From Euryarchaeota archaeon (lineage in GTDB: Archaea; Thermoplasmatota; SW-10-69-26; JACQPN01), in assembly GCA_016207515.1 (NCBI GenBank), contig JACQPN010000009.1:1-64000 (forward strand): a stretch of 64,000 nucleotides of DNA, given 5' to 3'. The notes under the pieces were generated by a model. It searched no databases. It was given only the letters and a program-made list of their open reading frames with translations, and was not told where the DNA came from. Numbering within the stretch: the stretch's first letter is position 1; each line of letters opens with the position of its first letter. Positions 1 through 64,000 of this stretch are shown here, in pieces. Position numbers and translations under genes: made by a program.

Positions 1-103
1 CCGCCGCCAACACGAGGCGGCGGCTCCGCTCGTCCAGCGCTCGCGTGAGCGCAGACAGCTTCCGCTTGATCGCGAGTGCATCCACCGATGTCTCAGAAGT
101 CAA
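1..103 (-). CDS. Transposase N-terminus, ISAzo13-like (cut by window edge)
   Basis: An open frame runs off the left edge on the minus strand. It starts at a TTG at 103 and has an in-frame stop just upstream. The visible 34 residues include the segment ALTRALDERSRRLVLAA, which resembles the start of ISAzo13-type transposases (a conserved LDER.RRLW.AAEA-like helix before the HTH). AT-rich sequence between 104 and 150 could hold its promoter or element end. No inverted repeat could be established because the rest lies outside the window. The family call rests on a short match; any protein with a similar helix could mimic it. Confidence 0.45.
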   Translation of the reverse strand, partial: MTSETSVDALAIKRKLSALTRALDERSRRLVLAA

Positions 104-206
104 TCCTGCCTAATTAGAGCGTTTATTTGTTAACGAACCCTTAGTCTCGGCCGCGCCGAAGATGGTGGCGCCGATCTGACCTGGTCGGCCGCCGCCTTGG
201 GCGTGA

Positions 207-608
207 CTACTTCACGGTGACTTTTCCCCACATGCCGTTGCCGGGTCCGCTGCTGTGGAGCGTGCAGTAATACTCGTAGACGCCGGCGCCATGGAACGTC
301 TTAGAGAACGTCGCGCCCTGTCCCATCCCCCCGGCCGCGCCCGCGCTTTGCCACGCCTTGTCCTTGCCGGTCACGTCGTGGGGCATGGCGTCCTCGTTCA
401 CCCATTCAATGGTCGAGCCGACCGCGACGGTCACCTCGCGCGGAGAGAACAGGACCGAAGACATCTTCACCTTCGTCGCGGCTTCGGTTTTCGAAACCGC
501 CTGGCTATCTTTCTCCGGGCTCGACACACAACCAGCGACGAGCGCGGCCACCAATACAGTCGCAAGCGTCGCGGCGATCCGGAATCCTTTCAGGCTTCTC
601 GTGTTCAT
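207..608 (-). CDS. Cupredoxin (halocyanin/plastocyanin-like) lipoprotein
   Basis: A 133-residue blue-copper electron carrier, probably lipid-anchored outside the membrane. The N-terminal hydrophobic stretch ends in a VAGC lipobox (Cys27). The cupredoxin fold follows with a complete type 1 copper site: His77 (MPHDV), Cys115 and His118 (YYCTLH) and Met126 (GNGMWG). The ATG at 608 is chosen because it overlaps the upstream gene's stop as ATGA, has a GGTGG ribosome site, and leaves a clean lipoprotein signal; an upstream start would add an implausible tail. It is the last gene of a three-gene operon with a multicopper oxidase, so it is a likely electron donor or acceptor for that enzyme. The exact partner is inference. 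Confidence 0.88.
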   Translation of the reverse strand: MNTRSLKGFRIAATLATVLVAALVAGCVSSPEKDSQAVSKTEAATKVKMSSVLFSPREVTVAVGSTIEWVNEDAMPHDVTGKDKAWQSAGAAGGMGQGATFSKTFHGAGVYEYYCTLHSSGPGNGMWGKVTVK

Positions 609-1603
609 GTTCTTGTTTCCACCTGATTCGCGCCCCCTCGAGAACGATGGCATCGGCGACACAAAGCCGCCGCGGCCAACACGGCCACGATGGGGGCGAG
701 ATTCAGGGCAGGGATCGGATTGATGGATTGCCCGACGCCACTTGCCGGGGCAGGTGTGACAACGGGCGCGGACGTCGTGAATGAAATCTCGTTCGAGTCC
801 GACGTGAGGCCGCCCTTGTCGACCAGACGAACGCGGAAGTAGTAAGTCGTCTCAGGGAGAAGCTTTGAGACGTTAGCGGTGGTTTGGGCCGGGTTGGCCA
901 CTGTCGCCGCCCGGGTGGCGCTTATCAGTGGGAAGGCCGCCTTGGTCCCCTTGTGCACCTCCACGCGGACGACGTCGGGCTCGATGTTCGCAGACCACGA
1001 GATGCGCGTGGTTCCGGGCGCGATTTCAGTGGCCGCATCGAGCTTCACGGGTCTTGGCGCGAGATTGACCTCGTCGCTCGAAAGCGTCACAAGGTTCCAC
1101 TTGTCGAGGAGGTCTGGCTGGTCGTTGCCGTTGACGCTGTTGACGGCGAGATGGAAAATGACCTTGCCGGCGCCTGCGGCCGGCGCCGTCCACTCCACCT
1201 TCCAGGAACGGGAGCCGGGAGACTTGTGGGTCGCCTCGCCGGGGGAGCCCCCGAAAGTCGCCGTGCTCGTCACCTGTACGTTGGCTTCGCCGGTCGCCGC
1301 CGACAAACGTCCTTGCGAGGCTTTGAGGTCGAAACCCGCCTTGGTGTACGGCGGCCCGCCCTTCACGCCGATGGCCATGGAATAGCTCTTCTCAGGCTCG
1401 TAGCGGGCCGGGAGCCCCTCCACGTTGGGTTGGATCGAAGCATCGGCGGTCCCTCCGCCGTGGCAGGTGCAACCGCCCTCGGCTCGGCCGCTCACGCCGG
1501 CTTTGCGTGCCTCGCCGGTAGCGTCCCATAGGACGAGGCCGGCAAGGAGCATCATCGAGATGAACAGCGTGAAGCGATGTTGAGATCGCCCGATGGCACT
1601 CAC
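605..1603 (-). CDS. Secreted CTCH-motif protein (choice-of-anchor V-like) with FN3 domain and C-terminal anchor
   Basis: A 332-residue surface protein. The first 30 residues form a signal/membrane segment. The next region carries GGCTCHGGG (Cys45-x-Cys47-His48) followed by a GLPARYEPEKSYSM-type segment; this layout matches the choice-of-anchor V / reeler-like domain. A fibronectin type III domain spans about 185-275, and a hydrophobic segment plus Arg-rich tail ends the protein. CxCH is one residue short of a normal heme c motif, so heme binding is unproven. It overlaps the multicopper oxidase stop and the cupredoxin start by 4 nt each, implying co-translation. A paralogous domain with the same CTCH motif lies at 9988-11052. 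Confidence 0.7.
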   Translation of the reverse strand: MSAIGRSQHRFTLFISMMLLAGLVLWDATGEARKAGVSGRAEGGCTCHGGGTADASIQPNVEGLPARYEPEKSYSMAIGVKGGPPYTKAGFDLKASQGRLSAATGEANVQVTSTATFGGSPGEATHKSPGSRSWKVEWTAPAAGAGKVIFHLAVNSVNGNDQPDLLDKWNLVTLSSDEVNLAPRPVKLDAATEIAPGTTRISWSANIEPDVVRVEVHKGTKAAFPLISATRAATVANPAQTTANVSKLLPETTYYFRVRLVDKGGLTSDSNEISFTTSAPVVTPAPASGVGQSINPIPALNLAPIVAVLAAAALCRRCHRSRGGANQVETRT

Positions 1604-3390
1604 CCGATCCGCGACCGACGGGAAACGAGAAGACCGGCCAGCGCCACAGTCGCCGCCACTATCAATGGGTCAAGGCCCGGCGTCTTCGCCGCCGCGTGCA
1701 ACTCGTCAGCCCGCTCTTGGGTGGCGATGGCGTTCTCGACCGCTTCGGGACCGAGGAGCGAGTTCACGATCGTGAGCCCCATGACTTTCTCCTGGGAGTA
1801 CGCTATCCCGTCGTAGGCCCGCGCGGAAAAGACGTGGACCCCATCGGCCACAAGCGTCGAGTCCCACTCGTAACGCCAGCCCGTGAGCCCCTTTACGCGC
1901 TCCCAGGGCCCGTCATCGATCCGCACCTCGACCGCGCGCACGGTCTCACGTCCATCGAAGTCGTCGGCTTCGCCCTTGAACAGGATGCGTCCCGCCGCGA
2001 CGGCGCCGTCGATGGGCGTGTCGATCGTGACTTCCGGGGCGTTGTCCGGCAGGGGTTCGCCTTCGACATGAAGCCACGGGACCATCCCCGTGTGCGCCTC
2101 CGGCACGTTGTGGTCGTGCATGAACCAGTAGCCTGGAGCGCCGGCCGTGAGCAAGGTCTCGAAGGAATCCCCGGGCCCGGTGACCAATGCGTCGGTCGTG
2201 TAAAGCGGTTTCTTGTCTCGGCTGATCTTGTCTAGGACATCGAACCAGTGGCTGTGCACGTGCCAGTCGTGGTACTCGTCCCCGATGTTCGCCAGGACGA
2301 TCCGCACTTTCTCGTTGGGACGGACCGGCCCCACGACGTACGGGTCGTTCCAGGCCCGGAAGTTCGCGATGTGTATCTTTCCCGTGCCCGGCGGCGTCAT
2401 CCCCGACGTCGGGACGCCGGTGGGCGCCCAAGGCGCCTCAGGCGGTGGCGTGGCAGGAGCGCCGGGGCCTCCTCCGGGCGTGATCTCGCTCATCATCACG
2501 ACGTCTTCAAAGTAGGCGCGACCGCGGTCGTCGGTGACGCGGGCCTTCGTGTTCCCGTTGAGCGGGTCCTTCGGAAGTTCGGTCCATGTCCATCCCGCCG
2601 GATACACTTCGATGATGCCGTAGAGGCCCCGACTAATGTGCTCGGTGGCGAGGAACACGTGGCAGTGGTAGAGGAACGTGCCCGGCGTGTCCGCCTGGAA
2701 AGTGTAGGTGTAGCTCTCTCCGGGTCGGGCCACGTCGCTGTCCTCGCGAGGCTGGGAAGGGCCTATCGGGTTCTGATCGACGGGCAAGATGTTGTGCTGA
2801 TGAGGGACCACTGGAAATGGTACGGTATCGCTCGATCCATCGCTCGCGATAAGGTTTCCCCGCAGGTGCGTGTGAATGCTATGGGGTTGACTGTGGCCGT
2901 TCACCAGCACGATCTCGAGGGTCGTGCCTTCCGAGATCCGTATCACCGGGCCCGGCAGCACCCCGTTGAAGGTCCACGCGGTGAAGGGGACTCCAAGGAC
3001 GGTCACTTGTTTCTCCACGACCTCGAGCTGGACGGAGACCTTCGCACTTTGGCCGCTAATTGCCGTCATGGGTTCTTCGGCCTGGTCGACGTCATGGGAT
3101 CCGAACTCGAACGGAGCCGCCCGCCCCGCAGGGGGGGCCGCGACGGGCACGACTTCACTATCATGATGACCCGCAGAAGGGTCCGTTGCGCGACCGGATG
3201 ACGTTTCGTCCTGTTCGGCAAGGCCTGGAGAGTCTTGACCGGCGCCCAAAGTCATCGCAGTACGCCGAGTCTGCGTGCCCGCGACGTCCCCGGCCACGGG
3301 GACCGACGGCGAGATGTCCGCTCCGGTAAGGGGCAATGTCAACACGATGATGAAGACCACGATGGATTCCACGCGCCATTTCGAGCTCAT
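1600..3390 (-). CDS. Two-domain multicopper oxidase with C-terminal Ig-like domain and membrane anchor
   Basis: A 596-residue extracytoplasmic copper oxidase. After a signal segment (about 8-24) and a low-complexity linker, cupredoxin domain 1 carries HSIHTH (170-175) and YHCHVFLATEH (241-251, one His-Cys-His). Domain 2 carries HDWHVHSH (374-381) and FMHDHNVPEAH (423-433), which lacks a Cys. Type 1 copper would therefore sit only in domain 1, with Leu (GLYG) at the axial position, as in type C two-domain oxidases. An Ig-like domain follows, then a PGL-hydrophobic-Arg tail like PGF-CTERM. ATG 3390 gives the cleanest signal peptide; the longest frame opens at 3444. Substrate is unknown; laccase-like, cuproxidase or nitrite roles are possible. 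It heads the operon with the CTCH protein and cupredoxin. Confidence 0.85.
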   Translation of the reverse strand: MSSKWRVESIVVFIIVLTLPLTGADISPSVPVAGDVAGTQTRRTAMTLGAGQDSPGLAEQDETSSGRATDPSAGHHDSEVVPVAAPPAGRAAPFEFGSHDVDQAEEPMTAISGQSAKVSVQLEVVEKQVTVLGVPFTAWTFNGVLPGPVIRISEGTTLEIVLVNGHSQPHSIHTHLRGNLIASDGSSDTVPFPVVPHQHNILPVDQNPIGPSQPREDSDVARPGESYTYTFQADTPGTFLYHCHVFLATEHISRGLYGIIEVYPAGWTWTELPKDPLNGNTKARVTDDRGRAYFEDVVMMSEITPGGGPGAPATPPPEAPWAPTGVPTSGMTPPGTGKIHIANFRAWNDPYVVGPVRPNEKVRIVLANIGDEYHDWHVHSHWFDVLDKISRDKKPLYTTDALVTGPGDSFETLLTAGAPGYWFMHDHNVPEAHTGMVPWLHVEGEPLPDNAPEVTIDTPIDGAVAAGRILFKGEADDFDGRETVRAVEVRIDDGPWERVKGLTGWRYEWDSTLVADGVHVFSARAYDGIAYSQEKVMGLTIVNSLLGPEAVENAIATQERADELHAAAKTPGLDPLIVAATVALAGLLVSRRSRIG

Positions 3391-3462
3391 GATGATAGGA
3401 ACGCCCAGTGACGCATCGTCGTAACCGGTTGAGACTCGCCACACTGCGCAGGATAGGTTCTT

Positions 3463-4605
3463 ATGGCTGACCCCGTCTCGTTTTCGGGCCTGAGAATCGA
3501 CTCCCCTCCTTATCCAACCCTAAACCAAGTGGCTGTGAAGGTCTCAACAGGTGGCTTGAACGTGGAGACACGCAGACTACAACTTGTGGGCGGCGGCACT
3601 TCCTATAGCGTATCGCTTCCCAAGCAATGGGTGGAGGCCAAGGGGCTACATCCCGGTGACGAAGTGCTCATCGAATCGCCCCCCACCGGAGAACTGCGTA
3701 TCCGAGCGCAGACCAGCGGGGCAGGGCCGCGCCACGAACGCGCACTCACCATCAAATCGAACGACCCGGACGAGATACTGCGCAGGCTCATCGCACTCTA
3801 CGTATCGGGATTCGATACGGCAACCGTCGCATACGGCGGTTCAAATCCGTTGGCCGTCCAGACGGCCGTAGGGGAAGCTTGCGCGCGGCTCCACGGCCTC
3901 CAGATAGTGGAGGAAACACCGGGTCGCGTCGTCTTGCAGGATCTCTCTGGCACCCGCGATTTCAACATGGAGAAGGGCCTGCGGCGGATGCAACTTCTCG
4001 TTCTACAGATGCTGACCAACATCGGGCGGCTCGTGGAAGGCGGGGGGGAGACCGTCCTCTCAGAGACGAACCGGTACGAGAGCGAGCTTGATCGGATCCT
4101 ACTGCTCCTCCTGAAACAATACTCGGTGTGCCTGAAACGGGGCGAGTTCCCGCCTTCCGCCATCGAGTCGGGCCCCGGCGGCCTACACGCGATCTTGGCC
4201 GCCCACTATCTCGAACGCATCGGTGACTACGCGATGCGCCTATGCTCGTACTCCCACTTTCTCTCGCAGGAGCCTGCCGCACCCGTGAATGACGTGATCA
4301 GGGCGAGCGTCGCGGATCTGCGCGTAATCGTCGGCGACGCCAACAAGGCATTCAACGACTGCGACGCGACCCTGGCGAACGACGTAGTGAGGAAAGCTCT
4401 CACCTTCGCTCCCGCCACCGGGCGTGACTCCATGTTCGACGTCTTCACCTCCCCACGTTCCCAGCCCCAGCTCTATTCCTGCGTGCGGTGCATCAAATTC
4501 TTCACGCTTCTTGAGAGCATCGAGCGCATCGCCTTGTACGCGAAATCGATCGCGGAGACCGCGATCAACCGGTCATTGATCGGCAAGGACGCGACACCCA
4601 CTTAG
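3463..4605 (+). CDS. AbrB-domain/PhoU-type regulator
   Basis: Fuses an N-terminal SpoVT/AbrB swapped-hairpin DNA-binding domain (ETRRLQL...SYSVSLPKQWVEAKGL...GDEV) to PhoU-like helical repeats, the architecture of archaeal phosphate-uptake regulators. ATG 3463 gives 380 residues and is listed as the outer limit. I think the real start is GTG 3562: homologs usually begin right at the METRRLQL-like strand, and the stretch 3479-3498 is a copy of the operator described elsewhere, with a TATA-like CTAAACCA 21 nt downstream at 3520, placing transcription start near 3547. No phosphate transporter genes are adjacent, so the target is unknown. It is divergent from the multicopper oxidase operon. Confidence 0.82.
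   Translation: MADPVSFSGLRIDSPPYPTLNQVAVKVSTGGLNVETRRLQLVGGGTSYSVSLPKQWVEAKGLHPGDEVLIESPPTGELRIRAQTSGAGPRHERALTIKSNDPDEILRRLIALYVSGFDTATVAYGGSNPLAVQTAVGEACARLHGLQIVEETPGRVVLQDLSGTRDFNMEKGLRRMQLLVLQMLTNIGRLVEGGGETVLSETNRYESELDRILLLLLKQYSVCLKRGEFPPSAIESGPGGLHAILAAHYLERIGDYAMRLCSYSHFLSQEPAAPVNDVIRASVADLRVIVGDANKAFNDCDATLANDVVRKALTFAPATGRDSMFDVFTSPRSQPQLYSCVRCIKFFTLLESIERIALYAKSIAETAINRSLIGKDATPT
3479..3498. promoter_or_regulatory. Shared 20-bp inverted-repeat operator, site A
   Basis: CGTTTTC-GGGCCT-GAGAATC: one perfect half-site of GATTCTC-N6-GAGAATC plus a diverged half that is identical (as reverse complement) to the diverged half at 52619-52625. It lies between the multicopper oxidase operon and the AbrB/PhoU gene. 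A weak TATA (CTAAACCA, 3520) is 21 nt away on the right and CCTATCCT (minus strand, 3457-3450) is 20-21 nt away on the left, so it could serve either direction. Confidence 0.6.
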
Positions 4606-4797
4606 GGGAGCCGACGAAGGCGGATAGGGTCGCGAGATGGGTTTTCGCTTCATCCGGGCCGCGCGCCGCCCGGAAAACCCCTCGTTCCCCAAGTGCAATG
4701 AAAACGCCGTTGACCAAGACCGCGGAGATGATCCGAAGACCATGGGGACGAAGGCACTATTGTCGAGCGCCTGCCTCGTTCGCACCCCAGTCGCGCA

Positions 4798-6228
4798 CTA
4801 TTGGGCCGCCGAATCCGGCAGGGATCGCGATTCCTCGGCCGCCCTCCCGATCGCCCTCACGAGGTCGCTGAAGATGCGGGAGTGTAACGGGTACAGACCG
4901 TACCAATAGATGGCGCCCGATAGTCCGATCGGGCTGAACGCCGCGGTCTGGACGAGCCGCGTCCCATCCGCCTCCGGGACCGCTTCCCATTGAAGCCACG
5001 CGCGGCCCGGGAGTTTCATCTCTGCACGAAGGCAGAGGAGCCTTGAGCTCTCGATCGCTTCCACGCGCCAGAAGTCAAGCGCCTCGCCTGGCAACAGCTT
5101 GGTCGGATGACGGCGACCCCGACGAAGGCCCGGCCCGCCGGCAAGCTTGTCGAGCAGACCCCTCATCCACCATGCCCATGCCCAGACGAGCCAGCCGCGG
5201 TCCCCGCCGAGACCGCAGAACTCGTCGAAGACCGACCCGGGTGCGGCGGCCACGTGGATCGTCCGGACCTCCTTGACCACTCCTTCCCAATCGATCATCG
5301 TGTACGTGGGACCGCCTCCGAGGGCTCCGCTCCAATGCGTCTCGACCCGGCCCGCGTCTATCCGTTCGACGGCGAGCCGCACTGCATGCCCGTAAGTGAT
5401 CGGGGTCACCTCTGGATAGAGCGCACGTGCCCTCGCCGTGTCGGCGTGGAGCGGGCGGCTCAGCCCCGTGAGAAGGGCCCGCGCGAGGTCGTAGTTGAGG
5501 GGTGCGACGAGGCTCACCCACCAGGCGGCGGCGCGGGGCAGAAACGGAATGGGCACCGGGAACACCCAACGCCTCAACTGGCGCGCCCTCGCGTAGGTCT
5601 CTATCATCCCCTTGAAAGTCACCCTGTCCCCGCCGCCGATCTCTACTATACCCGCGGGGCCCACCTCGACGGCGAGGCCTAGATAGTTCAGGACGTCCCT
5701 GACGGCCACAGGCTGCACCTCGTTCAGGAACACACGTGGGACGATCATCGCGGGTAGCCTCTCGGTGATGTAACGCACCATCTCGAAAGAGGCCGACCCC
5801 GAACCGATTATGGGACCGGCCCTGAACTCCGTCGTCGGGAGCCTCTCGCGAAGCAGCCTTCCCACCTCGGCGCGGCTTCGAAGATGCTCCGAGACCTCGC
5901 CGCTTCCGGGCATGAGCCCTCCGAGGTAGATGACGTGTTCCAGTCCCTTCGCCGCGCGCACGAAGTTGGTGGCCGCCAACCGGTCCCGTTCGGCGAAGCG
6001 GGGCCCGGTGTATATGGAGTGTACGAGGTAGTAGGCGCAATCGATGTCTTCGAAGACGCCGTCCACTGACTTAGGATCGGTGAGGTCCCCCACCGAGACC
6101 TCGACCATGTCGGCCCACGGTCGGCCCCTTATCCTCTTTGCGTCGCGCACCAGTACCCTGACCGCGTGGCCCCGCTCCAATAGGCGCGGCACGAGGCGCC
6201 CGCCGATGTAGCCGGTCGCTCCCGTCAC
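4798..6228 (-). CDS. SDR-type NAD(P)-binding protein with C-terminal DUF2867 domain
   Basis: The N-terminal half is an atypical short-chain dehydrogenase (NmrA/complex I NDUFA9-like) with the nucleotide motif TGATGYIGGRL, an acidic GDLTD, and a YLVHS segment. The C-terminal half (about 300-476) is a DUF2867/START-like domain ending in YWYGLYPLHSRIFSDL. This two-part architecture is common in bacteria and archaea; the substrate is unknown. The first standard start, GTG 6228, lies inside the first Rossmann strand. The in-frame upstream codons read LKRIL from CTG 6243, which would complete the strand KRILVTGATG before a stop at 6265. Either a CTG start is used or a base is wrong nearby. It appears monocistronic. 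Confidence 0.8.
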   Translation of the reverse strand: MTGATGYIGGRLVPRLLERGHAVRVLVRDAKRIRGRPWADMVEVSVGDLTDPKSVDGVFEDIDCAYYLVHSIYTGPRFAERDRLAATNFVRAAKGLEHVIYLGGLMPGSGEVSEHLRSRAEVGRLLRERLPTTEFRAGPIIGSGSASFEMVRYITERLPAMIVPRVFLNEVQPVAVRDVLNYLGLAVEVGPAGIVEIGGGDRVTFKGMIETYARARQLRRWVFPVPIPFLPRAAAWWVSLVAPLNYDLARALLTGLSRPLHADTARARALYPEVTPITYGHAVRLAVERIDAGRVETHWSGALGGGPTYTMIDWEGVVKEVRTIHVAAAPGSVFDEFCGLGGDRGWLVWAWAWWMRGLLDKLAGGPGLRRGRRHPTKLLPGEALDFWRVEAIESSRLLCLRAEMKLPGRAWLQWEAVPEADGTRLVQTAAFSPIGLSGAIYWYGLYPLHSRIFSDLVRAIGRAAEESRSLPDSAAQ

Positions 6229-6264
6229 GAGGATCCGTTTCAGTGGAGTCGGCCTCCAATACGA

Positions 6265-6740
6265 TCACGGCCGAGCGGCCTCGATCCTGCGTCCTGCCAC
6301 GACCGGAATCCTTCGATGCCGATCGGGTCCGTCTGGGCGGGTCCGGGCGCCTCGGCCACGGGACAGAAAGAAGCGCCGCGTCCAGAGGGCAGGAGTCGTA
6401 CGCGGCCTTTGCCGCGGAATCGAAGTCTGTTTGTCGCCATGGCCCTGGGGGAGAGAGGAGGCATCCAGAGGAAAACCATTGCGCAAGGTGCGCCTCTATC
6501 GAGCGCAACAATGCGTCGCGCGGTCCCCTGGAACGCGCCACCTACCGACTGCGATACCACTCGTGGGTCACGGAATGCGCAGACATTGGCTCTAAACACG
6601 TGGAACGGAGGCGTCGATCCGCCTAAATCACGAAAGGGTTCTATTTACTCTCATTACCTTCCGTTAATCATCCATCGTTACGACCAGCCATGTCAGGGCG
6701 ATGATTCAAGTGGATAGCCGCTTGGGTCGATTTTGGGCCT
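6265..6740. other. Gene-free interval between convergently unrelated genes
   Basis: About 475 bases with no supportable gene. Frames present here lack recognisable domains and overlap one another. The right part (from about 6640) becomes AT-rich, as expected for the promoter of the regulator that follows. Confidence 0.6.
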
Positions 6741-6760
6741 GATTCCTGACCGTGAGAATC
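6741..6760. promoter_or_regulatory. Shared 20-bp inverted-repeat operator, site B
   Basis: GATTCCT-GACCGT-GAGAATC, five of seven plus seven of seven matches to the two half-sites. The right half and its flank (19 bases, 6753-6771) are identical to 44132-44150. A TATA-like TTGTATTC at 6782 begins 21 nt downstream, placing a transcript start near 6815, ahead of the regulator gene at 6854; autoregulation is possible. Confidence 0.65.
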
Positions 6761-6853
6761 ACGTCCGTGAATCGTGTGGATTTGTATTCAGTAGAGTTTC
6801 TCTAGGATTTTTGTAGAATTGTTCCGACAGAATACTCGGATGAGGCTTTACCG

Positions 6854-7780
6854 ATGGAAACTGGACGAGACCCGTCGCGACCGGACCGGCATCACCGGCG
6901 GAGAAACTCCGCGCGAGACGCTGGACCCGTTCCCGTAGAAGAGATCCGTGACGATCTCCGACAGGTCCCCCCGCGATCCACGACCACGTCGACCCTTCCT
7001 GCGAGTCCAACGACGACATCGTCCCTCGAGGAGGCGGGCTCCTTCTCGGCACTCGCCAGTCAGATCCGCCTCGACATGCTCCTATCACTCTCGCGCGAAC
7101 CGAAGACCCTGCTTGAACTCTCCGGCGAGTTCGGCCTCCATAGGCTCACACTCCGCCACCACCTCGAAACGCTCATGGCCGAAGCTCTGGTGGAAGCGGT
7201 CTCGACGCGCCGCAAAGGGACCGTCGGGCGGCCCCCCGTCCTCTACAGGACTGTCCGGCGCGCCCACGTGGATGGCTACCCGCCGAGGCACTTCGAGATC
7301 TTCGCCCGCGCCGCCTTGGACTCCCTCGTGGAGCACCTCGGGGACGGGAAAGCCACCGAGACCCTGCGGCGTCGCGGGGTCGCGATGGGAAAGCAGATGA
7401 TCGGCGATGCGGCCGCGCGCGAAGGCGTCTCCGAGTGGACCCCCGGCTCGTTCCAGAAAGTGGTCCTCGACAAACTCTACAAGGACTTCGGGATCCCGAC
7501 CGAGACCATCGCGGCCTCCGACGACGCGATCGAGTACCGCGCATTCGGTTGTCCGTTCCTGGAGCTCGCCACCGAGAAACCGGAGGCGGTCTGCAACGGA
7601 CTAGACCGCGGGTTCCACGAAGGTGTCGACGCCGCCCTCGGCAACGTCGAGACCGTCAGGCGGACCTGCATGGGTCATGGCGATGCGTACTGCGAGTACG
7701 CGTTGAAGTGGAAGGGACAGTGGCGGAACGACGCGTCAAAGGAAGACGCAGCCAAACGAGCGACTGCGAAGAGGAAGTGA
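6854..7780 (+). CDS. HTH regulator with four-Cys C-terminal sensor domain (ArsR/SufR-like)
   Basis: A 308-residue predicted transcription factor. Residues 1-55 are low-complexity and may not be translated. A winged helix follows (about 60-140: ASQIRLDMLLSLS...LTLRHHLETLMAEALVEA). The C-terminal domain has four Cys in the order FGCPF, AVCNG, TCMGH and YCEY, the arrangement seen in SufR/DeoR-type regulators that bind an Fe-S cluster or another redox ligand. It sits 4 nt ahead of the Fe-S/NrfD operon and directly behind operator site B, so it is a candidate for controlling that operon or the whole operator family. Which ligand it senses (Fe-S, NO, O2, metal) cannot be told from sequence. Confidence 0.78.
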   Translation: METGRDPSRPDRHHRRRNSARDAGPVPVEEIRDDLRQVPPRSTTTSTLPASPTTTSSLEEAGSFSALASQIRLDMLLSLSREPKTLLELSGEFGLHRLTLRHHLETLMAEALVEAVSTRRKGTVGRPPVLYRTVRRAHVDGYPPRHFEIFARAALDSLVEHLGDGKATETLRRRGVAMGKQMIGDAAAREGVSEWTPGSFQKVVLDKLYKDFGIPTETIAASDDAIEYRAFGCPFLELATEKPEAVCNGLDRGFHEGVDAALGNVETVRRTCMGHGDAYCEYALKWKGQWRNDASKEDAAKRATAKRK

Positions 7781-7784
7781 GGAC

Positions 7785-8612
7785 ATGGACGAGAGGATCT
7801 CTACCGACGCATCGAACGGGAACGAAGGTGAACCGACGGATCCCCAGCGCCGCCGGTTCATCAAGGGTGTCGGGATCGCGGCCGCCACGGGCGTCATCTC
7901 GCTCACCGCGGGCCAGCTCCTCGCAGAAGGAGCCGCCCGTGCATCGCAGGGACTCGACGGGAAGGAAGACGCGCGCCTCCAGTACGCGATGGTCATAGAC
8001 CTTGCGAAGTGCGATGGATGCAAGAAGTGCACGAAGGCCTGCCAGAAGGAGCATTTCCTGGCCGAGGACCAGGAATGGATCAAGGTCTACAAGGTCGACG
8101 ACGGCATCAGCGGCGAATACAATCTGCCTCGTCCGTGCATGATGTGCGCGAACCCACCATGCCGCAACGTCTGCCCCACCGGTGCGACGTTCGTGAACTC
8201 CGACGGACTAACGCTGATCAACCACGACAAGTGCATCGGCTGCCGGTTCTGCCTCGCGGCCTGCCCGTACAGCGCACGCACCTTCACTTGGAAGGAGCCG
8301 GAGCATACCCCCGAGGAGCTTGCGCACACGTATAGCCCGGAGATGCCCTTGCCCCATCGCCGCGGCGTCGCTGAGAAGTGCATGTTCTGCGTGCACCGTC
8401 GCAAGGAGGGGAAACTCCCGGCATGCGTCGAGGGCTGCCCGATGGGTGCCATCTATTTCGGCGACGCGGCCGAGAACGCCGTGACGAACAGCAAGGGCCA
8501 GACCTTGCCGTTACGGGAGACCCTTGCGGACAATGCCGCGTACAGGCTGCGTGACCACCTAGGTACGGGGCCGAGCGTGTTCTACCTACCGCAGAGGGGG
8601 CGCAGGGCATGA
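7785..8612 (+). CDS. Tat-exported 4x[4Fe-4S] electron-transfer protein (NrfC/DmsB/HybA-like)
   Basis: A 275-residue iron-sulfur subunit. A twin-arginine signal (RRRFIKGVG, about residue 23) and hydrophobic h-region show export through Tat. Four cysteine groups follow: CDGCKKCTKAC, CMMCANPPCRNVC, CIGCRFCLAAC and CMFCVHRRKEGKLPACVEGC, giving four cubane clusters as in NrfC, DmsB and QrcC. It overlaps the NrfD-type gene by 4 nt (ATGA), so the two form the classic quinone-linked module. No molybdopterin or cytochrome catalytic subunit is in this operon, so the terminal donor or acceptor must be encoded elsewhere or be one of the downstream surface proteins. Confidence 0.9.
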   Translation: MDERISTDASNGNEGEPTDPQRRRFIKGVGIAAATGVISLTAGQLLAEGAARASQGLDGKEDARLQYAMVIDLAKCDGCKKCTKACQKEHFLAEDQEWIKVYKVDDGISGEYNLPRPCMMCANPPCRNVCPTGATFVNSDGLTLINHDKCIGCRFCLAACPYSARTFTWKEPEHTPEELAHTYSPEMPLPHRRGVAEKCMFCVHRRKEGKLPACVEGCPMGAIYFGDAAENAVTNSKGQTLPLRETLADNAAYRLRDHLGTGPSVFYLPQRGRRA

Positions 8613-9991
8613 GCGAGCAGGGACTTGACCCCAAGACCAAGCGCATCCTTACTCCGCTTTTGCGCACCGGGTTGGGCTTCTACATAGCGCTCATCATCCT
8701 CGTGGGCCTCTTCCTGCTCGCCAACTACGCGTGGTCGGTCCAACTCGACAAGGGCCTCGCAGTCACTGGGCTAAACGATCGCGTCTCGTGGGGAATCTAC
8801 ATCTCGGTCTTCATCTACTTCATAGGGATCTCCTATGGCGGGACGTGCGTGTCGGCGATCCTGCGGCTCACGGGGGCCGAGTGGCGCCGGCCGATCACGC
8901 GCCTTGCTGAGACATCCACCGTCGCCGCGTTGCTCGTAGCGGCGATCATGCCGATGTTCGACCTCGGGCATCCCGAGAAGATCCTCGACGTAGTCTTCTA
9001 CGGACGCATCGAATCACCGCTCGTCTGGGATTTCATCTCGGTGGGCACGTACCTCGCGGCTAGCATGCTCTTCTTCTATCTGGCCCTGATCCCGGACCTC
9101 GCGATCCTTGACCGAGTGCTTCCCAAGCGCGTGCGGATTCGCCGCACGCTGTATCGCGTCTTCAAGATGCGATGGGAGGCGACGCCGGCCCAGGTGCGTA
9201 AACTCGAGCGCGCCCTCATGGCGATCACGATCATCATCATCCCCATCGCCGTGAGCGCGCACACGGTGCTCTCCTGGATGTTCGGGATGACAACGCGCGC
9301 GGGATGGCACAGTTCGATCTTCGGGCCGTACTTCGTCGCTGGTGCCTTGTTCTCCGGGATAGGGATCGTCGTGATCGCGATGGCGGTCGTCCGTTGGGCG
9401 CAGCACTTGGAGGATGTCATCACCGACTTCCATTTCCGCCGGATGGCCGACATCCTGCTCGTGTTCGGGCTGGCCTACCTCTACATGACTTTGAGCGAGT
9501 ACCTGACGATGACATTCCAGCCTTCGGACGACGAGAAAATCCTTGTCGGCCTGCTCACTTCGGGACCGCTCGCGCCGTATTTCTGGATCTCGACCCTGGG
9601 CCTTGTCTTGGCCGTGGCTCTCTTGGCCATCCCGAGGACACGCACGGTGGCGGGCATCACCATGGCGGCCCTGGTCGTGAACGTGGCACTCCTCATCAAG
9701 CGCTTCATCATCGTCGTGCCGAGCATGCAGGTGCCGCTCATCCCGGGCGACGCCGTCGCGACCTACTCGCCTACGTGGGTGGAGTGGGCGCTCATCGGAG
9801 GATCGTTCGCCGCCTTCGGCCTCATCTTCCTCGTCGCCTCGAAACTCGTTCCCATGGTCTCGATCTGGGAGGTCAGCGAAGGTGACAAAGCGCACGCGAA
9901 GGACGCCCCCGCCGCGCCGGAGGCAAGGACGCCGAGTCCCGAAGCCGTTGCATCGGTGAGCGTGGTCGTAGCCACGGAGGGTCGAAGTTGA
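8609..9991 (+). CDS. NrfD/PsrC-family quinone-interacting membrane subunit
   Basis: A 460-residue polytopic protein with about ten membrane helices. The N-terminal half has the NrfD/PsrC hallmarks: WGIYISVFIYFIGISYGG and a conserved DLGHPEK segment after helix three. The C-terminal tail (from about 430) is a soluble Ala/Pro-rich extension. It would exchange electrons between membrane quinone and the exported Fe-S protein encoded immediately upstream. Start ATG 8609 overlaps the previous stop as ATGA, and the gene in turn overlaps the next one by 4 nt, so the set is tightly coupled. Confidence 0.88.
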   Translation: MSEQGLDPKTKRILTPLLRTGLGFYIALIILVGLFLLANYAWSVQLDKGLAVTGLNDRVSWGIYISVFIYFIGISYGGTCVSAILRLTGAEWRRPITRLAETSTVAALLVAAIMPMFDLGHPEKILDVVFYGRIESPLVWDFISVGTYLAASMLFFYLALIPDLAILDRVLPKRVRIRRTLYRVFKMRWEATPAQVRKLERALMAITIIIIPIAVSAHTVLSWMFGMTTRAGWHSSIFGPYFVAGALFSGIGIVVIAMAVVRWAQHLEDVITDFHFRRMADILLVFGLAYLYMTLSEYLTMTFQPSDDEKILVGLLTSGPLAPYFWISTLGLVLAVALLAIPRTRTVAGITMAALVVNVALLIKRFIIVVPSMQVPLIPGDAVATYSPTWVEWALIGGSFAAFGLIFLVASKLVPMVSIWEVSEGDKAHAKDAPAAPEARTPSPEAVASVSVVVATEGRS

Positions 9992-11052
9992 ACCCGAGAT
10001 GGCAAGGACTCTACGGACGACGGGGCCGCGTCGTGCTCTTCTTGTGCTTCGCAATGGTCCTCACAGGGTTCGCTCTGCTCGTGCCTGTTGAAGGCAACCT
10101 CGACGGGGTCTCCCCACCCGAGGGTTGCACGTGTCACTCGGAGGAAGCGTCACCGGGCATCAAGGTCGTGGTCGATGGGTGGCCCGCGATATACACCCCG
10201 GACTCCACCTACACGCTGGCTGTCACGGCGACCGGGAGCGTTTCCGGTTCCGCAGGCGGCTTCTCGATGGAGGTCACCAAGGGCAGTCTCTATTCGAGCG
10301 ATCCGATGGTGAGCGCCTCGGGCAAGGTCGCAACACATTCCGGCCCTGACCACCGTCAATGGACGGTCGAATGGCGCGCACCCCCCGAGGACTCTGGTGA
10401 CACGAGTCTTGTCACGTACGTGAACCTCGCAAACGGCGACGAGTCGGAAGGAGAAGAGGATCACTGGAACGTTCTCACCCTCTCTGCGAAGGAGAAGGCG
10501 CCAGAACCACCGAAACCCTCCAGGTTAAGCCTGGCGTTCTCCGGGGAGAACGGAACGCTGGTCGCCGGACGCAACATCACGATCACGGCGACGCTCACGA
10601 ACTTCAGCGGCGCCCCGATCCGCAATGCGATTGTGACGTTCTATCAGAACACTAGCTATGGACAACTCGCGATCGGCAAGAACAAGACGGGTGCCGACGG
10701 GCGGACGCCGATAAACTGGACGGTCGTGTCGGCCTGCGAGTGCCTCTTCTTTGCACACTACGACGGCTCGTCGAAGAACCTTTCTGAAAACGCCACCGCC
10801 CTAGCGAGCGTGACCGATCCGAATGGCGTCTTCGACACGCTCTACCCACCGCAGACCCCATTCGTGTTCATGCAATACTATGCGGTCCGCGGATCCGTCG
10901 GGCTCGTGATCGGCGCAGTCTGGCTCACGCTCCTCTACGCGGGACTTTCCGTTTTCAAGGTCCGCTCGCTCGGCGCATCGGGAGGCGACGGAGCCGGCGG
11001 GCCGCTCAGTATCCTATCGTCACGGTCTAGGAAGAAGGTGGAACGGAAATGA
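9988..11052 (+). CDS. Secreted CTCH-motif protein (choice-of-anchor V-like) with Ig-like domain
   Basis: A 354-residue surface protein. A signal/anchor helix (about 12-28) is followed by PPEGCTCHSEEAS, a GWPAIYTPDSTYTL segment and a beta-rich domain, matching the 605-1603 protein. A bacterial Ig-like domain lies at about 175-265 (LSLAFSGENGTLVAGRNITI). A C-terminal helix (about 300-320) and basic tail anchor it. Start TTG 9988 overlaps the NrfD stop. Placement right after NrfD suggests it is the extracytoplasmic partner of that complex. The CxCH motif is not a standard heme motif, so a redox cofactor is only suspected. Confidence 0.68.
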   Translation: MNPRWQGLYGRRGRVVLFLCFAMVLTGFALLVPVEGNLDGVSPPEGCTCHSEEASPGIKVVVDGWPAIYTPDSTYTLAVTATGSVSGSAGGFSMEVTKGSLYSSDPMVSASGKVATHSGPDHRQWTVEWRAPPEDSGDTSLVTYVNLANGDESEGEEDHWNVLTLSAKEKAPEPPKPSRLSLAFSGENGTLVAGRNITITATLTNFSGAPIRNAIVTFYQNTSYGQLAIGKNKTGADGRTPINWTVVSACECLFFAHYDGSSKNLSENATALASVTDPNGVFDTLYPPQTPFVFMQYYAVRGSVGLVIGAVWLTLLYAGLSVFKVRSLGASGGDGAGGPLSILSSRSRKKVERK

Positions 11053-12512
11053 TGAACAGGAAAGAGACCCGGTCTTCGAAAGTTGGTGCGTGTCTTGTGA
11101 TCACCCTGGCGATGGTCGTATCGCTTGTGCCGATGCCGGCAGGTGCAGCGCCGCAGACGACGGACGCGCATATCGCGTCCTTCACCGCATCGCCATCCTA
11201 CGTGAACCTCAATAGGACCACTACTGTGACCATGACCGTCTCGAGCCTCTACGGCGGCGGCAACGACAACTACAAAGTGACAGTGTACGCCCCCGACGGG
11301 AGTGTGGTCGCGAGCGACTGGTTCAATTTCACCGCGGTCGGCTCGATCTCGAAGACGCTCGGCAACACCACGGTCGACTTCAAGGCGGCCATCACAAAGG
11401 TCGGCGCCTACCTCATCGAAGCGACGCACGGGAGCGCCATCGCCGCCTCGATCCCGCTCCAGACGACCGACAAGCTCCTCGTCGTCACCGAATTCGCCGC
11501 CGCGTCGAATCCGTGGACCGACATCCACAACTGTCCCATAGCGGAGGAGTTCCAGCGCGGGGACGAGGTCATCGCCCGCGCGTACGTCCGATACCTCTCG
11601 ACGGGCGAGATCCTCAACGGGACGCTAGTGCCGACCGCTCCGAAGAATGTCACCGGCACGCTCTTCGAGGAGACGAAGGTCATCAACTACAACGCCCAGG
11701 GTTTCTGGAGGGCCGCGTGGTTCATCCCATGGGACAAGCCGCTGGGGACGTACTCGTTCACCGTGGCCGCGTCTGACGGGATGGGTAACTCCGGGACGGG
11801 TGTGTCGCCGAAGGCGGGCGTTTATGGGGCGCTGAAGATCCTGGCGTCCATCCTTCCGACCACGGTCTCCACGACCAACGCCAGTTCCGGGGCGATCTCC
11901 AACGCCTTCTACCCCGGCGAGTCGGTTGGCATCGTCGCGCGATCGGTCTATGATCTCCACTTTGCGCACAACTTCGAGTACACGAAGACGAACCGGACGT
12001 TGGCGGGAACGCCCGCCAAGCCCGGACCCGGTCAGGATTACGCCCTCGGGACCGACCGCGGCGGAGTGGTGCAAGCGGCGATCGGCTCCGGGGCGTTCAA
12101 CGCGACCGCCGGAACCTTCGCCGACCAACTCGCCAAAGTGGACCTGGTCTTCAACGAGGCCACGGGCAACTGGATGGGGGCATGGACCGTCCCCACCGAT
12201 TCGGTGCTCACGGGGGACATCCTTGTCCGCGTCACGGCCCGCGACGGCGCCCCGACCGGCAACAGCGGAAGCGGGACGACGAGCATCACGACACTCGAAC
12301 GGCCTCTACCGGTCAAGGAGACCCAGTACGTGAACCAGACCGTCGAGGTGGAGAAACTGAAGGATGGGGCGCTCGATGGTCCGGTCGCTTACGGGCTCAT
12401 GGGCGTGACGCTCGCCGGCGGACTTGGCGTGGGCTACGTGCTGAGCCGCGGCAAGCTGTCCGGAGGCAAGAAAGGAGGCCCCGGGGAGAAAGGCGGCGAC
12501 GAATGGCAGTGA
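11049..12512 (+). CDS. Secreted multi-domain beta-sandwich surface protein
   Basis: A 487-residue protein with an N-terminal signal (about 12-32, ending near AGAAPQ) and at least three Ig-like/beta-sandwich modules built around repeats of a YKVTVYAPDGSVV- and YSFTVAASDGMGN-type strand. A C-terminal helix (about 450-470) is followed by a Gly/Lys-rich tail. There is no known catalytic motif. It starts 4 nt inside the previous gene, so it is part of the NrfD operon. I do not recognise the family; a scaffold or S-layer-associated role for the redox complex is an inference from position. Confidence 0.6.
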   Translation: MMNRKETRSSKVGACLVITLAMVVSLVPMPAGAAPQTTDAHIASFTASPSYVNLNRTTTVTMTVSSLYGGGNDNYKVTVYAPDGSVVASDWFNFTAVGSISKTLGNTTVDFKAAITKVGAYLIEATHGSAIAASIPLQTTDKLLVVTEFAAASNPWTDIHNCPIAEEFQRGDEVIARAYVRYLSTGEILNGTLVPTAPKNVTGTLFEETKVINYNAQGFWRAAWFIPWDKPLGTYSFTVAASDGMGNSGTGVSPKAGVYGALKILASILPTTVSTTNASSGAISNAFYPGESVGIVARSVYDLHFAHNFEYTKTNRTLAGTPAKPGPGQDYALGTDRGGVVQAAIGSGAFNATAGTFADQLAKVDLVFNEATGNWMGAWTVPTDSVLTGDILVRVTARDGAPTGNSGSGTTSITTLERPLPVKETQYVNQTVEVEKLKDGALDGPVAYGLMGVTLAGGLGVGYVLSRGKLSGGKKGGPGEKGGDEWQ

Positions 12513-12546
12513 GCCGCCCCGAGCATTATCAAAGGAGAAAGATCCT

Positions 12547-14142
12547 ATGAGATACGATACGACCAGAATCGCAATTGCATGCTTGTTGAGCGCCTTGACG
12601 GCGCTATTCGTCTTTGGGGGCGCCAGCGCGGCGCCGACCCTCGCCGTCAATCCCGACGAGGGCCCGGTCGGTACGCCTTTCACCGTGTCGGGCGGCGGCT
12701 TCGCGGCCGACTCTTCGGTCGACCTCGTCTGGCAGACGATGGAGGGAAACCGCGTGAGTGGCAGCGGCTTCACCGAGGTGTTCTGGCCGCTCAAGACGGT
12801 GAAGACCGACACAACGGGAGCATTCCGTGTCGAGCTCAAGGCCCCCTATGACCTGGGCGGTCCCCCGCACAGGGTCGAGGCACGTGTGGGCGACGCCGTC
12901 GCCTCGTCCACGGAGTTCACGATAACGCGAACCGCTGAGTTGTCTCCGGTCTCGGGACCCCTCGGGACGATGCTCACGCTCCACATGACCGGCGGCGGCT
13001 GGACGCAGTACGACAACATCGTCGCCGTCACCTACGACAATGCGTTCATCGGCTTCATGTGCAGTTTCAACAGCCAAGGCAACATGACATTGTGGCTACC
13101 GGCGACCGGAGGCGTGGGGCTGCACACGATCGACGTATGGCCCGCGCTTTACTGGGGCCCCGACACCGGTCCGACCCCGTGGAAGATCGCCCACCTAGCG
13201 GCGGGCGACCAGCCGACGGAGATCCCCCAGTACCACTTCGAGTTCCAGCTCACCGAGGGCGTGGCGACTCCCGACAAGATGTTGCCCCTCGAAGGGGCGA
13301 TCACCGGCGCCCAGCCGCCCTTGTCGGCCGAGGCTCTCGTGAACAGCCTGAAGGCAAGCGCAGCTCCGACGTTGGCGCTGAGCTCCGGCCTCATACCGCC
13401 GGGCCAGGAGATGATCGTCGCCGGAGGCGGCTTCAAGGCCGGCGACACGGTGAAGCTCACGTGGAGCACCGTCACCGCGAAGACGCAGATAGCCAAGGAC
13501 AAGAACAGGGGCTGGAACGCGACGACGACCGTGACCAAGGACCTGGCAAACGCACTCGTCGGTCCGACCGGTACCTTCTTCGTCACGCTGAAGGTCCCCT
13601 ACGACTTCGGTGGAGACCACGACATCAAAGCGGTGGTGCGAGGCGAGCCGGTCGCACAGACCTCGCTACGCGTCCAGCCCCACTTCGAGTTCGTCGGACC
13701 CGCAAAGGTCAAGGCGGGCGAGAAGGTGACCATCCGCGGCTACGGCCTCGGCTACGAGAAGTACACGGCCGTCTGGACGGTGCTTTACGACAACAAGCTC
13801 TCCGGCTGGGTCTCTGCGTTCGAGACCCAGGGCAACGCGACCTTCGAGATGTACGCCGTTGGCTCGCCCGGCAAGCACTTCATCGACATACACGAGGGCT
13901 CCAACGGTTGGCCGTACCTCAACCTTTGGGAGTCACCGTGGCCGTGGGAGCCGGCGCAGCACTTCAACTTCGACATCGTCGGTGGAACCGGAAGCGCGTC
14001 TTCGGTGGAACACATGGTCCAGCAAGACCTCTCCGGACTCGGCGACGCGAAGACCCAGGATGTCCCCGGGTTAGAGGCTCTTGCGGTCCTGGCAGCGATC
14101 GGGGTCGCCTCGCTCGCGTGGCGGCGCACCCGTTTCGAGTGA
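12547..14142 (+). CDS. Secreted IPT/TIG-like repeat protein with PGF-CTERM-like tail
   Basis: A 531-residue protein with a signal peptide ending near GASAAPTL. The body contains two related halves: each opens with a PTLALxPxxGPxGxxxxVxGGGF-like strand pattern (near 30 and 275) and continues with VxLVWxT and FRVxLKAPYD segments, so an internal duplication of IPT/TIG-like folds is visible. The end, VPGLEALAVLAAIGVASLAWRRTRF, is a PGF-CTERM-like sorting signal: a Pro-Gly-Leu, a helix and an Arg cluster. A ribosome site AAAGGAGA precedes the ATG by 7 nt. It is the last gene of the NrfD operon; the function is unknown. Confidence 0.6.
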   Translation: MRYDTTRIAIACLLSALTALFVFGGASAAPTLAVNPDEGPVGTPFTVSGGGFAADSSVDLVWQTMEGNRVSGSGFTEVFWPLKTVKTDTTGAFRVELKAPYDLGGPPHRVEARVGDAVASSTEFTITRTAELSPVSGPLGTMLTLHMTGGGWTQYDNIVAVTYDNAFIGFMCSFNSQGNMTLWLPATGGVGLHTIDVWPALYWGPDTGPTPWKIAHLAAGDQPTEIPQYHFEFQLTEGVATPDKMLPLEGAITGAQPPLSAEALVNSLKASAAPTLALSSGLIPPGQEMIVAGGGFKAGDTVKLTWSTVTAKTQIAKDKNRGWNATTTVTKDLANALVGPTGTFFVTLKVPYDFGGDHDIKAVVRGEPVAQTSLRVQPHFEFVGPAKVKAGEKVTIRGYGLGYEKYTAVWTVLYDNKLSGWVSAFETQGNATFEMYAVGSPGKHFIDIHEGSNGWPYLNLWESPWPWEPAQHFNFDIVGGTGSASSVEHMVQQDLSGLGDAKTQDVPGLEALAVLAAIGVASLAWRRTRFE

Positions 14143-14182
14143 GCCGCCCGTCGCAGGAAGAAGACTGACATCGGAGAAGGTC

Positions 14183-14219
14183 GATGGGCCGCGGCGGCGC
14201 GTCTCGCCGCCGGCCCATC
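14183..14219 (+). terminator. GC-rich hairpin after the NrfD operon
   Basis: An imperfect inverted repeat pairs GATGGGCC...GGCGGCG with CGCCGCC...GGCCCATC around a CGTCT loop: 8 + 7 base pairs with a 2-nt bulge. It begins 41 nt after the operon's last stop. There is no strong T-run, so transcript stabilisation or processing is as likely as termination. Confidence 0.4.
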
Positions 14220-14542
14220 CGCCTCTCGACACTACGTGAGGCAGGGGGAAACCGCATACGCTTCCCTACCGCGGCTCGGAGCGAGGCGGTCGTGCCTTTC
14301 CTCGTCGGTCCTTAGGATAGCACGCCGACGGCCGGGCGAGCCGGCACCGACCGCCGAGACTCTGGTGATGTTCGGAATACCGGCCGTCCGGTGCCGCGCG
14401 TCACATCATCCTCCCACGCTGCGTCCTCGACGAAGGAGTCAGGATCAGGGGCTGTGGGCGGCCATGACGAAACAATCTTGAGGCCCCTTGGCATAGGATT
14501 AGCCGCAAGAGGCGCCCGGCGGAGCGGACCGGGCCAAGCTGC
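14220..14542. other. Gene-free interval before the ccm operon
   Basis: About 320 bases with no convincing gene. One 81-codon frame is present but has no domain, signal or ribosome site. No clear TATA box stands out; the ccmA start at 14543 may be preceded by a promoter in the stretch around 14470-14520. Confidence 0.5.
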
Positions 14543-15301
14543 ATGAACCGATTCCCTGGAAACGCGCAGAAGGAAGGACGCAGGTTCCCAGTAGAGGAAC
14601 CCGCCGCGTCGGCCGACGGGGGCGATGGCCGGATCGCCGAAGACGTCGGGGCGTCGGGCGTGGAACCCCTGTGCATGCGGGCCGTGTCCAAACGCTTCGC
14701 CACACACCAGGTCCTTGACAGGATAAGCCTGGAGCTGGGGTACGGCAAGACCATCCTCGTCCTTGGCGCCAATGGGGCCGGGAAGACCACCCTCCTACGA
14801 ATCGCGGCGGGCGTCACCCACGCGGATTCAGGCTCTGTCGAACACTTCGGAAAACGGGTGCTGGACGATGACCTGCCGACACGACGCCGGGTCTCGTACG
14901 TCTCGCAACGCGCCCCCATGTATCGTGAACTCACGCCCCTCGAACACCTGACCTGGTGGGCTCGGCTATACGGCATCGATCGTGTGCACGAGCGTTGCGA
15001 ATCGATATTGCAGGAGGCGCGACTCGCGCGCATGGCTAATGAACGATGCGGAAGCCTCAGCCGCGGACAACAACAGAGGCTCGCCATATCCATGGCCTTG
15101 CTTCCGTCTCCCGACCTCTTGATCATGGATGAGCCTGAGGCGGCACTCGACGACCAGGGGCTGACATGGCTCCACACACTTCTTTCCGAACGACGCGGCC
15201 GGGTCGCCACGATCATCGCAGCACACGGCGCCGAACGTCTCGGTTCGATCGCCGATTCGAGATTGATCATCGAGAAAGGGCGGGGGTCGGTCACCGCATG
15301 A
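14543..15301 (+). CDS. ccmA: Heme exporter ATP-binding protein CcmA
   Basis: ABC ATPase of 252 residues. It has Walker A GANGAGKTT (about 76-84), the signature SLSRGQQQR, Walker B LLIMDEP and a late switch His in AAHGAE. The N-terminal 45 residues are probably unstructured, and the true start could be internal (Met at PLCMRAV). The call as CcmA rather than a generic ABC ATPase rests on the next genes: CcmB, CcmC and a CcmD-like peptide with 4-nt overlaps. Together they translocate or release heme for apocytochrome c maturation, which the 17-heme cytochrome nearby requires. Confidence 0.87.
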   Translation: MNRFPGNAQKEGRRFPVEEPAASADGGDGRIAEDVGASGVEPLCMRAVSKRFATHQVLDRISLELGYGKTILVLGANGAGKTTLLRIAAGVTHADSGSVEHFGKRVLDDDLPTRRRVSYVSQRAPMYRELTPLEHLTWWARLYGIDRVHERCESILQEARLARMANERCGSLSRGQQQRLAISMALLPSPDLLIMDEPEAALDDQGLTWLHTLLSERRGRVATIIAAHGAERLGSIADSRLIIEKGRGSVTA

Positions 15302-15951
15302 GCCTTCGGGCGCTCCTCTGGAAGGACGCGATGAGAGAGACGCGGGGACGCGAGGGGGCCGAGGCGGCGATCGTCCTCGTCGCCCTTTTCTTCTTAGTCG
15401 AGATGCTGGCCGCCCCACCCGTCGCCGACGAAGCCACCGCGGTCGCGGCATTGTGGATTCCCTTGATCTTCGTCACGGGCGCACTTGTCGGCAAGGGATT
15501 CGCGAGCGAGGCGGACAGGGGCACGCTCGAACTCCTCCGTTCTGCCCCGGTCCCGGCGGCCATGCACGGGCTGTCCCGCACCCTGGTCGATCTGGCGCTC
15601 GTCGCACTCGTGGGGACCGCCGCACTCGCCTTTTCGGTGCTCGCGTTCGGATCCCCTGCGACGGTGGGGCTCGTCGGGATCGTACTGCTCGCGGTCATCG
15701 GCTTGACGGTGGTGGGTTCGTTCGCGAGCGGTGTTGCGGCCCAAGCAAGATCCCGCGAACTGTTGCTTCCCGTCCTGATGGTCCCGGTCCTCGTGCCCCT
15801 TATCGAGGCTGGCATCGGCGGCAGCCTCTTGGCGATCCGCGGCGCCTCTGCCACCGACCTGTCCTCTGTCTTCCTGGTCATCGCGGGGTACGACCTCGTA
15901 ATGGGCGGCCTCGCCTGGATACTGTGGCCCCACGTTCTCGAGGCTGATTGA
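15298..15951 (+). CDS. ccmB: Heme exporter membrane protein CcmB
   Basis: A 217-residue protein with six predicted membrane helices, beginning MSLRALLWKDAMRETRGRE, the typical CcmB N-terminus (kDlr.E.R). The segment FASEADRGTLELLRSAPVP matches the conserved CcmB cytoplasmic loop. ATG 15298 overlaps the ccmA stop as ATGA; a longer frame opening at 15166 lies entirely over ccmA and is rejected. The product pairs with CcmA as the transporter permease. Confidence 0.88.
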   Translation: MSLRALLWKDAMRETRGREGAEAAIVLVALFFLVEMLAAPPVADEATAVAALWIPLIFVTGALVGKGFASEADRGTLELLRSAPVPAAMHGLSRTLVDLALVALVGTAALAFSVLAFGSPATVGLVGIVLLAVIGLTVVGSFASGVAAQARSRELLLPVLMVPVLVPLIEAGIGGSLLAIRGASATDLSSVFLVIAGYDLVMGGLAWILWPHVLEAD

Positions 15952-16722
15952 ATGGCGCAAGAAACATCGAAGGGAAGGTCATGGATGGCCGCGCTCCCAA
16001 GCGCGGAAGCCACAAGGAGATTCTCGCTCGCTGCGACGGCCGTTTCATGGTTGGTCCTTGGCTACCTTGCGTGGTTCGTGGCGCCCGATTGGCGCACCGC
16101 CGGCGACGTCTCGGCCCCTCTCACGAGAAAACTCCTGTTCTACCATCCTGCCTCGGCCTGGGCCGCCTTCGTCGGCTATTTCGTCGTTCTGGTCGCGAGC
16201 GTTGCGTACCTTAGAAGGCGTGAGGCGGGTCTTGATGTGGTCGCACGCTCCGCAGCGGAGGTGGGCTTCTTCCTGAACACGATCGCCCTCGTGACCGGCA
16301 CCATCTGGGGTTCTATCGAATGGATGCGGACAGGCGAACAACCGCTCGTGACCGTGATGAGGGAGCCAAAGGTGCTAGTGCTTCTCGTCATGTGGTTCGC
16401 GTTCGCCGCATACCTGCTCCTCAGGCGCCTCGTCGACGACCCGTCGAGGAGGGCTCGCCTCTCGGCCGCCTTCGGGATAATCGGTTTCGCAGGCGTACCG
16501 CTCTCCTTCCTAACGAGCAGGCTCTTGCAGACGAGCCTTCACCCGGACGTCGTGGGACCGGGCGCCAACCCGGATGCGGCACTGCCTACCTCGGCCGGGA
16601 TCACCCTGGGTTGGAGCTTCATCGCGTTCACGTTCCTCTTCGCATTCCTCTTCCTCCATCGCCTTCGACTCAGCAAGATCGAAGAGCGATTGGAAGGGAT
16701 CGAGACGGAGATGAGAGAATGA
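15952..16722 (+). CDS. ccmC: Heme-handling membrane protein CcmC, with a shortened tryptophan-rich motif
   Basis: A 256-residue protein with six helices. LTRKLLFYHPASAWAAF (about 52-68) is the conserved heme-facing CcmC segment with its first His. In the WWD region it has GTIWGSIEWMRTGEQPL rather than the usual WGxxWxWDxRLT, so the second half of the signature is changed. A second His is expected in the HPDVVGPG loop, as in the family. It lies between ccmB and the ccmD-like gene with 4-nt overlap on its 3' side. The identification is good by context; activity of the altered motif is open. Confidence 0.82.
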   Translation: MAQETSKGRSWMAALPSAEATRRFSLAATAVSWLVLGYLAWFVAPDWRTAGDVSAPLTRKLLFYHPASAWAAFVGYFVVLVASVAYLRRREAGLDVVARSAAEVGFFLNTIALVTGTIWGSIEWMRTGEQPLVTVMREPKVLVLLVMWFAFAAYLLLRRLVDDPSRRARLSAAFGIIGFAGVPLSFLTSRLLQTSLHPDVVGPGANPDAALPTSAGITLGWSFIAFTFLFAFLFLHRLRLSKIEERLEGIETEMRE

Positions 16723-16865
16723 CCGACGAGACGACGTTCTTCCTGGGCTTTACGGCGATATTCCTCGGGATAGTGGCGTACATGTTGCTGCTCGAGAGGA
16801 ACGCAAAGAGACTCGAACAACGGATGGAAAGACTGGCATCACGCTCGAAAGAACCGAAGAGCTGA
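16719..16865 (+). CDS. ccmD: CcmD-like small membrane protein
   Basis: A 48-residue protein: one membrane helix (FFLGFTAIFLGIVAYMLLL), then a basic, charged cytoplasmic helix (RNAKRLEQRMERLASRSKE). Size, topology and position directly after ccmC (ATGA overlap) match CcmD, which stabilises the CcmABC complex. There is no sequence motif to confirm it. Confidence 0.72.
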   Translation: MTDETTFFLGFTAIFLGIVAYMLLLERNAKRLEQRMERLASRSKEPKS

Positions 16866-16911
16866 AGGCTTTCGCCTGGGCGACTGCGAGACGACAACAG
16901 CCTGCCCGGCG

Positions 16912-17880
16912 TCAGCCCTCCGGCACCGGGTCTATTCTTTCGAGTTCCTCCATCACGTGGAGCGCCTCTTTCCTGAGTTCGGCAGCGAGGTCCATCGCTT
17001 CCGCTTCCAACCCTGCGTCGTGAGCCTCGCCCAGTTCGCGGAGGGCGGCGACCAGCGCAAGGCGTCGGACTTCCAGGGCTTCCCGCGTCGATGGGGCGCC
17101 TCGTCCCCGGAACACGACCTGCCGTCTCCCACCGGCAAGGACAGGGCCGAAAAGGCGCCAACCGAGAGCTCCGACGATGACGCCTCCGACGATGGCGCCG
17201 CCAAGGAGAAGCGGATCCTTGGAAATCGAGGGCCCTGGGGAGGTCGCGTCCGACGCGGCGGCGTCCTGCCGGACGACTGGGGCAGGATCGAGCGCTCGCG
17301 GGGCCGCCACGAAATAGAGAGTCGCCGGCAGGGCCGACGTTTCTGTGCCCGAGTAACCGTGGATGAGCATGCCCGGATTCTCGCTCGTGGTCGGCAGCAC
17401 GAAATCGCGCGAAACCGGGGCTTGGAGATCGTAGGATTCGGGTAGGAATAGGAGTATCAACGCGTTCTTGCGTCCCTCCTCGGGCACGGCGCCGAGAAGG
17501 AACCCGAAGACGCCGCCGGCCGCCACTTGTCGGCGGTGCTCGAAGACGATGGTACGCGTGGCGTTGGCGCCGCTCCGATCAAAAGAGATGGTGTGATTGG
17601 CCTCATGGATCGTGACGTTCGCCTCTTCTCCGGGCTCGCACCGACAAGTGAGGGTCACGAATTCCTCGCCCGGGGGAACAGAGAAAGTCCGCTCGTAGTG
17701 CGTTGAGTCGGCGAGATCGACCGCCAAGGATTCCTGGACGTTCCAATAACCGCCCGCCTCGCTCTCGACCGTCGTCGGGATGTCGCCAAGACTTGCACGC
17801 ACTTGGTAGACCTGCTTGAACTGCGTACCCCCTTCTGCCGTCACGGTGGCTGAGGCGGAGACCGCGATGACAATGATCAA
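16912..17880 (-). CDS. Membrane-anchored protein of the ccmF-ccmE operon, unknown function
   Basis: About 320 residues: a short signal helix (LLIIVIAVSASATVTAEG), an extracytoplasmic beta-rich domain with a CRC pair (EEFVTLTCRCEPGEE), a membrane helix near LLLGGAIVGGVIVGALGWRLF, and a cytoplasmic helical tail rich in Ala/Glu. The frame is open to 18162, but that extension overlaps ccmE completely. A TTG at 17880 is the best remaining start, while the AAGGAGG at about 17922 would suit a start nearer 17910 that is not a standard codon. By position it should serve cytochrome c maturation (a CcmH/CcmI substitute is a guess), but no LRCxxC motif is present. Confidence 0.55.
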   Translation of the reverse strand: MIIVIAVSASATVTAEGGTQFKQVYQVRASLGDIPTTVESEAGGYWNVQESLAVDLADSTHYERTFSVPPGEEFVTLTCRCEPGEEANVTIHEANHTISFDRSGANATRTIVFEHRRQVAAGGVFGFLLGAVPEEGRKNALILLFLPESYDLQAPVSRDFVLPTTSENPGMLIHGYSGTETSALPATLYFVAAPRALDPAPVVRQDAAASDATSPGPSISKDPLLLGGAIVGGVIVGALGWRLFGPVLAGGRRQVVFRGRGAPSTREALEVRRLALVAALRELGEAHDAGLEAEAMDLAAELRKEALHVMEELERIDPVPEG

Positions 17881-17905
17881 GAGGAAGCGGCGTCTTGATC
17901 CCGTT

Positions 17906-18568
17906 TCAAACGCCTCCTTGTGTTTCTTCGGAGGGGACGAACCTGCTGCTGCAACCGGCCGTGTACTGTTCGACAAGGTAGACCAGAGCGCCCTCTGGGA
18001 TCGGCGTCCCGTCGGGCGCCACGGATAGGAGGTGGCCTTTGAACTGGCCGGGCTTCGGCTGCATGGGTTCCGGGAGGTTCCCCATGTAAAGGCCCCAGAT
18101 TGTGGCAGGTTCTGACTCCCCGGTCCTGAAGGCACGGATAAGGAAGTACGAGTGCGTACCACTCACGGTCCAAGAAGACCTCGATGGCGGTTGCGACCAG
18201 GACGTGTTCCCCGGCGCGGACGTGGCGTTCTCGAAAGTCCAGCGGGTCGAGCCGTCCGGCATCTCTTCGGCCCACGTCGTGAGCGTGGATTGGCGCGGTT
18301 TGCCTTGGTCGTACCAAACCCGCGTGAGGTTTACCGCGTTCCGGAAAGCTGGATTCGTGGAGAGGCCGGAGGCGCTCGCGTCCGGGATGCGCGGTGGTTC
18401 GCCAGTGCCAAGTAAGGTGTACGTACCCCGATAGTGCGAATCCGGGGATTGCACGATATCCGCGACGTACCTTACGGTCGCCTCCTCGTTTGCGAGACCG
18501 AGGACCACCGCGCCGACCCCCGCTACGACGACGGAGAGTCCTACGAGCAGTTGGGTCGAGCCTCTCAC
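17906..18568 (-). CDS. ccmE: CcmE-like periplasmic heme chaperone with Cys at the heme-attachment position
   Basis: A 220-residue protein with one N-terminal helix (LLVGLSVVVAGVGAVVLGL) and an OB-like beta domain. Near the C-terminus GALVYLVEQYTAGCSSRFVP corresponds to the CcmE heme region. Bacterial CcmE uses HxxxY; the archaeal/Desulfovibrio type uses CxxxY; here it is C-SSR-F, so the Tyr is replaced by Phe. GTG 18568 is chosen because it overlaps the ccmF stop (GTGA). Order after ccmF supports the call. Overall similarity to CcmE is weak by eye, so the identity is probable, not certain. Confidence 0.62.
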   Translation of the reverse strand: MRGSTQLLVGLSVVVAGVGAVVLGLANEEATVRYVADIVQSPDSHYRGTYTLLGTGEPPRIPDASASGLSTNPAFRNAVNLTRVWYDQGKPRQSTLTTWAEEMPDGSTRWTFENATSAPGNTSWSQPPSRSSWTVSGTHSYFLIRAFRTGESEPATIWGLYMGNLPEPMQPKPGQFKGHLLSVAPDGTPIPEGALVYLVEQYTAGCSSRFVPSEETQGGV

Positions 18569-21180
18569 TGACCTCTCACCTCGTCGTCTGGACTTCTTGC
18601 ACGAGTACTTGCGGGGTCCTCCCACGGGTGTGACCTTGCGATGAGAGCCTCCTCCAACCGTCTCTCCCGCGCCTCAGCCCTCGCCCGCACCGCGACGCCG
18701 GGCAAGGCCGCCCGTGCACCGACGCTCCCGCCGCCCCCCGCGAGGACCAGCAGTGCCATGGAGAGGAGGCCGAGACCGAATCCGGCCCAGACGAACCCCA
18801 TGAACGGAATCACCTTCGGAGTGAACGCCATGGCGGTGATGGACTCGTTCGCGGCAAGCGGCGTGATGCCGCTTTCGTGCGCACCGATCCATGCGTCGTT
18901 GTCGATGCATCGGGCCGTCGGATCCCGGCACATGGCGAGACTCGCAATGTACAGGTCGTCGATCCCAAGCCGCGACACCCTCGTGGCGGGATCGTAGTGG
19001 GTCACTTGATCGATCCAGAACATGTGGACTTCTGCACGACCGATGCGGGCCCCCTCTTTCGCCACGATCAGTTTCGCCGTCACGCTGGTCTGGAATCCAT
19101 GCGCGGGATCGTATTCGCCAGATGTGCTATCGTACGTGAGCACGTAGGGCCCCAGTTCGACCGATTCCCCTCGTGCGAGGGTGACCGGCGAGCGGGTCTC
19201 ACTTGCGGCGTAGACGCTCCACGCGTATCCGATGAGGACGAGCACGACGGCTATGTGCGCAAGCTGCAGGCTCGCAGGGCGAAGCGTCCTGGCCACGCGC
19301 CCGGCGAGGGGAAGGCGAGACGTCTCGGTTGGCTTCGCCAGGACGTGCGGCATGACGATAAGAAGCCCGACGGCGAGAGCAAGGCCCAAGGTCTGAAGGA
19401 GCGCATCGCTTTCCAGGGCCCATCCTGCCACGAGCACGGTGTCGGGTGGATTCGCAAAGAAGACGAATAAGCCAAGCCCGAGAACGATCGAGACAAGTGC
19501 CCCGGCCCTGCGGCCCGAGCCATCAGACCGCGGCCCCGTCGTTCCTAAGAGCCCATGGACGCCCACAACCAGGCCCACTAGGAGGGCGGGCATGGTGAGA
19601 CCAAGCGGCCAGTGTTGGGGAAAGAGCACGGCCGCGGCCATTCCAAGCGCCCCACTTATGATGACGAGCGACGCGAGCGGCCTGTCAGCAAGAGTTCGAT
19701 GGCCTAGGAACGCTACGATGGCGAGGATGCTCGGGAGCACGACCACCGGTGCCCACGCGTCGAAGACCTCCCTGTTCATGCCGTTGGCGCCCGACAGATC
19801 CATGGTCAGCGTGATGAGAAGCGACGCGCCGATGAGGAGGATCGCGGTGTATGCGAGAGCTGACATCGAGAACAACCTGCCGCGCCTCTTCGATCCATCG
19901 TCCGACGCGCTTGCCATGATCGAAGGCGCGAAGGCAAGGGCCACAAGGAGTGCCAGCGCGACCGAGACCGCAGGACCCACACCCCCTGGCGAAACCGGGC
20001 TCAAGAGCTCGAAGATTGCGCCGAGTGCCGTGGCGGGGGCTACTGCGAACGCTCCCGCCGCCGCGAAGCACACCGCAGAGAGGGCACGTCCGAGAAGTGG
20101 TGCAGCGGCCGAGAACCTGGACGCGGATAGGCCGAGGAAGCCGAAGAAGAGTGTTCCCATTATCCCCATGATCGCCGCCGTCTGGGGGTCTGCGGATACT
20201 ATGTTCACGAGCCGCAACGCCGGATCCTTCGCGAACGTGCCCGTGGGGTCGGTGAAGGCATGGACCGACACCCACAGTCCACTTCTCGTCGCGAAGGTGG
20301 CGAAGAGCGAAAACCACAGCGTCCCGAAGGCGAGTAACGGAGCTAGGGCGCCGTACTTGCCGGTGCGCTCGTTCTCGACGCGCGCATGCAGGAAAGCGGT
20401 CAACACGAGCCAGGGGATGAGGTTAGCCACCTCGACCGGATCCCACGCCCAGAAGCCGCCGAAACTCAACGTATAGTACGCCCAGATGGCGCCCATGCCC
20501 AAGGCAAGCGTGTATGCGCCCCACGCGACACGTGTCCAACCCCGGACAAGGCGCGACCAGCCAGGCTTCCCGCTCGCAAGATGCGCGAGCGCTGCCGCCG
20601 CGGGGATGGTCGTCAGGGCGTAACCTATGAACTCCGCGGGCGGGTGTACGAGGCTGTACGGCGATTGAAGGACCGGATTGAGGCCGTTCCCGATCGGTCG
20701 GGACGCCAGGAAGAAATCCGCCGTGGGGCTGAAAGTGTCCTGCCGCACGACCAGCGTGAGAAACGCCACATAGATCGCCAGCGCGAAGAGCATGGTCCAG
20801 TCCCGAAGACGCGAATCCGCGCGATGGAATCCGCCTCGTAGCAGAGGCGAGAATTCGAACCATGCGATGCAAAGGCCCATGAGGGCCGTCCAAAGGAGGA
20901 TCGTGCCTTTTTGGGCGCCCCAGACGCCGACGATCTTGAGATAGATCGGATAGTCCGTGCGCGTGTAGAGAAAGACGTATTCGACGTCGAGCCGACCGAC
21001 GAGAAAGTAGTAGGCGAGAAGGCCTATCGCCGCAAGCGTGAGGGCAACCGAGAGGGCAAGCGCATGTGCACGCAACCGAGCGAATGGCGGCGCTACGTTC
21101 CCGACCTTCGCCATGGCCGCGGCCAATGCGATGAGGGCAAGAAGCAACGCGCTCCATTCGAGCCACCCCCCATCGCTCAT
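18565..21180 (-). CDS. ccmF: Cytochrome c heme lyase subunit CcmF
   Basis: An 871-residue polytopic protein (about 14-15 helices). The tryptophan-rich heme motif is intact: FGGFWAWDPVEVANLIPWL. Other CcmF marks are NPVLQSPYSLVHPPAEFIGY with heme-ligand His, WGAQKGTILLWTALMG, and a large periplasmic loop near the C-terminus (ARGESVELGPYVLTYDS...VHMFWIDQ). ATG 21180 overlaps the upstream stop as ATGA and is preferred over 21198. CcmF ligates heme to CxxCH motifs. It follows a thioredoxin-like gene and precedes ccmE in a minus-strand operon that converges on ccmABCD. Confidence 0.92.
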   Translation of the reverse strand: MSDGGWLEWSALLLALIALAAAMAKVGNVAPPFARLRAHALALSVALTLAAIGLLAYYFLVGRLDVEYVFLYTRTDYPIYLKIVGVWGAQKGTILLWTALMGLCIAWFEFSPLLRGGFHRADSRLRDWTMLFALAIYVAFLTLVVRQDTFSPTADFFLASRPIGNGLNPVLQSPYSLVHPPAEFIGYALTTIPAAAALAHLASGKPGWSRLVRGWTRVAWGAYTLALGMGAIWAYYTLSFGGFWAWDPVEVANLIPWLVLTAFLHARVENERTGKYGALAPLLAFGTLWFSLFATFATRSGLWVSVHAFTDPTGTFAKDPALRLVNIVSADPQTAAIMGIMGTLFFGFLGLSASRFSAAAPLLGRALSAVCFAAAGAFAVAPATALGAIFELLSPVSPGGVGPAVSVALALLVALAFAPSIMASASDDGSKRRGRLFSMSALAYTAILLIGASLLITLTMDLSGANGMNREVFDAWAPVVVLPSILAIVAFLGHRTLADRPLASLVIISGALGMAAAVLFPQHWPLGLTMPALLVGLVVGVHGLLGTTGPRSDGSGRRAGALVSIVLGLGLFVFFANPPDTVLVAGWALESDALLQTLGLALAVGLLIVMPHVLAKPTETSRLPLAGRVARTLRPASLQLAHIAVVLVLIGYAWSVYAASETRSPVTLARGESVELGPYVLTYDSTSGEYDPAHGFQTSVTAKLIVAKEGARIGRAEVHMFWIDQVTHYDPATRVSRLGIDDLYIASLAMCRDPTARCIDNDAWIGAHESGITPLAANESITAMAFTPKVIPFMGFVWAGFGLGLLSMALLVLAGGGGSVGARAALPGVAVRARAEARERRLEEALIARSHPWEDPASTRARSPDDEVRGQ

Positions 21181-22196
21181 CGGAGTCGGCCCCTCCAAAA
21201 CCTCGAGAGCGCGGCTTTCAACGGGAGCGTGGGGGCGGCAACCAGAAACACGAAGAGCCCCAGCGAAGCCCCAAGCGCCGCTCCTGGCACGTCTGGGTCA
21301 CGCAAGTACTTGAAGGGCGATTCCTTGTACGCGGTCGACGCAAGACCCTCGTCGGCCGCGAGTTTGTTCATCGCGCTGTCGCCGAAGAGGCACGCCGCGC
21401 ACCATGTGGCGGTGAACATCACCATGAGCACTCCGCGGCGCTCCTGCACAGTTGCTTCCGTAGAATCGAGCTTGTGCAAGGTCGCCTGAACGACCTCCTG
21501 GAAGGCGAAACGGGATCCGACGTCGGCCTCGTTCTGGACCCAGACGGCCGCATACGACCGCGAAGCCGCCCATTCCTCGGCGAGTAGAACATCGAACGTG
21601 GCGTCCGCGCTCGTGGAGTTCGAGAAGTCAAGATATGCCGGTGGCCGTGGCGCGACTTCGCGCGCGGTGAACCGATGGACAAAGACGCCGTTCGACAACG
21701 CGGGCGGTGGGCGGTAATAGACGTCGTCTTCGATGATGGCCCAGGCCAGGGCGAGCCTTCGTTCCGACAGACGCTCCGCGCTCTGCGCGACGACATGCAC
21801 GCGCACACCGTTTTCGATTGTCTCCGATTCGACGGTCAGCGTGATGGGCGAGTCCACCTCCGCCCTTGCATGGAATGCGTCCCGGTAGGCGGCGAGTGTC
21901 GGCTCATAGTCGCCTCCCGGCGCACCCTCGATGAACTTCACTCCGTCAAAGATGGTCGATGGGAAATCGAACCCGTTCCGATCCTCATCGTAACGCCCGT
22001 AGTAATACTCGAAATAGTCGATTCCGCGGCCGTCGGCCTCGAAATAGGGAAACCCGAGGGGGTCGGCGGCATCCGGATAGGGGTGGATGGCGATCGGGAC
22101 GAGGACGACCCCGTCCGAGGCAAGGGCGGACGCCGGAGGCTGGAGAAGGAGAACAACGACTGGGACGAGCGCCATCCAGCCGTCGCTAGTTCTCAT
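21177..22196 (-). CDS. Exported thiol-disulfide protein (CxxC, thioredoxin-like) of the ccm operon
   Basis: A 339-residue exported protein. A signal peptide (about 8-26, ending ASALAS) precedes a beta-rich domain; a thioredoxin-like active site, MFTATWCAACLFGDSAMNKLA, appears late (about 260-280), and a C-terminal helix with basic tail anchors it. Omp28-like proteins have a similar order. The position directly upstream of ccmF with ATGA overlap points to a CcmG/CcmH-like job: reducing the cysteines of apocytochromes before heme ligation. The large N-terminal beta domain is not typical for CcmG and may bind the substrate. Confidence 0.68.
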   Translation of the reverse strand: MRTSDGWMALVPVVVLLLQPPASALASDGVVLVPIAIHPYPDAADPLGFPYFEADGRGIDYFEYYYGRYDEDRNGFDFPSTIFDGVKFIEGAPGGDYEPTLAAYRDAFHARAEVDSPITLTVESETIENGVRVHVVAQSAERLSERRLALAWAIIEDDVYYRPPPALSNGVFVHRFTAREVAPRPPAYLDFSNSTSADATFDVLLAEEWAASRSYAAVWVQNEADVGSRFAFQEVVQATLHKLDSTEATVQERRGVLMVMFTATWCAACLFGDSAMNKLAADEGLASTAYKESPFKYLRDPDVPGAALGASLGLFVFLVAAPTLPLKAALSRFWRGRLR

Positions 22197-22352
22197 GTTT
22201 GTACGACTTGCCTGCCCCCCTATGAAGACCGCGCGCCATTTTCAATCGTGAGAGCGTGGAACCTTCCGGCCGGACGCCCGCACGACCGAACCTGTCAGGA
22301 GAAAAAATCAGGCTATGTTATCGTGCATGTGCAATCGTACGACCTGTTTAAG

Positions 22353-24332
22353 ATGTGCTTCCGCCCATCTTGGGGCGTGCTGGATTTGGGCTCGAGCACG
22401 ACCAGGCGTTTCCTCGTCGCGGCGATAGTGTCACTCGTGTCCGCATCGGCATTCACTGCGTTCGTGGTGGCTGTATCGCCTGAGACGTTTTTCGAGACCA
22501 ACACCCCCGAAGGTCAACCGGTCCGCGAAATCAGGATCGCGGGCGCCGTCTCGTACATCATCGGCGCCGCCGTCCTCTCGACGGGATTCGCCGTCTCCTT
22601 CATGTTCCTCAGGAAGGCACCGCGTCTTCCACTCGCGGCGTCGATACTGCTCGTGTTCTCCACCCAGGCGGTCGCGTATGTCGGCTACGCCGGCTGGGAG
22701 TATCACGAGACGCCGGAATTCTGCGTACGCACGTGCCACGTCATGGAACCCACGTACCTCTCCTATGCGGATCCCGGCCAGAATAAGGTCATGGCCGGCC
22801 ATCTCAAGAACGGGACGGCTGAATGCCTCGATTGCCACACCGGTCCCGGATTAGAAGGCCAAGTCGACCTCATGCTCACTTCGGCCCGTCACGTATGGAA
22901 ATACGCGGTCGCCGGCGGCTACGACCCCGGCAATCTCGGCGGGGCCGACGCGGTCAAGAAAGTCCCCGACGCGAACTGCCTGAAATGCCACGCGGAAGCA
23001 TCGACGGCGAAGCTACCTGAGAAGCACGACAACTTCGAGACGAAGTGCGCGCTCTGCCACGATCCGCACAAGACGAATTCGAGCGGCTACTTCTATCCGG
23101 ACATCATCCTCGAGAAGGACGATTGCTCGCTCTGCCACAGGAGCGAGCCCGTGGACTTCGTGAAATTCCCGTCGAAGCATTCGGACCTGGCCGCGGACGA
23201 TTGCCGCAATTGCCACAAGACACACGGCAACGCGACCAGGGACCCAGGGGCCACGCTCTCCTGCACCGATTCGGGCTGTCACGACCAAAACGCGTCGAAC
23301 AAGGCTTCGCTCGTGAGCCTGAAGCATGCGAACTTCGCGGACGAAGCGCAATGCGCGAGCTGCCACGGCACCGCGCACAACCTCACGAAGGTCGCCTTCG
23401 CGGAACTTGCCAAGGACTGTACCGTCTGTCACGCCGGAAAAAAGGTGGCGGCCGGCAACGCACATCTTGAGAAGAAAGTCCTCAACGCCACTGATTGCAC
23501 AGGATGCCATGGCGAAGGGGCGCCCGATGCGAAGGCCGAGAGAACGCTCGGCGCCCACGGCGAACTCAAGTGCCAATCCTGCCACAAGGCTGGAAACGAC
23601 AAGGGCGCGCCCGTGATGGCGTTCGCTCCCACCAGCCAGAGCGAGATCTCGTGGCAACGCCAGAATGACAAGAACTTCGCCAACTGGACCCAGTCAGGTC
23701 GCGGGAGCCACGATGGCAACCTCAAGTGCAGCGATTGTCACCGGCTCCACAAGGAGCCATATCCTCTGTTCCCGGAGAACAAGACATGCGACTCGGGTTG
23801 CCACAAGTGGCTCGGCAACATCACGCAGGCGGGCTTTCCCAACGCGAACCCCACGATCCAGGGAAGCACCACTTACCGCGGCTCGATCGACCCGGCTCTA
23901 CTCCTCAACTACTCGAAGGACATGAACGGGAACGGACGCGACCACAAGGCGATATTCGAGAAGTTCGGGTGCACAAGTTTCTGCCACAATCCGGCCGTGA
24001 CCCTCGAGATCGCGGAGTCATGGGCGGCAAGCGGCGCCGACCTACCGAAGAATGTCACGCCGTCAGAGACCCATGGCAACATCACGCAATGCACCAACTG
24101 CCACCGCTTCAAGTCCCCGGGCGGTGGCGCAAGCGATCTGCACTCGACCCACATACCATTCATACAGGCAGAACAGAAGGCCGCGGACACGCGCGGAGTC
24201 GTGAAGGAGGCGTGCGATTACTGTCACAGCGCCGGACCATACCCTGATGCGGAAGCAGGCGGATGTTACAACTGCCACTTGAGTGGCCACAGACCTGAGA
24301 CTTACTACTGGGGCGCGGCGCCGGAGGGATGA
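22353..24332 (+). CDS. Membrane-anchored multiheme cytochrome c (17 CxnCH motifs)
   Basis: About 659 residues. Two helices near the N-terminus (FLVAAIVSLVSASAFTAFVV and a second near 70-90) lead into an NrfH/NapC-like start, PEFCVRTCHVMEPTYLSY. I count 13 standard CxxCH sites and four with longer spacing: CVRTCH, CDSGCH and CTSFCH (CX3CH) and CTDSGCH (CX4CH). Frames extend upstream to 21675 but over the opposite-strand gene; ATG 22353 is chosen (GTG 22323 possible). It is followed with 4-nt overlap by a cytochrome b-like gene. It likely moves electrons from membrane quinol to an outside acceptor; the acceptor is unknown. Confidence 0.9.
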   Translation: MCFRPSWGVLDLGSSTTRRFLVAAIVSLVSASAFTAFVVAVSPETFFETNTPEGQPVREIRIAGAVSYIIGAAVLSTGFAVSFMFLRKAPRLPLAASILLVFSTQAVAYVGYAGWEYHETPEFCVRTCHVMEPTYLSYADPGQNKVMAGHLKNGTAECLDCHTGPGLEGQVDLMLTSARHVWKYAVAGGYDPGNLGGADAVKKVPDANCLKCHAEASTAKLPEKHDNFETKCALCHDPHKTNSSGYFYPDIILEKDDCSLCHRSEPVDFVKFPSKHSDLAADDCRNCHKTHGNATRDPGATLSCTDSGCHDQNASNKASLVSLKHANFADEAQCASCHGTAHNLTKVAFAELAKDCTVCHAGKKVAAGNAHLEKKVLNATDCTGCHGEGAPDAKAERTLGAHGELKCQSCHKAGNDKGAPVMAFAPTSQSEISWQRQNDKNFANWTQSGRGSHDGNLKCSDCHRLHKEPYPLFPENKTCDSGCHKWLGNITQAGFPNANPTIQGSTTYRGSIDPALLLNYSKDMNGNGRDHKAIFEKFGCTSFCHNPAVTLEIAESWAASGADLPKNVTPSETHGNITQCTNCHRFKSPGGGASDLHSTHIPFIQAEQKAADTRGVVKEACDYCHSAGPYPDAEAGGCYNCHLSGHRPETYYWGAAPEG

Positions 24333-24973
24333 ATACGTCGGCGAAGAACGGTTCATGGCCCCCACCGTGGTTGACCACCATCGTGATCGTGGCGCTCACG
24401 ATCTCCGTGCTAACGGGCGCTTTATCACTTTTGGGATGGCTTCTCCCGCACCTGGCCGAGGGGCTTCTCCCGAACGAGCTGGTCCGTTTCTTTTCGGACA
24501 CGAAGACGACCTCAGGGGCGACACTGCAATTGGCCCATTGGGGGGCCGGTATCGTTCTCTTTGTCTTCCTGGCGGTGACGTTATGGAGGGCAAGAGATGG
24601 CGGGCCCCTCGGACCTCCGCCTGACGGTGAGACCGCCACGACCGCCTTCTGGCGCTGGTTCTTCGAGCACTTCACGGAGAAACGGCTCTACCGACTCCAC
24701 TTCCGCGACGCGCTCATGTACCCGACGCACGAGATAGGCCTCGCCATTGCCGTCGCCGTCGTGACACTGATCCTCACCTACGTTCCGGTGGATATCGTGT
24801 CCAAGGCAGGACTATCCCTACACCGCGTCAATGGTCTCTACATGTTCTTCTTGGCGTTCTACTCGCTGATGGTGCTAGTGCTGCGGCGCCACGGCCCGTC
24901 GCCCTACCCGACCATCTTGCAACGTGGTCGTATCGTCCGCAGGAGCCCACGCTACTTTCAGGAGGAGCAATGA
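24329..24973 (+). CDS. Four-helix membrane cytochrome b-like protein
   Basis: A 214-residue integral membrane protein with four helices. His residues sit at helix ends or in helices as needed for heme b ligation: LQLAHWGAGI (about 69), ALMYPTHEIGLAI (about 130) and GLSLHRVNGLYMFF (about 163). This pattern resembles the di-heme cytochrome b anchors of formate dehydrogenases and of multiheme complexes. It overlaps the multiheme cytochrome gene (ATGA) and is overlapped by the next gene, so it is a probable quinol-oxidising partner. Confidence 0.75.
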   Translation: MNTSAKNGSWPPPWLTTIVIVALTISVLTGALSLLGWLLPHLAEGLLPNELVRFFSDTKTTSGATLQLAHWGAGIVLFVFLAVTLWRARDGGPLGPPPDGETATTAFWRWFFEHFTEKRLYRLHFRDALMYPTHEIGLAIAVAVVTLILTYVPVDIVSKAGLSLHRVNGLYMFFLAFYSLMVLVLRRHGPSPYPTILQRGRIVRRSPRYFQEEQ

Positions 24974-25587
24974 ATGTCGGCGCCGCATTGACTTCATTGC
25001 TTCTCATGACGATCTTGATCCCGGCCGATGCGACCGTGGAGCCCGCCTCGGAGTATCCTTCGCGAACAGTAACTTCCCAGGGGGCCTCCACCGGAGAGGC
25101 AGGCGTCGACATCGGCGGCACCGTCGCACCCCACTCTCCAAACGTCGTCTCCGTCATCCACGCGCCTGCTCTTCCATCGAGGGGAGCGGAAATCCTGGTA
25201 CGAGTCGTGTTTCGCGAGGGTGCCAACGAGTCCTCCGCCATCCTCGCATACTGCAGAGTGGAGAACTACGCGTGCGCTAGACCGTCGATCATGGAAAGGA
25301 CTTCAGATGGTGCCTACCAAGGCGCCATCTCGTGGAGCGAAGAGTTCTTTGCCGGCGTCACACATGTGGGCTACAGGATAATCGTAGGATTCGCGAACGG
25401 CTCATACGAGAACTCGCCCCTCGCGAACTGGCCGTACACGCCACAACCACTCAATGGCACCGAGGCCCGCTACTACATCTACGATCTTCCGCCTGAGGTA
25501 AGAAACGCGTCTAGCGCGCCGATCGGCCTCGGCTTGCTCGCCGTCCTCGTTTTGGTCAAGACCACGCTGCCCCATCGGCGCTCCTAG
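24970..25587 (+). CDS. Secreted, C-terminally anchored protein of the multiheme operon
   Basis: A 205-residue protein: signal peptide (about 1-21), a single beta-sandwich domain (SAILAYCRVENYACARPS with two Cys seven residues apart; WSEEFFAGVTHVGYRIIVGF), a C-terminal helix (IGLGLLAVLVLVKTTL) and a basic tail. There is no catalytic motif. Its start overlaps the cytochrome b-like stop by 4 nt, so it is made with the complex. Function is not recognised. Confidence 0.6.
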   Translation: MNVGAALTSLLLMTILIPADATVEPASEYPSRTVTSQGASTGEAGVDIGGTVAPHSPNVVSVIHAPALPSRGAEILVRVVFREGANESSAILAYCRVENYACARPSIMERTSDGAYQGAISWSEEFFAGVTHVGYRIIVGFANGSYENSPLANWPYTPQPLNGTEARYYIYDLPPEVRNASSAPIGLGLLAVLVLVKTTLPHRRS

Positions 25588-25765
25588 CGCGGGCTGAAGC
25601 GCCACTGCGAACGGCAAGAGGCGAGGCGAAGCATGGCTGGCCCTCGTCGCAAGAGCCGGTGATGACAAGGTGAAGAGGCATGTGATTTGGACCGACGCTC
25701 TGGGGCACTGCGGACCCTCACCTGTCAGGTGGAAAGGTTATGTGGGTCTCTCGCCACTCCAGTGA

Positions 25766-26950
25766 GTGTCATTGCAGCCGCGACGATGCCTCAGGCTCTC
25801 CTCGCTCTCTTTAGGCGCGGCGCTCTTAATCGTGGCGCTCGGGGGCTGCCTCGACGGATCGGCCCCGGCGCCGGACTCGTCAACGCCATTGACCCGGGCC
25901 TTGGAGGACGCGGCCCTCGTCGCCAACAGCTCCGCCCCCCGGAAAGCCGACCTTCCCCACGTCCACGATTATTGGGAGGGTGCCTTCCACGCGACGCTAC
26001 TCGACGAGAAGGTCCCCCTCCTCGTCGCCCACAACCACGAGTTCGACGAACCGCCTCGCGACCAGCACACGCACGGGTGCGACGAGCGCCTCGACTCCAC
26101 CTCCCAAGGCGGAAGCAGGAAGTTCTCGCTTCCGACAGGACAGATCGTGCTACCTGGAACGGCCTCCCTCGACTTCACGTTCGCCTGGGAGACGCCGACC
26201 ATCACTGGAGTCTGGTTCAAGTTCAGGAGCGCCGACAGCCACGAATTCGTGGACGCGGGCCCGATGAGAAACGGGGCGACCTTCACGCTGCCGGTTTCGA
26301 TCGAGATGGCGGACGCCGGCCACACGACCCAGACCAAGTGGGGGTTCTTCCTATGTGCCACCTCCAATGTCGCCTCCGTGGCGCTTGCCGAGGGGGACGT
26401 GGCGACCAAGATCGTCGCTCACCGCGCTCCGAAGCTGCCGGTAGAACCTGCTCACGCCGACCTCTGGCTGGGCAAGACGACGTTGACGCTTTCGCATGTG
26501 CAGTGGTCGGGGACCGCGATCTCCTTGCTCAACAAGGGTCAGGACTCGTGGCGACAGATGGTCCTCCACCCCGGTGCGACCGTGCCGCCCTACACGTCGC
26601 GACTCACGGCGACGGTCCACTACAACACGACGAGCCCCGAGGCCCTTCTCGATCCTGGCGCCATCATGTTCTATTACAGGGACTCGACGGTCCCAGAATG
26701 GGTCTACAAGACCGCCAACTCGACGCGGAGCGTGCCGGGCATGATCGTCTACGACATCCCCGTGACGCACGACATGGTGGACGGGGTCTACGCGAAGGTG
26801 TCGAATTGGGACTTCTGGACCAGGGTCGTGTCCAATACGCACGCGACGACGCCGGGCGGCACTGGAACCCACGGCGCCCCCCACGTCTTCCAAGGTGATA
26901 TCCACGCGTCGCTCGAAGCGATACGGGGCCCCGGCGGCGACTACCAGTAG
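25766..26950 (+). CDS. His-rich lipoprotein, unknown function
   Basis: A 394-residue protein starting at GTG 25766 with a lipobox (VALGGC at about 27). The mature N-terminus is rich in His: LPHVHDYWEG, AHNHEFDEPPRDQHTHGC, and the C-terminus has THGAPHVFQGDIHASL; both look suited to metal binding. The rest is beta-rich with repeated VHYNTTSPEALLDPG-like strands. It follows the multiheme operon after a 178-base gap on the same strand. No family recognised; a metal-loading or surface-binding role is speculation. Confidence 0.6.
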   Translation: MSLQPRRCLRLSSLSLGAALLIVALGGCLDGSAPAPDSSTPLTRALEDAALVANSSAPRKADLPHVHDYWEGAFHATLLDEKVPLLVAHNHEFDEPPRDQHTHGCDERLDSTSQGGSRKFSLPTGQIVLPGTASLDFTFAWETPTITGVWFKFRSADSHEFVDAGPMRNGATFTLPVSIEMADAGHTTQTKWGFFLCATSNVASVALAEGDVATKIVAHRAPKLPVEPAHADLWLGKTTLTLSHVQWSGTAISLLNKGQDSWRQMVLHPGATVPPYTSRLTATVHYNTTSPEALLDPGAIMFYYRDSTVPEWVYKTANSTRSVPGMIVYDIPVTHDMVDGVYAKVSNWDFWTRVVSNTHATTPGGTGTHGAPHVFQGDIHASLEAIRGPGGDYQ

Positions 26951-27062
26951 CGGAAACGGGGCCACCAACGACCAAGTGTCGCGTCCCTTGAATGGAGACG
27001 ACGGAGACTAGCATGCGATGTCAAGGCTGCGTACCATTGGACGGGCGGTCGTTCACCAGCAC

Positions 27063-27094
27063 CCTTAAGTCGTGTCCCTTCCGTCGCGCCGCGC
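27063..27094 (+). promoter_or_regulatory. TATA box of a near-leaderless gene
   Basis: CCTTAAGTC at 27064-27072 lies about 26 nt ahead of the ATG at 27095, so the transcript should begin at or within a few bases of the start codon. The sequence between them is GC-rich without a ribosome site. Confidence 0.5.
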
Positions 27095-28216
27095 ATGAAG
27101 TTCCTCATCGTCGGCGGCGGTGCTCAGGGCCAGTATATTGCGCGAAACCTCGCCGCACGCCCCCAAGTGTCAGAAGTCGTGATCGGCGACATCCGCGCTC
27201 CCGCTCCGCCAGTGCCTTTCCCGCCGAATTGCCGGACGACACGACTCGACGCGCTTGACGCAAGCGATGTAGCGCGCGCAAGTAGAGGCGTTTCGGCGGC
27301 GGTTGCCGCGCTTCCTGGCGAGTTGGGTCGGAGAGCGCTCGTCAACCTCGTCGCTGCGGGCGTCCCCACGGTGGACATAGCGTTCATGCGCGAACTGCCG
27401 TTCGACCTGGACGAGGCGGCGAGGCAGGCGGGTGTACCAGTGGTCGTGGACTGCGGCGTGGCGCCCGGCCTCTCGCACATACTCGCGGCACACGTCGATC
27501 GGGAGCTCGGCGGTCTCGACGATCTCCGCATCTTCGTCGGCGGGATCCCGCTCACGCCGCCCCCGGTCTTCCATCACGCCGTCTACTTCCACGTACGCGA
27601 TCTCCTGGAGGAGTACGTGCGGCCCGCACGCATCCGGAAAAACGGCGTCACCGATGCGGTCGATCCGCTCGCCGCGCCCGCGATTTCCCTCGAGGACGAA
27701 GAGACGGGGCCGCTCGAAGCATTCCCGAGCGACGGACTCCGCACACTCCTCGGGTCTTTCGCGGACGCGCGGGAGATGACGGAGTACACGCTTCGCGTCC
27801 CGGGACACCTAGAGACGATGCGCCAGCTAAAGTCGCTAGGCCTACTCGCCCAGGGGCCCTCCGTGGAGGGCCTCGCTATGGCGCTGGAGACGACCTACCC
27901 GGGATACATGCACCCCGACCGGCTGGTCATGGAGGTGTGGGGGACGCGGGGCGCTCGCCAGTCGCGTTACCGGCTCCACGCATTGTCCGAGAACGGCGTG
28001 TCCGCGATGGCACGCACCACGGGGGCCACTGCCGCCGCGGCAAGCTGGCTCATCGCCACGCGCCGCTTCACTGAATCAGGCGTGCACCCGCCCGAGCGCC
28101 TTGGACGCCGCGAATCGGATGCCCGCGAGATACTAGACGACCTCCGCGCGCACGGCCACGAGATCCTCCCCTCCGGACGCTTGCGCGTGATCGGCGGCGC
28201 TTCACCGCGGGCGTGA
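27095..28216 (+). CDS. Saccharopine dehydrogenase-family oxidoreductase (lysine 6-dehydrogenase-like)
   Basis: A 373-residue NAD(P)-dependent enzyme. The Rossmann motif VGGGAQGQYIARNLA opens the protein and VIGDIR marks the acidic end of strand two. The middle has the family signature DCGVAPGLSHILAAH (about 122-136), followed by GGIP and a PTITDA-like stretch. The size and the GVAPG motif match lysine 6-dehydrogenase and related saccharopine reductase-like proteins. The natural substrate cannot be told. The gene stands alone with its own TATA box. Confidence 0.82.
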   Translation: MKFLIVGGGAQGQYIARNLAARPQVSEVVIGDIRAPAPPVPFPPNCRTTRLDALDASDVARASRGVSAAVAALPGELGRRALVNLVAAGVPTVDIAFMRELPFDLDEAARQAGVPVVVDCGVAPGLSHILAAHVDRELGGLDDLRIFVGGIPLTPPPVFHHAVYFHVRDLLEEYVRPARIRKNGVTDAVDPLAAPAISLEDEETGPLEAFPSDGLRTLLGSFADAREMTEYTLRVPGHLETMRQLKSLGLLAQGPSVEGLAMALETTYPGYMHPDRLVMEVWGTRGARQSRYRLHALSENGVSAMARTTGATAAAASWLIATRRFTESGVHPPERLGRRESDAREILDDLRAHGHEILPSGRLRVIGGASPRA

Positions 28217-28379
28217 CGACTGAGTGCGGCGTACTTATGTCGGGAGCCAAGGCGCCTTGTCACCTTACTTTCGTCCGCGAGCCATCGACGTCGCATCTCT
28301 GCTTGGCGGCGGGATCGGGACGGCGCAGGCCGGCGGATGCTACCACTCGCGGGACGCGGCTCTTGCCGCTTTCCGAGGG

Positions 28380-28955
28380 CTACACCGCCATTGAATGGCG
28401 CGGCATTCCGTCCTTGTCCCCACTGGAGCCCGGAAGATACACGCCCCTTCTTTGCGCCCACTCTCCAGCAAGACGCGACGACTCCTCTTTCTCCACGGTC
28501 TCATCGGCCGAAGGAAAGAGCATGCGTTCTTCCCGCTCGAAGTGGTCCCTGGCGAGTCCCAAAACCGAGTTGAGCGAGGCTTTTGCGGCTATGAGATCCG
28601 CCCCGGTCGCGGCCTTGGCGATCCCGCTCTGTATCTCACGGTGATCCTGCATGAAGACCCCGATCGACCGGTCACCGCCGATCTTGCTTCGCATCGGGAT
28701 GAGGAGGAGCGCGTCCTCGAGGTCGGCGTGGCTCACAAGCAGTGCGTCGAGCACGTTCGCGATCACCCTTATCTGCTCCATGTCATCTGCGACCGGGATC
28801 GCGCGCTCGGCGTAATCGAGCAGGGCGCGGAGCACGCCGTGTTCGCCGCGCAGCGCATCCGTGACCACGAGGCCGGATCGGGCTTCGCCCCTGTCCCGCC
28901 CGCCTTTTTTCTTTCGCTGGCCTCCCGCCGTCGTCGAGTCGATCTTCGGATTCAT
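28380..28955 (-). CDS. Hemerythrin-like HHE domain protein
   Basis: A 191-residue helical protein with the HHE pattern: RGEHGVLRALLDY, LLVSHADLEDALL, MQDHREIQSGI and ARDHFEREERMLFP. These His/Glu residues would form a di-iron site that binds O2 or NO. ATG 28955 overlaps the had stop (ATGA), making it the last gene of the benzoyl-CoA operon. Protection of the oxygen-sensitive reductase, or oxygen/NO sensing, is a reasonable inference from that place. Confidence 0.85.
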   Translation of the reverse strand: MNPKIDSTTAGGQRKKKGGRDRGEARSGLVVTDALRGEHGVLRALLDYAERAIPVADDMEQIRVIANVLDALLVSHADLEDALLLIPMRSKIGGDRSIGVFMQDHREIQSGIAKAATGADLIAAKASLNSVLGLARDHFEREERMLFPSADETVEKEESSRLAGEWAQRRGVYLPGSSGDKDGMPRHSMAV

Positions 28956-29977
28956 GGTACCACCACCGATCGCATCGTGTCTCCTTTGCGGAGGTCGTCC
29001 GCGGCGCGGTTTACCTCCTCTAGGGGAATTCGCGAGTCGATGACAGGCTTAAGACGGATCCGGTTTCGGCGGACCATCTCCACGATGCGCGGGTAGTCCG
29101 ACGGAGGGCACCCAAGGGAACCGAGCACCGTGTACTCGAAGAACATCATCCTCGCCGCAGGCAACTCCGCCGGCTTGTCGCTGTAGCCGACGAGCACAAG
29201 TCGCCCGCCGCGCCGCAGCGTCGAGAACGCGCTGTCTATCGTCATTGGGCTCCCGACCGCCTCCACCGCCGCGTCGGCCCCGCCACCCGTGAGTCTCTTC
29301 ACCTCTTTGCCGACGTCCTTCACCTCGACGGGGTTCACCGTCTCCGCGGCACCGAGCTCGCGGGCGAGTTCGAGCTTATGCGGCTTGACGTCGATCGCCA
29401 CCACATGTGCTCCAGCGGCGGCCGCGAATTGCACGGCGTTCATCCCGACGCCCCCGCATCCGACGATCGCGACCCATTCGCCCGGCGCCACCTTCGCGCG
29501 CGAGACCACCGCGTGGAAGGGCGTCGAGAGAGCATCGGCGATGATGCACGAATCCACGAGATCGAGCTCGACCGGCAGTCGGACGAGGTCCTTGGCAGGG
29601 ACAACGATGAACTCGGCGAAGCCCCCGTCAATGTGGTTTCCCGGCATGCGCATCTCCGGGCAGATGTTCTCCCTCCCGCTCCTGCACAGGCCGCAACGAC
29701 CGCAGGGCAGGACGGCAGGGACGAGGACGCGGTCACCCCGTTTCCATGCCCCCGCGCCCGATTCCGCGACTTCGCCGGATATCTCGTGTCCGAGCACCAT
29801 CGGCGGTTTCTTGACCGTCGGCACTCCGTGGTCCATGTAGTGTAGATCCGTGTGGCAGAACCCGCATCCGGCGACGCGGACCAACACGTCGCCCGGCCCG
29901 GGCACCGGAACCGGGATCTCGGTCACTTCCAGGGGTTTTCCCGGCCCGAGAAAGAGTGCCGCGCGCATGTCGGCCAC
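28952..29977 (-). CDS. had: 6-hydroxycyclohex-1-ene-1-carbonyl-CoA dehydrogenase
   Basis: A 341-residue zinc alcohol dehydrogenase that oxidises the 6-hydroxy product of Dch with NAD+. The catalytic zinc site is CGFCHTD...GHEISGE; the structural zinc Cys are in PCGRCGLCRSGRENIC; the nucleotide motif is GCGGVGMNAV. The stretch HGVPTVKKPPMVLGHE and the MPGNHIDGGFAEF loop are typical of Had rather than general ADHs. It begins at GTG 29977 (or ATG 29968), 3 nt after dch, and is followed by the hemerythrin gene with 4-nt overlap. Confidence 0.9.
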   Translation of the reverse strand: MADMRAALFLGPGKPLEVTEIPVPVPGPGDVLVRVAGCGFCHTDLHYMDHGVPTVKKPPMVLGHEISGEVAESGAGAWKRGDRVLVPAVLPCGRCGLCRSGRENICPEMRMPGNHIDGGFAEFIVVPAKDLVRLPVELDLVDSCIIADALSTPFHAVVSRAKVAPGEWVAIVGCGGVGMNAVQFAAAAGAHVVAIDVKPHKLELARELGAAETVNPVEVKDVGKEVKRLTGGGADAAVEAVGSPMTIDSAFSTLRRGGRLVLVGYSDKPAELPAARMMFFEYTVLGSLGCPPSDYPRIVEMVRRNRIRLKPVIDSRIPLEEVNRAADDLRKGDTMRSVVVP

Positions 29978-29980
29978 GCT

Positions 29981-30748
29981 TCAGATCTCCTTCCAGACCG
30001 GCCGGCGTTTCTCAAGGAATGCTTTGAGACCCTCCTCGGCGTCCTCACCGGACATGAGGTCTTCCAGATAGATCCTCTCGGCCCGCTTGAGCCGGGTCCA
30101 TGGGGCTGAAAGAGAGCGCCTCAGCGCTTTCTTGAGATAGACTAGTGCCTGACGGCGGCGGCCGGCAAGCGTCGCCGCCAGCCCCTCCACTTCCTTGTCG
30201 AGCGCATCGTCCGGTACGACACGGTTGACAAGCCCCACTTGTTGCGCATGTTCCGCTCCGATCGTTTCGCCGAGATAAAGGAGTTCCGCGGTCTGCCGAT
30301 CGCCTATCCAGCACGGAAAGTGGGCCGCAGCGAGCGGAGGGAAGACGCCTAACTTGATCTCTGGTTGCCCGAAACTGGCGGACTGCGAGGCGAGTGCGAG
30401 GTCGCAGAGGGAAAGCAGTTCCAATCCGCCACCGAGGCAGGCCCCGTGCACCCGCCCAATAGTCGGGACGGGGACGCTCCAGAGCGCTTCCAGTGTCTCC
30501 CTGAAAGCCTTGAGCATGGATTCGGCCGCGGGCTTCAAGTGTTCTCCAACATCCAATCCGGCGCTCCAACATGTACCCGTGCCACCAAGGACCACGACGT
30601 TCGCCCGCGTGACCTCGTCTGATCGGAGGGTGTTCGCAAGCTCCCTCAACATGTCGCTCGTGAAGACGTTCAACGGTGGCCGCCCCCAGCTCACGACCGT
30701 CGCCTTGCCGTTCGCCTCCGCCCACACACGCCATTTTGGATGCGTCAT
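29981..30748 (-). CDS. dch: Cyclohexa-1,5-diene-1-carbonyl-CoA hydratase
   Basis: A 255-residue crotonase-fold enzyme. The family's oxyanion/CoA segment appears as GTCWSAGLDVGEHLKP and GACLGGGLELLSLCDL, followed by FGQPEIKLGVFPPLAAAHFP. The VxEHLKP and FGQPEIKLGVFPP forms are those of benzoyl-CoA pathway diene hydratases. It adds water to the cyclic diene made by benzoyl-CoA reductase. It lies 12 nt after bcrC and just before had. Confidence 0.88.
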   Translation of the reverse strand: MTHPKWRVWAEANGKATVVSWGRPPLNVFTSDMLRELANTLRSDEVTRANVVVLGGTGTCWSAGLDVGEHLKPAAESMLKAFRETLEALWSVPVPTIGRVHGACLGGGLELLSLCDLALASQSASFGQPEIKLGVFPPLAAAHFPCWIGDRQTAELLYLGETIGAEHAQQVGLVNRVVPDDALDKEVEGLAATLAGRRRQALVYLKKALRRSLSAPWTRLKRAERIYLEDLMSGEDAEEGLKAFLEKRRPVWKEI

Positions 30749-30760
30749 ATGTCTTCGCCT

Positions 30761-32080
30761 TCAGTCGAACATTATGGATTCCGTGAAAGTCTCGAGCGCA
30801 AGCCGCGACTGCTCATAACCCGAGGAACGCTCCTCGAATTCTAGTTGCAACGACGGTATTCCTTTCCTGTCGAGCCCCCGTCTGTATAGCACGACGTCCT
30901 CCAACGCGGGCTCGCAGAACTTCGCTGACAGGAAAATGACCGACTCCGCTCCCGTTGCCTCGAGGCGTGACAGGATCGCTTGTTCCTTCGTTGTGGGCGT
31001 CCTGCGGACGCTGATGTCGAGCGGCGTGTCGACGTAGGCGGCCGCGAGGTTGCGGAGCGGGTCGCCCTTCGGCTCGACGCGCGCATGCCAACGGGGCTGC
31101 ATGTGGAACTCGTCCCCGACGACGTAGAAGCCCACCTCCTCGACGAGTTCCAGGAGGTCGAGCGGGGGTTGCTCGCAAAATGGCCCGACTACAAGGGTCG
31201 GTACCGCGTCTCGCCTGCGACACTCCCTCGACCTGATCCAACCCAACGCATTCTTCAGGATCTGGATGTGGACCTCGCGAGGCAGCACGTCGCCGAGCCT
31301 CTGGATGAGGTAGTGCTCTGCAAGGGTGAGCCTCCAAGGCTCCTTTCGTTTGAGAAGGGCGAGTTCGGTGACGAGTTCGCGATGCTCGTTGAAGACCTCT
31401 ATGGATTGTGAAAGCCTCGTCTCATCGAAGGGCCGTCCTCCCGCCGCGGCGAGTCTTTGGATGAGGCGACGGTACTCTGCGACGAGGAAGTCCGTCGTCG
31501 CCGGCGACTCGAAGTTCTGCGGTAGATGCAGCATGTGGGTCTGTGTGTCTGGCAGCTGCCTCGAAAAGATCCCCTCAAGATTGCGGCTCACGTCGCAAAT
31601 GTACGGGAAGACGAAAGCCGAGAAATCGCGCATCCTTCCCGTCTGTGCGAGCTCCAAGGTCGACTTGCTTATCGAGCATAGGAAGGAACCTAGCGCCGCG
31701 TCCGCGTGTGATATCTCGAGGGCTTCGCCACCTCCACGGATGGAAACGGGAAGCATCCCCATCGAATGGATGATCTCCTGCGGGGTGTACACGGGGAAAC
31801 AGCCGACGGCCTTGCCGTTGGAACGGGTCCACGCCTCCACCGTCGGAAAGTTGGTATCGGCTAGAGCCTCGCGCGAAATCGCGACGAGCCCTTCGATCGA
31901 CCTCGCCCCGGTGAATTCATGGAAGTCGCTCGAATAACGTAGTGCGCGCTCCTCGGCGTCGGGGATCTGGGGACGGGCGGCCTCCCCGCTCTTGGCGACA
32001 CTTTGCGTCGCGTCGGTCGGATCGCCCCTCGATCCGGTCACCCCCTTCGGCCTCTTCTTGCCCGATTTCGCGCGCGTCAC
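30761..32080 (-). CDS. bcrC: Benzoyl-CoA reductase subunit C (HgdB-type, Fe-S)
   Basis: A 439-residue subunit of the ATP-dependent reductase, probably sharing a 4Fe-4S cluster and the substrate site with BcrB. The core starts at about 60 after a basic, low-complexity leader. Marks are GKAVGCFPVYTPQEIIHSMGMLPV, SFLCSISKSTLEL, FPYICDVSRNL and the VFNEHRELV helix, all as in Thauera-type BcrC. GTG 32080 overlaps the bcrD stop (GTGA). The long N-terminal extension (about 50 residues) is unusual. Confidence 0.9.
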   Translation of the reverse strand: MTRAKSGKKRPKGVTGSRGDPTDATQSVAKSGEAARPQIPDAEERALRYSSDFHEFTGARSIEGLVAISREALADTNFPTVEAWTRSNGKAVGCFPVYTPQEIIHSMGMLPVSIRGGGEALEISHADAALGSFLCSISKSTLELAQTGRMRDFSAFVFPYICDVSRNLEGIFSRQLPDTQTHMLHLPQNFESPATTDFLVAEYRRLIQRLAAAGGRPFDETRLSQSIEVFNEHRELVTELALLKRKEPWRLTLAEHYLIQRLGDVLPREVHIQILKNALGWIRSRECRRRDAVPTLVVGPFCEQPPLDLLELVEEVGFYVVGDEFHMQPRWHARVEPKGDPLRNLAAAYVDTPLDISVRRTPTTKEQAILSRLEATGAESVIFLSAKFCEPALEDVVLYRRGLDRKGIPSLQLEFEERSSGYEQSRLALETFTESIMFD

Positions 32081-32937
32081 GACGTCACCCCAGTAGTGGA
32101 TGCAGGCACGGAACCGGGAAGCGGGGCACGAGAGCCACGGATCTTGCGTGGCCCTCCGGTCTTGAGAAGCCGGGCGTGACCGAGCACCGCGCAGCCGATG
32201 GCGGCCGCGTGGTGGCCCGACGCGGTCGACCTGACGTCGAGCGAAGTGACTTTTCTGAGCGCCGAAACGAGTCCTGGATTGTGCACCATGCCGCCGACGA
32301 GCACGACCTCAGGCTCTATCCCGACATTACGCATGAGCGCGTGCGCACGCTGGCTCAATGACAGGAACACGCCCATGAGGATGTCTGCGAGTGGAGCCTC
32401 CTCGGCCACGTAGTTTATTATCTCCGTCTCTGCGAGGACGGCGCACACGCTCGATATCGTGCGGGGGTTCTCGGACACGAGAGCCTTCGGTCCCATTTCG
32501 GCAAGGGGGATCTGGAGGTACTTGGAGCATCGGTCCACGAAGCGACCGGCACCCGCCGCGCACTTCTCGTTCATCTTGAACCGGACGACGCGGCCCCTGT
32601 CGTTCACGGCTATTGCGCGCGACGATTGCGTCCCTATGTCAACGACGTGTCGCGTCCCCGCTGCGAGGAAGAAGGCTCCCCGCGCCGATGAGGTGATGTC
32701 GCTCACTTGGAGGTCCCGCTCCTGGAAGGCGTAACGGCCGAAGCCCGTCGTGCATACGTAGTCCAACTCGCCCGGCAACACGTTCGCATCCTGCATCACC
32801 AGGTCGCGGGCCGAGCGTCCTGCAAGCCCCAAGTCCCCCTTTGTCGGGACGATGCTCGTGGCCAAGACCTTGCGACCCTCCTCCACCAGGGCGGCCTTGG
32901 TGGTCCCTGCCCCGATATCAAGGCCGAGAGTTATCAA
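32077..32937 (-). CDS. bcrD: Benzoyl-CoA reductase ATPase subunit, BcrD/BzdP-type
   Basis: A 286-residue ASKHA-fold ATPase. DIGAGTTKAALV is the phosphate-1 loop, DIGTQSSRAIAV the second motif, and the bridging cluster Cys are in MNEKCAAGAGRF and SSVCAVLAETE. VVLVGGMVHNPGL is the adenosine motif. DIGTQS in place of DIGGQD separates it from the partner subunit and matches the BcrD/BzdP branch. It starts at TTG 32937, overlapping the bcrA stop. With BcrA it forms the ATP-driven module holding a 4Fe-4S cluster between the two. Confidence 0.88.
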   Translation of the reverse strand: MITLGLDIGAGTTKAALVEEGRKVLATSIVPTKGDLGLAGRSARDLVMQDANVLPGELDYVCTTGFGRYAFQERDLQVSDITSSARGAFFLAAGTRHVVDIGTQSSRAIAVNDRGRVVRFKMNEKCAAGAGRFVDRCSKYLQIPLAEMGPKALVSENPRTISSVCAVLAETEIINYVAEEAPLADILMGVFLSLSQRAHALMRNVGIEPEVVLVGGMVHNPGLVSALRKVTSLDVRSTASGHHAAAIGCAVLGHARLLKTGGPRKIRGSRAPLPGSVPASTTGVTS

Positions 32938-33722
32938 CGGGGTCCCGCCTCCACTCTTTCGGTCGCGAAAAGCGCGGCGCCGACGGCCCCGACGTACTGC
33001 GACGTGGGGCTCACGTTTATGGGCAACTTCAAACGGTTCCCAAGCTCCCGCACCATCCCCTCGTTCCTCGAAACGCCACCCGTGAAAGTGACCTCAGGCT
33101 CGATGCCGGCACGCTGGAGCAGCGAGATGCTGCGGTTCGCTATTGAAGCGTGGACGCCCGCGATGATGTCCTCGGGCCTCTTGCCGCGGGAAAGGTACGA
33201 CGTGACCTCCGATTCGGCGAAGACGGTGCACGTGCTCGTTATCCTCATCGGCGCCTTGGCGGTGAGCGAGAGAGCGCCTATGTCCGCCACGTCATAACCG
33301 AGTGCGTTTGCGCAGACGTCGAGGAAACGACCGGTTCCCGCGGCGCACTTGTCGTTCATGGAGAAGTCGACCACCTCTCCCCGTTCGTTGATCCGGATCG
33401 CCTTCGTGTCCTGGCCGCCGATGTCCAAGACGAGCCGCGTCTTGGGGAAGAGATGGTGCGCCCCCTTCGCATGACACGATATCTCCGTGACGACGAACTG
33501 GCCGAAGTGGACCTTGAAGCGCCCGTACCCCGTGCCCGCGACGATCTCCACGCGCTCGCGAGGTATGCCGGCATCCTGGAGCGCGAGTTCCAGGGATCGC
33601 TCAGCATCCTGCACTATGTTGACCCCGACCGGAGCGAGCGACTTCCCACGCACCTTCCCTCCCACCATCACTACGCTCTTCGCGGTGGTGGACCCGAGGT
33701 CCACGCCTGCCACCGTCGCCAA
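32934..33722 (-). CDS. bcrA: Benzoyl-CoA reductase ATPase subunit, BcrA/BzdQ-type
   Basis: A 262-residue ASKHA ATPase with VDLGSTTAKSVVM, DIGGQDTKAIRI, MNDKCAAGTGRF, TSTCTVFAESE and VTFTGGVSRNEGM. These are the motifs of BcrA and the 2-hydroxyacyl-CoA dehydratase activators. At 262 residues it is the short form found in Azoarcus-type (BzdQ) and activator proteins, so the whole enzyme looks closer to the Bzd subtype by size. It starts at TTG 33722, one base after the bcrB stop. Confidence 0.9.
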   Translation of the reverse strand: MATVAGVDLGSTTAKSVVMVGGKVRGKSLAPVGVNIVQDAERSLELALQDAGIPRERVEIVAGTGYGRFKVHFGQFVVTEISCHAKGAHHLFPKTRLVLDIGGQDTKAIRINERGEVVDFSMNDKCAAGTGRFLDVCANALGYDVADIGALSLTAKAPMRITSTCTVFAESEVTSYLSRGKRPEDIIAGVHASIANRSISLLQRAGIEPEVTFTGGVSRNEGMVRELGNRLKLPINVSPTSQYVGAVGAALFATERVEAGPR

Positions 33723-33723
33723 G

Positions 33724-34995
33724 TCAGACCACCCCCGCCGCGTGGGAAACGGCGCGTCGATGCTCGAGCGATTCGAAGAAGGCGTCCATCCTGTTCTTCA
33801 CTTGGGCCGGCGCGAAGTACCGTGGATCCTGATGGTCCGACTCTATGTAGAGGGTCGGGACGCCAAGCTCGCGCGAGACGTAATCCCTGAGGTCCCCCTG
33901 CCCCGCCGTGAACGAGCGGCACGACTTTATCCCGTGGATGAGGACGGCGTCCGCCTCGTACTCCTTCACGTAGTCCGCGATTATCGCCCGTCTCAACGGC
34001 CACGACTGGTTGACATAGGCACCGAGGCTGTATTCGGCGATGGATTCGAGGGGTCGGGCGGGATCGTGCAGGAACCCCCGATCGAAAAGCCCCCCGACCT
34101 TCGGGTAAGTAGCGGCGACGCTGACGGCCCCCCACGACTTGAAGAAGTCCCAGAACGTCCGGTAGTGGGGATAGGGCGGGACGCCTTCGACCACGAGACG
34201 CACTTTCTCCGTCGGGACCGGATACTGCCGTTCCGCGATGCGCCGGTCGACGTCGCGGTTGACCGCCTCGTAGAAGTCGACCGCCTCCTGCGTCCCGCGG
34301 AGCACGTTGATCGGGAACATGTAGAAGACCGCCTCGAAGTATGCCTCGATCGGCGATGGGCGCTCGCGGCCGCGCTGCAGGAACCGGACCCAGCCCTCCT
34401 CGGCGGCGCGCGAGCGCGCGAGTATCCGGCGGAGTTCCTGCCGGTCCAAAGAGCGTCCGGTGATCTTCTCTAGTTTCGAGATGAACTCCTCCAGCTGTGC
34501 GACCATGTACGCCATGTCTTCCTTGAGCGGCGTCGGGCCACGCATGTATGGGACATCGAAGGTGACGAGCGGGACCCCGTATTTCTCGGCGAGTGCCTCC
34601 CACCACTTCACGTAGACGTAGCAACCCGAGAAACTGCAAACGAGGAGGTCGGGTGGGGGGATCTTCCCGAATACCGTCTCTCCCCCTGATTCCTGGAGGC
34701 CGAGATCGTTCTTCACGTATCCGCAGACGTCGAGACCATAGCCCATCGCCTCCGCTTTGAGGATATAGTCGAGCGACGTGTGCTTTATGGCACAGGTAAG
34801 CGCCACTATCTCCGGGAAAACGACCTCGTAACCAAAGGCGCGGACGATCTCCGCGAGGTTCCCCCCGACGAGCATGTAGGCGACGGGCTTCCTCTCGTTG
34901 CCCGGCTGGAGGCTCGAGTAGTAGCGGTCGACCATCTGCTTCTGAAGCTCGCGCGCGGAGCCGAGAAAGGCGCCGGAATCTGCGCCCCTTGTCAT
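33724..34995 (-). CDS. bcrB: Benzoyl-CoA reductase subunit B (HgdB-type, Fe-S)
   Basis: A 423-residue subunit. Strong BcrB marks are CGYVKNDLGL, PPPDLLVCSFSGCYVYVKWWE, RPSPIEAYF, FRLVVEG-like VRLVVEGVPPY, YPKVGGLFDRGFLHDP and GIKSCRSFTAGQ, then DPRYFAPAQVKNRMDAFFE near the end. Cys in CSFSGC and KSCRS probably ligate a cluster. ATG 34995 overlaps the oah stop as ATGA; frames upstream of it lie over oah. Confidence 0.92.
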   Translation of the reverse strand: MTRGADSGAFLGSARELQKQMVDRYYSSLQPGNERKPVAYMLVGGNLAEIVRAFGYEVVFPEIVALTCAIKHTSLDYILKAEAMGYGLDVCGYVKNDLGLQESGGETVFGKIPPPDLLVCSFSGCYVYVKWWEALAEKYGVPLVTFDVPYMRGPTPLKEDMAYMVAQLEEFISKLEKITGRSLDRQELRRILARSRAAEEGWVRFLQRGRERPSPIEAYFEAVFYMFPINVLRGTQEAVDFYEAVNRDVDRRIAERQYPVPTEKVRLVVEGVPPYPHYRTFWDFFKSWGAVSVAATYPKVGGLFDRGFLHDPARPLESIAEYSLGAYVNQSWPLRRAIIADYVKEYEADAVLIHGIKSCRSFTAGQGDLRDYVSRELGVPTLYIESDHQDPRYFAPAQVKNRMDAFFESLEHRRAVSHAAGVV

Positions 34996-36083
34996 ACTTG
35001 TTCTCCGCAGTTTCCGCAGAAGGTGAAATCCTCGGGAAGACCCGAGGCGCCACAGGAACCGCACTTCTTGACCGGTGGACCATGGGTGAATTCGGTGGAG
35101 TCGCCGGCCGCCATCCTCCGCCTGATCTCTGCGACGCCCGGCGGCCGCTTGTCCGAGAAAGCCGTCATGCCTTCGTACGGCTCATGGGTCGCAAAGTGCA
35201 GGGTCAGCCATTCACGGCCGTGGCCGACCGTGGAACTCCAGGCGAGCTCCTTCCAGAAATTGGTCTGCTCCTTGGTGTACCGAAGGCATTCGGGAAACAT
35301 CTGGAGCAACCGGTCCGACATCTCGGCGACGGCGGCGTCGAGCGGCGCAAGATCCATCGAATAGCCATCCTCTCCGCGTTGCGCCTTGGCGACCGCTTCT
35401 GGCGCGGGGTCCTCGACGAGCGCGCCTGCGAACCGGACTGAGGGAACGACACGGGAGACCAGACCCCATTGCTCGGCCCTTCGGGCGGGGACCTTCTCGT
35501 TCAAGAGGAGCATCGAGCGGGCGCGACGGTCGCCGACCGCCAGGGGGAGCCACTGCGTGGCACCGCCGCAGGCGACGGAGCCGACACCGACGCCCACCTG
35601 GCCGAGGTAGGCGTGTTCGGCGGCTACGGAAAGGTCGCAGGCGAGATGGAGTTCGTTTCCCCCGCCGACGGCCATCCCGTTCAGTCGCGCGATCGTCGGT
35701 TTACCGCAGCGTAACAGCGATTCGACGGCTCGCCTGAAGAGCGCCATGTACTTCCAGTAGTCGCGCGGCCGGCGGACGTAGCGGTCGGCGTATTCCTTCA
35801 CGTCGCCCCCTGTGCAGAACGCGCGCGTGCCTTGCCCCGTGAGCACGATGACCCCGACGGAATCATCGATCGAGGCCGCCTCGACGGCACGGGCGAGATC
35901 GTGGAGCGTGGAGGTCGTGTAGGAATTGTAGGCGGAGGGCCTGTTGAGGGTCACGCGGGCGACTCCCGCGTTCGTTTCATAAAGGACGGATTCCGATTCC
36001 AGTTCCTTCGAGATGGGCGGGGTCAGAGGATCGGGGTGGTCGTCCCGGAGACGGATCCTGTGAGATGTTTTCGAATCGTTCAC
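34992..36083 (-). CDS. oah: 6-oxocyclohex-1-ene-1-carbonyl-CoA hydrolase with C-terminal zinc ribbon
   Basis: A 363-residue crotonase-fold ring-opening hydrolase. RAFCTGGDVKEYADRYVRRPRDYWKYM and NGMAVGGGNELHLACDLSVA match Oah, as does the late EQTNFWKELAWSSTVGHGREWL stretch (given here in parts: KEQTNFWKELAW and STVGHGREW). The end, CGSCGASGLPEDFTFCGNCG, is a four-Cys zinc ribbon. Start GTG 36083. It is the first gene of the reductase operon and completes the set that turns benzoyl-CoA into a linear pimelyl-CoA derivative. It lies 45 nt after the iron permease gene on the same strand. Confidence 0.9.
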   Translation of the reverse strand: MNDSKTSHRIRLRDDHPDPLTPPISKELESESVLYETNAGVARVTLNRPSAYNSYTTSTLHDLARAVEAASIDDSVGVIVLTGQGTRAFCTGGDVKEYADRYVRRPRDYWKYMALFRRAVESLLRCGKPTIARLNGMAVGGGNELHLACDLSVAAEHAYLGQVGVGVGSVACGGATQWLPLAVGDRRARSMLLLNEKVPARRAEQWGLVSRVVPSVRFAGALVEDPAPEAVAKAQRGEDGYSMDLAPLDAAVAEMSDRLLQMFPECLRYTKEQTNFWKELAWSSTVGHGREWLTLHFATHEPYEGMTAFSDKRPPGVAEIRRRMAAGDSTEFTHGPPVKKCGSCGASGLPEDFTFCGNCGEQV

Positions 36084-36128
36084 AAGGGCGTACGGGGCGC
36101 GCTGACAATCGATGTTTCACCTGACCCG

Positions 36129-37196
36129 TCAGGGATGCATACCCGGCGAAGGCGGCATGGGGGCCGCGGCCAACGCCGAGAGGGCGTGGGATTGGTCCAC
36201 GGCCGGGGCGTGGGAATGGTTCCCGATCGCCCCTTCCTTTTCCTCCTCAGAGGGCGAGTGTTCGGCCAGCCGATCCGTAGGATTCGCCGCCCCCGCGCTC
36301 ACGGCCGCGACCACGACCGATACCGCGACGAGGAATGCGGCGATGCGCGGCTTCGATACGACGCGCCCTGAGGTCGATGGTGTGTGGAAGAGCCCGAGAC
36401 CCCAGAGGTATGCGCCGCCGAAACCGAGGACATAACCGGAGTAGACGACCATTTGTAGTAGGGTCGGCGCCTCCGTGTATCCGGTGAGCGCGTGGAGGAC
36501 GTGACCTATGGCGCTCTCGTCGGCCACGAGACCCGAAGTGTCCCAGATCGCCGGCGCGGCTGGAATGACGCCGAGGACCGTGAGCGCGGCGAGGGAATGC
36601 ACGAGTAGCCCTCCGGCAACGAGTACGAGGAGTCCACCCGTGATGCCGAAGAACGCCCGGAGATTGACCTTCCGCGTTCTGGATAGGATGGAGGCGACGA
36701 TGGCCGCGCTTGCGAGAAAGCCGACGGCGCCCGAGAGCAACAGGTCGGACGCTGGGTAGCGCGACCACAACACGGAGTAGAAGAGCACGACCTCTACGCC
36801 CTCGCGAAGGACCGACCAGAAGGCGAGCATCGCGATCGTCGCGAGGGCGCCGGCCGTGAGGGCCGCTTCGACCTTGGCGCGCATCGTGGACATGAGCTCC
36901 CGCGTATGGTCCCACATCCAGAACACCATGTAGGTCAGTATCACCACGGCGACGAAGGCCGCCAGCAGCTCGAAGATCTCGGCTCCTCCGGTTGCGTAGA
37001 AGCCTAGAAGCGCCGTCTGCGCGAGAACGCCGAGGACCAGAGCCGCGGCACACCCCGCCACGAAGCCCGTCCACACGTGTCTCGTCGCGTCGGATCTTCC
37101 CATCTTACGAACAAGGCCCAACAATATTCCTATGATGAGCAGCGCCTCGAGTCCTTCCCTCAACGCGATGAGAGCCGCTTCAGCCACGAATTCCAT
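36129..37196 (-). CDS. FTR1-family high-affinity iron permease
   Basis: A 355-residue protein with seven helices. The two REGLE-type iron motifs are seen: ALREGLEALLIIG in helix one and VLREGVEVVLFYS in helix four. After the last core helix a Ser/Thr-rich loop and an extra helix lead to a His-containing tail (NHSHAP). Two DtxR-like operators lie upstream. It precedes the benzoyl-CoA reductase operon closely, so it may feed that Fe-S-rich enzyme and could be co-transcribed with it. Confidence 0.88.
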   Translation of the reverse strand: MEFVAEAALIALREGLEALLIIGILLGLVRKMGRSDATRHVWTGFVAGCAAALVLGVLAQTALLGFYATGGAEIFELLAAFVAVVILTYMVFWMWDHTRELMSTMRAKVEAALTAGALATIAMLAFWSVLREGVEVVLFYSVLWSRYPASDLLLSGAVGFLASAAIVASILSRTRKVNLRAFFGITGGLLVLVAGGLLVHSLAALTVLGVIPAAPAIWDTSGLVADESAIGHVLHALTGYTEAPTLLQMVVYSGYVLGFGGAYLWGLGLFHTPSTSGRVVSKPRIAAFLVAVSVVVAAVSAGAANPTDRLAEHSPSEEEKEGAIGNHSHAPAVDQSHALSALAAAPMPPSPGMHP

Positions 37197-37240
37197 CGGA
37201 TTTCACCCGGGATCGTCCGCACGCCCTTACGCCACATCTA

Positions 37241-37258
37241 ATTTAGGCGAGCCGAAAT
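37241..37258. promoter_or_regulatory. DtxR/IdeR-like iron operator 1
   Basis: ATTTAGGCGAGCCGAAAT is an inverted repeat of TTTMGG around four bases, the form of DtxR/IdeR boxes. It is 45 nt upstream of the iron permease ATG and overlaps the probable TATA (TAAATTAG on the minus strand), which suits repression when iron is plentiful. Confidence 0.62.
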
Positions 37259-37294
37259 TTCCCGATAGCGAAAACAGACGCCACGGGGATGAAG

Positions 37295-37312
37295 ATTTCG
37301 GTGCACCTAAAT
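37295..37312. promoter_or_regulatory. DtxR/IdeR-like iron operator 2
   Basis: ATTTCGGTGCACCTAAAT, the same repeat (read on the other strand ATTTAGGTGCACCGAAAT), with a perfect GGTGCACC centre. It lies 54 bases from operator 1, centre to centre. Confidence 0.62.
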
Positions 37313-37610
37313 CTGGTATTTGTCGCTTTCGCCGGACGTGTAGGGTCCACCGCTTTTAGGATCGCCGCCGCACCGGGAAGTCGAGATTCGCCCGACAATC
37401 CGACCGGCAGGGCCGCTGCATCGAGGTCTTGCGTGCCCCCGGAGCTACCGCGAGAGCGCACGAACCCGTCAGCGCGCGCGGGGCCAGGATGCCCGGAGTG
37501 GTGGTTCATGATGCAAAGGTCCTACTCGGGTGGCACCCGGGTGGCAGCCGCCGGTTCTCGTCTTCCTCCGGTGCCACTGTCGACCAAGGAAAACAGGTCC
37601 ACGGCCGCGT
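37313..37610. other. Gene-free interval downstream of por
   Basis: About 300 bases between the iron operators and the end of the por cluster. Several frames cross it, but none has a domain, a plausible signal or a ribosome site. Nothing else stands out. Confidence 0.5.
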
Positions 37611-37739
37611 CTATGGCCTGGGGCCGTCGTCCCGTCGTGAGAGTAGTTCTGCGCAGATAACTCCCCCGACGAGCAGTCCGCACGAGCCGTCGCATACCCT
37701 GTCGCCCTTGTAGCACATGATCGGATTCCAAGTTGTCAT
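37611..37739 (-). CDS. Small Cys-rich protein after porB
   Basis: A 42-residue frame starting at ATG 37739, which overlaps the porB stop as ATGA. It holds four Cys, three in the segment IMCYKGDRVCDGSCG and one in the hydrophobic helix GLLVGGVICAELL. Coupling to porB and the clustered cysteines argue that it is translated. It could bind a metal or Fe-S cluster and modulate the oxidoreductase. There is no known family by eye. Confidence 0.5.
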   Translation of the reverse strand: MTTWNPIMCYKGDRVCDGSCGLLVGGVICAELLSRRDDGPRP

Positions 37740-38662
37740 CTTCGGACCTCCGCGATCGCATCGGACCGGGGAACCTCCCGAACGGCCGCCGCGCGGCGCT
37801 TCAATTCCTCCCACTTCATGTCGACCGCCGCCTGGATGCTCGCGACCGCCTCGGGCGAAAGGTCCGAGAACCGGCCCTGTTCCCTAAGGTATTCGGGCAC
37901 AGGGACCGGCTTTTGCGGTACCCTGGTGAGGCGCCACCTACCGTCCTCCACTTCGTAGAGGGGCCAGACGTTCGACTGCGTCGCGAGCCGGCCGACCTTC
38001 ACCATGAGCGACGGGTCGTGCTTCCAGCCCGTGGGACAATCAGCAAGGATGTGGAGGTAACGCATGCCCCTGATGCGGGCCGCCTTCTGGGCCTTGGCGA
38101 CGAAGTCCTCTGGGAAACTCGGGTTGAGCGTCGCCACGTACGGTATCCCGTGCGCGGCCATGATCGCCGGCATGTCTTTTTTCATCGTGGTCTTCTGGAG
38201 CTGCCCGACCGTCGTGTTCGTCCACGCACCCGGCGGCGTGGCGCCCGACCGTTGGATGCCGGTGTTCATGTACGCCTCGTTGTCGTAGCAGACGTATATG
38301 ATGTCCTCGCCCCGTTCGGCGGCGCCAGAGAGCGCCTGGATACCGATGTCCGCAGTCCCTCCGTCGCCCGCGAAACCGACAACGTGCACGTCCTCACGCC
38401 CGCGCCTCCTGAGTGCTGCCTTCACCCCCGAAGCCATGGCGGCGGTCGCCTCGAAGGGCGAGAACACCGTGGGGACTCCGAGGCACGTCCCCGGCATGGA
38501 CCCCGGTATCACGGCCCAGCAGCACGCGGGCACGACGAGCATCGCGTTCGGACCCAGGCCTTTCAAAAGCAGTCTCATCGACAGCGCTGCACCGCAACCC
38601 TGGCAGGCGACGTGCCCGGGCTCGACGAGTTCTGTCGGGGGCAGCGTCATCTTGTCCGTCAA
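37736..38662 (-). CDS. porB: 2-oxoacid:ferredoxin oxidoreductase beta subunit (PorB-like)
   Basis: About 308 residues, TPP-binding. ACQGCGAALSMRLLLKGLG carries the first cluster Cys pair; the TPP/Mg motif is GDGGTADIGIQALSGAAERG and YDNEAYMNTGIQRSGATP; further Cys are in VVPACCWAV. The start is taken as TTG 38662, overlapping the porA stop (TTGA); GTG 38686 and ATG 38650 are alternatives. Pyruvate is the usual substrate for this architecture, but other 2-oxoacids are possible. Confidence 0.87.
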   Translation of the reverse strand: MTDKMTLPPTELVEPGHVACQGCGAALSMRLLLKGLGPNAMLVVPACCWAVIPGSMPGTCLGVPTVFSPFEATAAMASGVKAALRRRGREDVHVVGFAGDGGTADIGIQALSGAAERGEDIIYVCYDNEAYMNTGIQRSGATPPGAWTNTTVGQLQKTTMKKDMPAIMAAHGIPYVATLNPSFPEDFVAKAQKAARIRGMRYLHILADCPTGWKHDPSLMVKVGRLATQSNVWPLYEVEDGRWRLTRVPQKPVPVPEYLREQGRFSDLSPEAVASIQAAVDMKWEELKRRAAAVREVPRSDAIAEVRR

Positions 38663-39828
38663 GTCACCCCCTTCAATCCGACCCACTGCTCGTGATCGCC
38701 GCCTCCCTTCACCATACGGCGCACGATCGCCACGAGATCCTCGGGGCGTACGTCGCGCCCTCCAAGCCCGGCGATGAAGGATTCGACGCGGGGCGGGTCT
38801 CGCATGCCCATGATGGCCGCTTTGGACTCGGTGGCCAAGGGTCCGCCCGAGCCTGACGAGTAGGCGCGGTCCACGACCCCGATCAATGGGAAGCGCTCTG
38901 CGATCCGGCGTATCTCGTCGGTGGGGAACGGCCGGAACACGAACAGCCTGACAAGCCCCGCCTTGAGGCCAGACCGCCTCAACTCGTCCACCGCATCTCG
39001 GGCGGTGGCGGCGATCGACCCAGATGCGATGAGGACGACGTCGGCGCCGTCTGTCCTGTATTCCTCAAGGGGGCCGGGGAACCTGCGCCCGAACACGCGC
39101 TCGAACCGCTTTGCCGCCTCCGCCATCTTCGCGTGCGCGTCCTCCATCGCCCTCGCGATGTCGCGGCGGAACTCCATGTACGCGAGATCCGGTGGCGAAA
39201 ACGACCCGAACAGTTGCATCTCTCCGGGTTCGAGTCGGCGCGGCGGATCGTACGCGGGCAAGTACGCATCCACGTCCGAGGCTTCCGGGACCTCCACGGG
39301 CATGTAGGTGTGCGACAGGAGGAACGCGTCTTCCATGACCATCGCGGGAAGCATGACCGACCGGTCCTCGGCCACTCGGTAGGCGAAGAGGGTCGCGTCG
39401 AGCGCCTCCTGGTTGGTCTCGGCGTACATCTGTATCCATCCCGTGTCTCTCTGGGCCATGGAATCGCTGTGGTCCGCCCAGATGTTCCACGGCGGGGCGA
39501 CCGCGCGATTGACGTTGGCCATGACGACGGGCGTGCGTTGACCCGATGTCCAATGGAGGAGTTCGTGCATGAGGAGAAGCCCCTGGCTTGAAGTCGCCGT
39601 GAAAGTCCTAGCGCCCGCAAGGGATGCGGCCACACAGGCCGCCATGGCCGAATGCTCGCTCTCCACGGTGATGTAGTCGGCCTCGAGCTCCCCGGATCCG
39701 ACGAGTTCCGCGAGCCGTTCTATGATGGTCGTCTGGGGGGTGATGGGGTAGGCGGCGATGACTTGGGCCCTTGCGAGCCTGACAGCCTCGGCGACCGCCT
39801 GGTTTCCCGAGAGTAGCTCCCGCACCAT
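38659..39828 (-). CDS. porA: 2-oxoacid:ferredoxin oxidoreductase alpha subunit (PorA-like)
   Basis: A 389-residue subunit: SGNQAVAEAVRLARAQVIAAYPITPQT is the conserved N-terminus (seen here in the parts SGNQAVAEAVRLA and AAYPITPQT), then TVESEHSAMAACVAASLAGAR and ATSSQGLLLMHE. The C-terminal third has the ADVVLIASGS and VRLFVFRPFP strands. ATG 39828 overlaps the porD stop by one base (TGATG) and removes a spurious 25-residue extension. Confidence 0.9.
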   Translation of the reverse strand: MVRELLSGNQAVAEAVRLARAQVIAAYPITPQTTIIERLAELVGSGELEADYITVESEHSAMAACVAASLAGARTFTATSSQGLLLMHELLHWTSGQRTPVVMANVNRAVAPPWNIWADHSDSMAQRDTGWIQMYAETNQEALDATLFAYRVAEDRSVMLPAMVMEDAFLLSHTYMPVEVPEASDVDAYLPAYDPPRRLEPGEMQLFGSFSPPDLAYMEFRRDIARAMEDAHAKMAEAAKRFERVFGRRFPGPLEEYRTDGADVVLIASGSIAATARDAVDELRRSGLKAGLVRLFVFRPFPTDEIRRIAERFPLIGVVDRAYSSGSGGPLATESKAAIMGMRDPPRVESFIAGLGGRDVRPEDLVAIVRRMVKGGGDHEQWVGLKGVT

Positions 39829-40106
39829 CAGGGGCCCTCCTCGTCGACCATCGCGATCGCATGCACGGGACATTCGACTGCGCAGACGCCGCAACCCTTG
39901 CACGAGGCAAGATCGATCGCGACCTTCTCACCGGACCGCAGGATCGCCGGCTCGGGGCAGAACTTCCAACAAATCAAGCAGCCTGTGCATTTCGCGAGGT
40001 CGAGTGCCGGACGGCGTGCCCGCCAGGATCTCGCGCCGGGGCCCGCACGGGTGGAGACCCATGCCTCTGGTCCCCATAACCGGCGTCCTGCGAGCTCCGT
40101 GGTCAA
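39828..40106 (-). CDS. porD: 2-oxoacid:ferredoxin oxidoreductase delta subunit (2x[4Fe-4S])
   Basis: A 92-residue ferredoxin-type subunit with two clusters: CTGCLICWKFCPEPA and CKGCGVCAVECPVHA. It passes electrons from the TPP site to soluble ferredoxin. Overlaps porG (ATGA) on its 5' side and porA on its 3' side. Confidence 0.9.
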   Translation of the reverse strand: MTTELAGRRLWGPEAWVSTRAGPGARSWRARRPALDLAKCTGCLICWKFCPEPAILRSGEKVAIDLASCKGCGVCAVECPVHAIAMVDEEGP

Positions 40107-40705
40107 GCGACCACCAACGATTCGTAGGCTTCGTGGGCCGCGGCCACGTTCTCCTCGATCCTCGCAGGGGCCTTGTACCTGATCGAACGTTCGAGGGATT
40201 CGATGCTTACGATCCCGGTCGCCTTGGCGAGCGCCCCGAGGATGGCCGTGTTCACTATCGGGTTGGACGGGGAGCCCAAGCCATGACCGACGGCGATCGA
40301 CGACGCGTCGACGGCGTGGACGCGCAGGGCGTCAGAAGAGATCATGGCGGCCGGGGGCGGCCGGCGGGAGTTCAAGAGGATGACTCCGCCGTCCCGGACC
40401 CCGTCGAGGAGCCTGCGACCGAGGCCGCCGACAAGCGATGGGTCCATGACCACAACAGCGTCGGGCCGGTCCACCGCGCACGCGAGCCTGACGGCGCCCT
40501 CGCCGATACGCGTGTGCGCCAGGACGGGAGCGCCGCGACGTTCGACGCCGAAGAACGGGAAGGCCTGCACACCGCGGCCCTCAAGGAAGGCTGCTTGTGC
40601 GAGAAGGATGGAGGCGACGACGGTGCCTTGCCCGCCGCGGCCGTGGAACCTGACCTCGAAAAGCCCGCGACCGCCGGGAAGCGCGGCGACCGTGGATGCC
40701 GCCAT
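40103..40705 (-). CDS. porG: 2-oxoacid:ferredoxin oxidoreductase gamma subunit (PorG-like)
   Basis: A 200-residue subunit with the family start FEVRFHGRGGQGTVVASILLA, then QAFPFFGVERRGAPVLAHTRI and the NTAILGALAKATG segment. ATG 40705 is used; the frame stays open to 40900 but the extra 65 residues are Arg/Pro/Ser-rich and unlike the family. First gene of porGDAB. The complex would make reduced ferredoxin, the electron donor for ATP-dependent benzoyl-CoA reduction in Thauera, where a 2-oxoglutarate enzyme has this job. Confidence 0.88.
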   Translation of the reverse strand: MAASTVAALPGGRGLFEVRFHGRGGQGTVVASILLAQAAFLEGRGVQAFPFFGVERRGAPVLAHTRIGEGAVRLACAVDRPDAVVVMDPSLVGGLGRRLLDGVRDGGVILLNSRRPPPAAMISSDALRVHAVDASSIAVGHGLGSPSNPIVNTAILGALAKATGIVSIESLERSIRYKAPARIEENVAAAHEAYESLVVA

Positions 40706-40896
40706 CTCATTGCACCCGGCCGGATCCCTGGAACGGTCCGTAGCGTGGAAGGGGGGCGCGTAACGATCTGTGGGCGACGGGCTGCGTGACCCGCCCCCAC
40801 TCGCGGGGCGATCCCCTCGCGTCTCCATCGCGCTCCGATGGGCAGGCACATGGTGTGGTTCGGCGCTTATCGAGCATGGCGATGCACTTCGGGAGA

Positions 40897-41244
40897 TCAC
40901 TCGAACAGGTCATGGACCCCACACGGGCATTTCCCGGTGGCCTTGGAGTTCACGACGCGTAAGAACGGGTTGCCCGTTGTATCGACGCGGTCGAGGCGGA
41001 CGCGTCCGAGTTTCACGATGCTCTCCTTGTCTATGCGGACCTCGATGCCGCCCGAGTGGAGAACATGCTCACCGGGAATCGCCTCGCGCGCAAGGCTCAG
41101 TGCATAGTGGTGACCCCGCCCGCCCATGCAGCCCGATCCCACAACGACAAGCCGGAGCCGGGGCGAAGCGGTCTGTCCACGATCAGCGGATACCTTATGG
41201 ATGAGTTCCATGGCGCCGGCGGTGATCTCGACGGTGGGCTCCAT
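40897..41244 (-). CDS. A-type Fe-S carrier (IscA/HesB-like)
   Basis: A 115-residue protein with the HesB fold: LRLVVVGSGCMGGRGHHYAL contains the first conserved Cys (GCMG), and the late KATGKCPCGVHDLFE contains the CxCG pair. Three Cys in the A-type pattern could carry and hand over 2Fe-2S or 4Fe-4S clusters. It stands 190 bases upstream of porG on the same strand, fitting a supply role for the many Fe-S proteins here. Confidence 0.78.
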   Translation of the reverse strand: MEPTVEITAGAMELIHKVSADRGQTASPRLRLVVVGSGCMGGRGHHYALSLAREAIPGEHVLHSGGIEVRIDKESIVKLGRVRLDRVDTTGNPFLRVVNSKATGKCPCGVHDLFE

Positions 41245-41351
41245 GGAGATAAATCCCTTTGCGTGGGCATCTCCTTTGGGCCGGACTGGTAAGGGGCCTT
41301 TGGACTACGCGGACGGCCTGCGTCCTTGGAGGACGGACGGGGCCATATCGG

Positions 41352-42005
41352 TCACGTCCCCTCCAAGTACTTCGCGACGACCTTCTTCTCGATCAACATC
41401 AGCGTCTCGGAGAGGCTCGACTTGGAGACGCCGAGCCTGTCGGCCATGTCGGAGAGACTGACCTTACGGGGGAACTCGTAATAACCGGCGTTGACCGCAG
41501 AGCCCAGGATCTCACGCTGGCGCGACGTCAGGCCACCGTTGTCCCGCCGGCGTCCGGCGTAGAGGACCTTCACCCCGTTTCCCAACTGCCGGAGCGCGCC
41601 CAAGAAAGTCTGTGCCCGTTCCCTCGTGGAGATAAGGAGCCACCTGTCGCGTCCATCCTTCACCTCGAATGGGAACCGGGGCAGGGCGCCGCTCTCGCGG
41701 ACGGCCTTCGGGAACGCGCACTCCCGGACGATCAACCTGACGACGGCACCCTCTTGGGAACGCTCGACTATCTCTGGCTCCAGGGTAGCGTCACCAAGGA
41801 CCCGATGAAGCGCCGCCTCCCACCCGGGTCCGGTCAGGCTCACGACCTCCATGAAAGAGCCGTCACCGCGCGGGAAGCAGGACGCGATCCTGACCTTCGT
41901 GTCGGGGTGGGACGCGTGAACGTCGCGGCACCATGCGCCCCGGGGAGTCTCCATCTCAAGAACCATGACGAACGAGTTTTCGCCTGACATGTGAGGGTCT
42001 GCCAT
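41352..42005 (-). CDS. Bat-type HTH transcriptional regulator
   Basis: About 217 residues. The C-terminal domain is the bacterio-opsin activator type HTH: LTSRQREILGSAVNAGYYEFPRKVSLSDMADRLGVSKSSLSETL (in pieces TSRQREILGSAVNAGYYE, FPRKVSLSDMADRLGVS and KSSLSETL). The N-terminal half is an unidentified sensor-like domain with Cys in AWCRDVH, ASCFPRG and ECAFP. ATG 42005 (or 41990) follows a TATA box on the minus strand at 42031-42024 (CTTATACG) by about 20 nt. Divergent from the Cys-rich sensor-like gene; operator site C lies between them, making this a candidate for binding that site. Confidence 0.8.
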   Translation of the reverse strand: MADPHMSGENSFVMVLEMETPRGAWCRDVHASHPDTKVRIASCFPRGDGSFMEVVSLTGPGWEAALHRVLGDATLEPEIVERSQEGAVVRLIVRECAFPKAVRESGALPRFPFEVKDGRDRWLLISTRERAQTFLGALRQLGNGVKVLYAGRRRDNGGLTSRQREILGSAVNAGYYEFPRKVSLSDMADRLGVSKSSLSETLMLIEKKVVAKYLEGT

Positions 42006-42151
42006 GAAGTATACTACGCGCCCCCGTATAAGCGATAGACGTGATTGTCGGATGCGAGAAGCAGCCGGTGCGCGCACCGACCGGGCCCGGATCCCCGGAC
42101 AAGAAGTGACGGCACGTGGCCGCACGCTGTCTGGAGATGCGCTGAGCTCGC

Positions 42152-42171
42152 TCTTCTCGTGAGTGAGAATC
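42152..42171. promoter_or_regulatory. Shared 20-bp inverted-repeat operator, site C
   Basis: TCTTCTC-GTGAGT-GAGAATC: five of seven and seven of seven matches. A strong TATA (CATATATA, 42193-42200) begins after a 21-nt gap, pointing to the Cys-rich sensor-like gene at 42299. Confidence 0.7.
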
Positions 42172-42298
42172 AGGCGACGGAACCGTCGGACCCATATATA
42201 CGTTGCGTGAAAGTCGGGTCATAGGAGTCACCGATGGCCGGGGGCGGAGATGCGGACATCACCCCTTCGACGACCGTGGTCGGCTTCGCGGTTGGATC

Positions 42299-42796
42299 AT
42301 GACGAAACGCGCCATTGAGACCGCCGAGATCGGCGAGCAAGAGATGAACGCTCTCGCCGCCAGGATGCTTGGACACTACCTTTCCGGGAGTTTCCTGCCC
42401 GCCTACATGCCCGAAGAGCCTCGGGGGCTCGCCGCGATGGCGGGGGCAAACCGCGTGACCCCGGATCTCCTTTGGATCCTCTCAAAGGTCTACGGCGTCA
42501 ACAAGTGGGATTACGAAAAGTTCAAGGAACATATCGCGGAGGGCGCCCTGCCTGCCTGGAAAGGAGAATCGACCGTGAAGGAAGAGCCCGACACCCTGAC
42601 CATCCAGAGCGCCCGGTGCCCGCTCCTTCTCGAGGTGGAGGCCGATCCCCGTGTCTGCGCGATGTGTCAGATCGTGCACGAGTCCATCGTAAAGGACATG
42701 GCAAGACGCCAGATTGTGGATGTACGGTTTACGAAGATCCATCGTGATGGGGAGTCCTGCGAGCTCGTAATCAGGAGAACGACGGGGAACGTGTAG
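42299..42796 (+). CDS. Cys-rich sensor-like protein, copy 1
   Basis: A 165-residue soluble protein. An N-terminal helical part (MLGHYLSGSFLPAYMPEEPRGL, about 20-42, read in parts) is followed by a domain with Cys in SARCPLLLE, RVCAMCQIVHE and GESCELVIRR. The same pattern is found in copy 2 at 45205-45726 and resembles the four-Cys C-terminal domain of the regulator at 6854-7780, but there is no HTH. It may hold an Fe-S cluster or heme as a stand-alone sensor or storage unit. ATG 42299 chosen; TTG 42203 possible. Under operator site C. Confidence 0.65.
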   Translation: MTKRAIETAEIGEQEMNALAARMLGHYLSGSFLPAYMPEEPRGLAAMAGANRVTPDLLWILSKVYGVNKWDYEKFKEHIAEGALPAWKGESTVKEEPDTLTIQSARCPLLLEVEADPRVCAMCQIVHESIVKDMARRQIVDVRFTKIHRDGESCELVIRRTTGNV

Positions 42797-42968
42797 ACGG
42801 CACGCCGCAAGGTACCCCGGCGGCGCCGAGGCGGTCGACGCGTGGGTCTTGCCGCTCGTCGAGACGTAAATACCCACCTTCGAGCATTTGCCTTACGAGG
42901 TCGCGACGCGAGGGGTCCGGGACCGGGAGACCCTTTGCCTGACTTGGCGATTCCGGCCACTCCTTGGA

Positions 42969-42988
42969 GATTCTCATGCCCGGTAATC
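42969..42988. promoter_or_regulatory. Shared 20-bp inverted-repeat operator, site D
   Basis: GATTCTC-ATGCCC-GGTAATC: seven and five of seven matches. A TATA-like TGATAAGT at 43010-43017 begins exactly 21 nt later, predicting a transcript start near 43040, inside the annotated frame of the multicopper oxidase. Confidence 0.65.
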
Positions 42989-43018
42989 ACAACTGAGAAG
43001 CGTCAACGTTGATAAGTC

Positions 43019-44065
43019 ATGGCCGAGGGAGTTTCGGACGGTGATACCACGTCAGACCCCAAGGGCCCGATCATCCAATCCTCTAGGCAGATTTCCGCAT
43101 CGACAATGATTCTGGTCCTCATTTCCGCCATCGCCGGCGGCGCGATCACTTACGCGATCACGGACACCGACTTCGCCCCGCCCTTCGGCGGCGCGTCCGC
43201 CCAAGGGGCCGCCAAGATCCGTTCCTACTCCCTCGACATGGTCGCCACCGACATCGAGGTCGGCGAAGGCACGGTCTGGCACGCTTGGACGTTCAACGGC
43301 AGCGTCCCCGGTCCCATGCTAGAGGTGATGGTCGGTGAAACGCTCCGAGTGACGGTCCACAACAAGCACACTCTTACCCATAGCTTCCACACCCACGTCT
43401 CTCCCTACCCCCTCGAGATGGACGGGAGCCAGATCAATACGATCACGGGCGTGGGCGCCGGCGCGATGATCCCTCCGGGCGGCGAATACACTTACGAATA
43501 CCGACCCACGCTGCCAGGGCTCTACTACTACCACTGCCACAGCGCCGACGGCGACATGATGATCAGCCAACACATAGCGCAGGGCCTGTACGGCGCGATA
43601 ATCGTGAAGTCTCCCGATGAGCCGCAGGTACGTGACGAAGTCGTGTTCATGGCGGAGATCGGCAGCAAGGTGGACGGGGACAACAGGCCCTTCTTCATCA
43701 TGAATGGGAAGGGGATTCCCGGCGGGGAGCACACGTTGGAGAAGATCTTCGCAGAGAAGGGGATCGACGGAGTGGTCGCACAATTCGGCAAGACCGTCCC
43801 CGCCTTCAACGGCAAGATAGGCGAGACCGTCAGGTTCAACGTGGTGAACATCGGGGACCAGATCCACAGCTTCCACCTCCACGGCATGAACATGGTCCGC
43901 GACGACGACCCCCAAAAGATCGTGACGGCCAACGTGCTACAGCTCGTGCCCGGCGGCGCGGGACGGTTCCTCGTGACGCCCACGGAACCGGGAGTGTGGC
44001 TATTCCACTGCCACGTCGTGAGCCACGCCGACATGGGGATGATCGGCGTCTTCGTGGTGGGTTGA
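43019..44065 (+). CDS. Two-domain multicopper oxidase (type 1 copper in both domains)
   Basis: A 348-residue membrane-anchored oxidase. Helix at about 29-48, then domain 1 with HSFHTH (121-126), His-Cys-His 172-174, His185 and axial Leu (GLYG), and domain 2 with HSFHLH (283-288), His-Cys-His 330-332, His336 and Met341. Two complete type 1 sites plus the His pairs for the trinuclear centre fit a type A two-domain oxidase. It is unlike NirK at 48868, which has only one Cys. ATG 43019 is the longest form; the operator/TATA spacing suggests ATG 43106 (MILVLISAIAGG), which still keeps the helix. Substrate unknown. Confidence 0.87.
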   Translation: MAEGVSDGDTTSDPKGPIIQSSRQISASTMILVLISAIAGGAITYAITDTDFAPPFGGASAQGAAKIRSYSLDMVATDIEVGEGTVWHAWTFNGSVPGPMLEVMVGETLRVTVHNKHTLTHSFHTHVSPYPLEMDGSQINTITGVGAGAMIPPGGEYTYEYRPTLPGLYYYHCHSADGDMMISQHIAQGLYGAIIVKSPDEPQVRDEVVFMAEIGSKVDGDNRPFFIMNGKGIPGGEHTLEKIFAEKGIDGVVAQFGKTVPAFNGKIGETVRFNVVNIGDQIHSFHLHGMNMVRDDDPQKIVTANVLQLVPGGAGRFLVTPTEPGVWLFHCHVVSHADMGMIGVFVVG

Positions 44066-44119
44066 GGCTTCGGCGGATGTCGAGGACCCGCCGGGAGCGA
44101 GGCGAATCGGTATGAAGCC

Positions 44120-44139
44120 GATTCTCTTCCATGAGAATC
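44120..44139. promoter_or_regulatory. Shared 20-bp inverted-repeat operator, site E (perfect)
   Basis: GATTCTC-TTCCAT-GAGAATC, a perfect inverted repeat and the type sequence of the family. TATA box TTTATAAG (44161-44168) begins after a 21-nt gap. It controls the eight-gene operon starting at 44248. Confidence 0.78.
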
Positions 44140-44247
44140 ACGTCCGTGAAACAGCGTTCCTTTATAAGGTGAGGTTGACGGCGAGCTTGTACATGTGAGT
44201 GCGGGACCGGGTTCCGCGAAGGAATCGCACGACATAGTCGTGGTGTC

Positions 44248-44460
44248 ATGGACAAAGACGCGCGCACGATACTGGCTTGGACGTTCGCCGGCCTCACGAT
44301 GCTTCTTCTCTTCGCTGCCTTGACAGGTTCCCTGGCCGCTCCCGTGGGTTCGGGGCTCTTCGGGCAGTTCGCATGGGTCTATGCGGGCGTCGGCGTAGCC
44401 GTGTACCTGCTCCTGGTGATCATCCATCCGGGCCAAGGCAAGACCGGGGTGGGACCTTGA
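44248..44460 (+). CDS. Small two-helix membrane protein
   Basis: A 70-residue protein with helices at about 8-30 (TILAWTFAGLTMLLLFAAL) and 42-62 (WVYAGVGVAVYLLLVII). No charged or cofactor residues of note. First gene of an eight-gene operon in which every following gene starts within the end of the previous one. Function is not recognised. Confidence 0.62.
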   Translation: MDKDARTILAWTFAGLTMLLLFAALTGSLAAPVGSGLFGQFAWVYAGVGVAVYLLLVIIHPGQGKTGVGP

Positions 44461-44909
44461 GAGGGCGGACCATCGTGATCCTCGTCTCTCTGGCGTTCGT
44501 CCCATTTGCGGGGTGCGTCACGGTCGAGCCGACGCGTGCGGCTGATCTTCGCGTCACGGCCGCGTGGCAACCTTGGGGAGACGACCCGATTCCTCACCTC
44601 ATACTGAACGTCCATAACCGGGGGAACGCTCCTGCCCAAGTCGGACCAGGCGGGTCCGAGGTACGGATCTCCGGACCAGGCGCCATCGGCGAGATCGCAT
44701 GGCCCATGATGTGGGGCGACAGCGGATTCGCGCGACCGATAGAGCCGCAAAGTTCGATCAGCATCCCCCTGCATCCACGGATGGGCATGGATGGCCGGTT
44801 GGGCTTCGCCATCGACCACATGTGGGGAACCGCCGTGCCGCCACCCCCCGGAAAGTACGCCGTTTGCATCGCGGATTCCTGCGCCGACGCGACGTTGGTG
44901 GACGTATGA
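44457..44909 (+). CDS. Met/His-containing lipoprotein
   Basis: A 150-residue lipoprotein with FVPFAGC lipobox (Cys20). The start is TTG 44457, overlapping the previous stop as TTGA. The beta-sandwich domain has Met/His groups WPMMWGD, HPRMGMDG and IDHMWG that could bind Cu(I), and a Cys pair in VCIADSC. It resembles neither PCuAC nor cupredoxins by motif. A copper-handling role is suggested by the operon (YHS, ferritin-like) and neighbours only. Confidence 0.6.
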   Translation: MRGRTIVILVSLAFVPFAGCVTVEPTRAADLRVTAAWQPWGDDPIPHLILNVHNRGNAPAQVGPGGSEVRISGPGAIGEIAWPMMWGDSGFARPIEPQSSISIPLHPRMGMDGRLGFAIDHMWGTAVPPPPGKYAVCIADSCADATLVDV

Positions 44910-45208
44910 GCGTCAAGAAGACGCGGACGAACGGCATCACGGGCACGGTGGTCGCGATTACGGCAGGTTTCATCCTCCTCGCGACGGCGATTGCGTTGGG
45001 GACCTTCTCGGCGGGCGGTTGGGGCACCGTCATGGGACTCATGTGGTTCTGGTTCGCGATCCCGCTCCTCGTGGTTCTCCTCCTCGTCGCCTTCTTCGTC
45101 GACAAGGTCGAGCAGATGAGCAGGCGTCGCAGTGACGAGCGCCCGGGCGCAAGCCTGCCTTCGACGAAGGATCACGACGACGCACGGGTCCAGGAAGTGC
45201 CACGTTGA
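44906..45208 (+). CDS. Small two-helix membrane protein with charged tail
   Basis: A 100-residue protein: helices at about 11-33 and 41-63, then a hydrophilic tail (RRRSDERPGAS...). ATG 44906 overlaps the previous stop. Similar in layout to the first gene of the operon. No family recognised. Confidence 0.6.
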   Translation: MSVKKTRTNGITGTVVAITAGFILLATAIALGTFSAGGWGTVMGLMWFWFAIPLLVVLLLVAFFVDKVEQMSRRRSDERPGASLPSTKDHDDARVQEVPR

Positions 45209-45726
45209 CCGATGTGGAGACGGGCGAGACGGAGACGGGCGCGGCGGAGACCATGCGTCGCAACCGCGTCGCGGCACAGATACTCCAGGAATACCTCGAT
45301 GGCCGCTTTCTCCCACCGTTCGTCGCCGGAGAACCACGGCATTTGGGCGCGGCGTTGGGCGCGACGGCCATCGGGGAGGAGATCCTCGGCATGCTCGCCG
45401 CCGTGTATGGTGTCACCCAGTGGGATTTCGACTCCTTCAAACGCCACGTGCTTGAGGGAGCTCTCCCGGCCTGGAAGAGGGACACCGTCCTCACGGACAG
45501 CGGAACCGTCGTAAAGGTCCGAAGCACGATCTGTCCGCTCGAGCCCGAGGCGCGTCTTGATCCCAGGATCTGCGACATGTGCAAGCTGACGCAAGAGATC
45601 CTGATCAAAGGCGCGGCAGGGCCTGAGATCCTTGACGCCACCTTCACGCACACCGTCGCGAAAGGCGACCCAAGCTGCGATCTAGTGATCCGACGGAGGA
45701 GCGCCGATGCCGCGCGTCGATCGTGA
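45205..45726 (+). CDS. Cys-rich sensor-like protein, copy 2
   Basis: A 173-residue paralog of the 42299-42796 protein: matching helical part (LDGRFLPPFVAGEPRHLG), VYGVTQWDFDSFKRHVLEGALPAWK (parts VYGVTQWDFDSF and EGALPAWK) and Cys pattern STICPLEPEARLDPRICDMC and GDPSCDLVIRR. Start TTG 45205 (TTGA overlap). Found in the operon under operator E, while copy 1 is under operator C, so both are in the same regulon. Role as redox or metal sensor is inferred. Confidence 0.65.
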   Translation: MTDVETGETETGAAETMRRNRVAAQILQEYLDGRFLPPFVAGEPRHLGAALGATAIGEEILGMLAAVYGVTQWDFDSFKRHVLEGALPAWKRDTVLTDSGTVVKVRSTICPLEPEARLDPRICDMCKLTQEILIKGAAGPEILDATFTHTVAKGDPSCDLVIRRRSADAARRS

Positions 45727-46657
45727 TGAATCGGCCGAAGTGGGAGCGGCGATCGAAGGATTGACACGCATGCGCGACCAGGCTCCCGCCGGGCGAAAGG
45801 CGGCGCCACTCGCGCTCCGGAAGATTCTGTTGGCGATCGACGAATTCGAGGGGTCGCAGAAGGCGATAGCCTGGACCCCAGCTCTTGCCGGCGCGTTCGG
45901 TTCGAAGGTCCTTGTCGCGCACGTGCTCCCGTCGGCCGTGCCCTCGGCCCCCATCGATTTCGGTTACGGTCTTGGCGAGTCGGCGTCGCTGCTCCAAGAA
46001 CTGTCAAAGCGAGGGCAAGGCACTGTGGATAACGCGCTTGGAGTCCTTTCAAGACACGGGGTCACGGGCACTCCACTCTTTTCGTCAGGGCACCCGGTCG
46101 CAGAAATCGTCCGGCTCGCCAAGAATGAACGTGTCGACCTCGTCGTCGTCGGATCCCACGGACGAGGCGCTGTGGGCCGCCTCCTTCTTGGAAGCGTCGC
46201 TGACGGGGTGAAGAACCATGTGCGGGCAAGCGTCCTCATCGCGAAGGGCTATCCGCCGCCCGAACGCATCCTCGTGGCGACCGACGGCTCGCGGGCAAGC
46301 AAGAGGGCCGCGGCCCTTGGGATGCGGCTTCGACGCGCGTTTGACGCTTCAATGACGGTTCTTCACGTGGCCGACATGCTCCTTTACGGGCCGCCCGAAA
46401 CCGGACGAAAGGCCTTCGAAGCGGCCTTCGAGGGCCTGGACCCGGTCTGGAACGAGAGGAAGATGACATTCGACATCGAATCCGGGCACGCGGCCGAACG
46501 CATCATCGAACGCGCAAGACTCGAAGAATCGGATCTTGTGATCCTTGGCTCCCGGGGCCTGTCGCCGTTGAAGACCCTCGTCGCAGGAAGCGTGAGCGAT
46601 CGCGTCTCCCACGAGTCCAACACGTCAATCCTCATCGTCAAGGAGGCATCCCGTTGA
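45707..46657 (+). CDS. Tandem universal stress protein (two UspA domains)
   Basis: A 316-residue cytoplasmic protein with two Usp domains. Domain 1 (about 38-185) has KILLAIDEFEGSQKA and the ATP motif VVGSHGRGAVGRLLLGSVADGV. Domain 2 (about 186-316) has RILVATDGSRASKRAA and LGSRGLSPLKTLVAGSVSDRV. The start at 45707 overlaps the previous gene by 20 nt. Usp proteins bind ATP/AMP and respond to stress, often to metals or energy shortage. Confidence 0.9.
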   Translation: MPRVDRDESAEVGAAIEGLTRMRDQAPAGRKAAPLALRKILLAIDEFEGSQKAIAWTPALAGAFGSKVLVAHVLPSAVPSAPIDFGYGLGESASLLQELSKRGQGTVDNALGVLSRHGVTGTPLFSSGHPVAEIVRLAKNERVDLVVVGSHGRGAVGRLLLGSVADGVKNHVRASVLIAKGYPPPERILVATDGSRASKRAAALGMRLRRAFDASMTVLHVADMLLYGPPETGRKAFEAAFEGLDPVWNERKMTFDIESGHAAERIIERARLEESDLVILGSRGLSPLKTLVAGSVSDRVSHESNTSILIVKEASR

Positions 46658-47187
46658 GATCCGACCTCAATGATATCCGGCTACTGAAACTGGCAGAACT
46701 CTATGAGACCGCGTTCGAACAGTTCATCATCGAACTGGCGGCACGGTTCGTCGACGACGAAATGATCAGGTCCAAGCTTTCTGCCCTGAGCGCCCCCGAT
46801 GATCGTCATAGGGAGAGGATCGTCAAGGAGATGGAACGTCTCAACGCGCGGATAGACCCGGCCGACCGCGTCGACGTGATGAGGGCCGCGCTCCTCGACA
46901 TCCGCGATGTGGAGACGGCGGCCCGCGATTTCTACATCCGACAGGCCGACAACGTCCGCGACGTTCGCGTCGCCCGCCTGTTCCATGACCTGGCACGGGA
47001 AGAGGAAAGGCATCGGAGGATCGCAGATGAGGCCATCGCGATGGCGGATCAAAGAGCCGGCCGCGTCCTTTCAGGCGAGACGCTATCCGAGGAGCTAAGG
47101 ATCATGACGGACCCGCACGATTGGGCAAAAAGCGGCGGCCACGGCGAGCGGCATAGGCGAGAAAAAAGGGAAAGAGGCGCGGCATGA
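46654..47187 (+). CDS. Ferritin-like/rubrerythrin-type helical protein
   Basis: A 177-residue helical protein of the COG1633 kind. Candidate di-iron residues are in LYETAFEQFIIELAARF, DRHRERI, VETAARDFYIRQAD and REEERHRRIADEA. A basic tail follows. Start TTG 46654 overlaps the usp stop. Could store or detoxify iron or scavenge peroxide; the first helix lacks an obvious ExxH, so metal binding is uncertain. Confidence 0.68.
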   Translation: MRSDLNDIRLLKLAELYETAFEQFIIELAARFVDDEMIRSKLSALSAPDDRHRERIVKEMERLNARIDPADRVDVMRAALLDIRDVETAARDFYIRQADNVRDVRVARLFHDLAREEERHRRIADEAIAMADQRAGRVLSGETLSEELRIMTDPHDWAKSGGHGERHRREKRERGAA

Positions 47188-47351
47188 ACGGCGTCCCCGT
47201 TGCCCGCGACCCCGTCTGCGGCATGCTCTTGCCGGCCTCCGAGTCCACGCTGGCGAGCCACATTGAGGCCAAGACCTATTATTTCTGTTCAGAATCCTGC
47301 CGCACGCGCTTTGGCGCTCGCCCCGCGGCCTACCTCGAGGCGACAGCATGA
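47184..47351 (+). CDS. YHS-domain small metal-binding protein
   Basis: A 55-residue protein with DPVCGMLLPASES and YYFCSESCRTRF: the CGM motif plus CxxxC and the aromatic YYFC are the YHS/TRASH-like pattern found in copper ATPases and copper chaperones. ATG 47184 overlaps the previous stop, and its own stop overlaps the next ATG. Its presence among copper genes suggests Cu binding or sensing. Confidence 0.82.
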   Translation: MNGVPVARDPVCGMLLPASESTLASHIEAKTYYFCSESCRTRFGARPAAYLEATA

Positions 47352-48127
47352 CGACAGACGTTCACGGGCGGACTCCCCGGGCGATCGTCCGCGTCCGGGA
47401 TTACAAAACCACGCGGCTTGACGGCGGCACGCTCATCGTAAGCATCCCGCACGTTGGGGACGCAGGGGTTCTCCTCACGGATTTTCTTCTCGAACAGCAC
47501 GCCATGGACCAGGTCGCCGGCGTCGACTCCGACGCGTTCCCTCCGATCGCCTCGTTGCGGGGCGGAAAGCCGCGTTGCCCCATGAGGATCCACGCCGACC
47601 CCCGCGCGCGCGTCGCGGTGCTCCGATCCGATTTTGAGCCACCGTTCCTCCTCTGGCGGTCCATCGGGCGCGGCATCCTTGACTGGGCGGCCTCGAAGAA
47701 GATCCAAAGGATCGTCGTGGTGGACGGGATGACCGCGCAGTCGACCCCTAACATGGGCCCACCCCGCGTCCTGTTCGTCGCCACGTCGAAGGAGACCCGT
47801 TCGGCGGCCCTTGATGCCGACCTTGCTGAGTTCGACACGGGCGTCGTCGGAGGCATCGGCGCGGTCCTTCTTCTCGAGGCACGGTTCCAGGGCGTCGATG
47901 TCGTGGCCCTTTATTCGGAGGTGCGCGAACCCCTTGACGACGCGCGCGGCGTCGTGTCGCTTGCAAACGCCTTGCCGCATTTCGTCCCTGGCTTGCACCT
48001 TGACATGGCGAGGTTGACCGGTGATATCCGCCGGGTCGAAGCGGCCGTCGGCGCCATCCGCGCCCAAGCAACGGGCATCCTCCAGGATCTGTCCCAAAAG
48101 GAAAGCGAATCGCCGATGTACGGGTGA
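47348..48127 (+). CDS. PAC2-family (proteasome assembly chaperone-like) protein
   Basis: A 259-residue protein: GGTLIVSIPHVGDAGVLLTDFLL, IVVVDGMTAQ, VLFVATSKETR and GGIGAVLLLEARFQGVDVVALYSE match PAC2 (PF09754), a family found widely in archaea. Role in proteasome assembly is known for the eukaryotic member; in archaea it is not settled. Last gene of the stress operon. Ends before operator F. Confidence 0.82.
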   Translation: MTTDVHGRTPRAIVRVRDYKTTRLDGGTLIVSIPHVGDAGVLLTDFLLEQHAMDQVAGVDSDAFPPIASLRGGKPRCPMRIHADPRARVAVLRSDFEPPFLLWRSIGRGILDWAASKKIQRIVVVDGMTAQSTPNMGPPRVLFVATSKETRSAALDADLAEFDTGVVGGIGAVLLLEARFQGVDVVALYSEVREPLDDARGVVSLANALPHFVPGLHLDMARLTGDIRRVEAAVGAIRAQATGILQDLSQKESESPMYG

Positions 48128-48268
48128 GCGCGGCATGGAGGACGCCGTGGAAGGTCTTGAGAGCCCATCACCCTGTCCCGTGTCGTTTGGATCGGATTCC
48201 CGCTTCCTCACCGTAAGGGCCGTGCAGGCGAGTGATGCGCCTGGCAGGGCCCGGCGCGTTCAGACTCG

Positions 48269-48288
48269 TATTCTCAGCTTCGATATTC
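48269..48288. promoter_or_regulatory. Shared 20-bp inverted-repeat operator, site F
   Basis: TATTCTC-AGCTTC-GATATTC: six and five of seven matches, and notably similar to site G. A CCTTAT element near 48322 starts about 33 nt downstream, roughly one helical turn more than the 21-nt gap seen elsewhere. It precedes the Met-rich membrane protein at 48342. Confidence 0.5.
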
Positions 48289-48341
48289 GCGGTGGTCCTT
48301 ATCGTCACTCGACGCCCGACTCCTTATGGAGTGAATCGTTG

Positions 48342-48764
48342 ATGACAGAGAGAGCCAACATGATCCGCTGGAGTTTCGCGCTGTCGGTGGTCGGCGGCGC
48401 CCTCATCCTCGCCGGAGGATTCGCCATGGCGACGATGTCCTACGTCGCCCCCATGGCCGGATTCGGGGTCGGCGGAATGATGGGCATGATGGGATACTAC
48501 GGTGGGGCAGCCGCTGCCGAGCGGATGGCGCTATGGGTGATGGGCTGGAGTCTTGCCACTGGCATGGCCGTGGTCTATGCAGGAATGCAGACCACGAGGC
48601 AACCAGAGGCCGCTTCGTTCTGGGGCGTCCTAATCATCGCCATGGGCGCTTTGAGCTTCCTCGGAATGGGCGGTTTCATGCTCGGCGGCGTCGCAAGCAT
48701 TGCTGGCGGAGCGCTTGCGGTGGCCGCCTCGAGTGGGGACCCTCGCGCCGGCCGATCTCATTGA
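48342..48764 (+). CDS. Met/Gly-rich four-helix membrane protein
   Basis: A 140-residue integral membrane protein with helices near 10-35, 60-80, 88-105 and 110-130. The loop between helices one and two is GVGGMMGMMGYYGGAA, so seven or eight Met face one side of the membrane, a pattern common in Cu(I)-handling proteins. ATG 48342 is chosen over the upstream frame because operator F and promoter lie before it. No family recognised; copper-linked role is inference from the operator and from nirK next door. Confidence 0.6.
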   Translation: MTERANMIRWSFALSVVGGALILAGGFAMATMSYVAPMAGFGVGGMMGMMGYYGGAAAAERMALWVMGWSLATGMAVVYAGMQTTRQPEAASFWGVLIIAMGALSFLGMGGFMLGGVASIAGGALAVAASSGDPRAGRSH

Positions 48765-48794
48765 TGGTGATCGGCGGAGCGCATGAGCCATGCC

Positions 48795-48814
48795 GATTCT
48801 CAGTCTTGATTATC
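48795..48814. promoter_or_regulatory. Shared 20-bp inverted-repeat operator, site G
   Basis: GATTCTC-AGTCTT-GATTATC: seven and five of seven matches. TATA box TTTATATG (48836-48843) begins after a 21-nt gap, putting the transcript start at about 48866-48868, the first base of the nirK GTG. Confidence 0.72.
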
Positions 48815-48867
48815 AACTTGGTCAGTCGGTAACTGTTTATATGCCATGACGCTGGCCCTATTGGTCG

Positions 48868-50283
48868 GTGGACTACAGAATGAACACCAGATTGCGTTTC
48901 AACGGATCCGTTTGGAGCATCTCAGTAGTATTGCTTGCCGTGTCAGTGAGCGGCTGTATCGGTCAGCAGCCGACCGACGGGGACTCCGGTAAGTCCGGGG
49001 GCGGCGGGACCGCCCATGTCGAGATGATAGATCTCAAGTTCACCCCCGAGAACCTGACTGTGGCCCCAGGGACCATGGTCGTTTTTACGAACCACGATGC
49101 AGTGCAACACACCGTGACGCCGACCGACCGGGCGCTCTGGGGCAGCGATGGCAGCGGCGACGACGTCGGAAAATGGCTCACCACCGGCCAGTCGTGGTCC
49201 TTCACTTTCACGAAGACGGGTACTTTCCAGTATTTCTGCATCCCGCACGCCGGCAAGAACTCCACCGGCGTGTGGCGGGGAATGGTCGGTAGCATCATCG
49301 TTTCGCATTCGGCCTCGGCAAGCACGGGGTCTTCCAGCTCGTCAGGCAAGGCCGTTCCTGCCACCACGGTCGTACCGTCGCCGATCGCGCCGGCGCGCGC
49401 CCGTGCCGGCGCGGACGGGGTGGTGCATCTTGCTTTGGAGACGCGAGAGGTCGACGGCAAACTCGCGGACGGCGTGGGTTACACGTTCTGGACCTTCAAC
49501 GGGACCGTCCCGGGTCCGATGCTCAGGATCGGCGTCAACGACACCGTCGAGCTCACACTCAAGAATTCGGCGGATAGCACGATGCCACACAGCATCGATC
49601 TCCACGCGGTGACCGGGCCGGGAGGAGGCGCGGCGGTCACCCAATTGAGTCCGGGCGCATCGGCCTCATTCACTTTCAAAGCCTTGAACCCGGGACTCTA
49701 CGTCTACCACTGCGCCTCGGCGCATATTCCGAGCCACGTGGCGAACGGGATGTACGGGTTGATCCTAGTCGAGCCTGACGGGGGCCTTCCACCCGTGGAT
49801 AGAGAATTCTACGTCGTCCAGGGCGAGTTCTACACCGATGGCGCGCTTGGCGCCAAGGGCTTCCAGGGTTTTTCACTGTCAAAGCTCCTTGACGAAGAGC
49901 CGGAATACTTCCTGATGAACGGGATGGTGGGGGCCCTCACCGGGTCGGGCGCCCTCAAAGCGAATGTGAACGAAACGGTCCGTATCTATTTCGGAGTGGG
50001 GGGCTTCGTCCCATCAAGCTTCCACGTGATCGGCGAGATATTCGATCGGATCTATCCGGAAGGCGGCACACCCCCGGTCGCGAACGTGCAAACGACCCTG
50101 GTCCCGGCCGGTGGAGCGACGATCGTGGAGTTCAAAGTCGAGGTCCCGGGCACTTACCTACTCGTCGACCATTGGCTGACGCATGCGATCGACCGGGGTG
50201 CTGCGGGCCACCTCGTGGTGACGGGAGATGAGGACCGGGAAGTCTTCTCCGGGACGTCGACGGGCGCCGGCTCGGGGCACTAG
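48868..50283 (+). CDS. nirK: Copper nitrite reductase NirK with N-terminal cupredoxin domain
   Basis: A 471-residue lipoprotein (VSGC lipobox, Cys30). Residues 50-147 form a cupredoxin with His81, Cys124, His127 and Met139. After a Ser/Pro linker comes NirK: type 1 copper His241, Cys282, His290, Met295; type 2 copper His246, His281 and His435; catalytic Asp244 (HSIDLH) and His386 (SSFHVIGEIFD). All catalytic residues are present, so it should reduce nitrite to NO. The fused cupredoxin can pass electrons in, as in Hyphomicrobium NirK. GTG 48868 is leaderless by promoter position; ATG 48880 is the alternative. Confidence 0.93.
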   Translation: MDYRMNTRLRFNGSVWSISVVLLAVSVSGCIGQQPTDGDSGKSGGGGTAHVEMIDLKFTPENLTVAPGTMVVFTNHDAVQHTVTPTDRALWGSDGSGDDVGKWLTTGQSWSFTFTKTGTFQYFCIPHAGKNSTGVWRGMVGSIIVSHSASASTGSSSSSGKAVPATTVVPSPIAPARARAGADGVVHLALETREVDGKLADGVGYTFWTFNGTVPGPMLRIGVNDTVELTLKNSADSTMPHSIDLHAVTGPGGGAAVTQLSPGASASFTFKALNPGLYVYHCASAHIPSHVANGMYGLILVEPDGGLPPVDREFYVVQGEFYTDGALGAKGFQGFSLSKLLDEEPEYFLMNGMVGALTGSGALKANVNETVRIYFGVGGFVPSSFHVIGEIFDRIYPEGGTPPVANVQTTLVPAGGATIVEFKVEVPGTYLLVDHWLTHAIDRGAAGHLVVTGDEDREVFSGTSTGAGSGH

Positions 50284-50597
50284 GGCGCTTTCCCTGCTCC
50301 GCTGCCTTCCCAGGCCCGCCTGATGTCGTCGTGCATGTCGCGAAGGCGATGCGCGAGTGAGTGGAGGTCATCGCGGGCCATCGCCAACCGGCGATCCGGC
50401 AGATGGGACGCGATGACGTCGAGGCGGCGTTCCGCGCGCGCGATTTCGGCGCGCGCCTCGTCCATCAGGAAATGCGCGGCTTCCGCGTCCTGGCCGATGC
50501 CGCACCAGATCGCCCCCTCGTCGAAATGTTCACAATTGGAACAGCTCGGTGGTCGGGAAATCCCGATCCGGCCGCGCGACTCGGTCGTACGAGGCAT
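50280..50597 (-). CDS. Small zinc-finger/coiled-coil protein
   Basis: A 105-residue protein. PPSCSNCEHFDEGAIWCGIG has three Cys in a CxxC...C pattern with His nearby, followed by a long charged helix (ARAEIARAERRLDVIASHLP...DDLHSLAHRLRDMHDD). A TATA-like CATGTTAATG about 30 nt upstream and convergent overlap of only 4 nt with nirK support it. Function unknown. Confidence 0.55.
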   Translation of the reverse strand: MPRTTESRGRIGISRPPSCSNCEHFDEGAIWCGIGQDAEAAHFLMDEARAEIARAERRLDVIASHLPDRRLAMARDDLHSLAHRLRDMHDDIRRAWEGSGAGKAP

Positions 50598-50695
50598 AGA
50601 TCTTGGTTAGAGCGACGGTCATCATTAACATGACTCCTAACGTTCATCTACGGGCGTCACGGCGGGGAGGCGACGGTAGAGGAGAGGGTTTCCAG

Positions 50696-51436
50696 TCACG
50701 CGAGCGCCCGGCCGACGCCTCTTCCCGGCGGGGTGGGGGCGCGTTGGCCTGGCATGGGGCCGCTAAGACGTCCGTCCTCCATGTTGTAGATCACGTCCGC
50801 GTACTCACGGATCCGCTGGTCGTGAGTTGCGATGACGACGGCGCAACCACGCATCCTCGCGAAGTGTCGGAGGAGAGCCATGGTTTCGGCACCGGAGTCC
50901 GCGTCGAGGTCGCCGGTCGGCTCGTCGGCGAGGATGACCGGCGGGTCGTTCACGAGTGCCCGTGCGATCGCGACGCGCTGTTTTTCCGCTGGGCTCATGG
51001 CGTTCGGGAGGAAGTGAAGGCGTGCTCCGAGCCCGACTTCAGTCAAGATCGCCTTCGCCCGCTGCCTTGCATCGGAGCCATCGAGTCCACGGATCTGGGC
51101 CGCAATCTCAACGTTCTCGACCGCCGTCATGGAGGGGAGGAGCTTGAAGTCCTGGAACACGAACCCGATGCGTCTTCGTCTTATGGCGGACCGCTTCGTC
51201 TCCGGAAGTTCTGCCACCTCCCGCCCCGTGAGGTACACTTCACCGGCATCGGCGTAGAGCAGAAGGCCCATTATCGAGAGCAGTGTGGTCTTGCCGGAGC
51301 CAGATGGACCCAGTATCATGGCCACCTCGCCGCGATGGATCTCGAGGGAGGCCCCCTTGACAGCGAGAAGGCGTTCAGCGTGCGTGCCGAAGGTCTTCCA
51401 GACGCCCTCTAGGCGCAACACCACATTGTGGTCCAC
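50696..51436 (-). CDS. ABC transporter ATP-binding protein (LolD/MacB-type)
   Basis: About 246 residues with Walker A GPSGSGKTTLL, Walker B VILADEPTGDLD and switch His in VIATHDQRI. The signature is AMSPAEKQRVAIARAL, so LSGG is replaced by MSPA, which is rare. GTG 51436 (or 51448) is chosen next to the permease stop. Pairs with the FtsX-like permease just upstream in a two-gene operon. Could export a lipoprotein, peptide or other surface substrate. Confidence 0.85.
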   Translation of the reverse strand: MDHNVVLRLEGVWKTFGTHAERLLAVKGASLEIHRGEVAMILGPSGSGKTTLLSIMGLLLYADAGEVYLTGREVAELPETKRSAIRRRRIGFVFQDFKLLPSMTAVENVEIAAQIRGLDGSDARQRAKAILTEVGLGARLHFLPNAMSPAEKQRVAIARALVNDPPVILADEPTGDLDADSGAETMALLRHFARMRGCAVVIATHDQRIREYADVIYNMEDGRLSGPMPGQRAPTPPGRGVGRALA

Positions 51437-51437
51437 T

Positions 51438-52553
51438 TCACCACCCACCTCTGAAGACGCGCGCCGGGTCAAGCTTCTCGATGCGCTTGATCGGGAGGTA
51501 GGCTGCGAGCGCCGCTGTCGCGACTAAGGCCACGAACGCGCCCGCCACCTCCGACCAATCTGTAGCGATGCCTATCCGTGGCACGGCCCCCTCAAGGGCG
51601 GCCGCCGCCATGAGGTAGACGGGGACGCCAACGACGAATCCCATGAGAGCGGTTGCGGCCGATTGCGTCACGACGGTGGATCCAAGCATGCGCGGCGACG
51701 CACCGAGCGCCTTCAAGACCGCGTACTCGGGGAGGTGTTCCATGACGCCGCTCCAAGTAGAAACGAAGATCACTGCGAGCCCGATGAGGAAACCGACGAC
51801 TCCGACCACGAGGAGGATGGGCACGAACAACTCCCTCACGGTCCGCCCGTTGGCCGCCGCGAAATCGTCCGAGGCGATTGCCGTCGTGCCCGGCGCGGTC
51901 TTCTCTATCTCGCGCGCGACGTCGTCCGGCGCCGCTTCACCATTTGTTCTTACCAGGACGTAGTTCGCCGACCCTGCCATCTTGAAAGCGTCCCTCGCGG
52001 TGGCGAAATCGATGAATGCGTAAGACCACACCGATGCGGCCCGGATCTCCGTTATGCCGACGACCGTGAAGTCGCGGTCGGCGAGGCGGATGATCGAACC
52101 GAGTGAAATGCCGCTCTCTTGCGCGAGGGTGGTCGCTATTATGATGTCGTTGTCGGATACCGCGGCGCTGCCCTGGACGACCGCCCGTGGTCCCCCCACG
52201 CCGGTCGAGACGTCAAACCCGATCACGTACAGGTCGCGTTCGACTCCCGCGATATGCGCGTGGAATGTCCGGGCGACGAGCGGCGACGCAGAGCCCACGC
52301 CGCCGACCTTCTCGATCTCGCCCGGAACGGAATCCGGAAGCAATGACACGGAGTGGAACATGTCTATGGAACCGCGTTGGGCGACCCATACATCCGCTCC
52401 CGCCTGGTCGATGTATGCTGTACTTGCCCGTTCGAAGCCGTGGTACATCCCGACGAGAAGAAGCACAAGCGTCACCGAGATGGCCACGCCGACCACGCTG
52501 GCCGCCACTCGGCCACGCTCAACCATCAGGTTCCGAAGCGCGAGCGAGACCAT
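51438..52553 (-). CDS. FtsX/MacB-type ABC permease
   Basis: A 371-residue permease with one N-terminal helix (VVGVAISVTLVLLLVGMYHG), a large extracytoplasmic domain (about 40-240) and three C-terminal helices with ending KRIEKLDPARVFRGGW, as in MacB/LolCE/DevC. Operator H and a TATA box lie just upstream. The partner ATPase follows directly. Substrate unknown; regulon membership hints at redox or copper stress. Confidence 0.85.
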   Translation of the reverse strand: MVSLALRNLMVERGRVAASVVGVAISVTLVLLLVGMYHGFERASTAYIDQAGADVWVAQRGSIDMFHSVSLLPDSVPGEIEKVGGVGSASPLVARTFHAHIAGVERDLYVIGFDVSTGVGGPRAVVQGSAAVSDNDIIIATTLAQESGISLGSIIRLADRDFTVVGITEIRAASVWSYAFIDFATARDAFKMAGSANYVLVRTNGEAAPDDVAREIEKTAPGTTAIASDDFAAANGRTVRELFVPILLVVGVVGFLIGLAVIFVSTWSGVMEHLPEYAVLKALGASPRMLGSTVVTQSAATALMGFVVGVPVYLMAAAALEGAVPRIGIATDWSEVAGAFVALVATAALAAYLPIKRIEKLDPARVFRGGW

Positions 52554-52566
52554 TGGGCACGCCCGA

Positions 52567-52574
52567 TATTAATA
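52567..52574 (-). promoter_or_regulatory. TATA box of the ABC transporter operon
   Basis: TATTAATA, about 14 bases ahead of the permease ATG on the minus strand. This is close for a leadered gene, so the true start may be a little downstream or a second element may be used. It begins 31 nt from operator H. Confidence 0.45.
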
Positions 52575-52605
52575 CTGGGTCGCCCCGGGATATCCACTGG
52601 CCGCC

Positions 52606-52625
52606 GATTCTCACGCGAGAAAACG
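52606..52625. promoter_or_regulatory. Shared 20-bp inverted-repeat operator, site H
   Basis: GATTCTC-ACGCGA-GAAAACG: one perfect half and one diverged half, the latter identical to that of site A. The gap to the TATA of the ABC operon is 31 nt. Confidence 0.6.
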
Positions 52626-52710
52626 CCCGGTTGAAGGGCCCGCCTGACGAGGGCTGTTTCGAGTCCGTTACCCCGGACCAGCCTGGCCTAGAGGGGTCGA
52701 AGGAGGCGCG

Positions 52711-53967
52711 TCAGGTCCCTTCCTTCCACCCGGCGAGGTACTTCTTCTGGTCCTCGCTCAAGGAGTCGATCTCGATCCCCATGGAGGCGAGCTTCAACGC
52801 CGCCACGTTAGCATCGATCGTCGCCGGGACCGGATAGACCGTGTTCTCGAGCTTCGGCTCCTCCGTGACGAGCCATTCCACGGTGAGCGCCTGGTTTGCG
52901 AAGCTCATGTCCATGACCTCCGGCGGGTGGCCTTCGGCGGCTGCGAGGTTGATGAGCCTTCCCTGGCCCAAGACGTAGATCTTGCGGCCGTCCTTGAGGT
53001 CGTACTCCTCCACGTTCGCCCTCGCCTCGGTGACGGTCTTGGCCTTCTTGCGCAGGTATTCGAGGTCGACTTCGATGTCGAAGTGGCCGCTGTTGGCGAG
53101 TATCGCGCCGTCTTTGAGGTTGTCGATCGCCTTCTTCCCGACGGCGGACTTTCCACCGGTCACGGTCACGAAGAAGTCGCCAACTGAGGCGGCCTTCGCC
53201 ATTGACATCACTTGGAAACCGTCCATCGCGGCTTCAAGGGCCTTCACGTGGTCCACTTCTGTTATGACGACGTGGGCGCCCATTCCGCGCGCGCGCTGCG
53301 CTAGACCCCGGCCGCACCAGCCGTAGCCGGCGATGACGAATGTCTTTCCCGCAAGAAGAAGCGAAGTCGCACGCAGGATGCCATCGATCGTCGATTGGCC
53401 CGTCCCGTACCTGTTGTCGAAGAAGTGCTTCGTCTTCGCGTCGTTGATGGCGACTATCGGGTACTGGAGCGCCTTGTCCTCCGCCATCGCCTTGAAGCGC
53501 GTGACACCGGTGGTCGTCTCCTCGGTGCCGGCGCGCACGGCCGAGAGAAGGTTCTTCTTCGCCGTGTGGAGACGAGTGACGAGGTCGCCGCCGTCGTCCA
53601 TCGTGTAGTGGGGTTTCGTCGCGAGCACGTCGTCGACGCAGGAATAGTAGTCCTTGTCGTTGACGCCATGCCAAGCGAAGACGGAGACGCCTTCCGCGGA
53701 GAGCGCCGCGGCGACATCGTCTTGCGTGGAGAGAGGGTTGCTGCCGCACATCGCGACCTCCGCGCCGCCCGCCATGAGCGTCCGAGCGAGCACCGCCGTC
53801 TCCTTCGTGACGTGGAGGCAGGCGCCGAGGCGGATGCCCTTCAAGGGCTTCTCGCGGGCAAACCGGCGCTTGATCGACGAGAGGACCGGCATGTGCGCCT
53901 CGGCCCAGTCGATGCGGCGCTTTCCCTCGTCCTTCATCGCGATGTCCTTGATTCGTGATTTGGCCAC
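52711..53967 (-). CDS. ahcY: Adenosylhomocysteinase
   Basis: A 418-residue NAD-dependent enzyme hydrolysing S-adenosylhomocysteine. ADHs marks: RLGACLHVTKETAVLARTL, VFAWHGVNDKDYYSCVDDVL, DDGGDLV, NVYGTGQST-like NRYGTGQSTIDGILR, GYGWCGRGLA (NAD) and VTVTGGKSAV. GTG 53967 is chosen; the frame stays open to 54402 but overlaps a divergent gene and lies behind the TATA at 53996-54007, so that extension is rejected. The mRNA should be almost leaderless. With MetK it serves the methylation cycle. Confidence 0.93.
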   Translation of the reverse strand: MAKSRIKDIAMKDEGKRRIDWAEAHMPVLSSIKRRFAREKPLKGIRLGACLHVTKETAVLARTLMAGGAEVAMCGSNPLSTQDDVAAALSAEGVSVFAWHGVNDKDYYSCVDDVLATKPHYTMDDGGDLVTRLHTAKKNLLSAVRAGTEETTTGVTRFKAMAEDKALQYPIVAINDAKTKHFFDNRYGTGQSTIDGILRATSLLLAGKTFVIAGYGWCGRGLAQRARGMGAHVVITEVDHVKALEAAMDGFQVMSMAKAASVGDFFVTVTGGKSAVGKKAIDNLKDGAILANSGHFDIEVDLEYLRKKAKTVTEARANVEEYDLKDGRKIYVLGQGRLINLAAAEGHPPEVMDMSFANQALTVEWLVTEEPKLENTVYPVPATIDANVAALKLASMGIEIDSLSEDQKKYLAGWKEGT

Positions 53968-53995
53968 GGAAATCAATGCGTGCGACGTGCGGATT

Positions 53996-54007
53996 TGTAT
54001 ATAAGTG
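53996..54007 (-). promoter_or_regulatory. TATA box of ahcY
   Basis: CACTTATATACA on the minus strand, about 33 nt before the GTG at 53967, which sets the start and shows a near-leaderless transcript. Confidence 0.65.
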
Positions 54008-54152
54008 TTAGTGGGAAGGAAGGGGCTACCGGTGGGCGCTTCCTTCATGCAGGTGGGAAACGCAGACGGAACCAACGCGCCATGACCTGGCGCGCCCGAC
54101 CCTTTCCTTGGAGCACGAAAGATTCTTGCGGCCCTTGGTGGTTGCCGTTTCC

Positions 54153-55235
54153 ATGAGGGAGAGTGGCTTGGTAAGGTTACTGGCAGTGTTTGTCGCGTCG
54201 ATCGCCTTGGTCCCGGGGAATGTTGCTGCGGCGCCGCAGGATGATTTCGGGACAGGAAACGATGCCCCGAACGACCCTGGGTCGGCCGTTGATGTGGGCC
54301 CAAGCGGGAACGGTATTCTCGCGCCCGAGGATTCTGATTTCCAGGATTGGTACCGCGTGACAGTCCCGGCCGGGAAGGGAATCCACGTGTCACTCTCGTC
54401 ACCTACGGGGGGCCTCCAACTTGAGATCCGCTCGGACGACCAATCGTTTGTGACGAACGCATGCTGCAACAATGGGCCCAGCACTTGGAGCGAACTCTAC
54501 GCCTACACCTCGGGGACCGCGTATCGGATCGGCGTGTCCGCCTGCTGTTCGGGCGGGCCCTACGCGTTGACGACCGAAGCGGTCGATCTTTTCGACCTCT
54601 CCATCGCCGCGGTGCGTGTGGTGAACCGGCCGATCATGACCGACGCTGTGGACGCACCCGTCTCCACCCAAAGGACGATCGAGATCGACGTCGGGAACAA
54701 CGGTCCCGGGGGCGCCTTCCAAAGTGGCGTGAACGTCCGGGCCGAACACGAATTCTCTGGCGGACGCGACGTGGGGAACGCAGGCATTCCATTCATCGCC
54801 CCAGGCGGCCAAACGACCGTTAGCATCCCGTGGGACGCGACTGGCCAGGTAGGCGACGTGGCGCTACAGATCGACGTGGGCGGCCCCCTCGATTCGAATT
54901 GGCAGAACAACCATGCGACCGTGACGTGGTACGCACTCGTCGGAAACGTCGGCGGCGGCGCGGACCTTGCGTCCCACCGGGTCGGCGATTGCAATGAAGC
55001 GCAGTGCACGACCGTGGCGACGGGCTACCACAATTGGGGCAAGGGTCTCTGGTTCGACAGGAACGCGAATGACGGTTCGCAGATGGACCACGTCCACGTC
55101 GGCACCCACCCGGGCACGACCCACGTGGAGTACAAGCACCGTGACCCTTCGTGGAACGTCGGGGTGGACGTTTGGTCGATGAGCCCTGCGCAGGTGTCTA
55201 TCTGCCCGGCAGACGGGAGTCCCTGCGTCGTCTAG
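54153..55235 (+). CDS. Secreted protein with PPC-like and CARDB-like domains
   Basis: A 360-residue protein with a signal peptide (about 4-26, ending NVAAAP). Residues 30-145 resemble a pre-peptidase C-terminal domain (DFQDWYRVTVPAGKGI...VSLSS). A CARDB-like domain follows (about 150-260: DLSIAAVRV...NNGPGG), then a C-terminal domain with His-rich MDHVHVGTHPGTTHVEYKH. Cys pairs ACCNN and ACCSGG occur in the first domain. ATG 54153 preferred over 54108. Function unknown. Confidence 0.62.
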   Translation: MRESGLVRLLAVFVASIALVPGNVAAAPQDDFGTGNDAPNDPGSAVDVGPSGNGILAPEDSDFQDWYRVTVPAGKGIHVSLSSPTGGLQLEIRSDDQSFVTNACCNNGPSTWSELYAYTSGTAYRIGVSACCSGGPYALTTEAVDLFDLSIAAVRVVNRPIMTDAVDAPVSTQRTIEIDVGNNGPGGAFQSGVNVRAEHEFSGGRDVGNAGIPFIAPGGQTTVSIPWDATGQVGDVALQIDVGGPLDSNWQNNHATVTWYALVGNVGGGADLASHRVGDCNEAQCTTVATGYHNWGKGLWFDRNANDGSQMDHVHVGTHPGTTHVEYKHRDPSWNVGVDVWSMSPAQVSICPADGSPCVV

Positions 55236-55292
55236 CCGTGCCCAAGGTCTGATCGGGCGCCCCCTCCGCTGATTTGGGAAGCACCACTCGCG

Positions 55293-55886
55293 TCAGACGG
55301 TCGCGTCTTCCAATTCAAGCGTGTACCGGACCCACCAGATCATAGTGATGGTGCCGCGTGTCCCTGCGACGGCAGGACTGTTCCCGAAGATCTTGCAAGC
55401 CTCCATGCTCTCGGTCAACGGGAGGATCGCGACCTCGACCCTCGTCGTGGCGGACGGGACCTGGAGGGGTCCGATGCTTGTGCACACGTCGCCTTCATAG
55501 AGGATCGAGCCTGACGCGTCCGTGACCCAATAATGCGCTCCGAATGGTTCTCGTGATTCGTCCTTGATGCTGATGCTGATGCGTGGGATGTTCTCGTTCA
55601 ATATGTCGACGACGCGCGGCGTGTTGGCCTCCCACGCGGCGGCGATGGCCGCCGGGTCGGGCTTGTCGAAGCAGCCGCCGGCGAGGCGAACGCCCGGTTG
55701 AAGCGGGGCGACCTCGCATGGACGAGCGAAACCGCCCGTGTTCCCGATGAATTGCGTGATCTCGCCGGTGGCGTTCTGCCGTTCGGCGAAGGTGTGCGTC
55801 CCATGGGCTATCGCCGGGAGCGCGACCATGATCAAGGTGACGACGAGCGCAAAACAAACATCGGCACCGTTGGTCTTTACACTCAT
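55293..55886 (-). CDS. Secreted protein, unknown
   Basis: A 197-residue protein with a signal peptide (about 10-30, FALVVTLIMVALPAIAHG), a Cys-containing beta domain (CEVAPLQ, AGGCFDKPD, GDVCTSIG, EACKIFG; four Cys likely as two disulfides). No anchor at the C-terminus. ATG 55886 chosen. Nothing recognised; it converges with the 54153 gene. Confidence 0.58.
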   Translation of the reverse strand: MSVKTNGADVCFALVVTLIMVALPAIAHGTHTFAERQNATGEITQFIGNTGGFARPCEVAPLQPGVRLAGGCFDKPDPAAIAAAWEANTPRVVDILNENIPRISISIKDESREPFGAHYWVTDASGSILYEGDVCTSIGPLQVPSATTRVEVAILPLTESMEACKIFGNSPAVAGTRGTITMIWWVRYTLELEDATV

Positions 55887-56052
55887 ACGCTCTCCCCGCG
55901 CCCGCATTGGTGGGTGGGGCCATGAAGCTTCTCACCGGTTCATATTCAACCGACGATACAAATCCACCCGGAAGACCGGATACGCAAACTGGCGCCTTAG
56001 CGGCGGTTAGGAGGCGCGTCTCCAGGCCGGCCTCTACTCAAGCCCCCATGCA

Positions 56053-56391
56053 TCATTCCACGCGCACGTAGGCCTCGACAGGCACCTTCACTAGGAGGCC
56101 GCCTTTCACGAGCGGAGCGATCTTTGGCAGTACGGCGTCGATCTTCGCCTTGCTGTCCACGGCCTCGATGACCATCGGCAGGTCCTCGGACAGTCTAAGC
56201 GGGGAGGCGGCGTGAAGCACGCTTCGTTTTCCAAAACCATATGTTCCCCGGACGACCGTTGCGCCCCAGATCCCCTCGGAGCGCAGTCGATGGACGATCT
56301 CCTTGTACGCGGGTTTCCCATCGATGCGTTCGGATTCGCCCATGTAGATCCTCAACATCAAAGCGCCTTCGACCATCTCCAATTCATGCAC
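56053..56391 (-). CDS. DUF190-family protein
   Basis: A 112-residue protein of the DUF190 type often found next to crcB: ALMLRIYMGESERIDGKPAYKEIVHRLR (parts LRIYMGESERI and YKEIVHRLR), GATVVRGTYGFG and LPMVIEAVDS. Starts at GTG 56391, overlapping the crcB stop by 8 nt. Fold resembles PII-like proteins; role linked to fluoride export is a guess from linkage. Confidence 0.85.
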   Translation of the reverse strand: MHELEMVEGALMLRIYMGESERIDGKPAYKEIVHRLRSEGIWGATVVRGTYGFGKRSVLHAASPLRLSEDLPMVIEAVDSKAKIDAVLPKIAPLVKGGLLVKVPVEAYVRVE

Positions 56392-56770
56392 CTCCGGACC
56401 AGACCGCGAGCCCCACCGCTCGGCCGAGCCACGTCGCGGCGAGGCACGACCCGACCATCAGGAAAACGTTGACGGCGGCGTCTCGAAGGGCGCCCTCCTG
56501 AAGGAAAGAAATGGTCTCGTAACTGAAGGAACTCATTGTCGTGAAGCCGCCTAGGACGCCGATCGCGAGGAACACGCGATGTTCTTGGGTGAGCCAGCCG
56601 CCAGCCCCACTGCCGAAGATCAAAGCGCCGATGAGGAACGAACCTAGTATGTTAACGACCAGTGTGCCGGCCGGGAAGTCGCCGGTCGTCACGGCACCTG
56701 AAAGAAAATAACGGGCCACGCCCCCGATGGCGCTACCGGCCCCTACCAAGACAGCAAGCCTTGCGTCCAA
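56384..56770 (-). CDS. crcB: Fluoride exporter CrcB/Fluc
   Basis: A 128-residue protein with four helices: GGVARYFLSG, TLVVNILGSFLIGAL and GGFTTMSSFSYE are the CrcB/Fluc motifs (the GxFTTxSSFS loop and the Asn in helix two). It works as a dual-topology dimer, consistent with a single gene. Operon with Trm112-like upstream and DUF190 downstream. No fluoride riboswitch is visible. Confidence 0.92.
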   Translation of the reverse strand: MDARLAVLVGAGSAIGGVARYFLSGAVTTGDFPAGTLVVNILGSFLIGALIFGSGAGGWLTQEHRVFLAIGVLGGFTTMSSFSYETISFLQEGALRDAAVNVFLMVGSCLAATWLGRAVGLAVWSGGA

Positions 56771-56779
56771 GGGCGCGCC

Positions 56780-56971
56780 CTACGCCTTCTTCTCGTGCAT
56801 CTCGGGCGGCAAGAGGTTCGGAATGCCGTCCTCGATCGGGTAGTGGAAGCTGCACTTGGGACAGAAGAGGTCTCCTTCGAGGATCTCCTTCTCATCCTTC
56901 TTCCTGACCGTGAGCGTGAGGTCGGTCTTGTGGATGGGGCAGCAGAGGATGTCCATGAGGTCGGGCTTCAT
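56780..56971 (-). CDS. Trm112-like zinc-binding protein
   Basis: A 63-residue protein with CCPIHKTDLTL and FCPKCSFHYPIEDGIPNLLP: the two Cys pairs and the YPI.DGIP.LLP end are the Trm112/YcaR signature. Trm112 proteins bind and activate SAM-dependent methyltransferases for tRNA, rRNA and release factors. ATG 56971 (alternative 56983). It is the first gene ahead of crcB. Confidence 0.88.
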   Translation of the reverse strand: MKPDLMDILCCPIHKTDLTLTVRKKDEKEILEGDLFCPKCSFHYPIEDGIPNLLPPEMHEKKA

Positions 56972-57052
56972 CGGACACGGCATCGACCTCATCGTATTTA
57001 GGTTTCGTTCGGCGGGATACTATTTCTTGGCGCCGGCCTCCCTTCGGGACTC

Positions 57053-58726
57053 GTGCGACGCGCCGCCGTTGTGGGAATGGCCGCCCTCCTAGCCTTCAGC
57101 ATGTCCTACATCGTCCGCGAGTCGGACCCGGCTGAACTGAAGAACGTCGTCGCACGGGACGCGATCGTCGCGATCACCGCACCCTCATACCGCGACGGCC
57201 CCGTGGAACGCACCGCGCCCGTGGTCGGCGTCTCGATCAACGGCTCGGCGCGCGCCTACCCGGTCTCTATCCTTGAACGTCACGAGGTCGTGGACGACAC
57301 GCTCGGTGGTCGCCTCATCGCGGTCACCTACTCGCCGCTTTGCGCTGCAGGCGTCGTTTTCGACCGCGAAGTCGAGGGGCGCGTTCTCACCTTCAAAGTG
57401 AGCGGCCGGTTGTACAAGAACGACCTCGTCATGTACGACGTCGAGACGTCGAGCCTTTGGAGCCAGCTTGAGGGGAAAGCGATCCGTGGACCGCTCACCG
57501 GCACCACGTTGAGGGCCATCCCTTCGACAAGTGCGTCGTACGAAACGTTCCAAGCGATCTACCCGAACGCAAGCCTTCTCGCCGCACCATCATCCGACAC
57601 AGGCGACGCCGTCCGCATCTACGCGGGTTATGACATGAGCAACGAGACACTCTACCCGCCCGTGAACAGGGACGCGCTTCTCCTCCCGAAGGAGACAATC
57701 CATGGAGTCGCCCGGTCGGGGGCAAGCGTTGCGTACCCCTTGTTTCGCGTGCGCGATTCGCCCGTGACAAATGACCGCGTCGGCGGGGAGGCGATTGTCG
57801 TGACGTGGTACAACGGTGCAGCGTCCTCCTTCGAGGCCGGGAACGGATCGTTCACGTGGGATTTCGGCTTCGTCATGTCCGACGAAGATGGTCGTCGTTT
57901 CAACATGATGACCGGCGTTTCGTTGGACGGCGACACATCCTTACAGCGCCTCGCCTCGACCACGCTCTACTATTTCGCCTGGCGCGATTTCCATCCCGAC
58001 TCGACGATCTGGGGCGGACCCGGGAACGGCACGTTTCCGGAGAGCAGGTCCACGCTTCTCGCTGGCCAGCCACTCGTCGTCACCGCGGCGGTCGTGGGGG
58101 GCGTTTATGCGGCCGCACGGCTCGTGCGCCATTCCACCGCGACGCCACGCAAGCCGAGAGGAGGCGTTGTGGTCGACTTTGTCACAGGGTCGCGCCCCTC
58201 TTGGCTTATGGAAGACGGATGGAGGACGACGCGACTTTCCATCTTGTGGGGCGGCCTTTTCCTTCTTGGCGCTGGGCTAACGGCGAGCGAAACGGCGCCG
58301 CTTCTCGTGACAAGCAACGTCGTCTTGGGAAGTCTCGCGGCCACCGGATTGTCCATTAGCGCCATCGTCTACTTCCGCGAAGGCATCGACGTCCCGAATT
58401 CGCGCGCTCGCTCTCTTCGCTGTACGAAGGACGAGGCCAAGAGGCAGATCTCCGACGTGTTATCCATCTTAGGCAAGAGGTTCGTCGAACTCGACGGTGT
58501 GAGGTTCGGCGGCGACGCGCGCGCGATTAGATTCGAAGTCTCGGAGCCGGACACGACCTTGCATCTTGCCGGACGAGACACGTTGGAACTCTACGCGGCG
58601 CCGTTCGACGGGAAGAACGCGGCGTTCATCGAGGAGCTGGAAGACGCGTTCCATGGGAGGTATCCGGTGTACGAGAGTATCGTCGACCTGGACGAAGCGG
58701 ACGAGTCAGGCCGGGAGGAAGAATGA
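57053..58726 (+). CDS. DUF3179-domain membrane protein
   Basis: A 557-residue protein: signal/anchor near 5-20, then a DUF3179 domain (about 50-340) with RAYPVSILERHEVVDDTLGG (in parts RAYPVSILERHE and VVDDTLGG), VTYSPLCAAGVVFDR and ASTTLYYFAWRDFHPDSTIW. Helices near 345, 400 and 420 then lead to a C-terminal soluble domain. DUF3179 has no known function; the DDxLxGRxLxVTYSPLC segment is its hallmark. Start GTG 57053. The C-terminal ~120 residues are not recognised. Confidence 0.78.
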   Translation: MRRAAVVGMAALLAFSMSYIVRESDPAELKNVVARDAIVAITAPSYRDGPVERTAPVVGVSINGSARAYPVSILERHEVVDDTLGGRLIAVTYSPLCAAGVVFDREVEGRVLTFKVSGRLYKNDLVMYDVETSSLWSQLEGKAIRGPLTGTTLRAIPSTSASYETFQAIYPNASLLAAPSSDTGDAVRIYAGYDMSNETLYPPVNRDALLLPKETIHGVARSGASVAYPLFRVRDSPVTNDRVGGEAIVVTWYNGAASSFEAGNGSFTWDFGFVMSDEDGRRFNMMTGVSLDGDTSLQRLASTTLYYFAWRDFHPDSTIWGGPGNGTFPESRSTLLAGQPLVVTAAVVGGVYAAARLVRHSTATPRKPRGGVVVDFVTGSRPSWLMEDGWRTTRLSILWGGLFLLGAGLTASETAPLLVTSNVVLGSLAATGLSISAIVYFREGIDVPNSRARSLRCTKDEAKRQISDVLSILGKRFVELDGVRFGGDARAIRFEVSEPDTTLHLAGRDTLELYAAPFDGKNAAFIEELEDAFHGRYPVYESIVDLDEADESGREEE

Positions 58727-58748
58727 GGGGCCCGCCGAAACGGGCCCC
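58727..58748 (+). terminator. Perfect GC hairpin after the DUF3179 gene
   Basis: GGGGCCCG-CCGAAA-CGGGCCCC: an 8-bp perfect stem with 6-nt loop, immediately after the stop codon. It could stop or protect the transcript. It directly abuts the tRNA-Ser-like fragment. Confidence 0.5.
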
Positions 58749-58782
58749 AAGCGCCGGTCCGAAAACCGGTGACTACACAGTC
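58749..58782 (+). pseudogene. tRNA-Ser-like fragment (anticodon arm)
   Basis: Thirty-four bases matching the anticodon arm and start of the variable arm of the intact tRNA-Ser 100 bases downstream: shared AAGCGCCGG and CCGGTGACTACACAGTC. The anticodon loop reads CCGAAA, one base short of seven, with CGA where the anticodon would be. No D-arm, T-arm or acceptor is present, so it cannot be a working tRNA. Confidence 0.7.
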
Positions 58783-58857
58783 GGATTCATTAGAACGGGA
58801 AAAAGGATAAACGTTTCCGACACGCACCGGAGGGCTGGAGACCGAGCCACGTCTCCC

Positions 58858-58942
58858 GCCCGGGTGGCTGAGTCCGGTGAAAGCGCCGGCCTGAAGAGCC
58901 GGTGACTACACAGTCTCGCAGGTTCAAATCCTGCCCCGGCCG
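58858..58942 (+). tRNA. tRNA-Ser (UGA)
   Basis: A class II tRNA. Acceptor GCCCGGG, D-arm with GGCTGAG...GGTG, anticodon arm CCGGC-CTGAAGA-GCCGG giving anticodon UGA, long variable arm, and T-arm GCAGG-TTCAAAT-CCTGC. The 3' acceptor strand is CCCGGCC, giving one C-C mismatch at pair 2-71. Discriminator is G, and no CCA is encoded. A TATA-like GGATAAAC lies about 53 bases upstream. Confidence 0.92.
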
Positions 58943-59014
58943 CACATCCATATGTGACCACAGCGACAGCCTGCACGCGGCTTTTCCGCGGTTTCCTGGA
59001 GCCCCTGCCGCTCA

Positions 59015-59437
59015 TCAATCCAAGCGCCGGGCCTTGACCAGTTCCCGGATGCGTTTCACAAGCGCCGTCACGTATGGGGCCTCGTCTTCGCGTGGGAAGG
59101 ACTCGCCCAAAACGAATTTTTCCCCAGTGCCTACAATCGTCCCGGCTATCGGCTGGGTCCAATGGGCTGTGCGTTGACATTCAAAAAGACAAGCCCTCAC
59201 CTCGGAAAGGGTGAGCGACTCGTCCAACCGCAGAGACTTACGAAAGTCTGAGAAAACACGCGTCGTCAAGCGGTGGAGTTCGGGACCCCCGCCGGCGTAG
59301 GTGTAACCGTTGAACGTCAAGGCAAAGGGCGCAACCTCTTCCCAGGTCCGCGACTCATCGGGGAGCTCTTCCGACAGAAGTTGTTCATTTGAAATCTGCC
59401 TGATTCGGCCGCTTTCGTCCGACCAAGACGATTTCAA
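59015..59437 (-). CDS. Small hypothetical protein
   Basis: A 140-residue protein, TTG start at 59437 with ribosome site AAAGGAGA 8 nt before. It lies 33 bases after metK. The fold seems alpha/beta, with LFECQRTAHWTQPIAGTIVGTG and LVKRIRELVKARRL at the C-terminus. No domain recognised. Possibly co-transcribed with metK. Confidence 0.5.
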   Translation of the reverse strand: MKSSWSDESGRIRQISNEQLLSEELPDESRTWEEVAPFALTFNGYTYAGGGPELHRLTTRVFSDFRKSLRLDESLTLSEVRACLFECQRTAHWTQPIAGTIVGTGEKFVLGESFPREDEAPYVTALVKRIRELVKARRLD

Positions 59438-59469
59438 TGTGGTCTCCTTTCTCAAGTGGCGGGTTCGCC

Positions 59470-60642
59470 CTACTTCTTCAGTTCCGCCGCCTTCGCGGTC
59501 GACTCCCAAGGCAAGTCGAGATCAGCGCGCCCGAAGTGGCCGTACGCTGCGACCTGCTTGTAGATGGGTCGCCGAAGTTTCAGTTCGCGTATGAGTCCTG
59601 CGGGCGAGAAGTCGAAGGTACGCCTCACGATCTTCTCAATCGTGGCATCGTCGACTTTTCCCGTCCCGAACGTCTCGACGTTGATGCTCACGGGTTGGTG
59701 GTAGCCGATGCAGTATGCGAGTTGGATTTGGCACTTCTTCGCAAGGCCGGCCGCGACGACGTTCTTCGCCGCCCAGCGAGCGCCGTACGCCGCGCTCCGG
59801 TCCACTTTCGTCGGGTCCTTCCCGGAGAAGGCACCGCCGCCGTGGGGCGCTGCCCCGCCGTAGGTGTCAACGATGATCTTTCGGCCGGTGAGGCCTGTGT
59901 CGGCGTGGGGACCGCCTCTCACGAATGAGCCCGTCTGGTTGATGTAGTAATTGGTGTTCGAATCAAGGAAAGACTGGGGGAGGTAACCCTTCTTGGTGTA
60001 CTCCTCTACGACCGGTCGAATGACTTTTGCCTTGATCTCGCTTTCCAAGGTCTCCTTTGTGACTTCTGGGTCGTGTTGCGCCGCAACGACGATTCCATCC
60101 GCCCTTTTGGGGACGCCGTCCACGAATTCGATCGTCACCTGGGTCTTCCCGTCGGGGCGAAGGTGCTTGACCGTCCCGTTCTTGCGGACTTCGGAGAGTT
60201 TCCGCGCGAGCCTATGGGCGAGCTGGATCGTGACAGGCATGAGTTCAGGGGTCTCGTCCGTCGCGTAACCGAACATCATCCCTTGGTCGCCGGCCCCGAG
60301 TTCGCCGCCGGCCTGCGAGACGCCCTGGGCGATATCACCGGCTTGCTCCGTGATCGAAGTTAGGACCGAACAGGTCTCGGCGTCGATGCCGTACGCGGAC
60401 TTCGTGTATCCGACTTCGGAAAGGATGTTCCGAGCGAGCTTCGGGATGTCGACGTAGCAATCGGTCGTTATCTCGCCGGCCACAAGGACGAGGCCGGTGG
60501 TGAGGAGCGACTCGCACGCGACGCGAGCGTCGGGGTCTTGGGCGATTATTGCGTCTAGGACACCGTCCGAGATCTGGTCGGCGAGTTTGTCCGGGTGGCC
60601 TTCGGTCACGCTTTCGGATGTGAAAAGGTGGCGTCGCGTCAT
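59470..60642 (-). CDS. metK: S-adenosylmethionine synthetase, bacterial type
   Basis: A 390-residue enzyme with bacterial MetK motifs: [33 protein letters not shown] and [19 protein letters not shown] (20 or fewer residues each). Most archaea use the distant archaeal MAT, so the bacterial type is unusual. Upstream TATA-like CATATTAATAGG at 60702-60713 gives a leader of about 40 nt; in it AAAGAG and CTCTTT can pair around a 10-nt loop. It makes SAM from methionine and ATP. Confidence 0.93.
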
Positions 60643-60835
60643 CGCATTCCCTTCATGGAAAAAGAGCAGTTGTGCCCTCTTTGGGCGGGAAGGGCGGGTT
60701 TTCCTATTAATATGTTGCCGGATGGGATATGCGAATCGGTAATAGATCGTTTCCGTGGATCAGGTGGACGTTAGGTAGGTGCGACGGACGCCAGTGCCGT
60801 CGGGACGTCCGGCGGCAAGCCCAGATCACCACCGT

Positions 60836-62338
60836 TCATTTCCCGGACGCGCTGCCGGAAACAGGGATCTCCGCCGTCATCGGTTGCTCGTCCCTGATGT
60901 GACTGTGGGAGGCTCCGTAGAAACCGTAGACGGCGACGCCAAGCCCCATCCACGCGACGAAGCGGATGACGGTTATCGGTGAGAGGCTCGCCATCAGGAC
61001 GACGCACATGATGACGCCGGCCGCCGGCAGCCACGGGACGCCCGGAGTGCGAAACGCGCGCGGCGTATTGGGGTCGCTTTTGCGAAGCATGACGACGGCG
61101 ATACAAACAAGCGCGAACGCAAAGAGGGTTCCCATGTTCGCAAGTTCCGCGGCCGCCGCGAGAGGCGTGAGCGCCGAGGCGGACGCGATGATGATTCCCG
61201 TGATTATCGTGATGATGTAGGGTGTTTTGAACTTCGAATGGATCTTCGTGAAGGATTTCGGCATGAGGCCGTCGCGAGACATGCTGAAGAATATCCTCGG
61301 CAGGCCAAGTTGGAAAACGAGTAGGACGCTCGTGAGGCCCACGATCGCCCCAACGGAGACGATGAAGGCGGCGCTTCCCGGTGTCAGCGCGAAGCCGCCG
61401 ATGCTGAAGATGGTGCCGTCCGCCGTGACCATCCGGTTCAATGCGGTGGCGAGTGGGTCGTTGACGCCGACGAATTCGGTGTACGGCACTATCCCGGTGA
61501 GGACAATCGCGACGAGGATGTAGAGGACGGTGCAGATGGCGAGCGAGCCGATTATCCCCAACGGCAGGTCCTTCCCGGGGTTCTTCGTCTCCTCCGCCGC
61601 CGTCGACACAGCATCGAATCCGATGTAGGCGAAGAACACGATCGCAGCGCCCGCGAAGACGCCGGGGACGCCGAAGGGGACGAAATTCTGGAAGTTCACG
61701 GGGTTGATGAAGGCGAAGCCGGAGAGGAGGAAGAAGAGGACGACCATGATCTTGATGATGACGAGCGCGGTCGTGGCCCTCGCCGACTCTTGGATGCCGA
61801 TGACGAGGATCACGGTGACCAAGAGCGTGATGACGAAGGCCGGGATGTTGAAGACCCCGACGGGCGGCGCATTCGCGAGTGCCGCCGGGAGGACGACGCC
61901 GAATGCGCCAAGTATCGACTGGAAGTACCCGCTCCACGCATTGGCGACGGCGACGTTGCCTATCGCGTACTCGAAAACGAGCGCCCACCCCACCATCCAT
62001 CCAAGAAGCTCGCCCATGGAGGCGTAGATGTAAGTGTAAGCGCTTCCCGACGTCGGGACCATGGCGGCGATCTCGGCGTAGCACAGAGCGACTAGCGCGC
62101 ACGTGATGCCGGAGACGACGAAGGAAAGGGACACGGCGGGTCCGGCCCGGGCGGAAGCGACGCCAGGTAGCGTGAATATCCCGGCGCCGATGATCGCTCC
62201 GACGCCTAGGAACATCAGGTCCGTGCCAGAAAGCGACTTCTTGAGCTTCGAATCGCGGGCGTCCTTCGCCAACGCGTCGACGCTCTTACGCGCGAAGTAC
62301 CGGCTCTTTGCGTCACGGAAAGCGTCGCCCTGTGCCAT
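60836..62338 (-). CDS. APC-family amino acid transporter
   Basis: A 500-residue, 12-helix permease. The helix one GxG motif is FLGVGAIIGAGIFTLPGVAS; helix two has ALCYAEIAAMVPTSGSAYTY; helix six FVPFGVPGVFAGAAIVFFAYIGFDAV (read in parts FAGAAIVFFAYIGFDAV). It is closest to the CAT (cationic amino acid) subgroup by these motifs. TATA-like CTTTCATACGGG is about 30 nt before the ATG at 62338. Substrate unknown. Confidence 0.88.
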   Translation of the reverse strand: MAQGDAFRDAKSRYFARKSVDALAKDARDSKLKKSLSGTDLMFLGVGAIIGAGIFTLPGVASARAGPAVSLSFVVSGITCALVALCYAEIAAMVPTSGSAYTYIYASMGELLGWMVGWALVFEYAIGNVAVANAWSGYFQSILGAFGVVLPAALANAPPVGVFNIPAFVITLLVTVILVIGIQESARATTALVIIKIMVVLFFLLSGFAFINPVNFQNFVPFGVPGVFAGAAIVFFAYIGFDAVSTAAEETKNPGKDLPLGIIGSLAICTVLYILVAIVLTGIVPYTEFVGVNDPLATALNRMVTADGTIFSIGGFALTPGSAAFIVSVGAIVGLTSVLLVFQLGLPRIFFSMSRDGLMPKSFTKIHSKFKTPYIITIITGIIIASASALTPLAAAAELANMGTLFAFALVCIAVVMLRKSDPNTPRAFRTPGVPWLPAAGVIMCVVLMASLSPITVIRFVAWMGLGVAVYGFYGASHSHIRDEQPMTAEIPVSGSASGK

Positions 62339-62521
62339 GGGTTCCCTTGCGGTTACCGCGTACCCGTATGAAAGCCTTTTTGGAGACGGAAACGAAGTAT
62401 GTACTTATACGTATACGAAAGCCGGGCCAACGCCGCTTCGCGAAACGTCGGTGTGGACGGTCAGCGACTCCGGGGCCCCGCACGCGGAGCGCGGATGCCT
62501 GACGCGGTCGCTACGGGACAA

Positions 62522-62531
62522 ACTTTTAAGG
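62522..62531 (+). promoter_or_regulatory. TATA box of the nop5-fibrillarin operon
   Basis: ACTTTTAAGG, with the GTG start at 62554 about 27 nt from its centre, so the transcript is leaderless or nearly so. Confidence 0.6.
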
Positions 62532-62553
62532 ACGCACCGTCACTCGTCGAAGC

Positions 62554-63645
62554 GTGCACCTCACGACCGAGTGGTTCGCTGTCTTCCTCACCGACAAAGG
62601 GCGGACGGTAAGATCCATCTCCTTCCCCAAGTCTCCGGAAGAGATCGCGTCACGGCTCCTTGAGATGGAGGACGGCCACGTGCTCAAGGAGGAACGCGAA
62701 CTCGGCGAAGGACTCGGCGACCTGCAGGTCATCGAGGCACGCCTGCTTTCTCTACCCGGCACCACGCTCTCGAAATCAGGGCCATCGCACCGCGCCGAAG
62801 CGGCGCGCTTCGGGTTCGACGCTGAGATCTTCCGCGAGGCGAGCATCATCCTCGCCCGGCGAAAGACCCGACGCGCCCTAGCAGGACGCGACAAGCACAT
62901 CGTCCAGGCGGTGACGACCTTAGACGAGCTCGCGAACATCGCGAACCTGGCGGCAGAACGGCTACGCGAATGGTACGGCCTCCACGCGCCGGAACTCGTC
63001 GAACGCGTGGAGCGCCACGAAGAACTCGCTACTTTGATTTCGACGCTTGGCAACCGCGAGAAGATCGGCGCAAAAGAGACGCGCTACGCGGTCCCCGAGA
63101 GCATGGGGGCAGACCTGGGCGAACGGGAAGAGTCGGTCCTGCGCACGTATGCGAAGCTCCTTTCCTCCCTCTATTCCACGCGAGCGGAGATCGAGAAGTA
63201 CCTGAACGACAACGTGCCCGCGATCGCCCCGAACGTGAGCGCTCTCGTCGGACCGTCGATCGCCGCGAGGCTTCTCAAACAGGCGGGCGGCCTCGACAAG
63301 CTTGCCCGTTTGCCCTCGGGGACGATACAGACACTCGGCGCCGAAAAAGCGCTCTTTCGCCATTTGAAGGAGGGCGCGCCGCCGCCGAAGCACGGGGCGA
63401 TCTACCAGCACCCCTTGATCTACAAGAGCAGCAAGTATGCGCGCGGCCGCATCGCTCGGGCGCTCTCGGCGAAGCTCGCGCTCGCGGCCCGTGCCGACGC
63501 GCACACAAGGCAGGACATCTCGAAGGAACTAGTCTTCACCTTCGAACGGAAAGCGTTGCTCCTTCGGGATCGCTATTCCGGCCCGCCAAGCCCGCGCCCA
63601 GGGGCACGTGAGATGCGGACGGGCCGCCAAAGACCGGGGCGATGA
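62554..63645 (+). CDS. nop5: Nop5 (Nop56/58-like) C/D-box RNP core protein
   Basis: A 363-residue protein. The N-terminal domain binds fibrillarin; a coiled-coil part follows (about 130-205); the Nop domain has [41 protein letters not shown] and [13 protein letters not shown]. It is a core protein of C/D-box sRNPs that guide 2'-O-methylation of rRNA and tRNA. The basic C-terminal tail is Pro/Arg-rich rather than Lys/Glu-rich. Start GTG 62554. Fibrillarin follows 46 bases downstream. Confidence 0.93.
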
Positions 63646-63691
63646 GACCGATGGTGTTCTACGAGACAGGCGAAACCCAAGGGGCCGCCTG

Positions 63692-64000
63692 ATGCGCGAG
63701 CGCTTCGATGGCGTGTTCGAGTTCGAGGACCGACGCCTCGCGACGCGAAACCTCGTTCCAGGCGTCGCCGTCTACGGGGAGCGCCTCGTGCGGCGCGACG
63801 GCGCGGAGTTTCGCGAGTGGAACCCACAGCGGAGCAAACCCGCGGCGATGATCCTGAAGGGCGCTTCGTTCTTCCCTATCCGTGAGAACTCACGCATCCT
63901 CTACCTGGGAGCTTCGTACGGCACGACTCCGAGCCATTTCTCCGACATCGCGGCCAAGGGGATAGTCTACGCCTTGGAGTTCTCGACGCGCTCGTTTCGC
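63692..64000 (+). CDS. flpA: Fibrillarin (rRNA/tRNA 2'-O-methyltransferase), 5' part
   Basis: The first 103 codons are in the window. [23 protein letters not shown] is the fibrillarin-specific N-terminus (parts [15 protein letters not shown]); [16 protein letters not shown] and [20 protein letters not shown] hold the SAM-binding motif I, and [10 protein letters not shown] is motif II. Pairs with Nop5 as usual in archaea. The frame continues beyond the right edge. Confidence 0.95.

Follow-up and report, generated by a model that had tools for sequence, protein, structure and literature searches.

The window analysed, a stretch of 64,000 nucleotides from the genome of a Euryarchaeota archaeon, carries at positions 44248–48127 eight open reading frames (o1–o8) on one strand and in the expected order, all of which were confirmed to be present (Table 1). 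As a sequence-only reading of this DNA had claimed, every junction overlaps (7/7): three share TTGA (o1/o2, o3/o4 and o5/o6), three share ATGA (o2/o3, o6/o7 and o7/o8), and o4 and o5 overlap by 20 nt. Additionally, purine-rich SD-like stretches lie 5' of the internal starts. These overlaps are not special, since four-base overlaps are frequent elsewhere in the genome (e.g., at 8609, 9988, 11049 and 24329).

The operon belongs to a 9-kb cluster that also encodes an HTH_10 regulator, a paralogue of o4, a two-domain multicopper oxidase and a cupredoxin-fused NirK. The best PDB match of this NirK is 2dv6, a cupredoxin-fused nitrite reductase, and full-length alignment was obtained to both 2dv6 and 2zoo, including the stretches IDLH, YHCA and SSFHVIGEIFD. 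The protein comprises two domains of the cupredoxin type, in which the type 1 and type 2 copper motifs are conserved, with ligands read from the alignment. A single haem-copper oxidase was identified, which scores strongly as COX1; PF00115 matched no second protein that might be an NO reductase, so that NO from NirK would need another outlet. A search for CuMMO (AMO) gave no signal even in the controls and is uninformative on CuMMO.

Table 1. Genes and promoter elements of the nirK cluster and the outlying operator site, in window coordinates.
Feature	Position	Strand	Remarks
Operator copy, 2 mismatches	6741–6760	+	Ahead of ArsR/ATC-hydrolase-like regulator and FeS-NrfD genes
Bat-type HTH_10 regulator	41352–42005	-	HTH_10 E 3e-17; start at 42005 probably leaderless
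Operator copy, 2 mismatches	42043–42062	-	11 nt 5' of TTATACG; HTH_10 gene's own promoter
Operator copy, 2 mismatches	42152–42171	+	21–22 nt 5' of ATATATA; ahead of o4 paralogue
o4 paralogue	42296–42796	+	40–41% identical
Operator copy, 2 mismatches	42969–42988	+	Ahead of two-domain multicopper oxidase
Two-domain multicopper oxidase	43019–44065	+	True start probably slightly 3' of 43019
Perfect dyad GATTCTC-TTCCAT-GAGAATC	44120–44139	+	Putative operator of o1–o8
TATA box TTTATAAG	44161–44168	+	21 nt 3' of the 44120 dyad
Small hairpin CACGAC-ATA-GTCGTG	44228–44242	+	Just 5' of the o1 start codon
o1, small membrane protein, 70 aa	44248–44460	+	No family above cut-off
o2, lipoprotein, 150 aa	44457–44909	+	Lipobox FAGC; Ig-like beta fold; no family above cut-off
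o3, membrane protein, 100 aa	44906–45208	+	Membrane-family matches, all sub-threshold
o4, Cys-rich protein	45205–45726	+	No family above cut-off
o5, tandem double universal stress protein	45707–46657	+	Usp x2, E 6e-51
o6, rubrerythrin/ferritin-like	46654–47187	+	Rubrerythrin-type domain, E 4e-6
o7, YHS-domain (TRASH-like) metal-binding protein, 55 aa	47184–47351	+	YHS E 1.5e-9
o8, PAC2-family protein	47348–48127	+	PAC2 E 7.5e-28, 98 bits
Operator copy, 3 mismatches	48269–48288	+	About 10 nt 5' of CTTATCG; ahead of 141-aa membrane gene
Met/Gly-rich membrane protein, 141 aa	48339–48764	+	
Operator copy, 2 mismatches	48795–48814	+	21 nt 5' of TTTATATG; ahead of nirK
NirK with N-terminal cupredoxin domain	48868–50283	+	2dv6-type

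The earlier calls of a double Usp, a ferritin-like, a YHS and a PAC2 protein were supported by E values passing the cut-off. In o6, which matches Pfam Rubrerythrin above cut-off, E87 and E117-x-x-H120 are shared with a homologue (42%) in the related genome G004, and comparison of the sequences places a variable, D/E-type putative metal ligand in the first half. The proteasome link drawn from the PAC2 domain of o8 gained no further support: the protein fails the equivalog level of TIGR00161/TIGR00162, scoring 73.7 bits for TIGR00161 against a cut-off of 199.25. Paralogues of o3, of the GTxSAGGW type, are found on another contig of the genome, C10, at two loci bearing the operator. In o4, four cysteines are invariant (C110, C123, C126 and C158); its similarity to MetOD1 is weak and below cut-off, and in a V4R-H-NOX-like test the Foldseek matches of its model to TRAPP/H-NOX folds were weak, none with E ≤ 0.001.

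The perfect operator reported earlier was taken as the dyad GATTCTC-N6-GAGAATC, and its occurrence in the window proved to be above chance, with 12 matches at up to three mismatches against 3.1 expected, a count reached in 0 of 100 shuffles. The copy ahead of o1 is the sole perfect one in the genome, and each of the cluster's five intergenic regions contains the dyad (0–3 mismatches). Across these five regions, and with a consensus derived from one of them, the summed mismatches were 9 compared with 28.8 in random sequence (minimum 20, 4000 trials); cluster and other intergenic regions also differed in dyad mismatches (Mann-Whitney p = 2e-4). The operator–TATA spacing recurs as well, at either 21 nt or about 10 nt. 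Among the 17 sites with up to two mismatches in the genome, 5 lie within 7 kb at the cluster (Poisson 1e-9), and three further sites of this quality lie within 6 kb on C10, beside a paralogous pair of lipoprotein and membrane genes. Shared regulation reaches well past o1–o8. Raw genome-wide counts of the palindrome were dropped as evidence because unrelated genomes hold as many (8–40 matches with up to two mismatches); clustering, promoter position and recurrence across genomes were used in their place. Operators that match perfectly or nearly so in G029, G021, G010 and G043 stand beside unrelated genes and were rejected, and a site at L080:8106 (two mismatches) falls in coding sequence, the promoter site at 8547 being taken instead.

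Comparative synteny, which the sequence-only reading had proposed as a check, strengthens the view of the operon as a response to copper or reactive nitrogen: a relative from another family, G213, has the same genes and the same operator. It keeps NirK (63%), the two-domain oxidase (60%), the PAC2 protein (46%, encoded directly 3' of the ferritin-like gene), the lipoprotein (45%), the double Usp (39%) and a distant orthologue of the ferritin-like protein. The promoters of its oxidase, ferritin-PAC2 and lipoprotein-Usp units contain sites with 1–3 mismatches, and the best orthologue of the HTH_10 protein (39%) is encoded on one 4.3-kb contig together with the Cys protein. The genes are scattered across several contigs in G213, and no counterparts of o1, o3 and o7 were seen next to the other operon genes there. 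The o2 orthologue of G213 and an o2 paralogue on C10 (49%) both adjoin operator sites.

To our knowledge, the regulation of archaeal nitrite reduction is known essentially from haloarchaea. In Haloferax, a Bat-type regulator is encoded in the nirK cluster and the promoters share a repeated semi-palindrome (PMC11218638, PMC10062603), of which H. mediterranei has eight copies in 12.5 kb (PMC11218638). The cluster described here resembles these NarO/DmsR islands of H. volcanii and H. mediterranei in encoding a Bat-type HTH_10 protein without PAS/GAF within the nirK cluster, and in repeating a semi-palindrome before nirK, copper-protein and regulator genes. The operator itself differs: the haloarchaeal motif is CGAAYATDKTYG (CGAA-N4-TTCG), whose only copy in the 64-kb window lies at 35281, outside the cluster. 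Furthermore, no nor gene was seen adjacent to the cluster, and the accessory operon consists here of Usp, ferritin, YHS, PAC2, Cys-protein and lipoprotein genes; in the main text of PMC11218638, universal stress, YHS, PAC2 and proteasome assembly are not mentioned. Blue-copper/NirK gene sets are also described in 'Ca. Angelarchaeales', soil and sediment Thermoplasmata (PMC9038741), and likewise combine NirK with two-domain cupredoxins; that text contains neither 'universal stress' nor 'proteasome', and an operon with Usp or proteasome-linked genes is not mentioned in it. Searching the literature for this combination of genes returned nothing relevant. The earlier statement that no equivalent had been described applies only in part: the switch-plus-cluster layout is already known from Haloferax, whereas the DNA switch and the helper gene set are apparently new compared with haloarchaea.

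We consider it probable (about 0.55) that o1–o8 form a single transcription unit within a nitrite/low-oxygen regulon, where they would provide protection and sensing and be activated by the HTH_10 protein. The regulatory logic would be that of the NarO/DmsR denitrification islands of haloarchaea, working through a different operator. Judging from sequence and analogy, a dimeric activator, most likely this HTH_10 protein, would bind the dyad 5' of the TATA box, at a distance of about two helical turns (21 nt) or only one (about 10 nt), and, once bound, recruit the basal machinery; the ArsR-type regulator behind the site at 6741 is an alternative candidate for operator binding. The most likely signal would be a switch to nitrite and low oxygen, together with NO supplied by NirK, and it may be sensed via two conserved cysteines in the N-terminal domain of the HTH_10 protein, perhaps also through the Cys-rich o4 family. 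The respiratory output would comprise NirK, the multicopper oxidase and possibly Mo/NrfD complexes. The protective output would come from o1–o8, with the extracytoplasmic lipoprotein, the small membrane proteins, the double Usp and the PAC2 protein, o4 as a putative redox/NO-responsive Cys protein, and the ferritin-like and YHS proteins possibly handling metals or radicals. Together, these genes probably help the cell to survive the stress of nitrite use, namely nitric oxide, low oxygen and copper. In this respect, it is plausible that the operon serves specifically to respond to copper or reactive nitrogen, as proposed earlier, the operator being common to NirK and the multicopper oxidase; copper and nitrite/NO are not separated by these data, and we favour reactive nitrogen rather than copper alone.

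More tentatively, the HTH_10 protein and its dyad may link NirK and the oxidase with a conserved group of damage-control genes (double Usp, ferritin-like protein, PAC2 protein and lipoprotein), as an undescribed nitrite/NO-stress regulon outside haloarchaea in which the restricted o4 family would partner the activator as a new redox/NO sensor. In uncultured relatives, the locus offers a concrete candidate operator-regulator pair together with a set of accessory genes, synteny and operator being conserved across families, and it points to candidate genes for NO or nitrite protection (the o4 Cys family, the o2 lipoprotein and a PAC2 subfamily).

A general low-oxygen or dormancy regulon with DosR-like logic, in which hypoxia would induce Usp, ferritin and alternative respiration irrespective of nitrogen oxides, is possible but doubtful. 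DosR is a bacterial two-component regulator of the LuxR/NarL type. In the M. tuberculosis hypoxia/DosR sets, Usps, CtpF (a cation P-type ATPase), bacterioferritin and nitrate/nitrite genes are induced together (PMC8044303); here, by contrast, the regulator is an HTH_10 protein and the operator is unrelated. Copies of the operator also precede the NrfD/FeS operon (at 6741) and an operon for a PsrA/PhsA-like Mo enzyme (at C10:23321), and several double Usps lie near sites in G213, one such locus including a P-type ATPase. The tightest linkage, however, is with NirK and the multicopper oxidase and is kept in G213, and the Mo-enzyme site lacks the recurrent TATA geometry.

We regard a copper-homeostasis regulon as unlikely. 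It would sense copper load, with the lipoprotein, the YHS protein and small Met/His proteins binding or buffering copper and with NirK and the oxidase included as copper users. The neighbourhood is indeed rich in cupredoxins, o7 has a YHS/TRASH domain, an operator of G213 (at 2919) precedes a small Met/His-rich secreted ORF, and the o2 model, with no significant Foldseek match, weakly resembles PCuAC and Cu(I)-chaperone folds. However, a copper P-type ATPase, CopZ and a CsoR-type regulator are all missing from o1–o8, the His/Met residues of o2 are conserved only in part, and the double Usp, ferritin-like and PAC2 proteins, together with NrfD/Mo complexes under the same operator, suit respiration better.

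On C10, ArsR/BigR-like, SQR/FCSD-like, DoxX and YHS genes accompany the operator loci, and the signal may therefore be broader than nitrite. Even so, a reactive-sulphur response, with sulphide/persulphide handling as the main function and the nirK linkage secondary, is very improbable, as none of these sulphur genes occurs in either the cluster of the window or the nirK cluster of G213. Overlapping operons are common in the genome, but the idea that an ordinary stress operon stands beside nirK by accident is hardly credible, being contradicted by the operator statistics, with every cluster promoter sharing the operator and with linkage and operator conserved in another family.

Among 390 genomes of the phylum, the three with the o4 Cys family are exactly the three with a strong ferritin-like homologue, and a profile scan of genome contigs with the ferritin-like alignment recovered G004 only. 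The operator is absent from G004, and its HTH_10 homologue stops short of the recognition helix. A NarO-like CGAA-N4-TTCG beside this HTH_10 gene was not used, as the motif recurs elsewhere in these genomes, also outside promoters. G004 links genes for HTH_10, DoxX, double Usp, ferritin-like and two-domain oxidase proteins. This genome (Centralia_MAG_189) is labelled Proteobacteria, yet it is placed in the same order as the genome of the window.

Every one of the eight genes of the coupled operon described in the sequence-only reading (o1–o8) was found, with all junctions overlapping. Gene overlaps of the same sort occur across the whole window, and those in o1–o8 are therefore evidence of an operon and nothing more special. 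The observation was sound, even understated, since the operon belongs to a conserved regulon as one of its units. The window covers the initial 64 kb of the 137-kb contig C9, the genome bin (G000) comprises 2.67 Mb and is 98% complete, and archaeal marks in the window include TATA boxes, the HTH_10 regulator and the PAC2 protein.

Features of the operator-marked cluster and related loci (window coordinates unless a contig is named)
Feature	Position	Remark
HTH_10 regulator	41352-42005 (-)	
Sixth dyad copy	42043-42062	
o4 paralogue	42296	
Two-domain multicopper oxidase	43019-44065	
Second perfect dyad	44104-44124	GAATCGG-TATGAAG-CCGATTC; overlaps operator's left arm
Perfect operator	44120-44139	GATTCTC-N6-GAGAATC
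Operon o1–o8	44248-48127	
o1, o3		small membrane proteins
o2		lipoprotein, lipobox FAGC
o4		Cys-rich, four invariant cysteines
o5		double Usp
o6		rubrerythrin-like
o7		YHS protein, 55 aa
o8		PAC2 protein
nirK	48868-50283	
Dyads ~21 nt upstream of TATA-like element	6741, 42152, 42969, 44120, 48795	also two C10 sites, one G213 site
Respiratory-looking locus	6741-14142	
Second operator cluster	C10:18000-33000	
Small Met/His-rich secreted ORF (G213)	L077:3011-3256	behind operator copy

The operator dyad, whose sole perfect copy in the genome lies ahead of o1, occurs 12 times in the window with up to three mismatches, against 3.1 expected, and is rare in other intergenic regions of the genome. It is carried by all five intergenic regions from the HTH_10 gene to nirK, with 9 summed mismatches against a minimum of 20 in Markov resampling of those regions, the zero mismatches of one of the five not being independent because the consensus was taken from it. 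Seventeen sites in the genome have two or fewer mismatches, including five inside 7 kb at this cluster and three inside 6 kb on contig C10. The distance to the TATA-like element is about 21 nt at the tabulated sites and about 10 nt at most others, and this position just upstream of TATA is compatible with an activator. If the HTH_10 gene has a leaderless start at 42005, its TATA box follows 11 nt after the sixth copy. The second perfect dyad may be a binding site for a second dimer.

The simplest account of this arrangement is that the HTH_10 protein would activate nirK, the oxidase gene and o1–o8 as one regulon. The genome encodes one haem-copper oxidase, which scores very strongly as COX1, and the bin gave no further PF00115 match; NO from NirK would therefore have no reductase of this family as an outlet there, and a protective operon would presumably be useful. 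NirK and two-domain cupredoxins are on record in Thermoplasmata (PMC9038741), and this literature, together with the gene content, suggests Thermoplasmatota as the probable phylum of G000. In the two-domain multicopper oxidase, each domain has type 1 copper motifs of the HCH type and there are HxH motifs as well, which suggests a two-domain enzyme with one type 1 site per domain.

The comparison genomes included four from the order of G000 and none from its genus or family. On one contig of G213, from another family of the phylum, ferritin-like and PAC2 genes stand in tandem behind a one-mismatch dyad, adjoining a two-domain oxidase (60%) and NirK (63%) with more dyads. A second contig carries an o2 orthologue (45%) overlapping a double Usp (39%), where the dyad has a perfect right arm, and on a third an HTH_10 orthologue (39%) adjoins a Cys-protein homologue. 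With a weight matrix built from G000 sites alone, the G213 dyad at 1822 was the top match there (27.8 bits). G004, from the same order, links an HTH_10 homologue, DoxX, double Usp, ferritin-like protein and two-domain oxidase, and lacks this dyad. Its HTH_10 homologue stops before the recognition helix near the end of contig C46, and its oxidase has an extra C-terminal cupredoxin-like stretch. Of 390 genomes, three carry the o4 family, and strong ferritin-like matches come from these same three and no others; G213 is the one independent confirmation of this co-occurrence, as the other two supplied the models. NirK occurs in nine of the 390, with other cluster genes beside it only in G213. A MAG contig, JAJPHT010000030.1, from the genome placed in the same order as G000, is publicly titled 'Proteobacteria bacterium Centralia_MAG_189', which looks wrong.

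The proposed copper or reactive-nitrogen response is partly supported, through the regulon shared with nirK and the oxidase. The main rival to a nitrite-linked regulon is a wider low-oxygen programme, favoured by operator copies at NrfD and molybdoenzyme operons and by mycobacterial hypoxia regulons, which combine similar protein types (PMC8044303). Copper handling or reactive-sulphur handling are also possible roles.

The best-studied parallel to the proposed HTH_10/nirK regulon is haloarchaeal denitrification. Its known regulators include Bat-like proteins that lack PAS/GAF domains (NarO, DmsR), and across a 12.5-kb nirK/nor region the main and accessory genes are marked by eight copies of a semi-palindrome (PMC11218638, PMC10062603). 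The working logic is the same but the motif differs, and the G000 regulon is therefore not classed as a NarO regulon. Thus, the view that the operon has no described equivalent does not hold for its regulatory layout, which is known in kind; as far as our searches show, what is new is the operator, the accessory gene set and the Cys-rich family with its restricted occurrence.

A proteasome-linked function was not borne out for o8, which scores far under the cut-off of the proteasome-chaperone equivalogs. Predicted structures of o4 (pLDDT 85) and o2 (pLDDT 74) gave no significant match to known structures; weak fold matches of the o4 model, including TRAPP and H-NOX, may serve only as a lead.

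At 6741, the operator copy is followed by the gene of an ArsR-type regulator with a fused ATC-hydrolase-like domain and by FeS, NrfD and more respiratory-looking genes. The sequence around the right arm of this copy, GAGAATCACGTCCGTGAA, exactly matches the one at the 44120 operator. Of the C10 sites, one precedes paired paralogues of o3 (membrane protein) and o2 (lipoprotein, 49%), one another o3-like gene and one a PsrA/PhsA-like molybdoenzyme operon. This second cluster, which also holds TatA, ArsR/BigR-like, SQR/FCSD-like, DoxX and YHS genes, is possibly a sulphur branch of the same regulon.
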